The notes below the pieces were generated by a model. That model ran no database searches. It saw nothing but the letters and a program-made list of their open reading frames with translations, and was not told the DNA's origin. A DNA stretch of 38,050 nt from assembly GCA_013816805.1 (NCBI GenBank), contig JACDDS010000004.1, positions 1 to 38,050 on the forward strand, read 5' to 3'. The stretch is from Chitinophagales bacterium (lineage in GTDB: Bacteria; Bacteroidota; Bacteroidia; Chitinophagales; UBA10324). The translations under genes and the position numbers were made by a program. Shown here one piece after another: positions 1 through 38,050 of the stretch (the stretch's first letter is position 1; every line of letters begins with the position of its first letter).

Positions 1-106
1 TCTCAATAATTTTTCTAATGCCATGTTTACCACATTTCAACACATTGGTAATAATAATGACAATAATTATATTGATTTGAATACAAATACTAACTTGGAA
101 CTGGCT

Positions 107-277
107 CTATGAATGGGGAAGCCTACACTTGGATATTAAGTCATATTGCATTTCGGCAATAGTCTTTTTGTCGCCTTTAGAAGTCGGTATTGTTCCACTA
201 ACAGTTTTCGTGTCTTCCGATACTTCAATGAAAGTGTCAAAATAATTTGTCGTATGGAGTTTTGTCTTGTCAGTCAT
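107..277 (-). pseudogene. Truncated DUF6157-like protein gene (N-terminal fragment)
   Basis: A 56-codon reading frame starts at an ATG at 277 and stops at 107. Its first 50 residues, beginning MTDKTKLHTTNYFDTFIEV and continuing through an AEMQYDLISK segment, resemble the start of a small conserved bacterial family that I recall as DUF6157, whose members are usually well over 100 residues. After ISK the similarity stops and the frame ends six codons later, so most of the gene is missing. It begins 25 bases downstream (in minus-strand sense) of the repeat element at 303-501, the position expected for the next gene of a cassette-like array. The family function is unknown. The family name is from memory and moderately sure; the truncation is a firmer reading. 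Confidence 0.55.
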
Positions 278-302
278 TTTTTGAACAGTGTTTTGTTTGC
301 TT

Positions 303-501
303 GCCGCTAACGGTTAAGGCCTGGCGAGGGGCTGGAAATTTATAATGTCAAGCCTGGAACCAAAGCCGAATATTGTTACTATAGATGAAGATAACAACTA
401 AAGCTAAATTCATAACGTCGTGCTGGAACTTCTGCTGATATTGATTTGTAGCGGATTGTACTTCCGTCAGCCAGCCTATTACCAAACCTATTGTTAGCGG
501 C
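303..501. repeat. Cassette-boundary-like element, copy 1
   Basis: A 199-bp non-coding element is bounded by a perfect 9-bp inverted repeat: GCCGCTAAC at 303-311 and GTTAGCGGC at 493-501. It shares internal blocks with the element at 1087-1357: TATAATGTCAAGCCTGGAAC at 341-360 (18 of 20 match the other copy) and GATTTGTAGCGGATTGT at 443-459 (16 of 17). It lies just downstream of the NIPSNAP-like gene and just upstream of the DUF6157-like fragment. The layout of inverted-repeat ends, variable centre and position between unrelated same-strand genes resembles an integron attC site. However, the ends do not fit the classical GTTRRRY core, so a true attC function is inference only. Confidence 0.6.
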
Positions 502-573
502 TGTAATGTCTATCAGTCAAACAGCGTAAATAAGAATCACCTAAAATACGTTGTCAACTAAATTCTTTAACCA

Positions 574-1017
574 TTATTTTATCAAATCCATCCAATCTTT
601 TAGCGTTTCAGTTGGAATCACTAAAGTCGCTAAACTTTCAATAAAAGAAAGTATAGCAGTCCGTGGCCCGTTTTTCCAATCATCACTTCCATAAAAAGCA
701 TCTTCAGATTTTTGTCTGTACCCTAAGTTTTTAAAAGAGCGGATTACAAAATAAGTGTTCTCGTCATGGAGTGAAGCACCGTGTGCACCAACATTTATTT
801 CCCATTTTCTTAGAAGAGGTAATGATTGTGTAACATAAACATCGTGAAACTTGTCTCTTGAGCCGGGCTTGAGATTTAAAATTAATATTTTAATTGTCAT
901 ATCCATTGTCTTATGTTGTGATGTATCACTAAATGACGATTTGAAAACTGTTGATCGTCCTACCGAGTATTCCGAAAAAAATAATATTAGTGTCAAGATT
1001 ATCAAAGTAGTCCTCAT
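574..1017 (-). CDS. Secreted NIPSNAP-like protein
   Basis: A 147-residue protein. The first 20 or so residues (MRTTLIILTLILFFSEYSVG) form a plausible signal peptide or membrane anchor, followed by a short Ser/Thr-rich stretch and a domain of about 100 residues starting near TIKILILNLKPGSRDKF. That domain looks like NIPSNAP or a related dimeric alpha-beta barrel family: a predicted first strand, a helix with SLPLLRKW, then strands around ENTYFVIRSF and an FYGSDDW segment. The reading frame is open another 119 codons upstream, but that part is translation of the repeat element at 1087-1357, so the ATG at 1017 is preferred. A shorter start at MDMTIK would remove the signal peptide. It lies between two copies of the boundary element, as a cassette gene would. 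Enzymatic role unknown. Confidence 0.65.
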   Translation of the reverse strand: MRTTLIILTLILFFSEYSVGRSTVFKSSFSDTSQHKTMDMTIKILILNLKPGSRDKFHDVYVTQSLPLLRKWEINVGAHGASLHDENTYFVIRSFKNLGYRQKSEDAFYGSDDWKNGPRTAILSFIESLATLVIPTETLKDWMDLIK

Positions 1018-1086
1018 TTTGTATTTTTTTACAAAAATGTCTGTCAATGCTTTTGCTTGTTGATAATTGTTATGCTGCAAATTATA

Positions 1087-1357
1087 GCCTCTAACGGTAC
1101 GGCTTTGTGCAGGCATGGGATTTGAAAAACGTTCGCCTGGAACCGCTGCTGATTGAAAAACAAATGTATAAGGAGTATTGCTGCAGTTGGGGGGTTTTAT
1201 AATGTCCAGCCCGGGACTGCAGCTTGGTTTTATTTTGTTGATGAAAATAGGAACTTTTGCTTGGCTTTGTTCGTCAGTCGAAACATAAACTGATAGCGAT
1301 TTGTAGCCGATTGTTCCAACGTCAAGCCCCACTTGCAGCAATACTTTTGTTAGCTGC
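1087..1357. repeat. Cassette-boundary-like element, copy 2
   Basis: A 271-bp element between the VOC gene and the NIPSNAP-like gene. Its ends are GCCTCTAAC (1087-1095) and GTTAGCTGC (1349-1357), an imperfect inverted repeat (7 of 9) equivalent to the ends of the copy at 303-501. Shared internal blocks are at 1198-1217 and 1298-1314. A third block, CTGGAACCGCTGCTGATTG near 1137, corresponds to one near 424 in copy 1 but sits on the other side of the 1198 block, so the internal blocks are rearranged as well as diverged. The centre differs in length and content. It has no convincing coding capacity; the open minus frame through it is incidental. Confidence 0.6.
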
Positions 1358-1401
1358 ACACCCTTCTCTGTCAATGATAAAGCTATTCAATATTTAAAGG
1401 A

Positions 1402-1812
1402 TTAAATCACTTCGTAAAACGTAAGAAGATTTCGGTGATGGTCTAAGGCAGGAAATTCTCTGTTACCCCACGGTTGTGCTTCAACAACTGTGTCAGGATT
1501 ATAAATTACCCCTTGCGTTTTATATTCTTCAAACAATTCGTCCACATCTTGAACTTCTACTCTGCAACTGGCAGTGCCGGCTAAGAAACTTTCTGCTCCA
1601 CTGCAAATTGGGTCTGCGGCTAAAGAAGCTCCTTTATTTTTCCATGTTTCATCACCTGACTTCCATAAATGTATTTCAACATCATCTCGAACTACTATAG
1701 CAAAGTCTTCATCATGGTGACGAACTCTAAAGCCCAACTTTGTGGTATAGAATTCAATTGATTGTTTTATGTCCTGAACCGGAAGGGCAGGAATAGTTTT
1801 TTTCATTTTCAT
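1402..1812 (-). CDS. VOC-family (bleomycin-resistance-like) protein
   Basis: A complete 136-residue cytoplasmic protein of the vicinal oxygen chelate superfamily. It has the two beta-alpha-beta-beta-beta modules typical of glyoxalase/bleomycin-binding folds: module 1 with IPALPVQDIKQSIEFYTTKL and module 2 from about residue 80 with CRVEVQDVDELFEEYK, ending in a WGNREFPALDHHRNLLTFYE segment like the C-terminus of Ble-type binding proteins. Such proteins commonly act as dimers that sequester glycopeptide antibiotics; whether this one does, or instead is an enzyme, cannot be read from the sequence. Start at 1812, with a second ATG two codons on. It is the first gene downstream of the recombinase remnant and is followed by the boundary element at 1087-1357. 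Confidence 0.85.
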   Translation of the reverse strand: MKMKKTIPALPVQDIKQSIEFYTTKLGFRVRHHDEDFAIVVRDDVEIHLWKSGDETWKNKGASLAADPICSGAESFLAGTASCRVEVQDVDELFEEYKTQGVIYNPDTVVEAQPWGNREFPALDHHRNLLTFYEVI

Positions 1813-1867
1813 GCTTATTGCTTTAAACTTTCTTTTTTTTTAATGAACTGCACACAACAAGATTTGT

Positions 1868-2553
1868 TCACCAGCGGACGCAGGAATACGTTAACAGTAA
1901 AATAGTCTTTTGCTTAAGATTACTTACGCAGTTTATTATTTCCGCAATTTCTTCTTTGTTAAATACGCCGGGTAATTGCAAAGGTTTTTTTGGTCTTGGT
2001 ATATCATAGAAAAACTTCTCTCTGTGCAATACTTGTTCAAAGTAAAACTTCAGAGCATTTATACGGCTATGTATGGCATTTTCTGATAACCCTTTCTTTA
2101 TACAATACAACAAATACCGTTGCAAATGCTGCGGCTGCAGGTTTTGTACCGGGAGTTTACCAATCACCTGCAGCAATTGTGCGAATTCATTACAATAAGT
2201 GCGAATGGTAGAAGGGCTGTATGCTTTTAATACAAGCTGCCGTAAGAATCTCTGCAACTCCTGTTTATTATTTTCACTCGCTGATTTTATTGCGGATTTT
2301 TGTGGTATGGCGTTATTGGTTTTATTTCAGGGGTGTGTTGAACAGGCAATTTACATTTGATACGGTTTTCAGTTGTATCTGGTATCGTGCAGCCATGCAA
2401 GGTTTCACTCCATTCCGCGCCTCGTCCTTTTTGCAACCGTTTATTGAATACTGCGTTGAATTCAAACTTTATTAAAATGCAGTTTTTATTCTCATAAAAA
2501 ATCGTTTCATAAGTTATGGATGACATTTTAATGAATAAATTACTTCTATTCAT
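1868..2553 (-). pseudogene. Tyrosine recombinase remnant (frameshifted, catalytic domain lost)
   Basis: Two overlapping minus-strand frames together make the N-terminal part of a Bacteroidota site-specific recombinase. The first (2553 to 2287) carries the N-terminal segment with KGRGAEWSETLHGCTIPDT, which resembles the 'GARW...W.VP' arm of these integrases. The second (open from about 2327 to 1868) carries the SAM-like core-binding domain with AYSPSTIRTYCNEF and ends LKQKTILLLTYSC, just where the catalytic domain should begin with a GLR.SE motif. The frame change lies near 2290-2330. None of the catalytic residues (R, H, R, Y) is present; a weak out-of-frame continuation may extend to about 1850. 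The second frame has no ATG, only a TTG at 2257, as expected for an internal piece. Non-functional as a recombinase. Confidence 0.8.
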
Positions 2554-2577
2554 ACCTGAAAAGACAAAAAAAATCTT

Positions 2578-3870
2578 TTACATGCTCCTCAAATATCCCC
2601 AGGCATGTAACCGGTCTGAGTCTTCGATCCAGCGCTCGCCTACATCATCGCGGTAATACATAGAAGGGATCATGATGTTAGCTACGCGGCTGTAGGCTTG
2701 TGACTTCGCCTGCTTCATCGTTTGCCCGGAGCCGCATACGATCAGTACCACACCCGTTTCACCCGCAATTACCCACTCGCCGTTCACGAGCTTCACATCT
2801 TCAATGTGCACTCCTTCGAAGCTTGGCTTCTTAAACATGATAACAGAGTCTTTGGTGTAGGTGTTATAGGTCTGCACATCATTAAAAGGAAAAGGCGGCA
2901 TCACGATACGCACACCGATCTGAAAGCCGCGCTTCGTTTTGAATTCATTCAGCGTCCCATCCGCCATTCCATATAAAAAATCGCTTATGGGCATGTTGAT
3001 GCCTTCCTGCTGGATGCTGATGGTTGGGTAGCCAAAGCGCGCCGTGAACTCGAGCGGGTAGATGCCCTGTGCATTCACGATGCAGTTCACATCCATGTAG
3101 CCGGTATATTTCTCTTCGGCAAATTTGGCTGCCATCTTCGCCAGGGTGGCGGCAAAAATTTTATTCGGCTCACTCCAGTACATCGTAGTGCCCATCTCGC
3201 CGGTAGCAGGTCCAATATTACCAGGGAAAAGTTTCTTATGCTCGAAGTTCACGTTAATGGGGGTTATGAACTTCGTGCCATTGAAGAAAGCGCCTACTGC
3301 CACTTCAACTCCAGTTACCCTGCGCTGCAGCTGGAACACCTTCACCTTATCGGCCCATGTTTTCTTGTAGGCTTCGAGTAATTGAATCACATCTCTGCCA
3401 TCTTCTTCCTCCCCCACAAACAATAACCGCTTGTAGTTTTGTGCCTCACCACTGGGCTTGATCACGTAGCGGTTGGGGTTCTTCTTTACAAAATCAATGG
3501 CTATGTCGAAGGAGGTGAATTCTTCAAAGGGAATAATGCTCACGCCATATTTCTTCAGCTCTTCCTGCCCGAAGGTGCGGTCGTCTTCCAGCCTGTCGGT
3601 ATAAGGCGTGCCGCCCACCACGAGCTTTCCGCGGCTCCGCATCTCTGCAGCCCATTCGCCCATGCCCAGCACATCATCGAAGACTATGCAATCTGCCCAG
3701 TCCACTTCTTTTCGCCAGTCATCGGTCTTCGGGACAAAGCCATCGGCACAGTCTTTACTTTCCGGCTCACGGATCCAGTACTTCACCTCATGACCTTCTT
3801 TGACTACTTCCCAGGCTATGTCGCTGATGAGTGCATCGTAGGAGACGAATAGGAATTTCTTTTTTTCCAT
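2578..3870 (-). CDS. PurD-like ATP-grasp protein (phosphoribosylamine-glycine ligase-related)
   Basis: A 430-residue protein with the domain order of GARS (PurD): an N-terminal Rossmann-like domain (KKFLFVSYDAL...), an ATP-grasp region from about residue 105 with VIKPSGEAQNYKRLLFVG, a GVEVAVGAFFNG segment, GPATGEMGTTMYW, PLEFTARFGYP, and a C-terminal domain with GVVLIVCGSGQTMKQA. PurD joins phosphoribosylamine and glycine in purine synthesis. This protein is clearly divergent: it lacks the usual GNGGREHA-like N-terminal loop, so it may act on another amine/carboxylate pair. Its GC content is visibly higher than that of all neighbours (several 60-base lines near 3600 exceed 60% G+C), suggesting recent transfer. 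Start at ATG 3870. It follows no operon partner and is bordered by accessory DNA on both sides. Confidence 0.75.
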   Translation of the reverse strand: MEKKKFLFVSYDALISDIAWEVVKEGHEVKYWIREPESKDCADGFVPKTDDWRKEVDWADCIVFDDVLGMGEWAAEMRSRGKLVVGGTPYTDRLEDDRTFGQEELKKYGVSIIPFEEFTSFDIAIDFVKKNPNRYVIKPSGEAQNYKRLLFVGEEEDGRDVIQLLEAYKKTWADKVKVFQLQRRVTGVEVAVGAFFNGTKFITPINVNFEHKKLFPGNIGPATGEMGTTMYWSEPNKIFAATLAKMAAKFAEEKYTGYMDVNCIVNAQGIYPLEFTARFGYPTISIQQEGINMPISDFLYGMADGTLNEFKTKRGFQIGVRIVMPPFPFNDVQTYNTYTKDSVIMFKKPSFEGVHIEDVKLVNGEWVIAGETGVVLIVCGSGQTMKQAKSQAYSRVANIMIPSMYYRDDVGERWIEDSDRLHAWGYLRSM

Positions 3871-4549
3871 GGAGGTAAAAGTAGGATGGTAGGAGCAATG
3901 GTGAATAAATTATTTTCATACTGCAGGTAGTGGCAAGAGTCTGCTGTTATTGCTTGTTCATATTTTTCAGAGGTCAATTTATATTCGATTTGAGCGTGGT
4001 TCTCTCCTTTAGGAGTCGATTCTGTTTTTAGAATGCCGGCCTGTTAAGTGTTGAGCTTAATCTGCTTTAGAAGCAGCGGTAAGCAACAAATTATTGAACA
4101 CTGTTCTCTTTTTTAGGATTGGCGTAAGTGCGAGCAATTTTAAACATCCTTAATAATTTTTCAAATCACTGTAACAATTTTCTTTTTAAATTTCTTTTGG
4201 CTTGATCCAAAAGAAACAAAAATCAAGGCTGTCGAAAAACGGAAGCGCTACCCAACCGCTCACCGGAAAAATGAAAGCTTTTAGTGAGCCGTACCTTTAG
4301 TTAAGTGGCCTCTTTGATGTCACACATTTTTCCTTGCTCTCGCTACAGGGCGATGCTCATGCTTCTGTTTTCCGAATGGCGGCGTATAATCAATTATAAG
4401 CACGGTTCTCCTCTTTAGTAGTTAGAGTAAGCAGCGATTTTCTTCAGGATTACAGAGCGGTAAACTCCATGTAAGAGTTGGATTTTGGGCCAGCAATTTA
4501 ATTTAGAATCAAAATTAGCGCGGAAATTCATGCGCTATACATAAATAAA
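3871..4549. other. Non-coding stretch with structured repeats
   Basis: About 680 bases contain no credible gene on either strand. Three loosely similar segments near 3987, 4096 and 4392 share a GTTCTC...TTTAG core and look like degenerate repeats. The strongest structure is the 26-base hairpin at 4191-4216. A second inverted pair, with 12 of 14 positions complementary, joins 4233-4246 to 4361-4374. I see no promoter, RNA gene or ORF with recognisable similarity here. Confidence 0.5.
4191..4216. repeat. Perfect 10-bp-stem hairpin repeat
   Basis: TTTCTTTTGG (4191-4200) and CCAAAAGAAA (4207-4216) are perfect reverse complements around a six-base CTTGAT loop. Downstream, ATCAAGGCT recapitulates part of the loop in inverted form. 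From memory, similar CTTTTGG...CCAAAAG intergenic hairpins followed by ACAAAAATCAAG recur in Bacteroidota genomes, so this is probably one member of a dispersed family. No second copy is present in this window. Confidence 0.6.
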
Positions 4550-4581
4550 AAAGCCACTTCGAATAAATTCGAAATGGCTTT
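4550..4581 (-). terminator. Intrinsic terminator of the T9SS beta-helix gene
   Basis: The arms AAAGCCACTTCGAA (4550-4563) and TTCGAAATGGCTTT (4568-4581) pair over 14 positions with a single A/C mismatch. Read on the minus strand the stem is followed by a T-rich tract (TTTTTTATTTAT), 16 bases after the stop codon at 4598. Geometry and position fit Rho-independent termination of the minus-strand unit. Confidence 0.8.
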
Positions 4582-4597
4582 CCTAAACCAACGGTGA

Positions 4598-6208
4598 TTA
4601 TTTTGCTATAGTCAATTTGATCATTTGATTTTCATCTCCTGTTTTTATTAAGAGAAGATAAAGGCCGGATGCAAGATGTGTATTTATATTAAAGGTATGG
4701 CTGCCTGCACCCATATTTTCGTCCAGCACTTCACTAAGCACGCGACCAGCAAGGTCGGTGATTTCGATATTAACGTGGTTGCCTTTTAGAAGGTTGAGAT
4801 TCAGTGTTGCCTGGGTTGTCATGGGATTGGGATAAAGATTAATTTCTGAAATTGATTTTGGATCGTGAACAGCTGTATATGCCGTATTTCCGGGTGTCCA
4901 GTTTGTCCATCCGCTTGTCCAGTCAGAGTCACCGAATGCACCGCGATAGCTCACTGCTTCAAAGAAAGGATCAGTGAGGTTGGTATTCGTGAAATCTGCA
5001 CCTGTCAATGCCGGGGATCCAATAAGTGGCATTGCATTAGGACCAGCAAGATTAAACGGATCAGTTAGCATGAGGTCAGTATTATTTGCGTATGTGGCAT
5101 TATTATATGCCGGAGTGCCAAACCAGGTGCTGATATCAAAGGTGCTTCCCGCGACTACTTCAAAATTGGCGGTGCAGCCTGCAATAATTGTGTTACGAAC
5201 CTGTAATTGATCCGCAAGAGCATTTGCTTCCGCTGCAGGTCCATCAATCATTAATCCCGTGGGATATGCCATCAGGATAGTATTATAAATATCCTGCTGC
5301 GTATTTCTTCTGAGATGGGCAGCTCTTTTAAAGCTGCCGTTAATACTCGTGGTTGCAGTAACACGCGGACCAGCAATGGTTACATTCGAAAAAGTTGCTT
5401 TGGTAATTGGAATGTCTGCTGAACCAGTGGCGTCATTATCTGATTCAAATCCATTTGATCCGCTGACGTCCGCAATATTAGGATCTCTTAAACCATAGAG
5501 GAATTGCAGTTTTCCGCCGAAACCGTTATCGGTATCGAAATCATCATCGAGCCCGCGAAATGCAATAAGGTGTTTTGCATTTACGGTTCCTCCGAAAAAC
5601 TCATATGAATCATCACCTGAATAACTCACCTGGATGTGATCGAGAATGGTTCCCCTGCCAACACCACCGCAGGTTAAGCCATTGATCTCACTGTTGGGTT
5701 GAAAAGCGATTCCCGGAAACTCAATGCGTACATATCTTATGATGCCGGAGTTATCATTATCATCAGGAGTAGCACCACCGCCGTAGGTTCCATTACCGAG
5801 CCCGTCTTCGATACCTCCTTCAATAAGTGCCTCACCGCCTGGTTGATTAATAGTGGCTTTTCCTAAAAGGACAACGCCCCCCCAATCACCGTAAGTACGG
5901 AAACTTTGAGGCCCGTTAGAAGTAAAAACAATAGGCTCACCAGGAGTGCCATCAGCTATCACTTTGCAGCCGCGGGTAACTACCAGCGATCCCTTTGATG
6001 CCTTGTCGCCCTTTATCAGCGTGCCAGGTTCTATGGTTAATGTAGCGCCATTGATTACATAGATAAATCCTTTCATGAAATAGACATTGCTTTTTGTCCA
6101 GGTAGTATTGGAAGTAATGTATCCTGATACCGTATCTATGGGCGATTGTGCAAATGATTTTACAACAATCAAAGAGCTCATTGTGAGTAGTATAAAACAT
6201 TTTTTCAT
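4598..6208 (-). CDS. Secreted beta-helix-like protein with T9SS type A sorting domain
   Basis: A 536-residue protein with signal peptide MKKCFILLTMSSLIVVKSFA, a long body of repeated short strands (for example ITSNTTWTKSNVYFMKGFIYV, ATLTIEPGTLIKGDKASKGSL, GDWGGVVLLGKA, EFFGGTVNAKHLIAFRGLDDD) that suggests a right-handed beta-helix, and a C-terminal domain of about 80 residues beginning ISEINLYPNPMTTQATLN and ending GLYLLLIKTGDENQMIKLTIAK. The last is the T9SS type A sorting signal (Por secretion tail), so the mature protein is expected on the surface or released. It starts 118 bases after the TonB-dependent receptor stop on the same strand and probably shares its transcript; the terminator at 4550-4581 closes the unit. 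Many homologues exist in Bacteroidota but I know no established substrate. Confidence 0.85.
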   Translation of the reverse strand: MKKCFILLTMSSLIVVKSFAQSPIDTVSGYITSNTTWTKSNVYFMKGFIYVINGATLTIEPGTLIKGDKASKGSLVVTRGCKVIADGTPGEPIVFTSNGPQSFRTYGDWGGVVLLGKATINQPGGEALIEGGIEDGLGNGTYGGGATPDDNDNSGIIRYVRIEFPGIAFQPNSEINGLTCGGVGRGTILDHIQVSYSGDDSYEFFGGTVNAKHLIAFRGLDDDFDTDNGFGGKLQFLYGLRDPNIADVSGSNGFESDNDATGSADIPITKATFSNVTIAGPRVTATTSINGSFKRAAHLRRNTQQDIYNTILMAYPTGLMIDGPAAEANALADQLQVRNTIIAGCTANFEVVAGSTFDISTWFGTPAYNNATYANNTDLMLTDPFNLAGPNAMPLIGSPALTGADFTNTNLTDPFFEAVSYRGAFGDSDWTSGWTNWTPGNTAYTAVHDPKSISEINLYPNPMTTQATLNLNLLKGNHVNIEITDLAGRVLSEVLDENMGAGSHTFNINTHLASGLYLLLIKTGDENQMIKLTIAK

Positions 6209-6326
6209 TGTCTGATTTTTTAGTAAAAATATTTAGTGAATATTACCTGAATCTTAACGAATGTTTAGGGTTGTGTTAAGGAATAGACCTGTTGATGAAG
6301 TGTTCGGAACAGAATAAAAAATAGTG

Positions 6327-9182
6327 TTAAAAGTTGAAACTAAGCCCGGCAGAAATTACTCTTCCCGTAGAAACATTTATTATTTGCTTATCATTAGCTG
6401 CGCGGAATTTACCATCATGGTTTTCATCCTGGTAGAATACACCATCCGTTGCAAATACATCCTGCATACTGATCCGTACGCTTCCGTTTTTAAAAATCTT
6501 TTTAGACACCTGGATGTCCATAACCGGACGCGGAGCTTCATAAATATCGAGGTACTCACTTGACCCAACTGCAATAATTCTTCTCCCGATCTGATTAAAG
6601 AAGACGCTGAATCCTAATCCTGAAATGGGTTCATTGTAGGTTAACCCCAGGTTAATGATGTAAGGTGATTGACCTTGTAAGCTGCGTGTAGAATCAGCTG
6701 AGTTTGCAATAGACCGCACATCCACTTTCGAATTAATGTAAGCAAGATTCGCGGAAAATATAATGTTGCTGAACTGTTTCCATCGGCTTATTCCTTGCAG
6801 AAAATCCAGGTTTTTTCTTAATTCAAACTCGACTCCAATGTTGCTGGCAGCAGTAACATTTCGGTAGGAACGGATGTAGCCACCGCTCGATATAAAATCT
6901 ATGGTCTGCTCAATGGGCTCATTAAACTTTTTATAAAAAACACTTGCAGAAACTAATTGACCATTCCCAAAGAAATGTTCGGCGCGAAAATCATAATTAA
7001 AGATATTAGTTCTCCGCAGGGAATCATTTCCAATCACTACTGAGGTGGTTGCAAAGTCGTAGAATGAAAAAGGTGCCAGCTCGCGGAATTCAGGACGGGC
7101 AACTGTCTTAGAAAAGCTAAGGCGAAGATTGGTTTTATCATCAACTCCGTAAACCAGGTTGGCAGAAGGTAAAAAGTCAAAGGGCAGTTTCGAAAAATCT
7201 GAAGATTTAGTATTCACCTCGATCGGCGCATTCGCGTAATCAAATGATTTTAATTGCTGATTAAAGAATTCAAAGCGTGCGCCCCATACAATCCTGAAAT
7301 TTAAAGGCAGCTTATTATCGAACATAAGGTAATAAGCGGCAAGCTGACTTGCTCCTGTATAAGCATCGGATGGATTCGTGATCTCGTCAATGCTAAATCC
7401 GGCGGTTCCGATATTTTTCGGATCAAACAGTTGACCGGGAGGTAACGCCAAGATTGCATTCGGATTTTGATTTTCTGAAAAGAAGGCAGTAATATTTGTT
7501 ACTGTATAACCTAAAACACGAGCATTGAAGGTACGGTCCCGAGCCTGGTAATAAAGTCCTGCTTTTGCGCTGCTTTTATTCTTCAGAAAGTTAAATGGAA
7601 AACTTATATCCGTAGATTCACTGTAAACGTTTTCACCGAGGGTGGAAAAGAATTTACCCGCCAGCGATGGTGAAGCGGAACCAAATGGAATATAAGCGAG
7701 GAAAGAGGTATCGTTTCCATCATTTGGATAGATATTTTTATTATAAAAAAGTTTCCTGAAATCGGGTTCTGAGCGACCAATGTGTGCGTAGCCTAATTCC
7801 CAATGCAATTTTATTCCGTGTTCTTCGAAGTAATGATCTCCGGCAAGCTGACTGTTAAAAAGGGTATTGGAAACAAAGTCGTAAGCATAGTTTCGCACAT
7901 AATAATTCTGTTCAAAATTAGTACCACCACGAATAATTGCGGAGTTCGTAGAATTTACAGTGTAGGAATTTTTAAAGAGTATTTTATTTCTATCTGAAAA
8001 CTTATACCCAAGATTCACCATCAATCCTGTCAGAATATTATTACTGTATGTCGAATCATTATATCGATAAAGTGCGCCGGTATCTGAGAAATTAAAATCC
8101 TGACGAGTAATTAAATTATAGCGGTTGGAATTATTATAGGTTACAGAAACGATGCCTCCAAAGTCATTTTTAAAGAGCTTGGTATTTAATCCCCCTGATA
8201 TTTGAAATGCCATATTGGGAAGGGTAGAATTTCGTTTATTATAACCCCAATCATTAGACAGCATCTTTGAATAGTTAATGATCTCGCCCTGCGAAGCATT
8301 TTGAACCGTTTCTGTATTAGGAAAATTATTGGGAAGAATTCGTTTTCCGTTATCTATTCCAAGCCAGTCCGTATTCCCACCGGCATAGCCATATCGGGAT
8401 TTAAACGTTGAGGAAGTATTATACCCTCCCGAAATATTCACATTCAAAAAATTAGATTCCGGAATATCCCGTGTATTTACCTGTATCAGGCCACCGGCAA
8501 AATCACCAGGTAAATCGGGTTGGGCGGTTTTGGTTATTATAATATTATCTACAAGGTTTGAAGGAATAAGGTCGAACGTAAAATTTTTTCGATCAGCTTC
8601 CGTGCTGGGAAGTGAAGTACCGTTTATCATTGCTGAATTATAACGGTCACTCAACCCGCGAATGATCGCAAACTTATTCTCTGAAAGTGTAACGCCGCTT
8701 ACTCTTTTAAGGGCTTCGGCAGTATTCTTATCCGGTGTTTTACGTATAAGATCAGATGAGATGCCGTCGGAAATAGTACTGCTGTTTTTTTGCATCACCA
8801 ATAGTGAATTGATATTCTCTTTCACTAATTCTGTTCTTATTACCACTTCCTGCAATTCTTTGGTAATGCCGGATAAAGCAATATCCAGATTGGTGGTCTG
8901 GCCAGCCTTTACTTCTACCTTTTCAATTACTTTGCTTTGATAGCTGATATAGGAAGCTACCACGTTATAAACACCGGGAGAAATATTGCTTATGGTAAAA
9001 TGCCCGTCGATATCGGAAGCTGCTCCTTTGCTTTGGTCACTTTCGAGGTAAACATTTCCTACAATAATATCATCGTTGTTAGCAGCATCGGCAATATGTC
9101 CGGAAATACTTCCTGTCTGAGCATATATAAAGGTATTCAACAACAGTAGCAGGGAAAGGGTCTGAAAAAATGATTTTAGCAT
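6327..9182 (-). CDS. TonB-dependent outer-membrane receptor
   Basis: A full-length receptor of 951 residues. Signal peptide MLKSFFQTLSLLLLLNTFIYA; residues about 22-105 form a carboxypeptidase-regulatory-like beta sandwich (GSISGHIADAANNDDIIVGN to LDIALSGITKELQEV); the plug follows from about 110 to 235 with IRKTPDKNTAEALKRVSGV and IRGLSDRYNSAMINGTSLP; then a 22-strand-type barrel ends in the aromatic-terminated RVISAGLSFNF typical of outer-membrane insertion. It imports a ligand using TonB energy. No SusD partner lies next to it; instead a T9SS beta-helix protein follows, so the pair may act together on an unknown ligand. The gene is divergent from the DUF2158-like gene across a 198-base region. 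Confidence 0.92.
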   Translation of the reverse strand: MLKSFFQTLSLLLLLNTFIYAQTGSISGHIADAANNDDIIVGNVYLESDQSKGAASDIDGHFTISNISPGVYNVVASYISYQSKVIEKVEVKAGQTTNLDIALSGITKELQEVVIRTELVKENINSLLVMQKNSSTISDGISSDLIRKTPDKNTAEALKRVSGVTLSENKFAIIRGLSDRYNSAMINGTSLPSTEADRKNFTFDLIPSNLVDNIIITKTAQPDLPGDFAGGLIQVNTRDIPESNFLNVNISGGYNTSSTFKSRYGYAGGNTDWLGIDNGKRILPNNFPNTETVQNASQGEIINYSKMLSNDWGYNKRNSTLPNMAFQISGGLNTKLFKNDFGGIVSVTYNNSNRYNLITRQDFNFSDTGALYRYNDSTYSNNILTGLMVNLGYKFSDRNKILFKNSYTVNSTNSAIIRGGTNFEQNYYVRNYAYDFVSNTLFNSQLAGDHYFEEHGIKLHWELGYAHIGRSEPDFRKLFYNKNIYPNDGNDTSFLAYIPFGSASPSLAGKFFSTLGENVYSESTDISFPFNFLKNKSSAKAGLYYQARDRTFNARVLGYTVTNITAFFSENQNPNAILALPPGQLFDPKNIGTAGFSIDEITNPSDAYTGASQLAAYYLMFDNKLPLNFRIVWGARFEFFNQQLKSFDYANAPIEVNTKSSDFSKLPFDFLPSANLVYGVDDKTNLRLSFSKTVARPEFRELAPFSFYDFATTSVVIGNDSLRRTNIFNYDFRAEHFFGNGQLVSASVFYKKFNEPIEQTIDFISSGGYIRSYRNVTAASNIGVEFELRKNLDFLQGISRWKQFSNIIFSANLAYINSKVDVRSIANSADSTRSLQGQSPYIINLGLTYNEPISGLGFSVFFNQIGRRIIAVGSSEYLDIYEAPRPVMDIQVSKKIFKNGSVRISMQDVFATDGVFYQDENHDGKFRAANDKQIINVSTGRVISAGLSFNF

Positions 9183-9380
9183 ATAAAGAATTTCAACAAA
9201 GAACTCCTTATGCTATAACCGTAACATTAAACCGTGGTTATGTAATTGTTAAATAAAGGCCGAACGTCTATTGCATCACCATTTAGTTTGTCAAATATTT
9301 TTATTCTGCCAATACAACAATTAAATATTACTTAACATTTCCTTTGCATAGAGGTAATATTCATTAGAGTGATTTGCAGA

Positions 9381-9734
9381 ATGCGTAAAAATAAAAAACA
9401 CATACTGCCACATTATAAAGTTGGAGATGTAGTGGTTCTTCGAAGCGGAGGACCTTATATGACAGTGGATGATATTGATGTTGATAAGGGAATTTTAGAA
9501 TGTATCTGGTTTACGGATGAAGATGAGAAAGAGCATGATCGTTTTCGTGCGGAAGTTCTTGACCGCGTTGATGATTCTGAGGACTACAGGCCAGATATGG
9601 CAAATATTGAAAACGGAAGTATGCCATCAGAGAAAACCATTGAGGAAGAAAATAATACAGTTAACCAGGATCGTACCGCGAATGCACCTGGTGAAAACGT
9701 CGAGGTTATTAAAAGCAAGGATAGAAAAAGGTAA
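9381..9734 (+). CDS. DUF2158-like small protein
   Basis: A 117-residue protein. The N-terminal 50 residues contain YKVGDVVVLRSGGPYMTVDDI and LECIWFTDEDEKEHDRF, matching the short SH3-like DUF2158 (YodC) family pattern of 'VGDVV.LKSGGP.MTV ... C.WF'. The second half is acidic, low-complexity and probably disordered. The frame can be extended to a GTG at 9369, but the ATG at 9381 gives a natural N-terminus (MRKNKK). No known biochemical function. It is divergent from the TonB-receptor gene and is followed 103 bases later by another small plus-strand gene. Confidence 0.7.
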   Translation: MRKNKKHILPHYKVGDVVVLRSGGPYMTVDDIDVDKGILECIWFTDEDEKEHDRFRAEVLDRVDDSEDYRPDMANIENGSMPSEKTIEEENNTVNQDRTANAPGENVEVIKSKDRKR

Positions 9735-9837
9735 TAGGCTTCCGGTTCTGAGACCCTATAATTTATTTTTATATTACTATAACGCAAGAATTGAATTCTC
9801 TGGTTAGAAGTAATTCTATTAAAGGCTCTTACTTTAT

Positions 9838-10053
9838 ATGGCAATTCTAACGAGAAGAGTTCTTATATCCACCCCTTTCAGCAGTGACCTGCTCCAGATA
9901 ACGGTAACAAATAATAATGGAGTCGTCATAAAAAGCATTTCTACCTGGGATGATCAATATGATCTTAATTTAAGAGACCTTCCACCGGGGGACTACCTGA
10001 TTACGGTTCAGAAAGGGGAGACTATAAAAAATAGAAAGGTACTTCTTAAATAA
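9838..10053 (+). CDS. Small sorting-domain-like orphan protein
   Basis: A 71-residue protein with an ATG start at 9838. Its sequence reads like an isolated T9SS type A C-terminal domain: LLQITVTNNNGVVIKSIS, then LNLRDLPPGDYLITVQKG and a basic KNRKVLLK end, matching the usual 'v.i.n..G..v......l.L..G.Y.v.v..g....kkv...' pattern. It has no signal peptide and no passenger domain. It could be a cytoplasmic beta-sandwich of related fold, a decayed tail of a larger gene, or a real small protein; an unbroken frame with its own ATG favours the last. Neighbours are a DUF2158-like gene upstream and a convergent coiled-coil gene 7 bases downstream. Confidence 0.55.
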   Translation: MAILTRRVLISTPFSSDLLQITVTNNNGVVIKSISTWDDQYDLNLRDLPPGDYLITVQKGETIKNRKVLLK

Positions 10054-10060
10054 ATCTGAA

Positions 10061-10456
10061 TTATCCATTGACTTTATCAAGCGCTTCTTTTTTAGCAGCA
10101 ATCTGTGTTTTTAACATTTTGATTTTATTCTCAAAATTAAGAATGGCCGCACCGGTTTCATCACTTTTATCTTGCTGCTTTAAAGATTGAAGCTGCTTCT
10201 TGTAATCCTTACGTCGTTGCCTCAATTGCTCAATGATTAGGTTCAGTCTCTTTTTGCCGGCAAAATCATCTATGCTTTCTAACAGTTGCTGCATACTTTC
10301 GATCTTTATTTTTTCCGTATTTATTTTCTCATCAAGGTCTGAAGTGGTGCTTTGTTTTTGTTCACGCTGAGCAAGCCATAATTCAGCTTTTTCTAATTGC
10401 TGCGTCTTTTTTTCAATAAGCTTAGAGATTATCTTTTTTGTCCTATCAGGATTCAT
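10061..10456 (-). CDS. Coiled-coil hypothetical protein
   Basis: A 131-residue, highly charged protein that is almost entirely predicted helix: long runs of Lys, Glu and Gln with heptad-like leucines (for example KKTQQLEKAELWLAQREQK and LNLIIEQLRQRRKDYKKQL). The frame opens with a TTG at 10477, but the ATG at 10456 (MNPDRTKK) is more likely. There is no signal peptide, membrane segment or catalytic motif. It is convergent with the small gene ending at 10053. Function unknown; a scaffold-like or assembly role would be a guess. Confidence 0.6.
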   Translation of the reverse strand: MNPDRTKKIISKLIEKKTQQLEKAELWLAQREQKQSTTSDLDEKINTEKIKIESMQQLLESIDDFAGKKRLNLIIEQLRQRRKDYKKQLQSLKQQDKSDETGAAILNFENKIKMLKTQIAAKKEALDKVNG

Positions 10457-10626
10457 ATCTATTTTTTCAAAGATCAAATATATCAGGTAAAACAGAGAGG
10501 GAATGTTAAATTTTTTTGAATACTATGTGATTAGGGTTATGCATAGTTATTCAACCATGTGAAATAACGAGACAATTTTGATCCTTATATAACTATAAGT
10601 AAAAAGCGATGACTGGCAGACACAAA

Positions 10627-11598
10627 TTAATCGAAAGACTGATTTGATTGGTCGGAAAGCTTGAGCAGTTCCGCATATTCTTTAGGAGTGAGATCATCAA
10701 AAAAGAAATTTATTGGATCAATTTTCGCTCCGTTTAATATTACTTCATAATGCAGGTGAGGAGCTGTGGACTTTCCGGTACTGCCAACATATCCTATAAT
10801 ATCACCCCGCTTTATATGTTGCCCTTGCTTTACAGAAATTCTGCTTAAGTGGCAATAATGTGTTTGATACCCCACCATATGAGCTAATGTTACATTACGT
10901 CCATAACCCCGGTCACCGTATTCAACGATCAATACTACACCGTTGCCTGTTGCATGGACAGGGGTGCCCTCAGGTGCAGCAAAGTCGAGACCTTCATGCA
11001 TCTTCGGGATTTTATAAATGGGATCGATCCGCATCCCAAAGCCTGAAGCAAGATGGGAGACTTCCTGACTTGAAATAGGCTGAATGGCAGGAATAGAAGC
11101 AAGCACTTCTTCTTTCTTTTGGATCATTAGTGTAATCTGGTCGTAAGATTTAGACTGTATATAAAGCTGCCTTTTGATCTTATCTAGCTTTTGTGCAGTG
11201 CTCAGCATAAGTTCGCTGTTATCAAAATTCATCAGGTCTTTGTATTTGTTAGCCCCACCGGAACCTGCCTGCCTGATGCTGGATGGTATGGGTTCTGCTT
11301 CAAAAATAACCCTGTAAATATTGTCATCCCGGTCCTGAAGATCAGCCATTACCTGGTTTACCTGGTCCAATTTTTTATTAAGCACATCGTACTCAAATTG
11401 TATCTGCGATAATTCACGTCTCAATTCTTTTTCTTTGGGTGAATCCAAATAGGCATATGCCAGGTATACGATGATAAATGCGAAAACAAGTGTTGCAGAA
11501 ATAAGACCTATCAGCTTCCATATACGATTCCGCAACGGTTCTTCATACTTTTCATACCCTAGTGAATGAGTATTGTAATAATATTTTACCTTTTTCAT
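10627..11598 (-). CDS. M23-family (LytM-type) metallopeptidase, membrane anchored
   Basis: A 323-residue protein. A cytoplasmic tail of about 28 residues is followed by one transmembrane helix (about 29-50), a periplasmic coiled-coil region (55-165) and a C-terminal peptidase domain. Zinc and catalytic motifs are present: H201-x3-D205 in MHEGLD and H281-x-H283 in PHLHYE, with the glycine-rich GFGMRIDP leader at 186-193. Such proteins cut peptidoglycan cross-links or regulate those that do. The intact motifs suggest an active enzyme. It is divergent from alaS, an arrangement I recall as common in Bacteroidota. An 18-bp palindrome at 11646-11663 sits in the shared upstream region. Confidence 0.92.
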   Translation of the reverse strand: MKKVKYYYNTHSLGYEKYEEPLRNRIWKLIGLISATLVFAFIIVYLAYAYLDSPKEKELRRELSQIQFEYDVLNKKLDQVNQVMADLQDRDDNIYRVIFEAEPIPSSIRQAGSGGANKYKDLMNFDNSELMLSTAQKLDKIKRQLYIQSKSYDQITLMIQKKEEVLASIPAIQPISSQEVSHLASGFGMRIDPIYKIPKMHEGLDFAAPEGTPVHATGNGVVLIVEYGDRGYGRNVTLAHMVGYQTHYCHLSRISVKQGQHIKRGDIIGYVGSTGKSTAPHLHYEVILNGAKIDPINFFFDDLTPKEYAELLKLSDQSNQSFD

Positions 11599-11645
11599 GG
11601 TTCGGTGCTCTGCTATTATTCATTAATTTTGTGCCCCTCATCACA

Positions 11646-11663
11646 GCTTAACAATTGTTAAGC
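11646..11663. promoter_or_regulatory. 18-bp perfect palindrome between M23 gene and alaS
   Basis: GCTTAACAATTGTTAAGC is a perfect inverted repeat with no spacer. It lies 48 bases upstream of the M23 start (11598) and 61 bases upstream of the alaS start (11724). An operator for a dimeric regulator is possible, as is a chance AT-rich palindrome. There is no T-run making it a terminator. Confidence 0.35.
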
Positions 11664-11723
11664 AATAACCAATATTTCAAAAATAAGTAAATAGAATTAT
11701 TAAAACGAGATTCTTCGGTTGAT

Positions 11724-14459
11724 ATGATGAATGCAAAAGAAATAAGAAAAACATTTATTGATTTCTTTAAATCAAAAGGCCATTCTATTGTACCTGGTGC
11801 TCCTCTTGTAATAAAAAACGATCCTACGCTGATGTTCACTAATGCGGGAATGAACCAGTTTAAAGATATTTTTCTTGGTGAAAAGAGTCCATCTTTCCGT
11901 CGTGTTGCCGATACACAAAAATGTTTACGCGTCTCTGGTAAACATAATGATCTGGAAGAAGTAGGAATTGATACCTATCATCATACGATGTTTGAAATGC
12001 TGGGCAACTGGTCGTTTGGCGATTCAAAAGCTGAAAATGGAATCGGAGTCGGTTATTTTAAAAAGGAAGCTATCCAATGGGCATGGGAACTATTAACGAA
12101 AGTCTGCAACCTTAATCCGGACCGTTTGTATGTAACCATTTTTGAAGGAGATACCGGAGAGAATATTGAAAAGGATGAGGAAGCATTGGCTTGTTGGAAA
12201 GAATGGATTGATGAGGATCGCATATTACCATTTAATAAGAAAGATAACTTCTGGGAGATGGGCGAATCAGGGCCTTGTGGTCCGTGTTCGGAAATTCACT
12301 TTGACATTCGCCCTGATGAGGAGCGCAAAAAAGTGGATGGAAAGAGTTTAGTAAATAAAGGTGACCCGCAGGTAATAGAGATCTGGAATTTAGTATTTAT
12401 CCAGTTTAACCGTTTAATGAATGGCTCGCTGCAACCGCTTCCTGCAAAGCATGTGGATACCGGGATGGGCTTCGAAAGGTTGACACGCGTACTGCAAAAT
12501 AAATTTTCTAATTACGATACGGATATTTTTCAGCCGCTGATCCGCTTCATTGAAAAAATTTCCGGCATTCAATATGGCAATTCGGAAAAGAGTGATATAG
12601 CCATGCGGGTGATAAGTGACCATATCCGCGCCATCGCTTTTGCAATTGCTGACGGACAGCTTCCATCTAACACGGGAGCAGGTTATGTGATCAGAAGAAT
12701 TTTACGGCGTGCCGTGAGGTATTATTACAGTTTTCTGAATATACAAACACCGCTTTTGTATAAAATGATACCTCAGCTTGCTGAGGAATTTAGTGATGTG
12801 TTTCCTGAAATAAAAATGCAGCAGGAATTTATTTCAAAAGCAGTTGAAGAAGAGGAGAAGACCTTCCTGAAAACGCTCGAAAAAGGGCTTCACCGTCTCT
12901 CAAATTATTTCGAAATTCAGTCGCAAAAAGCTGATGCCGAACCTGCAGAAAAAAATGTCTCAGGAAGTACTTCTGAAAAGAGACCACCAACAGATTTAAA
13001 TCATAAACTGCCATATACGATAGAGGGTAAATTTGCATTCGAGCTGTATGATACTTTTGGTTTTCCACTGGATTTAACCCGGCTTATTGCCTCTGAAAGA
13101 AACTGGGATATTGATGAGGAAGGATTTAATGATGAATTAAAAAAACAAAAGGAGCGCTCCCGCACTGCTTCCGAAATTGTAAGCGAAGACTGGATCGAGA
13201 TTAATAAAACCGATAAGATCGAATTTGTCGGTTATGATTCACTGCAATCAATAACTTCAGTGGTTAAATACAGAAAGCAAAAATCTAAGGAAAAGGAAGT
13301 ATTTCAGCTTGTATTAGACAAAACTCCTTTCTATGCGGAAAGCGGAGGGCAGGTAGGCGATAAAGGAAAATTAGTTTTTGGTGATGAAGAAGTAGAAGTG
13401 CTGAATACGAAAAAGGAAAATGACCTTATCATTCATTTTGTAAATAGGTTTCCCGGATCTTTTAATGAAACAGTAAATGCAAAGGTGAATCCTGAATTGC
13501 GTGCCAGTATTATGAACAACCATACTGCAACACACCTGCTCCATGCTGCGTTAAGAAAAATTTTAGGCACTCATGTTCAGCAAAAGGGATCACTTGTTTC
13601 TGCAGGTTACCTGCGATTTGACTTTTCTCATTTTTCTAAAGTGAATAAACAGGAGTTACAGCAAATTGAGGAACTGGTAAATAAAAAAATCAGGGAGAAC
13701 ATTTTGAGACAGGTAGATATAATGTCTGTGGAAGAAGCAATGAATACTGGAGCAATGGCGCTCTTTGGTGAAAAATACGGTGACCAGGTTAGGGTAATAA
13801 CATTCGATTCAGGTTATTCACGGGAATTGTGTGGTGGCACTCATGTTCCGGCAACAGGAGCCATTGGCTATTTTAAAATTGTGTTGGAGACGGCTGTTGC
13901 AGCAGGTGTTCGTCGCATCGAAGCTATCACGGGTGAGGCAGCAACTCAGCTTATCAGCAAAACTTTTGATCGCCTTGATTATATTTCCGAACTGTTGGGT
14001 AATGCGAAAGATGTGGAGAAAAGCATTCAGAATCTTCAATCTCAAAGTGAAGTGTTTAAAAGACAGATAGAATCCTATAACATGCTGAAAATAAAACAGT
14101 TAAAGGATTCATTGAAACAAACAGTGGAAGTAATAAACGGGTATAAATTTATTGGGACAGTTACGGATCTTGATTCTGTAGAAGCTTTAAAAAAGCTTTC
14201 TTATGACCTTAGAAATGAGGTTTCAGATCTTGTATTTGTTGGAGGCGCAGCTATTGATGGAAAAGCAAACTTATGTGTTATAATTGCTGATAGTTTAGTG
14301 AAAGAAAGGTCAATGGATGCCGTTAAAATTATCCGTGATATCAGTAAAGAGATTAATGGCTCAGGAGGGGGACAGAAATTTTTTGCCTCTGCTGGTGGCT
14401 CAGATTCTTCGGGACTTACAAGAGCTATCGAAGCAGCAAGAAATTATCTCAAAAACTAG
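11724..14459 (+). CDS. alaS: Alanyl-tRNA synthetase
   Basis: A full-length 911-residue enzyme (the E. coli protein is about 876) that charges tRNA-Ala with alanine in the cytoplasm. The N-terminal class II catalytic core is clear (FFKSKGHSIVPGAPLV, MFTNAGMNQFKDIF, GESGPCGPCSEIHFD). The editing domain carries the zinc/deacylation motifs H600-x3-H604 (NHTATHLLH) and C703-GG-T-H707 (CGGTH). The C-Ala region ends with GSGGGQKFFASAGG. A hydrophilic insertion of about 30 residues around 410-440 explains part of the extra length. The start could be at 11724 or the next ATG at 11727. Convergent with the CNNM gene. Confidence 0.98.
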   Translation: MMNAKEIRKTFIDFFKSKGHSIVPGAPLVIKNDPTLMFTNAGMNQFKDIFLGEKSPSFRRVADTQKCLRVSGKHNDLEEVGIDTYHHTMFEMLGNWSFGDSKAENGIGVGYFKKEAIQWAWELLTKVCNLNPDRLYVTIFEGDTGENIEKDEEALACWKEWIDEDRILPFNKKDNFWEMGESGPCGPCSEIHFDIRPDEERKKVDGKSLVNKGDPQVIEIWNLVFIQFNRLMNGSLQPLPAKHVDTGMGFERLTRVLQNKFSNYDTDIFQPLIRFIEKISGIQYGNSEKSDIAMRVISDHIRAIAFAIADGQLPSNTGAGYVIRRILRRAVRYYYSFLNIQTPLLYKMIPQLAEEFSDVFPEIKMQQEFISKAVEEEEKTFLKTLEKGLHRLSNYFEIQSQKADAEPAEKNVSGSTSEKRPPTDLNHKLPYTIEGKFAFELYDTFGFPLDLTRLIASERNWDIDEEGFNDELKKQKERSRTASEIVSEDWIEINKTDKIEFVGYDSLQSITSVVKYRKQKSKEKEVFQLVLDKTPFYAESGGQVGDKGKLVFGDEEVEVLNTKKENDLIIHFVNRFPGSFNETVNAKVNPELRASIMNNHTATHLLHAALRKILGTHVQQKGSLVSAGYLRFDFSHFSKVNKQELQQIEELVNKKIRENILRQVDIMSVEEAMNTGAMALFGEKYGDQVRVITFDSGYSRELCGGTHVPATGAIGYFKIVLETAVAAGVRRIEAITGEAATQLISKTFDRLDYISELLGNAKDVEKSIQNLQSQSEVFKRQIESYNMLKIKQLKDSLKQTVEVINGYKFIGTVTDLDSVEALKKLSYDLRNEVSDLVFVGGAAIDGKANLCVIIADSLVKERSMDAVKIIRDISKEINGSGGGQKFFASAGGSDSSGLTRAIEAARNYLKN

Positions 14460-14506
14460 GATTCAATATTCCCTGAAAAGTTTGGATAGCATATCAAAAG
14501 TGCCCT

Positions 14507-15808
14507 TCAAGCATTTTCCATTTTCCTCGCAAGAACTTTATCTACTCGTTTTCCATCCATATCCATTACCTCGAACTGGTGATTGCGGAAAAAAAAATGA
14601 TCCGCCGGCTTAGGAATTCGTCCGAGCTGATGCATGATGAAGCCACCAAGGGTATTGTAGTTTCCGGTATCTTCTTCCGAAATATCCGGCAAACCAAGCA
14701 GCTCACTCCATTCATAAGTTTGCATAACACCATCTATTAGCCAGGAACCATCTTTTCTCTGTACAGCCTCATCCCGGATGTGATGCTTTGCAAGTGGAAT
14801 ATTCCCAAAGATGGATTCCACCACATCATGAAGGGTAACAATTCCTTCAACTGATCCATACTCATTTACAACAAGCGTTACATGAACCCCACTGTTCCTG
14901 AAGTTTTCAAGCACTTCAAGTGCTGGCATGGATTCCGGTACGTAGACCGGCTGTTTCATAATGGTACGGATGTCCAGAAACTTTTTTTTACTTAACTGAA
15001 CAAGGATATCCTTAATGGATACGATGCCCAATATTTTATCCATGCTATTATCACAGACAGGAAAATTTGTGTGGATACTCTGTTCTATAAGATGCTGCAC
15101 TTCACTTGTAGTGGCATCTACATCTATCCAGATAATTTCCTGGCGGTGCGTCATTAGGGTATTCACATTGCGGTCTGCGGTGCGAAAAATGCTGCGCATC
15201 ATATCTGATTCCTGCTTTTCAAGTACTCCATGCTCAGAGCTTTGCTGGATCAGGTGCTCAAGTTCTTCTTCAGTTACAGGTGGTTCACTTTGTTCCCGGA
15301 AGCGTAAAAGGCGAAGAATAAATTTTGTTGAAATATTCAGCAACCAGATAAATGGTGCCGCTACATAATAAACAACATTCATCACCGGACCAAGAATTAA
15401 CGCAATAGGCTCAGGTCTTGAAAGGCCAATAGTTTTAGGAACCAGCTCACCAACAACCATAGTCAAAAAGGTGGTAAATATCACGATCACAATTACTCCA
15501 AGTATGCCTGAATATTCTTTTAAAAAATCGTACCTGGCAAAAAAGGCAGACACATCACCTGAAAAAGATTCCCCTCCGTATAATCCGGCTACAATGCTAA
15601 CGGCCGTCATACCGATTTGTACAGTAGGTAAGAATTTCTGAGGGTCATTTGAAAGCTTCAGTGCAATTTTTGCGCCGCGGCTTCCTTTTTTAGCTAACCG
15701 CTCGAGCCGTACTTTTCTGGAAGAAACCAGTGATATCTCCGACATAGCAAATACGCCATTCAGAATAACAAGCAATAGAAGAATTCCTAACCGTGCAAGT
15801 GTTTCCAT
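14507..15808 (-). CDS. CNNM/CorC-family membrane protein with CBS domains
   Basis: A 433-residue protein of the hemolysin/CorC (CNNM, DUF21) family. The N-terminal half has about four hydrophobic helices, with LVILNGVFAMSEISLVSSRK and TMVVGELVPKTIGL typical of DUF21. Next come two CBS domains (LMTHRQEIIWIDVDATTSEV to PVCDNSMDKILGIVSIKDIL, and IMKQPVYVPESMPALEVLEN to LVVNEYGSVEGIVTLHDVVE) and a C-terminal CorC/HlyC domain with WLIDGVMQTYEW and YNTLGGFIMHQLGRIP. Members are proposed magnesium/cobalt exporters; in flavobacteria the relative GldE assists gliding, which I cannot assign here. The frame is open to a TTG at 15904, but METLARLG at 15808 starts the first helix sensibly. Confidence 0.92.
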   Translation of the reverse strand: METLARLGILLLLVILNGVFAMSEISLVSSRKVRLERLAKKGSRGAKIALKLSNDPQKFLPTVQIGMTAVSIVAGLYGGESFSGDVSAFFARYDFLKEYSGILGVIVIVIFTTFLTMVVGELVPKTIGLSRPEPIALILGPVMNVVYYVAAPFIWLLNISTKFILRLLRFREQSEPPVTEEELEHLIQQSSEHGVLEKQESDMMRSIFRTADRNVNTLMTHRQEIIWIDVDATTSEVQHLIEQSIHTNFPVCDNSMDKILGIVSIKDILVQLSKKKFLDIRTIMKQPVYVPESMPALEVLENFRNSGVHVTLVVNEYGSVEGIVTLHDVVESIFGNIPLAKHHIRDEAVQRKDGSWLIDGVMQTYEWSELLGLPDISEEDTGNYNTLGGFIMHQLGRIPKPADHFFFRNHQFEVMDMDGKRVDKVLARKMENA

Positions 15809-16003
15809 TATTAAAGGCAAAGTAATTAGAAAAAAATGAAAGTGAATTTTCGGAATGGCAATCTTTACCCTATTAAATTTAATAAGCTTCAAGGACAATT
15901 GCAAAGCACAGGATTCACAATACGGTTAGAAGGTTTGAATTCTAAAATGATTTTTATGGTTCTTTCAGAAACTAGTATTTTGGTGCTTAAATTTTAAATA
16001 TTT

Positions 16004-17539
16004 ATGAGGTTTACGCTTATCAATTTAATTTTTTCTTCTGTTTTATTCATAGCCGTTGCGGAGCAAGACCAGTGCAACAATGCGGATACGAGCCATACCA
16101 AAAAAAATGGAATGACCCATTCAGATCAGGGTGGAAAAGGCGGGAAAAAAAATGGTTCAGGTGGTGCCCGCAAAAATTCAAGCCAGCCGGATAATACTGC
16201 TGTTCCAAACAGTACAGATAATACAAACAACTCCCCATCATCAGAATCGGTCACCGGTGTATGGGACATCAGCACTGCTAATCAATATAAGCTTAACAAA
16301 AAGATTCATGGTACCTGTATCGTTGCTATAAATTTTTTTAGTGCACGCCGCAGTGGCTCACCTGAAAATAACCAGATAGCACTTAACCCTTATCTGGCCT
16401 TATTTGATTCATTGCACTGGCAAATTGTTGAATGGACCGGTGATGCCTCTGCACATCTTAACCGGTTAAAAGTAAACGACACCACCCTAAGGGCGGGCAA
16501 CGGTTTTAACTGTACCGACTGTGAAGCAAAAAATGCTGCATGTTGTGTTCCTTTCGGTAAAGACTTTTTTAATGAAAATCTGCGTCTGATGAAAAAGACG
16601 CGCATCCGCAATTTCGATTACACCGTCAATTTATCAAGCGGTACTATTGACGAAGCACTATGGGCGTGTAAAAACGGAGCCACTTGGTTGCAGGGTGAGC
16701 TCGAGCTTTCCACCAAAAGACATGTAGACAGATGGCCCAATGGACAAAGCTATGTTAAGGAATGGCAGGCATATATCGATGCTATACATAAGCAATATCC
16801 AAATGTAGTTTTTGAATCGGATGCCGCTCCAATATGGAGCAATCAGCCGCGCGATGTAGAATGGAACAATGCCCTTACATCACTAAAAGGAGATGGATCA
16901 AAGCGGATGTATTTATGGGATGATGACTGTTTCACAGCCACCAACGACTGGAATTATAATATCTCACAGATTAACCTGGCTTACGATAAAACCTACCCTG
17001 ACCGCCTTCGAATGATGCTGTCAAAATTCCCAGGTGATTCCGTAAATATTGCTCAATGGGGGATGAAGAACTTCCAGGACCCCCAACTCGATAATACCAT
17101 GGCAGGAGCACACCTGATTGTGAAGGCCTATTCGTTATTTGAATCAATGACCATGATTAACCATGCTTTTTTTATGAGTATGAAACAGCTAATTGACAAG
17201 ACTATGGTTCCAACCAACAACTATAAGATATTAGTGTTAGCTGGAAAATTTGTCGCGAACTCTGATATGGTAGTTACAACAACATTGCCAGATGGCCTTT
17301 CGGGATCGGTAGGAGTAAATGGCAAAACATTTTACTGCCTGGTATCCAATCAAACGGGTGGCGATAGAATCTATCCTGATATTAACATAAATGGAACGGG
17401 AGAAAATGTTGTTTATCATCAAATCACTTATACTGCAGCATCTCCTGGTTCAATGGATTTTACCCGGACAACCAGGAATGAAAAAGATATTTTACTGAAA
17501 AACAATTCTGTCTCACTCATTTATTTTACAATACCCTAA
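16004..17539 (+). CDS. Secreted glycosidase-like protein, function uncertain
   Basis: A 511-residue protein with a likely signal peptide (residues 1-20), then a low-complexity Gly/Ser/Asn/Lys linker (about 30-85) and a globular region of about 420 residues. The globular part resembles TIM-barrel glycoside hydrolases: WLQGELELSTKRHVDRWPNG (228-247) and YVKEWQAYIDAIHKQYPNVV (250-269) mimic the 'ELGNEL......P.G..Y......a.a.I....P' stretch of GH79/GH51-like enzymes. At the position where a nucleophile motif like 'ITEF' is expected it has VNIAQWGMKN, with Gln351 instead of Glu. A Cys cluster lies at 170-181. No T9SS sorting tail. I would call it a glycosidase-fold protein, possibly inactive; the family assignment is weak. 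Confidence 0.5.
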   Translation: MRFTLINLIFSSVLFIAVAEQDQCNNADTSHTKKNGMTHSDQGGKGGKKNGSGGARKNSSQPDNTAVPNSTDNTNNSPSSESVTGVWDISTANQYKLNKKIHGTCIVAINFFSARRSGSPENNQIALNPYLALFDSLHWQIVEWTGDASAHLNRLKVNDTTLRAGNGFNCTDCEAKNAACCVPFGKDFFNENLRLMKKTRIRNFDYTVNLSSGTIDEALWACKNGATWLQGELELSTKRHVDRWPNGQSYVKEWQAYIDAIHKQYPNVVFESDAAPIWSNQPRDVEWNNALTSLKGDGSKRMYLWDDDCFTATNDWNYNISQINLAYDKTYPDRLRMMLSKFPGDSVNIAQWGMKNFQDPQLDNTMAGAHLIVKAYSLFESMTMINHAFFMSMKQLIDKTMVPTNNYKILVLAGKFVANSDMVVTTTLPDGLSGSVGVNGKTFYCLVSNQTGGDRIYPDININGTGENVVYHQITYTAASPGSMDFTRTTRNEKDILLKNNSVSLIYFTIP

Positions 17540-17581
17540 GTGAAAGATAATGCATAAAGTTTTTCAGTTTTAATTTTCAAT

Positions 17582-17589
17582 TATATTTG
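17582..17589 (+). promoter_or_regulatory. Bacteroidota-type -7 box before the tRNAs
   Basis: TATATTTG fits the Bacteroidota -7 consensus TAnnTTTG exactly and ends 17 bases before tRNA-Gly. The -33 region is T-rich but lacks a clear TTTG, so the call rests on the -7 box and the position. Confidence 0.5.
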
Positions 17590-17606
17590 CGCGAAATCGA
17601 AAACAA

Positions 17607-17679
17607 GCGGGAGTAGCTCAGTTGGTAGAGCACAACCTTGCCAAGGTTGGGGTCGCGGGTTCAAGTCTCGTCTCCCGCT
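17607..17679 (+). tRNA. tRNA-Gly (GCC)
   Basis: A complete cloverleaf of 73 bases: the acceptor GCGGGAG pairs with CTCCCGC at the 3' end, D arm GTAGCTCAGTTGGTAGAGC, anticodon stem CAACCTT...AAGGTTG with anticodon GCC at 17640-17642, and T arm containing GGTTCAAGTC. The discriminator base is T; CCA is not encoded. Confidence 0.97.
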
Positions 17680-17745
17680 CAGTGTTATAGTGAGCTATCC
17701 TATATGGATTGCGTTCTTTGCAGATTATTATTAGCTATCAAACAT

Positions 17746-17831
17746 GCCTTGGTGGTGGAACTGGTAGACACGCAGGACTTAAAATCCTGTCGCCCGAAAA
17801 GGCGGTGCGGGTTCGATTCCCGCCTGAGGCA
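17746..17831 (+). tRNA. tRNA-Leu (UAA)
   Basis: A class II tRNA of 86 bases with a long variable arm (TCGCCCGAAAAGGCGG). The acceptor GCCTTGG pairs with CTGAGGC using two G-U pairs, the anticodon stem is CAGGA/TCCTG and the anticodon TAA lies at 17780-17782. The T arm contains GGTTCGATTC and the discriminator is A. It lies 66 bases after tRNA-Gly, probably on the same transcript. Confidence 0.97.
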
Positions 17832-17937
17832 CAGATTGATTACATTGTTGGATGAAATGGTCTTCTGTTATCACATCTGATTTTATCCGGTTTCATCTTA
17901 CAGTTTTATTTGCATACCCTTTTTATCTTTTTCTCGG

Positions 17938-17958
17938 GCTGGTCGGGATTTGTAATCC
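17938..17958 (+). repeat. Left REP half-element flanking the RAYT remnant
   Basis: GCTGGTCGGGATTTGTAATCC matches the reverse complement of the REP at 18565-18590 and lacks the final half of the palindrome. The two elements flank the decayed transposase in inverted orientation, the arrangement known for RAYT transposases and their REP sequences. Confidence 0.7.
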
Positions 17959-17972
17959 AATCAAAATAAATA

Positions 17973-18527
17973 TCATCCAATTCGAATTACATCAATTAAT
18001 TCTTTTTCAACCGCATAGTCTCGGGCAGAACTAAAGAGATAATCTTCAGCATGAAATACAATCATTCTTTCACGGGATTCTGATGAATGTAATCAAGCTT
18101 TTGTTGTAGCATCATCCCATATTGATCCAGTTCAACAGGATGATTGCCTTCCTGCCAGAATTGAATGCCTTAATCTTTGGATTTACCTTTCCTGTAAACT
18201 CGAATTTATTTAACAGCCATATTTAAAGGCTTTATTGTGCATCATCTTTGATAAGTTCAACTATGCTTTTTGAAGTGAATTTTTTAAAATCGCGAAGAAT
18301 ATCTGAAAGATTAAAGCCGGGTTTTTGCATCCGCAATCAGATGAAGATGGCTGGTCATCAGGCACCCTATCCATAAATCCTCAGTCCTTTATAGGCTGGC
18401 AAAATTCTAATGAGTGAATCAATGCTAGTTTATAACCCGGCCGTGTAAAATCTATCCACTCTATAACTGTCATTGTCAGAAAATATAATGTATCTGATTG
18501 ATTATAGATTTAATATTTAAACGCCAT
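17973..18527 (-). pseudogene. Decayed REP-associated tyrosine transposase (RAYT, IS200-like Y1 family)
   Basis: Conceptual translation across several frames on the minus strand gives a typical small Bacteroidota RAYT. The N-terminal part reads NQSDTLYFLTMTVIEWIDFT and TRPGYKLALIHSLEFCQ. The metal-binding HUH motif is visible in MTSHLHLI (18335-18358), followed by LSDILRDFKKFTSKS, then KFWQEGNHPVELDQYGMMLQ and KLDYIHQNPVKE, and DYLFSSARDYAVEKE near the end. There are an early TAA (codon 6), an in-frame TGA before the HUH motif, and frame changes near 18360, 18230 and 18080, so it cannot make protein. Intact relatives mobilise or maintain REP elements by single-strand transposition. REP copies flank it on both sides. 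Confidence 0.85.
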
Positions 18528-18564
18528 TATCTATAAAATTGGATTATAAATCAAAAGTTATGTG

Positions 18565-18590
18565 GGTCGGGATTACAAATCCCGACCAGC
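18565..18590. repeat. Right REP palindrome
   Basis: GGTCGGGATT and AATCCCGACC are perfect 10-base arms around ACA, with a trailing AGC. The same sequence in the opposite orientation, minus one arm, lies at 17938-17958. This is the probable substrate of the RAYT family represented by the adjacent pseudogene. Confidence 0.75.
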
Positions 18591-18640
18591 ACGTTTATAA
18601 ATTGAAAATATAAGGCATTGATTTAATTTTTATGCCATTA

Positions 18641-19630
18641 TTATTCCATCAATAAATTACAACCCCTCACATCGCTATAATCCATTCGTCCCAGGACATC
18701 AAAAGTGCCATTATGATATTTTTTTCCCAGGTCTGAGGTAGCAATAAAAGCACAGGAGTCAAGGTTAGCGAGATCGATTATGTTGATAGCACCTGTTCGA
18801 TCTGAATCAATTATTTGAAGCGGGTCATTCACATCACGGATTAAAATTTTCATCCATGGCGGGCAATGGAATGTTTGATCCTCCAGGAAATATGCCTGCG
18901 ACAATAGTTCGGTCATTCCATATTCACTGTAAATATTTTTCACCCCGAATGATCTTTTCAATATGTCGTGCAATGCTTCACGTGTAATTTCTTGCCGGCG
19001 TCCCTTCATGCCACCTGTTTCAATCACTGCAGTATGATTTAAGTGGATCTTAAACTTTTCAGCAAAATCAAGCAAGGCAAAGGAAACACCTAAAAGAATG
19101 GTTTTTTGCGATGCAGCTTCGAGACTTAAAAGGATATTAAATAAATCATCGTGGTTGTAAAGGAAGAACCCGCTACGTATATGCTTAGTTTCCTTTATCA
19201 GGAAATCTGCCATATAAACCAGTGAAGAATTCCCTTTTTGCAGATAGGAGGGAAGCAAGGCGAGAAAACAATATTGTTCGGGGCTTCCAAAAAATAATTG
19301 AAATCCTTTAAGTATACTTTCTTCGTAAAGTTTTATATCATGCACATAGTGCTGTGCACTTTGATCGCGCGTTGTGCCGCTGCTGATAAATGTTTTCTGT
19401 TCTATAAAATTTCCAGTTCCTATCCGGTGCGTTTTAAACAGTTCTACCGGAAGAAACGGGATCTGTTCTATTGTGCTGACATCCTGAACACTAGTTTTTT
19501 GCAAAATACAGTATCTTCTATAAATTTCACATTCACCATACTGAAACTGAAAAACTTCCAAGGCAATTTCTGTAAATGACGAATCCGTAATTGAAAATAT
19601 TTTTGATCGCAGTTCATCTCTGGACATCAT
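18641..19630 (-). CDS. LuxE-like acyl-protein synthetase / acyltransferase
   Basis: A 329-residue protein of the LuxE branch of the adenylate-forming superfamily. Recognisable features are IPFLPVELFKTHRI, the serine/threonine-rich nucleotide loop FISSGTTRDQSAQHY (about residues 83-97), GGMKGRRQEITREALH, SEYGMTELLSQAY and a C-terminal LGRMDYSDVRGCNLL. LuxE activates a fatty acid and holds it as an acyl-enzyme for reduction to aldehyde; no LuxC, LuxD or luciferase genes adjoin it here. Bacteroidota relatives are often annotated only as acyl transferases. The frame opens with TTG and GTG codons, but the ATG at 19630 is the likely start. It is followed by the RAYT remnant and preceded by pyruvate kinase, 94 bases away. 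Confidence 0.8.
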   Translation of the reverse strand: MMSRDELRSKIFSITDSSFTEIALEVFQFQYGECEIYRRYCILQKTSVQDVSTIEQIPFLPVELFKTHRIGTGNFIEQKTFISSGTTRDQSAQHYVHDIKLYEESILKGFQLFFGSPEQYCFLALLPSYLQKGNSSLVYMADFLIKETKHIRSGFFLYNHDDLFNILLSLEAASQKTILLGVSFALLDFAEKFKIHLNHTAVIETGGMKGRRQEITREALHDILKRSFGVKNIYSEYGMTELLSQAYFLEDQTFHCPPWMKILIRDVNDPLQIIDSDRTGAINIIDLANLDSCAFIATSDLGKKYHNGTFDVLGRMDYSDVRGCNLLME

Positions 19631-19724
19631 CACCAATATTTTAGAGTGCTTAATCAGTCATTAAAATGTACATGCGATATTAATTTTCTGACTGCTGATG
19701 TCTGATCGCTGCTTGCTCTTTTCT

Positions 19725-21167
19725 CTATTCAATCCTGCTAACCTTAATGGTGTTGGTTCTGCTTCGCTCATGGAGCGGCATACTTGCCGTGTTGATCACC
19801 AGGTTACCGGAAGATACATGTCCCAATGATTTTAAAACTCCATTCACATCTTTTATGGTTTCGTCGGTGGTAGCAAACCGATTATAAAAAAGAACCTGAA
19901 CCCCCCAAACCAAGCTAAAGGCATTGAATAATTTTTTATTATCTGTAAAAATGAAAATCGGCGCTTTCGGACGAAAGCTCGCCAGTTGAAATGCAGTATA
20001 TCCGGAGTGCGTCATGCTCACTATTGCTTTTGCATTAAGCTGGTCGCATATCAAGCATGCCTGGTGGCATATTTCATCCGAGAGAAAAGTATGGGAAGAT
20101 GGGTTCACAACCTTGCGCTTATTATATACAGCATCCTGGGTTTCTGCATAGCGTACAATTCGTTCCATCGTTTTCACAACTTCAACAGGGTATAAGCCGG
20201 TTGATGTTTCAGCGCTTAGCATCACCGCATCTGCTCCATCGAGAACTGCATTGGTTACATCATTGGTCTCGGCGCGGGTAGGGGTAGCGTTTTGAATCAT
20301 GCTCTCCATCATTTGCGTAGCTATAATAACCGGCTTGGCAGCATTGATAGATGACTTTACTATCTGTTTTTGGAGGATGGGTACCTGCTCCATTTCCATT
20401 TCCACACCTAAATCGCCCCGTGCCACCATAATAGCATCCGATGCAGCAATTATATCTTCTATGTTTTTAACAGCTTCCGGTTTCTCGATCTTTGCAATCA
20501 CTTTTGCCTTTGAATTGCGCTGGTGAAGAAGCGCTCTTAACTGGGTAATATCGTCAGCATTACGTACAAATGAAAGCGCAATCCATTCTACTTCGTTTTT
20601 CAGTGCAAATTCAAGATCGGCTATATCCTTATCTGAAATAGCGGGCACTGAAAGCTGGCTGTGCGGGAAATTAACCCCCTTTTTGGAAGTTAACCTGCCT
20701 CCATGAATAACTTTTCCTTCCGCTAAATTTTTATGATCGCTGCTAATAATTTCAATCGTCAGCTTTCCATCATCAAGGAGGATGTATTCTCCGGGTTTTA
20801 TGTCCTGTGCCAGGCGGTCATATTTAATGTATAATTTCTCAGGTGTCGAGACGGTTTCCTCGGATGTGAGCATTATTTTTTTTCCGACGGATAAAAAAAT
20901 TTCATTGTTCAGCACCATGCCAATCCGAAGCTTTGGCCCCTGCAGATCGCCAAGCAGGCAAACATTCGTTTTATTTTCCAGGTTATATTTTCTGACAAGG
21001 TCAACTGTTTGCTGATGATCTTCATGTGTGCTATGTGAAAAATTCATACGCGCCACATCCATTCCTTCTTCTACCATAGCCCCGATAGTTTCATAATTAC
21101 GGGAAGCTGGTCCAATGGTAGCAATTATTTTAGTCCGGGTAAATTCTACCGCTTTCTTTTCACTCAT
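19725..21167 (-). CDS. pyk: Pyruvate kinase
   Basis: A 480-residue glycolytic enzyme that converts phosphoenolpyruvate and ADP to pyruvate and ATP. Hallmarks: TKIIATIGPASRNYETIGAM at the N-terminus, MNFSHSTHEDHQ, LLGDLQGPKLRIG, the signature IAKIEKPEAVKNIEDII with the catalytic Lys, MVARGDLGVEME, MMESMIQNATPTRAETNDV and AVMLSAETSTGLYP, then the C-terminal domain with IVSMTHSGYTAFQLASFRPKA. The ATG at 21167 (MSEKKAVEFTRTK) is chosen over a longer frame to 21221. A TACCTTTG on the minus strand at 21178-21185 fits the Bacteroidota -7 box, though it would leave a very short leader. Confidence 0.97.
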   Translation of the reverse strand: MSEKKAVEFTRTKIIATIGPASRNYETIGAMVEEGMDVARMNFSHSTHEDHQQTVDLVRKYNLENKTNVCLLGDLQGPKLRIGMVLNNEIFLSVGKKIMLTSEETVSTPEKLYIKYDRLAQDIKPGEYILLDDGKLTIEIISSDHKNLAEGKVIHGGRLTSKKGVNFPHSQLSVPAISDKDIADLEFALKNEVEWIALSFVRNADDITQLRALLHQRNSKAKVIAKIEKPEAVKNIEDIIAASDAIMVARGDLGVEMEMEQVPILQKQIVKSSINAAKPVIIATQMMESMIQNATPTRAETNDVTNAVLDGADAVMLSAETSTGLYPVEVVKTMERIVRYAETQDAVYNKRKVVNPSSHTFLSDEICHQACLICDQLNAKAIVSMTHSGYTAFQLASFRPKAPIFIFTDNKKLFNAFSLVWGVQVLFYNRFATTDETIKDVNGVLKSLGHVSSGNLVINTASMPLHERSRTNTIKVSRIE

Positions 21168-21230
21168 ATTATAGCGCCAAAGGTAATGGATAATTAGAAC
21201 CGGATGCAGGCAACGATGCAATTGAGAAAG

Positions 21231-22379
21231 TCAATCCGGATTATTATTAGGTTCTTGTCCTGTAAATGCAGGCTCTGCATTCATTATGCGTACTGACTTT
21301 TGAAGCTCGAATACTTTAAATTGTTTTTTGGTAATTGAAATATATTCCTGTACCCGTGAGAAATTTGTATCTGTTACAAACACCTGCTTAAACCGCTCCC
21401 CCTTCAGCAGATCCAGAATATTATTTGTACGCTGTTCATCAAGCTTATCAAATAAATCATCTAATAACAGAATAGGGGTTTTGTTTGTTTCCTTTTTTAA
21501 CAGTTCAAACTGGGCGATTTTTAAGGCCATCAGAAAAGATTTCTTCTGACCCTGTGAAGCAAACTTTTTAATCAGCTTTTCATCCATATAAAATTCGAAA
21601 TCGTCGCGGTGAACACCTTCCGTAGTTCGCTGAAGCATCCTGTCTTTTTCAGCCGATCTTATCAAAGCAGAGCGAAAATTTTCAAGATGGAAAACCGAAA
21701 TATATTTTGAAAATATTTCTTCACTTTGTCCGGAGATAATGGAATAGTATTTTTCAATAAGCGGTTTTATTTTCTTATGAAATGATTCACGCACTTTAAA
21801 AATTTTTTCTCCGAATGTAATAAGCTGATCGTTGAATGTTTCTATTAATGACGGATCGGGAAACGTTCTGGATCCGCACTGCTTCAGAAGAGCATTTCGT
21901 TGCTGCAATACCCGATTATAGTTCACTAAGTTTTCAAGATAGTTGTGGTCTGTTTGTGAAAGGGTATAATCCATGAATCTCCGGCGCTCCTCACTGCCTT
22001 CATCAATCAGGTAGTGATCATCCGGAGTAACCATTACAACAGGAATCAATCCTACATGATCTGCCATTCGGGAATACGCAATATTGTTTTTCTGCAGCTC
22101 TTTTTTTGATCCGGTTTGATATACGCAGGCTATGTCAAAGTTTTCATTGTCAGATAAGAAGTTTCCATGCACCCGGTGATAGCTTTCTCCGTGACGTATT
22201 GCCTGGTAGTCGTTTCCGTGAAAATAACTTTTCCCGAGACACAGGTAATGAATAGCATCCAGCACGTTTGTTTTACCGGCCCCGTTTTCACCCGTAAAAA
22301 AATTCAGTTCCGGAGAGAATTCAAAGTAAGTGGCGTGATAGTTTTTAAAGTTCTGAAGCGATAGGCCGGTCAGGTACAC
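21231..22379 (-). CDS. recF: DNA replication and repair protein RecF
   Basis: A 382-residue SMC-like ATPase that helps load RecA at single-strand gaps together with RecO and RecR. The Walker A motif GENGAGKT is at residues 30-37, the arm region follows, the signature-like FASQGQKKSFLMALKIAQ lies near 280, and Walker B LLLDDLFDKLDEQR is near 305. The start is a GTG at 22379; an in-frame stop lies only two codons upstream, so no ATG alternative exists on that side. It is divergent from pdhA, sharing a short intergenic region, and is read in the same direction as pyk, 63 bases before it. Confidence 0.96.
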   Translation of the reverse strand: MYLTGLSLQNFKNYHATYFEFSPELNFFTGENGAGKTNVLDAIHYLCLGKSYFHGNDYQAIRHGESYHRVHGNFLSDNENFDIACVYQTGSKKELQKNNIAYSRMADHVGLIPVVMVTPDDHYLIDEGSEERRRFMDYTLSQTDHNYLENLVNYNRVLQQRNALLKQCGSRTFPDPSLIETFNDQLITFGEKIFKVRESFHKKIKPLIEKYYSIISGQSEEIFSKYISVFHLENFRSALIRSAEKDRMLQRTTEGVHRDDFEFYMDEKLIKKFASQGQKKSFLMALKIAQFELLKKETNKTPILLLDDLFDKLDEQRTNNILDLLKGERFKQVFVTDTNFSRVQEYISITKKQFKVFELQKSVRIMNAEPAFTGQEPNNNPD

Positions 22380-22498
22380 GTATAATCAAGGTTTATGGAA
22401 AATAGCACCCAATTGACTTTTTTCTGTAAATTCGCACCCTAATTTTTCAGGTGGGGAAAACAAAAATAATAAAAGAAACCGAGGGCACTTCTCCGGTA

Positions 22499-23530
22499 AT
22501 GGACGAAAATCAATCCGCAAAAATAAAGGAGTCAGAGTTGCCGGTTGCTTTCTCGGGCGATACCTATTTATTCTGGTATGAAACGATGCTTCGTGTACGG
22601 CGCTTTGAAGAGCGTGCCGGTCAGTTGTACGGACAGCAAAAAATCCGTGGCTTTTGCCATCTCTATATTGGCCAGGAAGCCGTTGCGGCGGGAACGGTTT
22701 CAGCATTAAGAAAAGAGGATCCTATTATTACTGCATATCGTGACCATGGAATAGCAATAGCACGCGGCATTCCACCCAATGCATGTATGGCGGAGCTGTT
22801 TGGAAAAGCTACCGGCTGCAGTAAGGGGAAAGGTGGCTCCATGCATTTTTTTTCAAAAGAGCATTTTTTTTTTGGTGGTCATGGCATAGTGGGTGCACAG
22901 ATTCCACTGGGAGCAGGCATTGCATTCGCAGAGAAATATAAGGGCACAGGAAATATATGTGTCTGTTTCTTCGGTGATGGTGCCGCACGTCAGGGTGCCA
23001 TGCACGAGACTTTTAATATGGCAATGACCTGGAAATTACCTGTGGTGTTTATTTGTGAAAATAACCACTATGCAATGGGAACCTCTGTTGAACGTACCAG
23101 CAACGTAGTAAATCTCAGCGAATTAGGACGGGCCTATGAAATGCCCTCATCAAGGGTGGATGGAATGAAATGTGAAACGGTTCATGCTGCCATTGCCCAG
23201 GCTGCCGAGCAGGCACGGGATGGCGGGGGGCCTTCGTTTCTTGAAATTCTGACCTATAGGTATAAAGGTCATTCAATGTCAGACCCTGCAAAATACCGGC
23301 CTAAAGAAGAAGTGGAGGAATATAAGCTCCGCGATCCGATAGAAACAATTCTTGCCGCTATGTATGAAAAAAACGTTGCCACCACCAGTCAGGTTGAAGC
23401 AATAAACAATAAAATTGCCGGAGAAATTGACGCCTGTGTACGTTTTGCAGAAGAGTCACCCTATCCGGATCCATCCGAGATATATACAGATATTTATATG
23501 CAGAAAGATTATCCGTTTCTAATGGATTAA
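22499..23530 (+). CDS. pdhA: Pyruvate dehydrogenase E1 component, alpha subunit
   Basis: A 343-residue thiamine-diphosphate-dependent subunit that decarboxylates pyruvate in the PDH complex. It has the E1-alpha start (YLFWYETMLRVRRFEERAGQLY), the HLYIGQEAVAAG stretch, KGKGGSMHFFSKE, the ThDP-binding GDGAARQGAMHETFNMA ending in an ENN motif (ICENNHYAMGT), and RYKGHSMSDPAKYR with the phosphorylation-loop-type residues. The frame is open to a GTG at 22451, which would add 16 residues (MGKTKIIKETEG...); the ATG gives the more usual length, but the choice is uncertain. No E1-beta gene adjoins it, so the complex is split in the genome. Confidence 0.93.
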   Translation: MDENQSAKIKESELPVAFSGDTYLFWYETMLRVRRFEERAGQLYGQQKIRGFCHLYIGQEAVAAGTVSALRKEDPIITAYRDHGIAIARGIPPNACMAELFGKATGCSKGKGGSMHFFSKEHFFFGGHGIVGAQIPLGAGIAFAEKYKGTGNICVCFFGDGAARQGAMHETFNMAMTWKLPVVFICENNHYAMGTSVERTSNVVNLSELGRAYEMPSSRVDGMKCETVHAAIAQAAEQARDGGGPSFLEILTYRYKGHSMSDPAKYRPKEEVEEYKLRDPIETILAAMYEKNVATTSQVEAINNKIAGEIDACVRFAEESPYPDPSEIYTDIYMQKDYPFLMD

Positions 23531-23578
23531 TCTGCTGTACGTGCAAATTAAAAAATTCAATCCTTAATTAAAATTCAA

Positions 23579-24253
23579 ATGGCAGAGAACATTAAAGATC
23601 AGAATATAAGTCTGGAAGACCGGCTTACTAATTTTGAGCATTGGGTTAATGAAAACCGTCAGCTACTTACAGTTATCATCGGTGGTATTGTTTTAATCGT
23701 GGCAGGTTTTCTTGCCTTTACCAAACTGTATTTAGGTCCTAAAAATATCGAAGCCAATAATCAGATGTTTATGGCTGAGAAATATTTTGGCCAGGATTCG
23801 TTGAATCTTGCCCTGAAAGGAGATGGAAATTATCTTGGATTTCAGCAAATAATGGATGATTACAAATGGACTGATGCGGCCAATCTTGCACATTATTATA
23901 CTGGTATCATTTATCTTAAGCAAAATAAATTCCAGGATGCAATAGACCAGTTAAAGGCTTTTAATGGCAAGGATAAAATGGTGACTTCAATGGCACTCGG
24001 CGCACTTGGGGATGCTTATTCTGAAACAGGAAAAGCAGATGACGCGGTTGATTATTATAAAAAAGCTGCCTATCACTTTGAAAGTGATCTAACAACTCCT
24101 CTATTTTTGAAAAAGGCGGGTATGCTGCTGGAGAACCAGAAAAAAATGGGAGACGCAAAAAATATTTACCAGGAAATAAAATCAAAATATCCCAACTCTG
24201 TGGAGGGAAGAGATATGGATAAATATATTGCAAGGATTGAAGCGGCAAGCTAA
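23579..24253 (+). CDS. Membrane-anchored tetratricopeptide-repeat protein
   Basis: A 224-residue protein: an N-terminal cytoplasmic segment of about 30 residues, one transmembrane helix (about 31-53, LLTVIIGGIVLIVAGFLAF), then two or three TPR units (AHYYTGIIYLKQNKFQDAID; ALGALGDAYSETGKADDAVDYYKKAA; a last unit around KKAGMLLENQKKMGDAKNIY). The layout is like YfgM-type periplasmic TPR proteins. It starts 48 bases after pdhA and may be cotranscribed. In many Bacteroidota I recall this gene next to ribH and recF; here ribH is about 4.8 kb away. Confidence 0.85.
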   Translation: MAENIKDQNISLEDRLTNFEHWVNENRQLLTVIIGGIVLIVAGFLAFTKLYLGPKNIEANNQMFMAEKYFGQDSLNLALKGDGNYLGFQQIMDDYKWTDAANLAHYYTGIIYLKQNKFQDAIDQLKAFNGKDKMVTSMALGALGDAYSETGKADDAVDYYKKAAYHFESDLTTPLFLKKAGMLLENQKKMGDAKNIYQEIKSKYPNSVEGRDMDKYIARIEAAS

Positions 24254-24315
24254 ACCTGTGAGCTATTAGTTTCATTAAAATGATTAATTAATTTTTCCAT
24301 GTCTCAAATTGCTAT

Positions 24316-25359
24316 TTGTTGAACTATAAATCTCCATTGTTTTTTTTTTACTTCCTTACCCTTGGTTCTGCACCATGCCTGTTTTTATCCTGCAAACCTT
24401 CCCTGTCTTCAAAGAATGCTGCTGGTTCGGAAAAGGTAAAAAGTGAAGCCAAAGATTCTTCTGACTCTACCCTTTTAAAGCAGTTTGATTACGCGTCGCT
24501 TCAAACAGATCTTACCAAGCATTCTATTCCGCTTGATTCTGTTTTTGATGGCGGACCTGGCAAAAATGGAATTCCTGCAATAGATTTTCCTGAGTTTATC
24601 TCTTCACAGCAGGCAGCCCATACATTATCTCAGATTGAATATGGTATTTATTTAGAAGGGAAAACGGAATCTAAATTTTATCCTTTCAACATTCTTAACT
24701 GGCATGAAATAATAAATGACAGGTTAGACGGGCATCCGATCGCCGTTACTTTTTGTCCTCTGTGCGGCTCGGCAATAATTTATGACAGGGTGATAGATAG
24801 TGACACGCTAAGCTTTGGAGTCAGCGGTAAACTCTATGAATCCAATTTGCTGATGTTTGATGATAAGACTGAAACCTTGTGGTCGCAAGGCCTTGGAGAG
24901 GCTGTAATAGGAACTCTGACAGGGAAGAAATTAAAACTGCTGAATTCTTCGGTGATTTCATTTGACGATGTTCTCAATAATAATCCGGGTGCTAAAGTAT
25001 TAAGCGTGAATACCGGTTTCGACAGAGATTATAGCAGATATCCGTATGTACAATATATGAATAATGACAGCCTCATGTTTCCCATTTCAAAAACGGATAA
25101 CCGTTATTTTAAAAATAAGGATGAAATATATGTGGTACCAGTAGGTAACTCTTCGGTGGCTTTTGCATGGAAAGCATTGCTGAAATCAGGTAAGGCAGAG
25201 GTAAAGACATCTGCAGGATCCATCCTTGTTAAGGTTGAAAATAATGTACCTCTCGCGGTAAGAAAGGAAACAGGAGAACCTCTTGCCGGTTATTTCAGTT
25301 TTTGGTTTAGCTGGTATGCACTTCACCCGAATGATATCGTTTGGAAAGGAAATAAATGA
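24316..25359 (+). CDS. DUF3179-domain protein, probably exported
   Basis: A protein of 347 residues from a non-ATG start. The body matches DUF3179: ILNWHEIINDRLDGHPIAVT, the invariant FCPLCGSAIIYDR, SGKLYESNLLMFDDKTETLW, and a VLSVNTGFDRDYSRYPY segment. Function of the family is unknown. The N-terminus is hydrophobic and ends CLFLSC, which may be a weak lipoprotein signal. No ATG is available in frame: the frame opens with two TTG codons (24316, 24319), while an ATG at 24299 is in another frame and stops after seven codons. Either TTG is used or a single-base change has damaged the start. It may be read through from the TPR gene 62 bases upstream. Confidence 0.82.
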   Translation: MLNYKSPLFFFYFLTLGSAPCLFLSCKPSLSSKNAAGSEKVKSEAKDSSDSTLLKQFDYASLQTDLTKHSIPLDSVFDGGPGKNGIPAIDFPEFISSQQAAHTLSQIEYGIYLEGKTESKFYPFNILNWHEIINDRLDGHPIAVTFCPLCGSAIIYDRVIDSDTLSFGVSGKLYESNLLMFDDKTETLWSQGLGEAVIGTLTGKKLKLLNSSVISFDDVLNNNPGAKVLSVNTGFDRDYSRYPYVQYMNNDSLMFPISKTDNRYFKNKDEIYVVPVGNSSVAFAWKALLKSGKAEVKTSAGSILVKVENNVPLAVRKETGEPLAGYFSFWFSWYALHPNDIVWKGNK

Positions 25360-25464
25360 TAGGTACTAAGGTGATTCAAGTATTACCTTCCACGGCAATA
25401 TGCCTCATTCCTTATCGTTAATCTTCTTGACTTTAGAAAATTAAATTCATAATAATATCAAGAC

Positions 25465-25674
25465 ATGAAAAAAATTGCAATCGCTTCGATATTCTCCGCA
25501 ATGATTATTGGATCAGCTGTGCTTGCAGGAAACAGCTTAAATAAAATTACTTGTCCGGATCATTCGAATAGCATCAGCACAAAGGCCGGAACCACTTCAG
25601 CAGTGAATGATAAGTTGCATACAGACAACAGTCTTTGCACTGACTCCAAGGATTGCAGCAAGTGCAGTAAATAA
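25465..25674 (+). CDS. Small secreted cysteine-containing protein
   Basis: A 69-residue precursor with a clear signal peptide (MKKIAIASIFSAMIIGSAVLA) and a short, hydrophilic mature part with four cysteines: one near the start (ITCPDHS) and three clustered at the end (LCTDSKDCSKCSK). The terminal CxxxxxCxxC spacing could bind a metal or form disulphides; no family is recognised. A good terminator lies immediately after it (25691-25721). It stands alone between the DUF3179 gene and an even shorter secreted-peptide frame. Confidence 0.65.
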   Translation: MKKIAIASIFSAMIIGSAVLAGNSLNKITCPDHSNSISTKAGTTSAVNDKLHTDNSLCTDSKDCSKCSK

Positions 25675-25690
25675 GTTGATTGATTAACGG

Positions 25691-25721
25691 ATGCGCCCCT
25701 TGCAATTAGTGAGGGGCGTAT
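25691..25721 (+). terminator. Intrinsic terminator after the small cysteine protein gene
   Basis: ATGCGCCCCT (25691-25700) pairs with AGGGGCGTAT (25712-25721) through ten positions with one G-T pair; an 11-base loop separates them and TTTATTTATT follows. It begins 17 bases after the stop at 25674. Confidence 0.75.
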
Positions 25722-25757
25722 TTATTTATTAAACTAACCGCTGTCTGGATGTGATTA

Positions 25758-25886
25758 ATGAAAACTTTTTATAGATTTTATCAGCTGGTTTCCTGCGTCT
25801 TACTTTTCGGGCACCTATCTTCCTTCGGAGGTGAATCTGCAGGGAGGCAAGCAGTTAATACAAGTTCAATTGATATATCTTTTTGA
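25758..25886 (+). CDS. Possible 42-residue secreted peptide
   Basis: A short frame from ATG 25758 to TGA 25884-25886 encodes a peptide with a signal-peptide-like N-terminus (basic/aromatic MKTFYRFYQ, hydrophobic LVSCVLLFGHLSSF) and a small polar tail (GGESAGRQAVNTSSIDISF). It may be a genuine small secreted peptide or the 5' remnant of a larger secreted gene. No homologue recognised; the case rests on the signal-like start only. It precedes the T9SS gene at 25947 by 60 bases. Confidence 0.35.
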   Translation: MKTFYRFYQLVSCVLLFGHLSSFGGESAGRQAVNTSSIDISF

Positions 25887-25946
25887 ACTTTTCACAAGAG
25901 TGATATTACTTTACATATTTATACCTTATCTTATTGGTAGGAAAAA

Positions 25947-27449
25947 ATGGATTATTCATTGATAAAAAAAAAGCTCATAACCACCTTAGGTTTTATTTTG
26001 ATTAGAGGAATTTGCCTTGCCCAGAAAGAAGGCAATCAATGGATATCATTTGAAGGCAGTGGCCTTGATTTCAATAACGACAGCACCATAGCAGTGGAGT
26101 TTCCGAGTGACATGCCTATTTGGAGATGCAATGCCAGCATCTGCGACAAAGATGGGAAATTGATGTTTTATACGAACGGCCTGAATATTTATAATCGGGA
26201 TTTCCAGCTAATGAAAAATGGGAAAAATCTCAACTTAGGAAATTTTTCATTTTGGAACCCGATACACGATGGTGCCGTGATCATACCTTTTGTTGGAGAT
26301 TCAAATAAATTTTATCTGTTCCATACTGACTTGGATAATATCGAGATTGGGGGCACACCGGATTTAACTACAATGAATTTATACTATGATGTGATTGATA
26401 TGAAGCTTTATGGTGGCAAAGGAGGAGTTATTTCTGATCAAAAAGAGCTCATTCTCTTTAGTGATACTCTTACAGATTCAGGCATTCAGGCTGTCAAACA
26501 CGGGAATGGAAGAGACTGGTGGCTGCTTTGCCATGAATATGGTAATAATAATTACTATCGATTCCTTATTGATAATACGGGTATACATGGACCCTATTCT
26601 CAGAATATCGGAATGATCTATACCGGTTTTAATGCTACAGGATATTTTTGCAATGCAAAGTTTAGTCAGGCAGGGAATCAATTTATTAAAAATAATCATG
26701 ACTCTACAGTTTTTGAACTTTACAGTTTTAATCGATGTAGTGGTGAACTTAGCAATCGAAAACAAATAAGAGTAAGCGATAGCCTGTATCAATTAGAGGG
26801 ATTATCATTTTCACCAAGCGGAAGATATGCTTACCTGAGCGCTAATCATTGGCAATATCTTTTTCAGTTTGATCTGCAGGCGGACGATATCCAGGCAAGC
26901 CGGGTTTTAATTGGTGTCTACAATGATTCGCTCAATCCTCTTATAACAGATTTTTACGACCATCAATTAGGGCCTGATGGTAAGATATATATCTGTAATT
27001 ACGACGGGAATGCATCTTTGCATGTAATTAACGATCCGGACTCTGCTGGCCTGAAATGCAATTTTGTTCAAAATGGAATAACACTTTACCCTCATACCTA
27101 TTGGGGAAGTGGTTTTCCTAATCTCCCCAACTATCACCTTGGCCCTCTCGAAGGAAGCGAATGCGATACGACATTTACTTCATTACCCGGAGTTAAAGAT
27201 GTTGCCTTTACACACAGCATTTATCCTAATCCATGCTTTCAAACCACACAACTAACTATTACAGGAGTGAAAGAAGTATCCATTAGTATTTATAGTGCCA
27301 TGGGAGTACTTATTTACAATCCTACCGTGCAGCCCATGAATGGTTTTGTTCATGTTTTTATTAATCTACAGGATCAAACCGCAGGTGTTTACTTACTTAA
27401 AGCGAAAACAGATCGGGGAGAAGTAACCGAGAAAATCTTGAAAGAATAA
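25947..27449 (+). CDS. Secreted beta-propeller-like protein with T9SS sorting domain
   Basis: A 500-residue protein with a signal peptide (cleavage probably after ICLAQ, residue 26), a body of repeated short strands with ASICDKDGKLMFYTNGLNIY, HGNGRDWWLLCHEYGNNNYY, GLSFSPSGRYAYLSANHWQ and QLGPDGKIYICNYDGN, characteristic of the six- or seven-bladed propellers common in Bacteroidota surface proteins, and a C-terminal T9SS type A tail of about 75 residues (THSIYPNPCFQTTQLTITGV to AGVYLLKAKTDRGEVTEKIL). Expected to be exported and exposed or released; ligand unknown. Convergent with mgtE, leaving only 16 bases between stops. Confidence 0.85.
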   Translation: MDYSLIKKKLITTLGFILIRGICLAQKEGNQWISFEGSGLDFNNDSTIAVEFPSDMPIWRCNASICDKDGKLMFYTNGLNIYNRDFQLMKNGKNLNLGNFSFWNPIHDGAVIIPFVGDSNKFYLFHTDLDNIEIGGTPDLTTMNLYYDVIDMKLYGGKGGVISDQKELILFSDTLTDSGIQAVKHGNGRDWWLLCHEYGNNNYYRFLIDNTGIHGPYSQNIGMIYTGFNATGYFCNAKFSQAGNQFIKNNHDSTVFELYSFNRCSGELSNRKQIRVSDSLYQLEGLSFSPSGRYAYLSANHWQYLFQFDLQADDIQASRVLIGVYNDSLNPLITDFYDHQLGPDGKIYICNYDGNASLHVINDPDSAGLKCNFVQNGITLYPHTYWGSGFPNLPNYHLGPLEGSECDTTFTSLPGVKDVAFTHSIYPNPCFQTTQLTITGVKEVSISIYSAMGVLIYNPTVQPMNGFVHVFINLQDQTAGVYLLKAKTDRGEVTEKILKE

Positions 27450-27465
27450 GAAAACTAGGTCGCCC

Positions 27466-28848
27466 CTACAGCAATGTCCCTCTAAAAAATAAAACTGCAA
27501 TAGAGAAATAGATCAACAAGCCGGTTACATCCACGAGAGTAGCCACGAAAGGAGCCGAGGAAACCGCAGGGTCAGTTCCTAATTTTTTAAGAAATAAGGG
27601 AAGCATAGAACCGCATAAAGTTCCCCATAATACTACCCCAATCAAGGAAAAGAAAATGGTAAAGGCAACCAGTATCCAATGCACACCATAGAGATCAGTA
27701 AACAAGGTCCAGGCGGCTATACGAAAAAATCCGATAGAGCCCAATATCATTCCCAGAAATAACCCGGAAAAAATTTCTCTTCTCATAATCCGCCACCAGT
27801 CTTTGAGGGACACCTCACCCAGCGCCATAGCGCGTATGATAAGCGTAGAAGCCTGCGAGCCTGAATTCCCTCCACTTGAAATAATAAGAGGAATAAATAA
27901 GGCGAGAATGACTGCCTTTGCAATTTCATCCTCGAAAAAAGACATTGCCGTAGCCGTGAGCATTTCCCCAAGAAATAAAACCACCAGCCACCCGGCACGC
28001 TTTTGCATAAGCTTTAAAAAAGGCACATTCATATAAGGCTCTTCAAGTGCCTGAACGCCACCTATTTTCTGCATGTCTTCCGTGCCTTCCTCTTCTGCCA
28101 GCCGGAGAACATCGTCAATAGTAACGATTCCTATTAAAATCTCTTCAGCATCGATGACCGGCAGAGCAAATCGGTTATTGTTTTTAAAAGCCCCGATTGC
28201 CTCCTCTTCATCATCGGTTACAGCAAGGGCAATAAAACGGTTGTCCATAATATCAGAGACTCTCTTGTCAGGGGATACAAACAGTACTTCACGTATCCTT
28301 AAATCATCTATTAATTTACCTTGATCATCTATCACATAAAGTACGTTAACCGTCTCACTGTCATGCCCATTTTCCCGCACAAAGTCAAGCACTTGTTGAA
28401 TGGTCCAGTCTTCTTTTACAGCGATATAATCCGGGGACATCAATCGACCTACACTATGTTCAGGATAACCCAGCAATGAAAGCGTAATGGTGCGCTCTTC
28501 ATTGGAAAGCAGCTTCAGCAGTTCTTTAACTACAGGGCTCGGCAGCTCTTCAAAAAAAGCAGTGCGGTCATCTGCAGGAAGGTCATTTAAAACCTGTGCT
28601 GCTTTTTCTTCAGGAATGCTTTTGATCAGGTGCTTCTGCTCATTTAATTCAACAAGCTTAAAAGTTTTAATGGCAAGCGGCAGGGATAAACAATTAAATA
28701 TGATCGCTTTATTTTCCTCATCTTCCTCGTTAATTAAGTCGATGATGTCACCAATGAGCATCTTGTTCAGGTGGGAAGCCAGCTCTGAGCTATTACCAAA
28801 CCTAAGCAGTGTGTGAACATCCGGCCTTTTTATATCGAGCATTTCCAT
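27466..28848 (-). CDS. mgtE: Magnesium transporter MgtE
   Basis: A 460-residue inner-membrane Mg2+ channel/transporter. The N-terminal superhelical MgtE_N domain (about 20-130; LNDLPADDRTAFFEELPSPV, LLGYPEHSVGRLMSPDYIAV) is followed by two CBS domains (about 135-255) that sense Mg2+, a connecting helix, and a five-helix membrane domain with the signature FIPLIISSGGNSGSQASTL near 320-340. Complete in length and motifs. Start at ATG 28848; a second ATG lies two codons on. It is divergent from ribH. I looked for a magnesium (M-box) leader upstream and saw none. Confidence 0.96.
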   Translation of the reverse strand: MEMLDIKRPDVHTLLRFGNSSELASHLNKMLIGDIIDLINEEDEENKAIIFNCLSLPLAIKTFKLVELNEQKHLIKSIPEEKAAQVLNDLPADDRTAFFEELPSPVVKELLKLLSNEERTITLSLLGYPEHSVGRLMSPDYIAVKEDWTIQQVLDFVRENGHDSETVNVLYVIDDQGKLIDDLRIREVLFVSPDKRVSDIMDNRFIALAVTDDEEEAIGAFKNNNRFALPVIDAEEILIGIVTIDDVLRLAEEEGTEDMQKIGGVQALEEPYMNVPFLKLMQKRAGWLVVLFLGEMLTATAMSFFEDEIAKAVILALFIPLIISSGGNSGSQASTLIIRAMALGEVSLKDWWRIMRREIFSGLFLGMILGSIGFFRIAAWTLFTDLYGVHWILVAFTIFFSLIGVVLWGTLCGSMLPLFLKKLGTDPAVSSAPFVATLVDVTGLLIYFSIAVLFFRGTLL

Positions 28849-29039
28849 TGCAGTATACTTTTTAAATTGTTAGTGTATTTCCGCTCGCAGTAATACACAT
28901 TTTTCGTGGTGCAAATATCCTTATAAAAATGGCGGGAAGAAAGGATTTATGCTATTACATTCAGATAATTGTTTGAGTTAAATTATTATTAAGAAATACA
29001 GATTTTTCAAAATAACAAATTCACAGTACACAGACTTTA

Positions 29040-29047
29040 TATATTTG
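29040..29047 (+). promoter_or_regulatory. -7 box upstream of ribH
   Basis: TATATTTG is an exact match to the Bacteroidota TAnnTTTG box and ends 10 bases before the ribH ATG, so the transcript leader would be very short. No convincing -33 TTTG partner is seen. Confidence 0.4.
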
Positions 29048-29057
29048 AGCCATTGTA

Positions 29058-29552
29058 ATGGCGCGAAATCTTAAAAATATAACTGATTTAAATGAGGAAG
29101 GCATGCCCGATCTCGATACTACCAGGATAGGAATTGTGGTAGCTCAATGGAATGAAGAAATAACGGATGCCTTATTCGAGGGATGCAGGCAGACATTGTT
29201 GAAAGCTGGTTTGAAGAAAAAAAATGTGACAAGGGTTGAAGTGCCTGGTGCCTTTGAATTGCCTTCCGCTTCGAAACTTCTTGTCGAAACAAAAAAGATG
29301 GATGCGGTTATTTGCCTTGGGTGTGTGGTTCAGGGAGAGACCCGTCATTTTGATTTTATTTGTGAGGCAGTAGCCAAAGGTATTATGGACCTTAACCTTC
29401 GATATAATATTCCCTTCATTTTCGGAGTACTTACCACAGATACCATGGAACAGGCCCGTGATCGTGCAGGTGGAAAATATGGAAATAAGGGTATTGAATC
29501 CGCAGTGGCAGCAGTAAAGATGATTGCTCTGAAGAAGAAGCTTGTGAAATGA
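29058..29552 (+). CDS. ribH: 6,7-dimethyl-8-ribityllumazine synthase
   Basis: A 164-residue enzyme catalysing the penultimate step of riboflavin synthesis, joining the ribitylamino-uracil intermediate to dihydroxybutanone phosphate in a cytoplasmic icosahedral or pentameric assembly. Family motifs: IGIVVAQWNEEITDALFEGC at the N-terminus, VEVPGAFELPSASKLL, VICLGCVVQGETRHFDFICE with the catalytic His in RHFDF, and FGVLTTDTMEQARDRAGGKYGNKG. No other rib gene is near. Divergent from mgtE. Confidence 0.97.
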   Translation: MARNLKNITDLNEEGMPDLDTTRIGIVVAQWNEEITDALFEGCRQTLLKAGLKKKNVTRVEVPGAFELPSASKLLVETKKMDAVICLGCVVQGETRHFDFICEAVAKGIMDLNLRYNIPFIFGVLTTDTMEQARDRAGGKYGNKGIESAVAAVKMIALKKKLVK

Positions 29553-29625
29553 CTTTGATTTTTTTTACCACTATTAGAAAAAGTATTCGCATAGATAATT
29601 TTCTGTAAAGGCCGTAATAAATGCT

Positions 29626-30462
29626 ATGAAACTATACACTATTGATACGGGTTATTTTAAGCTTGATGGAGGAGCCATGTTTGGCGTAGTACCAAAAACA
29701 ATCTGGAATAGTATTAATCCTGCTGACGAAAAGAATCTTTGTTCATGGGCTATGCGTTGCCTTTTGGTGGAGATGAATGAGAGGTTGATTTTAATAGATT
29801 GCGGATTGGGTAATAAGCAGAGCGCAAAATTTTTTTCTTATTACGAGCCATTCGGCGAAGACACACTTGAATCGTCTCTTCAAGAAAACGGATTCTCTTC
29901 GGATGATATCACCGATGTGTTTCTTACACACCTTCATTTCGATCATTGCGGAGGCGCAGTTAAATATGATGCAGTTGGGAAATTACTTCCTTCATTTAAG
30001 AACGCTGTGTATTGGAGCAATGAAAAACATTGGGAAGCCGCAACAAAGCCAAACCAACGGGAAAAAGCATCTTTCCTGAAAGAAAATATTTTACCCGTAA
30101 AGGAAAGCGGGCAGCTTAAATTCTTGAATGAAGATGAACAAATTTGCCCTGGTTTCAACGCAAGAGTCGTAAATGGTCATACTGAAGCAATGATGCTGCC
30201 GGTGATTCACTATAAAAACTTCACCCTTGTTTATATGGCTGATCTTATCCCTTCAGCCGGTCATATTCCGGTTCCTTATGTAATGGCTTATGATATTCGT
30301 CCCATGGTTACGCTGCAGGAAAAGGAAAGTTTTTTGAATGAAGCTGCTGCCAAAAATTATATTTTATTCTTCGAGCACGATCGCAGTATCGAAGCATGCA
30401 CTTTGAATCAGACGGATGGAAAAATAAGAAAAGGAGAGGAGATCAAAATAAAGGAACTTTGA
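29626..30462 (+). CDS. Metallo-beta-lactamase-fold hydrolase
   Basis: A 278-residue cytoplasmic protein with no signal peptide. The zinc motif H102-x-H104-x-D106-H107 (THLHFDHCGG) is intact, preceded by LIDCGLGNKQSAKFF and followed by VVNGHTEAMMLPVI (third ligand His near 184), MADLIPSAGHIPVPYVMAYD and FFEHDRS. This arrangement matches the MBL-fold enzymes related to quorum-quenching lactonases and glyoxalase II; substrate unknown. It starts 73 bases after ribH on the same strand and may share its transcript. Convergent with the DUF4421 gene (17 bases between stops). Confidence 0.9.
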   Translation: MKLYTIDTGYFKLDGGAMFGVVPKTIWNSINPADEKNLCSWAMRCLLVEMNERLILIDCGLGNKQSAKFFSYYEPFGEDTLESSLQENGFSSDDITDVFLTHLHFDHCGGAVKYDAVGKLLPSFKNAVYWSNEKHWEAATKPNQREKASFLKENILPVKESGQLKFLNEDEQICPGFNARVVNGHTEAMMLPVIHYKNFTLVYMADLIPSAGHIPVPYVMAYDIRPMVTLQEKESFLNEAAAKNYILFFEHDRSIEACTLNQTDGKIRKGEEIKIKEL

Positions 30463-30479
30463 AATTCTTAATCCTCCGA

Positions 30480-31481
30480 TCAATTAAACCGATAGCCAAG
30501 TATAAATTTTACTTTGCCGGGAAAATAGTCCAACCTGTTTTTGTTTGCAATAGAAACGTAATTATTATCAATAAACACAGTTGCCAGGCCATAGAATTTT
30601 TTACCGCCATATCCTATTGCATCGTGCGATACTAATTTAAATGAAGCGGTAAACGGCTTGTTTGATTTAGAGTTGTTTACAGTAGTAACCTCACCTGTAT
30701 TAAAGGAAATGCCCGGTGTAGCAGAAAGTGTTATAAAAAATCTTTTGGGCAATACTAAAGTATAAGCATATCCTGCCGTGAGGCCAAAGCTGAATAAGCT
30801 GGCTTTATTTATTTGCAGACTTTCATTCAGATCGCCGCTTATACCTACCGGTATAATGCTGGAATCTGCGGTAAGGTGGTAATAGGAAACAAAACCGCCT
30901 GCCAAAAGAGAGCCGGCACTTTTTCTTTGAATTTCAGTGCCGATATAGGGAGCTATAAACGAATATCTTTTGTAGTTGAAGAGATAACTATAATCAATGC
31001 CTAAGTTCAGAGTTTTAATATCCTTTCTAAATTGCCGGGGAAATGAATTAGTGCCCTTACTTCCATCAGGGTTAAGAAATAAACCTTTATACGATTGAGC
31101 AATGATATCAAAGAGATTTTGATTAGGGTAAAAAGCTCCGATGAAATCTAAATTTTTAGTGTGAATGGTATCTTTAGTAGTATGGAAAACGGGAATTCCA
31201 AGGTCCAGTGCGAGGTTTTTGTAAGAAAAGCCTAATCCAATAGCTATTTTATAATCGGGTACAAAAGCAACTTTATTTTCTGAATTGTCTCGTAAGTTGA
31301 AGTGATTATACTTCGAGACTGAATATGCGCGTATGGAATACACCGATGCCTCTTTTATAATGTAGGCAGAATCATAAGTAGTCTTATGAAAAAGGATGTT
31401 CTGTGCATCCACAGATTTTGTTCCGTAATAAAGCGCTGTAATAAAAATGATACAGCAGTATCTATTTAATAAATATTTCAT
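30480..31481 (-). CDS. DUF4421-like outer-membrane protein
   Basis: A 333-residue protein starting at ATG 31481 (MKYLLNRYCCIIFITALYYG), with a signal peptide ending near VDAQ. The mature part has many alternating strands (YSVSKYNHFNLRDNSENKV, YKIAIGLGFSYKNLALDLGI, FSFGLTAGYAYTLVLPKRFF) and ends KVKFILGYRFN, suggesting a beta-barrel of the DUF4421 family. Function unknown. The start overlaps the last 20 bases of the GH92 gene upstream on the same strand, so the two are very probably translationally coupled. The frame upstream to 31538 is only the GH92 overlap. Confidence 0.72.
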   Translation of the reverse strand: MKYLLNRYCCIIFITALYYGTKSVDAQNILFHKTTYDSAYIIKEASVYSIRAYSVSKYNHFNLRDNSENKVAFVPDYKIAIGLGFSYKNLALDLGIPVFHTTKDTIHTKNLDFIGAFYPNQNLFDIIAQSYKGLFLNPDGSKGTNSFPRQFRKDIKTLNLGIDYSYLFNYKRYSFIAPYIGTEIQRKSAGSLLAGGFVSYYHLTADSSIIPVGISGDLNESLQINKASLFSFGLTAGYAYTLVLPKRFFITLSATPGISFNTGEVTTVNNSKSNKPFTASFKLVSHDAIGYGGKKFYGLATVFIDNNYVSIANKNRLDYFPGKVKFILGYRFN

Positions 31482-34440
31482 CGCAAAAGATCCAGGCTTT
31501 ATTTCCTGCACCAGGATGCCACGAAGGTAAGATTCCATAATTTGTCGCTTTAATTTTAATATACCGTGCCTCTTTATTTATTGCAACACCTAATATTTCT
31601 GTTGAGGGATTTTCCTCCTTATCAGGTACTGTATTCCCGGTAATTACCGGATCTGAATACGTTTTTCCGTCAAGAGAAATTTTTACTTCCAGGTCTTCAG
31701 GCATTAAAATCCAGGAGCGCATGTCCTGCAGGAATTCTGCTCCAGCAAAGGACACGTTTTTTATTTTTCCAAGATCAATGATCACCTCCATATCATCTCC
31801 CCACCAGCCCTGGTAGGTTCCAGCACTAAAATTGGATGAACCGCTTATACCATCAAATAATGCCTCGTCACCTCCACCTGTATATTGAGAATTATAATTT
31901 TTAATATAATTCAGTTTCCAGTCGTTATCCGTTTTAATAAACCTTGCTGACACCATATGGCTTGGCTGCCCTTTTTGATTTATTGCAATAGCTTTAACAG
32001 TATCGGTTTTGGAGATGAAAAATGGGATGGTATATCTTGTTGAGCGGTAATCGGGATCAGCATTATTCAATGTATAATAAAGCTTAACGTTTGATTGAAA
32101 TGACTTTACTTCAATTTTTAAGGAATCATGAAAAGAAGTGTGGTCCGCGATTATTACAGGGTCTACAGCGATTTGAAAATCATTTATGGATGAAGCAGGA
32201 GCAAGTCGTGCCTGTTTGCTCCAGTTAGTTTTTGGTTCAGGTCCCATTTCGAATTCCACCGTTTCTTTTCTAAGGATGGAAGCATTTGAAATAAACAGGC
32301 TATCGGTAGGGTTACCGTTTATAAGCATTGACTGGATATAAAAACTTTTATCGGAAAGATGATGTGCTATAATGGTAAAGGGCTTGTTGTGTTCAAAATC
32401 TTTGGTTTCTATATAAATTCGAACGGTGTCAAAGGCGGGAGTACCTAAAGCATAATAAGGTGATCCGGGAGTAACAGAATAAAAACCCATTGCACTTAAA
32501 ACATACCAGGCGCTCATTTGTCCGCAATCTTCATTGCCAATCAAGCCATCCGGAGCATCTTTATAAAATTCACTCATAATCTGATGCACCAGCTTTTGAG
32601 TTTTCCAGGGTGCATCCATGTAATCGTATAAGTACGCCATGTGATGGCTTGGCTCATTCCCATGGACATATTGACCAATCATTCCGGTGATGTCTGATTG
32701 CTCACGCCCTGTAGTTTGGGAATTTGTGGAAAATAAATAATCCAGTTTTGCAGCTGCTTTCGCTTTTCCTCCAAAAGCATGAATCAATCCATCTATATCC
32801 TGGGGAGCAAAAAATGCATACTGCCATGCATTTGCTTCCGTATAATTAAAGCTTACTTCGTAAGGATCGAAAGGTGAAAGAAAATTTCCATTTTTTTTCG
32901 GCCTCATAAATCCTGTCTTAGGATCAAAAATATTTTTCCAGTTCTGCGCCCGTTGAATGAAAACCTTATAGTCTGCAGAATCATTTAATTGCATGGCAAA
33001 CTGTGCAATGCACCAATCATCATAGGCATATTCCAGCGTTTTAGATACTGAGGAACCGTCGTCATCCATACTGATGTACCCCTGCTGTTGGTAAGCTTTT
33101 AAGCCAAAAAGATTTGTATCTGCACTGTGTTTCATTGCATCAAAAACTTCAGGATATGGAACGGATAGTGCCTCTTTCACCGCCGCATCAGCAATTACGG
33201 AAACCGAATGATATCCAATCATGCAATCTGTTTCATTCGCTGCAAGGGGCCATACCGGTAAGCGCCCGCTTTCATGATAGATCGCAAGCAAGGATTTTAA
33301 AAAATCTGAAGTACGTTTAGTTTCGATGATTGAAAGCAGCGGATGTAGTCCACGAAAAGTATCCCATAAAGAAAATACTGTATACACATCGAAATGATTT
33401 GCCTGGTGGATTTTAAAATCATGTCCCAAATATTTTTTATTTACATCATTGAAAACATTTGGAGCTATCATGCAATGATACAGCGCTGTATAAAATATTC
33501 TTTTTTGCACTAGTGTAACTCCGCTTACGGCAATTTTCCCCAGTTCATAATCCCATGTAGACTGAGCATTGATTCGTACTGCTTCAAAATCCCAGGCTGA
33601 GTTTTCGGCATCAATGTTCTCTTTTGCATCTTCAATATTTACCGCCGAGATGCCCACCTTTATATAAATGGATTCATCTTTTGAAGTGGTAAACCGGAAA
33701 TATGCTTTTACGTTAGTTCCTGAAGCTTCTGAAATATTATTTCGCAAGGAATCATTTTCTGATAATCCATATGAATCAAATGTCTTTGAAAATTCCACTA
33801 CAAAATAAATGACCTGGTTAGGAGCCCAGCCAGCAGACCGCCGCATTCCTTCAATGTACCTGTGGTTAATCACCTTGACAGATGATTCTACTGTTTTATC
33901 ACGATGGGTAAGGTCAAGGATTATATTGGATTGATCTGATTGAGGATATGTGTATTTATGAAATCCTGTTCTTGTAGTAGCGGTTAGCTCAACATCAATA
34001 TTGTCATCATCCAGGTGTACGGAATAATATCCGGGCAAGGCACTTTCATTTTTATGGGTGAAATGGGAAGCATAACCGTTTTTGTAGTTCCCTTCTTTCA
34101 CAGCTTCCAAAACAGGCCGGCCCGTAGTAGGCATCAATAGTATGTCGCCATAATCTGAAACACCTGTACCGCTGAGATGAGTGTGCGAGAACCCGTAAAT
34201 AATAGAATCACTGTAATGGTAGCCGCTGCAGCCATCCCAGCTTCCATCAACACGGGTATCAGGGCTAAGCTGCACCATACCGAACGGGAGCGTTGCACCG
34301 GGAAAAGTATGGCCATGGCCTCCGGTACCTATAAAAGGATTTACATACTGTGAATTAAGCTGAGCATAAAGGGTGGTCGGGAAAATTAGAATACCTGCAA
34401 TCAAATAAATACAAATCCAGCCTTTATTAAGCAACTTCAT
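31462..34440 (-). CDS. GH92 alpha-mannosidase-like glycosidase
   Basis: A 992-residue secreted enzyme with signal peptide (about residues 1-26, ending LYAQ). The GH92 start is clear: YVNPFIGTGGHGHTFPGA, FGMVQLSPDTR, GYHYSDSIIYGFSHTHLSGT. The catalytic module continues through LWDTFRGLHPLL and GNEDCGQMSAWYVLSAMGFY with the family's GNEDCGQMSAW motif, then YYALGTPAFDTVRI. After about residue 740 there is a chitobiase-C-like region and a discoidin-like (F5/8 type C) domain with WWGDDMEVIIDLG and a C-terminal ARYIKIKATNYG. GH92 enzymes are calcium-dependent exo-alpha-mannosidases on N-glycans. Its tail overlaps the DUF4421 gene. Confidence 0.95.
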   Translation of the reverse strand: MKLLNKGWICIYLIAGILIFPTTLYAQLNSQYVNPFIGTGGHGHTFPGATLPFGMVQLSPDTRVDGSWDGCSGYHYSDSIIYGFSHTHLSGTGVSDYGDILLMPTTGRPVLEAVKEGNYKNGYASHFTHKNESALPGYYSVHLDDDNIDVELTATTRTGFHKYTYPQSDQSNIILDLTHRDKTVESSVKVINHRYIEGMRRSAGWAPNQVIYFVVEFSKTFDSYGLSENDSLRNNISEASGTNVKAYFRFTTSKDESIYIKVGISAVNIEDAKENIDAENSAWDFEAVRINAQSTWDYELGKIAVSGVTLVQKRIFYTALYHCMIAPNVFNDVNKKYLGHDFKIHQANHFDVYTVFSLWDTFRGLHPLLSIIETKRTSDFLKSLLAIYHESGRLPVWPLAANETDCMIGYHSVSVIADAAVKEALSVPYPEVFDAMKHSADTNLFGLKAYQQQGYISMDDDGSSVSKTLEYAYDDWCIAQFAMQLNDSADYKVFIQRAQNWKNIFDPKTGFMRPKKNGNFLSPFDPYEVSFNYTEANAWQYAFFAPQDIDGLIHAFGGKAKAAAKLDYLFSTNSQTTGREQSDITGMIGQYVHGNEPSHHMAYLYDYMDAPWKTQKLVHQIMSEFYKDAPDGLIGNEDCGQMSAWYVLSAMGFYSVTPGSPYYALGTPAFDTVRIYIETKDFEHNKPFTIIAHHLSDKSFYIQSMLINGNPTDSLFISNASILRKETVEFEMGPEPKTNWSKQARLAPASSINDFQIAVDPVIIADHTSFHDSLKIEVKSFQSNVKLYYTLNNADPDYRSTRYTIPFFISKTDTVKAIAINQKGQPSHMVSARFIKTDNDWKLNYIKNYNSQYTGGGDEALFDGISGSSNFSAGTYQGWWGDDMEVIIDLGKIKNVSFAGAEFLQDMRSWILMPEDLEVKISLDGKTYSDPVITGNTVPDKEENPSTEILGVAINKEARYIKIKATNYGILPSWHPGAGNKAWIFCDEIFIK

Positions 34441-34492
34441 AATAACTAATATCAGTTCCCAACTGCTTATTTAATAAGTTCATTGCACAGTA

Positions 34493-34714
34493 TTAATCAA
34501 TAACATACCATCTTTCGTCATCATTAATACTATAGGAAAGGCCATTGCTCATCTCATGAATTTCCTTTTTAGTGCCAGGATGAACGTAAATTTTCTTTTC
34601 AAAAATTTTAATTCCATTATTCTCCCTCGTTAAAAAATTAATAAGGGCGTTCATAGTAGGTTGAATTTCATTCAGCCATTCATCATCCGATTCCTTTACA
34701 AATGCTTTACTCAT
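34493..34714 (-). CDS. Small conserved hypothetical protein
   Basis: A 73-residue acidic protein starting MSKAFVKESDDEWLNEIQPT, with no signal or membrane segment and a C-terminus ending DDERWYVID. The MS(K/R)AFVKE opening and the ENNGI and EMSNGLSYSI segments resemble a small Bacteroidota family I have seen but cannot name. No function known. It lies 52 bases upstream of the GH92 start on the same strand, so cotranscription is possible, though the content suggests an unrelated cytoplasmic role. Confidence 0.6.
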   Translation of the reverse strand: MSKAFVKESDDEWLNEIQPTMNALINFLTRENNGIKIFEKKIYVHPGTKKEIHEMSNGLSYSINDDERWYVID

Positions 34715-34874
34715 TTTTAAAATTCAGCTTAAATGTAATGAAGATATAAACTCCGGGGAACATACAATGCCGATACTTGAATTTACGAAGGCCTTGATGG
34801 CTTTTATTCCGTAAAATATTTAAATGGTTTAACCGTCAGTGCATGTAATATTTATTCATTTAAAAACAACTAAC

Positions 34875-35273
34875 ATGTACCACAACGAGTCATGCGCCGC
34901 TAAAGGCACCGATTACGGAAGCAGGAACAAACATCTTGCCTTCCGCTCCATGCAGCGAGCTGCTGTAAGCATTTACAAAACGGAGAACAGTTTTGAATTA
35001 CTGGTGTTTGCACCAGGCCGCATAAAGGAAAATTTTCACATTGATGTAAAAGGAAAGGAACTTGGGATTTCTTATACACCACCTGAAGGATTTCCACGGC
35101 CTGAATGGGTGCTCCGGGAGTACAGCCGTGGCGGTTTTGTAAGAACTTTCATTATTGATGATACTGACGACGTGAAGAATATTTCAGCAAAGTATCAGGA
35201 TGGAGTTTTGCAGGTGAGTGTTCCTATAATTCCTGGGAAAGAAAATATTAAACAGGAAATTAAAATCAATTAA
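34875..35273 (+). CDS. Hsp20/alpha-crystallin small heat-shock protein
   Basis: A 132-residue cytoplasmic chaperone. After a flexible N-terminus (MYHNESCAAKGTDYGSRN), the alpha-crystallin domain runs from about residue 28 to 125: AVSIYKTENSFELLVFAPG, FHIDVKGKELGISYTPP, a charged loop, SRGGFVRTFIIDD, and the A-x-x-x-x-G-V-L-x-V box AKYQDGVLQVSVPI. Members form oligomers that hold unfolding proteins for refolding. The frame is open to a GTG at 34839, but the ATG at 34875 is preferred. It is divergent from the small gene at 34493-34714 and followed by a long inverted repeat. Confidence 0.9.
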   Translation: MYHNESCAAKGTDYGSRNKHLAFRSMQRAAVSIYKTENSFELLVFAPGRIKENFHIDVKGKELGISYTPPEGFPRPEWVLREYSRGGFVRTFIIDDTDDVKNISAKYQDGVLQVSVPIIPGKENIKQEIKIN

Positions 35274-35296
35274 ATTTTAGGGTTGACATTAAAGTG

Positions 35297-35426
35297 AAGA
35301 GGCTGATCTCAAAGGCGTCATTGTGACGAAATGAAGCAATCTCAATATAAAGCCATTTGATAATTATTGAGATTGCTTCGGCCCTGGCCTTGCAAGGACG
35401 CAGTTATACCTTTGAGACAACCTCTT
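35297..35426. repeat. Long imperfect inverted repeat
   Basis: The region folds on itself. AAGCAATCTCAATA (35334-35347) pairs perfectly with TATTGAGATTGCTT (35365-35378); outer parts such as AGAGGCTGATCTCAAAGG (from 35298) pair imperfectly with CCTTTGAGACAACCTCT (to 35425), and CGTCATTG with a region containing GGACG. A 17-base loop lies at 35348-35364. I recall similar GAGGCTGTCTCAAAAG...AGACAGCCTC intergenic elements in other Bacteroidota, suggesting a MITE-like or REP-like dispersed repeat. It has no coding capacity. Confidence 0.65.
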
Positions 35427-35527
35427 ATTATCTATGCCAAACCAGGCATGATTATGATTCGTTTAAGTTGATATAATGTTGATCAGGATGTTGCAAACTG
35501 ATCACATCAGTTCTGGTTCAACAATAA

Positions 35528-35558
35528 AAAAAAGCAGCAGGAGGTCTGCTGCTTTTTT
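35528..35558. terminator. Bidirectional terminator between hsp20 and the sugar dehydrogenase gene
   Basis: AAAAAAGCAGCAG (35528-35540) pairs with CTGCTGCTTTTTT (35546-35558) around a GAGGT loop. T-runs lie on both sides, so it can stop transcription from either direction; it lies 18 bases after the stop of the minus-strand gene at 35577. Confidence 0.85.
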
Positions 35559-35576
35559 AAAAAGCTTCCTGAATAT

Positions 35577-37028
35577 TTACTGCACAGAAAATCTTTTGTT
35601 GATAGTTCCATCAGAAGCACGAATCTGAAGGATATAGATGCCCTGAGTTAATTTTTCCGAAGCGAAACTAAATTTATTTATTCCCTGCTGCAATGGTTTT
35701 GTTTCTGATAAAATCTGTTGCCCGATCTGGTTAAAAATCGTTACAAAGCTATTTCCATTATAAAGTGCATTCAACTCAACAGTAAATTGCCCGGCATTAG
35801 GATTAGGATATAAAGAAATCTGTTCGGTATTTGACTTTTGTCCGAGTTTTTTAGTTGACCTTGGCTCTTTTGATGCTGCTGCATCTTTAACATGAAGAAT
35901 TTCTCCATTAATGTAATCAGTTACGTATAATTCATCATCCACGTCAGTGCCAAAGGCTGTGTACTCAAAAGGATCTTCCGTGCTTATATAACGGTTCACC
36001 CAAACACCCTTATCCTGGTAGACTGCCCGAAATATTCCTGTGCAATAATCAGCATAAATATACTTACCATACATATCCGGATAGTTTGCTCCCCGGTAAA
36101 CAAAACCACCTATAATGGTGCCGCCACAGCCCGGACTTACAATATGCTCATATTCTGCTATGGGAAATGTAGGCGGGGTACCATTCGGATTACAGTCGTC
36201 TTTAAAAAAGTGGGAACCTTCCCAGCAGCTCCATCCGTAATTAAGTCCACCTTCTCCTGCTGGCTGGAAATCTATTTCTTCCCAATCATCTTGTCCAACA
36301 TCACCAATCCACATATCATCAGTTAATGCATCAAAACTAAAGCGCCATGGGTTACGCAGACCAGTTGCCCATATTTCGGGAAGATAACCACTTACCCCTA
36401 TAAAAGGGTTGGTTGGCGGAATGGAATAATTTTTTCCATTCTCTCCGTGGGTTACATCTATGCGGCTGACCTTTCCCAGCAAAATTCCAGGATCTTGTGC
36501 ATTGTTCAATGGATCTGCAGCATCGCCTCCATCGCCAAGCGGAATGTATAAATACCCTTCACTGAAACGAATAGATCCACTGTTGTGGTTGATAAAGGGC
36601 TGCTTTACTTTCAATAATACAAGTTCACTTTGCTTTTTTGCCTGGTTTGGATTGTTTGGTTTTACACTAAACCTTGAAATTCGGGTATTACCATCTTTGT
36701 TAGTATAATTTACGTAGAAGTAGCCATTGGCCGCGTAATTTGGATCAAAGGCAAGTCCCAGTAAACCCTGTTCGTCACCGTCGGTAGTGATCAAATCGGA
36801 AATATTCAGAAAGGGCGCATCGCTCTTTTTTCCCGAAGAATTACATACCCAGATTTTGCCGGTTCGTTCCACAATAAATAACCGATCATCACCGGCATTT
36901 TCAATTCCCAGCGGCTGATTATAGCCGGAAGAAAAGGTTTTAAGTTTCAGGTTAGGTAAATGGTCCGTTTGTGCCTTTAGGAATGCTGTGGCAAACAGCA
37001 ATGTGACGATTAAGGAAATTTTTTTCAT
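35577..37028 (-). CDS. PQQ-dependent sugar dehydrogenase-like protein with T9SS sorting domain
   Basis: A 483-residue protein starting at ATG 37028 (MKKISLIVTLLFATAFLKAQ, signal peptide). The body is a six-bladed propeller of the soluble glucose/aldose dehydrogenase family: TFSSGYNQPLGIENAGDDRL, DEQGLLGLAFDPNYAANGYF, FINHNSGSIRFSEG (the HNSG carries the catalytic His of this family), YIPLGDGGDAADP, ATGLRNPWRFSFD and WIGDVGQDDWEEID. The last 80 or so residues (TEQISLYPNPNAGQFTVELN to GIYILQIRASDGTINKRFSV) are a T9SS type A tail. Expected to oxidise a sugar outside the cell with PQQ; substrate unknown. The longer frame to 37097 is discarded because it precedes the signal peptide. Confidence 0.9.
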   Translation of the reverse strand: MKKISLIVTLLFATAFLKAQTDHLPNLKLKTFSSGYNQPLGIENAGDDRLFIVERTGKIWVCNSSGKKSDAPFLNISDLITTDGDEQGLLGLAFDPNYAANGYFYVNYTNKDGNTRISRFSVKPNNPNQAKKQSELVLLKVKQPFINHNSGSIRFSEGYLYIPLGDGGDAADPLNNAQDPGILLGKVSRIDVTHGENGKNYSIPPTNPFIGVSGYLPEIWATGLRNPWRFSFDALTDDMWIGDVGQDDWEEIDFQPAGEGGLNYGWSCWEGSHFFKDDCNPNGTPPTFPIAEYEHIVSPGCGGTIIGGFVYRGANYPDMYGKYIYADYCTGIFRAVYQDKGVWVNRYISTEDPFEYTAFGTDVDDELYVTDYINGEILHVKDAAASKEPRSTKKLGQKSNTEQISLYPNPNAGQFTVELNALYNGNSFVTIFNQIGQQILSETKPLQQGINKFSFASEKLTQGIYILQIRASDGTINKRFSVQ

Positions 37029-37746
37029 TGTGTTTAATTTTAGTGATTTAATAATTAAGTAATGGGTACTATTAATTAACTGATACATGCAATGCAATTG
37101 AAAATATTAATGAGATATTATACAATGGGAATAATCAGGAATTACATGTTTATAGTTTCGATTTGACGAAGTAATTTACTGTTGCATGTAAAAGAGAATA
37201 ATTAAATAGTGCGCAGCAGGAATAATTTTGTTCTAAACAGGACTATTCCTTTGTTAAAGCAGGGCGATGCCAAAATTTTTTTTATACTTTTTTTATAGTG
37301 AGTTATAAAGTACTGTTAATACATAACCGTTTACTGCCTGTTAAATGGCTTTGGATAAAAGGAAATAGATTGATTATTGGTACAATACTCTATATCTGCA
37401 TTCAGCTTATTCCCTTCCAATTATTTACTACTTCTTCGATGAAAGAAACAGCCAATTTCATTGATGGTGATTTTTATTTGCAGGTTTATTCTAATTCCTC
37501 ATGTGGTATTTTTTCACTGCATGTGCGAGGCATCATCAGTTATAAAAACAATAATAGATGTGATGGATTTATCGGGTAGAATTTTGTGGGAATAAAGTGC
37601 CTTACCCAATGAAGGAATAATTAACTGAAGATGGGTTTACATGGCCTTATAAATGGATATTATTTCCTGAGAATAGGAAATAATGATGTTATCCATACAC
37701 TGCTGTTATCGCATTCTAATCTTGGTAAAATTATAATGACCTTTCG
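37029..37746. other. Intergenic region, no credible gene
   Basis: About 720 AT-rich bases. Two plus-strand frames (from 37298 and 37631) are open, but they resemble no family and look like chance frames. A weak inverted repeat AGGAATA/TATTCCT lies at 37218-37250. The region ends in an inverted repeat with the neighbouring gene (37706-37719 with 37817-37830). Confidence 0.5.
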
Positions 37747-37830
37747 TCACGTGCCTTTTTCATTTTTAACTATTGGCGCTACACGGTTACCCAATAGTTC
37801 AATAGATTCCATTAGCTTAGAATGCGATAA
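37706..37830. repeat. 14-bp perfect inverted repeat spanning a gene end
   Basis: TTATCGCATTCTAA at 37706-37719 is the reverse complement of TTAGAATGCGATAA at 37817-37830. One arm is inside the oxidoreductase coding sequence (codons for ALSHSK), the other lies beyond its stop. A 97-base spacer separates them. It could be a fragment of an inverted duplication or chance. Confidence 0.5.
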
Positions 37831-38050
37831 GGCTGCATTATCCATCTGAAAAGTGATTCTGGAGATTCCGCCTAAAGCCTTGCTGTGCCGAATAATTTTT
37901 TCTGCGATTTCTTCAGGACCACCAACCAGCAAGGCACCTTGAGGGCCAACCTGGGCATCGAACTGCGATCTTCTTACGGGTGGCCAGCCACGCTCTTTAC
38001 CAATCCGGGTAAATGTTTCTGCATAGCCCGGGTAGAAATCATCAATAGCT
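37747..38050 (-). CDS. LLM-class flavin-dependent oxidoreductase (C-terminal part, runs off the window)
   Basis: An open minus-strand frame from the right edge to a stop at 37747 gives the last 100 or so residues of a luciferase-like monooxygenase. Reading from the edge: DDFYPGYAETFTRIGKERGW, SQFDAQVGPQGALLVGGPEE, IAEKIIRHSKALGGISRITF, then QMDNAALSHSKLMESIELLG and a tail NRVAPIVKNEKGT. The GALLVGGPEEIAEKI and ELLGNRVAP segments are characteristic of this family's C-terminus. The frame continues without interruption past the window edge, so the gene is partial here. Substrate unknown. Confidence 0.88.
   Translation of the reverse strand, partial: AIDDFYPGYAETFTRIGKERGWPPVRRSQFDAQVGPQGALLVGGPEEIAEKIIRHSKALGGISRITFQMDNAALSHSKLMESIELLGNRVAPIVKNEKGT

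Follow-up and report, generated by a model that had tools for sequence, protein, structure and literature searches.

At the start of a contig (C4) in the genome of a Chitinophagales bacterium, three small genes are set apart by two copies of a non-coding element, next to the broken gene of a recombinase. The question raised by this locus is whether it belongs to a system that exchanges gene cassettes in the manner of an integron and, if so, which enzyme moves them. A first-pass annotation of the window (the whole stretch of 38,050 nucleotides that was analyzed) had taken it for a possible integron-like cassette array. In our judgment the locus very probably forms the end nearest the recombinase in an integron-like cassette array, one of a type found widely in Bacteroidota and moved by a recombinase other than IntI.

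The features of the locus are collected in Table 1. Pfam searches bore out the three unrelated small minus-strand genes named in the first-pass annotation, namely a DUF6157 fragment (covering profile positions 2-44 of 136), a weakly NIPSNAP-like ORF and a VOC ORF. The two elements, described there as diverged copies of one non-coding element, have five common blocks of 12 to 35 nt with 77-92% identity, and a sequence model trained on further copies matched both of them. Element 1 was matched over its full length by the trained model (307-501, E 4e-39) and also by a covariance model (299-509, minus strand, E 6e-9); its cores, in the direction of the gene, are CGTT at 309-312 and AAC at 493-495. 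Element 2 consists of one end of one attC-like site (1092-1171, E 5e-13 with the trained model) and most of another (1174-1357, E 5e-32), and it gave no match at E<=1 with the covariance model R1. The composite nature of the second copy explains the difference in length between the two.

The recombinase remnant, likewise proposed earlier, is genuine and lies in two minus-strand pieces. The piece with the SAM-like domain ends abruptly where the catalytic domain starts, and positions 1877-2329 show 55% identity to an array-adjacent recombinase, with one internal stop. Positions 2344-2502, in the other piece, match residues 11-64 of an intact recombinase (38% identity, E 9e-4). No intact recombinase of the array-adjacent kind was found in the genome itself; besides the remnant the search turned up only two proteins, located elsewhere in the genome, which we label Xer-like (27-29% identity). 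The window is a decaying orphan array, in which the recombinase is broken, one element is composite and one gene is truncated. Since nothing beyond a remnant of the recombinase turned up in the genome, movement of this array would require help in trans or a recombinase copy absent from the assembly.

Table 1. Features of the cassette locus in the window (positions in nucleotides)
Feature	Position	Strand	Details
N-terminal fragment of a DUF6157 protein, remnant of a cassette gene	107-277	-	56-aa ORF; Pfam E 1.9e-13
Element 1, attC-like, long form, at the 3' end of the NIPSNAP-like cassette	303-501	-	
Cassette 2, mobile unit of NIPSNAP-like gene and element 1	311-1094	-	Crossover CG|TT to CG|TT, inferred
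Cassette 2 gene, 147 aa, weakly NIPSNAP-like	574-1017	-	Pfam NIPSNAP E 0.045, below cut-off
Element 2, composite of two attC-like sites	1087-1357	-	Two separate model matches
Cassette 3 gene, 136 aa, VOC/glyoxalase family	1402-1812	-	Pfam Glyoxalase E 2.6e-8
Possible decayed attI/first-cassette junction, uncertain	1851-1885	-	AAC core 1856-1858
Recombinase remnant, SAM-like DNA-binding domain	1868-2257	-	Phage_int_SAM_4 (Pfam) E 8.9e-13
Recombinase remnant, extra N-terminal domain, separate ORF	2287-2553	-	Translation and similarity

The elements of the window belong to a large family. DNA similarity to 1087-1357 was detected in 46 of the 298 genomes of the order. Five copies from the window's own genome served to train a profile, which was iterated over 20 stretches and the window; it produced 131 matches at E<=0.01, with a single orientation per locus and a longest array of 29 consecutive matches (L052). 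A later profile, applied at E<=1e-3 to 2.35 Mb of fetched loci (among them the training loci), gave 361 matches, and none at this threshold in a dinucleotide shuffle of the same 2.35 Mb. Searches of Rfam with the elements of the window, L052 and L262 were negative. The attC-like elements come in two main sizes, of about 195 and 130 nt. The aligned short copies, 34 in number and read in gene direction, all have AAC and CGTT at the two ends, and 33 of them have AACA. The core boxes begin with GTTR in 274 of 282 cases and conform to GTTRRRY in only 22, in line with the earlier remark that the ends do not fit the classical attC core. At the level of the phylum, sites were present in 180 of 392 genomes; in this survey up to seven site and five recombinase candidates were scored per genome, and only the best places were listed.

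Within the genome of the window, 10 covariance-model matches were obtained at E<=0.01. Those on contigs C2, C4, C9, C13, and C19 lie within about 10 kb of contig ends, as does a copy on C25 found by DNA similarity; the matches on C1 and C8 are not near contig ends. Such a position at contig ends is to be expected if the assembly breaks in arrays. The nonamer end GTTAGCGGC was also tried as the sole marker of a site and was discarded, given that the genome contains 14 sites as compared with 17 for the reversed control, i.e., no enrichment. The signal resides in the whole element and not in this nonamer. The first-pass annotation had held that a cassette array would be supported by many copies, placed between short same-strand genes of varying identity and near one recombinase family. 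Copies were numerous with the trained profile and with the covariance model; in the arrays read, the sites occupy the junctions of short same-strand genes from unrelated families, in one orientation; and they are found near one family of recombinases. The cassette-array layout is supported by these same-orientation arrays of unrelated genes. Orientation was uniform within every array locus read, after six palindrome shadows had been set aside in the R1 set.

If gene and element form one unit, as the logic of integrons has it, the ends of a gene interval should be complementary to each other and the two ends of a single element should not. This is the pattern observed: the two ends of a gene interval are reverse complements of each other along roughly 12 nt, apart from one fixed mismatch, and those of a single element are not. 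Among 95 intervals, 56 match at seven of seven positions (shuffled mean 1.2, maximum 6), as compared with 0 of 113 for the two ends of one element. Counted after GTT, positions 1-6 match in 89-94% of the intervals, position 7 in 73%, position 8 in 1% and positions 9-12 in 59-83%, beyond which agreement is at background. An A occupies position 8 of the core site in 95% of 282 boxes, and this position is nearly always mismatched. The count was repeated on loci that the covariance model had selected from other families: of 122 intervals, 60 match at seven of seven positions and 99 at six or more (mean 0.9 and maximum 6 after shuffling), as compared with 1 of 150 for the pair of ends of a single element; from the R1 set used here 9 of 167 matches had been dropped, six of them opposite-strand palindrome shadows and three partial or odd. 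The element's own ends were also considered as the inverted repeat of a transposon, a candidate rejected on the same two counts.

Outside the window, 181 of 216 intervals match at six or seven of seven positions, and 178 of these 181 cassettes hold an ORF of at least 60 aa, the longest one running in the predicted direction in 175 of the 178. The cassette ORFs have a median length of 217 aa and fill 91% (median) of the cassette, with median margins of 33 nt before and 19 nt after. A Pfam scan of 100 of the 175 forward ORFs returned 62 families, each in at most two of the 100 proteins among the matches listed. Some cassette proteins match antiphage proteins (PADLOC), and the cargo includes relatives of antiphage, mercury-lyase and aminoglycoside-modifying genes. 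As for cassette 2 of the window, its gene-side ends are reverse-complementary at six of seven positions. Its borders were inferred from those observed in a cassette shared between two loci (see below). Two observations in the window count against the main reading: the ends of the VOC cassette match at only four of seven positions, and R1 produced a single match near the recombinase remnant, at 1842-1902, a weak one (E 0.034) that falls on the wrong strand.

A comparison of 207 intervals from 60 loci revealed nine pairs with 65% or more identity across 70% or more of the shorter member, and one of these pairs is nearly identical. It joins a Chitinophagaceae bacterium UBA1931 locus (L090, on a 3.1-Mb contig) to a locus of Flavobacterium enshiense DK69 (L164, on a 272-kb contig), i.e., across two orders, with 98.1% identity over 1444 columns. 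The similarity extends from the CGTT before the gene to the CGTT after the element, both flanks are unrelated, and the borders coincide with the predicted CG|TT. In a second pair examined (75% identity) the borders are the same, and in a third (84%) the gene part is common and the element is not, which is not fully explained. An ordinary operon with structured intergenic RNA elements could account for co-directional genes, short gaps and elements that fold. It offers no explanation for the lack of any theme in gene content (the 62 families just mentioned) or for the unrelated flanks of the shared cassette, and the complementarity of interval ends has no role in an operon; we therefore give this possibility practically no credence.

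Seven array loci or neighboring stretches carry one kind of tyrosine recombinase, of 315-406 aa (about 380 aa). One scan of 84,980 species yielded at least 556 relatives, the best 80 of which are all Bacteroidota by title. In the loci of these best 80, 122 elements lie downstream of the recombinase in co-directional orientation, none in the opposite orientation, and seven upstream; the sequence available amounted to 368 kb downstream versus 602 kb upstream. The sequence model detected elements in 41 of the best 80 loci (36 downstream, five upstream only), and R1, run on 32 of the 80 that mostly had no sequence-model match, added four loci with sites at E<=3e-11 (L121, L142, L143, L159). In L154, L155, L158, L166, and L168 the array is on the other side of the gene and divergent, as in classical integrons. 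The association is not complete. The sequence model found no site in 39 of the best 80 loci, 21 of which have less than 1.5 kb after the gene, and loci with more than 1.5 kb there show a downstream site in only 33 of 56 cases. In L125, L148, L151, and L160, 7.9 to 10 kb of sequence contained no site by either model.

Across the 392 genomes of the phylum set, where recombinases were called at E<=1e-50, a threshold meant to exclude Xer proteins, recombinase and sites occur together in 98, the recombinase alone in 21, sites alone in 82, and neither in 191 (odds ratio 10.9, p 2e-22). Considering the listed places only, 43 of the 110 sites in recombinase-positive genomes lie within 30 kb of the recombinase. 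A stretch of a Chryseobacterium oryzae plasmid carries the recombinase and no site, and two proteobacterial plasmid stretches with distant relatives contained no site at E<=1. The suggestion that the system may be specific to Bacteroidota thus stands as regards its wide distribution in the phylum; exclusivity is unsupported, those two plasmid stretches being the only ones examined outside it. A distant relative with 33% identity adjoins an IS91-type transposase, so that the set of recombinases may mix functions.

The enzyme itself differs from IntI. The NCBIfam model of integron integrases, TIGR02249, gave the seven array-adjacent recombinases 164-189 bits against a cut-off of 265, with the match split in two. 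The distance from the GKxKDR-type motif to HxLRH is 58-63 residues in the 103 recombinases, out of 110, in which both motifs were found, as compared with a median of 100 (100-341) in 11 IntI proteins and 64-66 in the two Xer-like proteins. Both results indicate that the IntI-specific additional domain around patch III is not present. In a tree of 123 sequences, built by a quick method, with long outgroup branches and rooted on the two Xer-like proteins, the 11 IntI proteins form one clade (SH-aLRT 99) and 109 of the 110 array-type recombinases are separate from them (SH-aLRT 97), L242 falling outside both. The seven recombinases also fail the Xer equivalog cut-offs, with 164-202 of 335 bits for XerC, 158-194 of 330 for XerD and 190-219 of 220 for XerA; the XerA model (NF040815) is the best NCBIfam match in all seven, below its cut-off. 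In the predicted structure (mean pLDDT 87, pTM 0.65), the closest solved fold by Foldseek E-value is IntI4 (2a3v, E 2.9e-14), with XerA near at 4.6e-14.

Classical integrons have to be considered at this point, with a true IntI moving the arrays and the elements being divergent attC sites. The cassette logic is the same, the site layout is similar, the crossover is also CG|TT, and a true IntI scores above the NCBIfam cut-off in 85 of the 296 phylum genomes (of the 392) that were surveyed for it. Furthermore, one paper states that the IntI insertion is not fully conserved in an integron-like subgroup (PMC8138268). However, only one (G031) of the 86 genomes with a TIGR02249 match belongs to the class of the window, and of the 17 sites listed for IntI-positive genomes, not one lies within 30 kb of that gene (listed places only). 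R1 found nothing convincing in five loci around true IntI genes, where classical arrays have not been established: four had no match at E<=1 and the fifth (L277) had one at E 0.13. Given also the scores of the seven array-adjacent recombinases below the TIGR02249 cut-off, we regard an IntI-driven origin as highly unlikely and retain a non-IntI recombinase as the probable agent.

A site for the entry of cassettes could be predicted next to the recombinase gene. The position of the partner was deduced from the far end of the first cassette in 37 of the best 80 loci, of which 35 were testable, and in 32 of the 35 six or seven of seven positions match. The predicted crossover is 53-265 bp behind the stop codon of the recombinase in 26 of these 32 loci and farther away in six. 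The 18 bases that end at it hold 16.9 bits, with the consensus CGTATATTTATGAG|TT, the maximum for random offsets being 4.9 bits. The integron criterion of an attI-like site beside the recombinase gene is met in this respect, and we infer that cassettes first enter there. In the window, the stretch 1851-1885 has the corresponding place between recombinase and first gene and is the best candidate partner for the end of element 2, yet only four of seven positions agree. Could the elements be interspersed repeats (MITE- or REP-like, spread by a transposase) that came to lie between genes by chance, with the recombinase as a bystander? Scattered or partial copies do exist, as in the genome of the window, and the 82 genomes with sites and no recombinase point the same way. 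However, a repeat that inserts itself would bear matched ends of its own, whereas here the ends of the interval match and those of the element do not, and uniform orientation, tightly packed single ORFs, an attI motif and the transfer of a cassette with exact borders would all be unexpected. We see only a very slight chance of this and continue with cassettes that are moved by the recombinase.

The sites appear able to fold. The consensus stem has 14 pairs, 11 of them with compensatory changes, and the predicted folding energy is -24 to -25 kcal/mol versus -15 for random windows. Of 274 sites, 197 are predicted to fold more stably as the bottom strand than as the top strand (p 4e-17). On the bottom strand, G-T pairs take the place of the fixed, mostly A-C mismatch in the R box and of several A-C positions in the stem; a conserved T-G pair of the stem favors the top strand, against this trend.

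Taken as a mechanism, a tyrosine recombinase with an extra N-terminal domain and no IntI insert would cut between G and TT in CG|TT, at the attC-like elements and at an attI-like site near its own gene. Each cassette would comprise one gene and the element at its 3' end. Upon excision a circle would form, the joining of its two ends would restore a single matched R box of about 15 nt (GTTRNNNGCNATTTT), and the circle would re-insert at attI with its gene pointing away from the platform. Comparison of sequences, without experiment, demonstrates the site family, its compensatory stem, the cassette unit, the crossover point, the attI-like motif, the association with the recombinase and one cassette shared across orders with exact borders. 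Catalysis by the array-adjacent recombinase, the circular intermediate, folding as a single strand and expression from an upstream promoter are inferred, and no experiment supports them.

In a strict integron, attI lies next to the integrase gene and is the entry point of new cassettes, a cassette is one mostly promoterless gene with one site in the same orientation, and attC, as a folded single strand, forms R and L stems, with the bottom strand taking part in recombination. The arrays described here share with integrons the single-gene cassettes in one direction, the site 3' of each gene, the G|TT crossover, the matched R box formed by the cassette's own ends, the site predicted to fold, with its stem, the attI-like site beside the recombinase gene and a diverse cargo that includes defence and resistance genes. 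The cassette criterion of one gene and one site in the same orientation is met (175 of 178, borders being directly visible in one pair). Unlike integrons, they have a recombinase of a new type, which has no IntI-specific insert, often bears an additional N-terminal domain and mostly points the same way as the array; an R box that measures about 15 nt and includes a fixed mismatch, in place of GTTRRRY; and sites of 130 or 195 nt with near-invariant AACA and CGTT. Catalytic and SAM-like domains are shared with XerC, XerD and archaeal XerA, whereas the two Xer-like proteins of the genome of the window are only distantly similar to the new type and lack its N-terminal motif, and cassette movement is not a known function of Xer proteins. 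The window resembles a CALIN (a cluster of attC sites without an integrase) in having sites and no intact recombinase, and differs in that its sites are of the new type and pieces of the recombinase still adjoin the array.

According to the literature, the additional domain around patch III is defining for the integron integrase (PMC9668308), the insertion is essential for integron function (PMC8138268), and the 7-bp core of attC is GTTRRRY, in which the crossover falls after the first base (PMC8876359). The criterion of the additional domain is not met here, and neither is that of the core, although the crossover at G|TT itself fits. As both of these defining features were tested and are not fulfilled, we class the system as integron-like rather than as a strict integron. 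In the IntegronFinder 2.0 survey of complete genomes, one complete integron is reported in Bacteroidetes proper (Salinibacter ruber), and only In0 in an earlier round (PMC9024848). Two reviews or surveys name Bacteroidota among the integron-bearing phyla, without detail in the parts available. We found no description of such a system in the open-licence literature, judged mostly from titles and the beginnings of abstracts, with preprints and paywalled papers outside the scope. If functional, the arrays would represent a large gene-exchange system overlooked in Bacteroidota, perhaps since the recombinase scores below the IntI model and the sites do not fit the usual core. They would also allow the need for the IntI insert in folded-strand recombination to be tested, and would open a large pool of cassette genes. 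We lean, with clear reservations, toward a second version of the integron, in which a non-IntI recombinase would act on folded single strands of the sites although it has no insert of the kind considered essential for this, perhaps with the help of its N-terminal domain, and which would be a main route of gene traffic across orders of Bacteroidota, with at least one array on a plasmid.

Regarding the extra N-terminal domain, its motif was found within the first 140 residues in 66 of 110 recombinases, in 0 of 11 IntI proteins and in neither of the two Xer-like proteins. No confident solved relative was identified: the best Foldseek hit had E 0.55, the best VIA-align hit Z 4.4, a sequence profile searched against the PDB gave E 0.12 at best, and the HARP domain of SMARCAL1 reached only E 2.2 (probability 0.15). 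The predicted structure is a small beta-beta-alpha-beta-beta-alpha fold. DUF5710 is a domain that occurs in single-strand-DNA proteins, and of 36 N-termini examined, 19 match its Pfam model at E<=1, the best of them at 1.1e-5, a weak likeness.

The stretch at 8989-17694 on the plasmid of Chryseobacterium sp. SNU WT5 (NZ_CP041688.1) comprises a recombinase gene and, after it, four elements matched by the covariance model R1. The gene is annotated as 'site-specific tyrosine recombinase/integron integrase'. Judged by its sequence, this stretch is a platform carried on a plasmid. The array also harbors one IS110 transposase gene and one group II intron gene.

Regarding orientation, in loci L154, L155, L158, L166, and L168 the array lies on the opposite side of the recombinase and runs in the divergent direction, a layout shared with classical integrons, while in the other loci cassettes and recombinase are mostly co-directional. 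In locus L052, a partial element paired with a full one forms a block that occurs four times within a single array with near-equal match scores, and this recurrence suggests cassette duplication, an inference that rests on the match scores alone. In the genome of the window, elements were found to be concentrated near the ends of contigs C2, C4, C9, C13, C19, and C25, and thus the assembly may have fragmented or lost a bigger array.

Tyrosine recombinase genes adjoining IS91-type transposases were also found on two plasmids. The Aromatoleum protein is a distant relative of the array recombinase (33% identity), and these recombinases possibly represent a separate IS91-linked branch. Finally, the window carries two tRNA genes, which bear no relation to the cassette array.

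Coordinates of features in the window and in other loci
Feature	Location	Positions	Basis
Tyrosine recombinase gene adjoining IS91-type transposase	Aromatoleum aromaticum plasmid 2 (L285)	20148-22235	
Tyrosine recombinase gene adjoining IS91-type transposase	Chryseobacterium oryzae plasmid (L284)	10957-12899	
Block of partial and full element	L052	4521-4880, 6832-7191, 13484-13843, 14721-15080	
tRNA gene	Window	17607-17679	Rfam match
tRNA gene	Window	17746-17831	Rfam match
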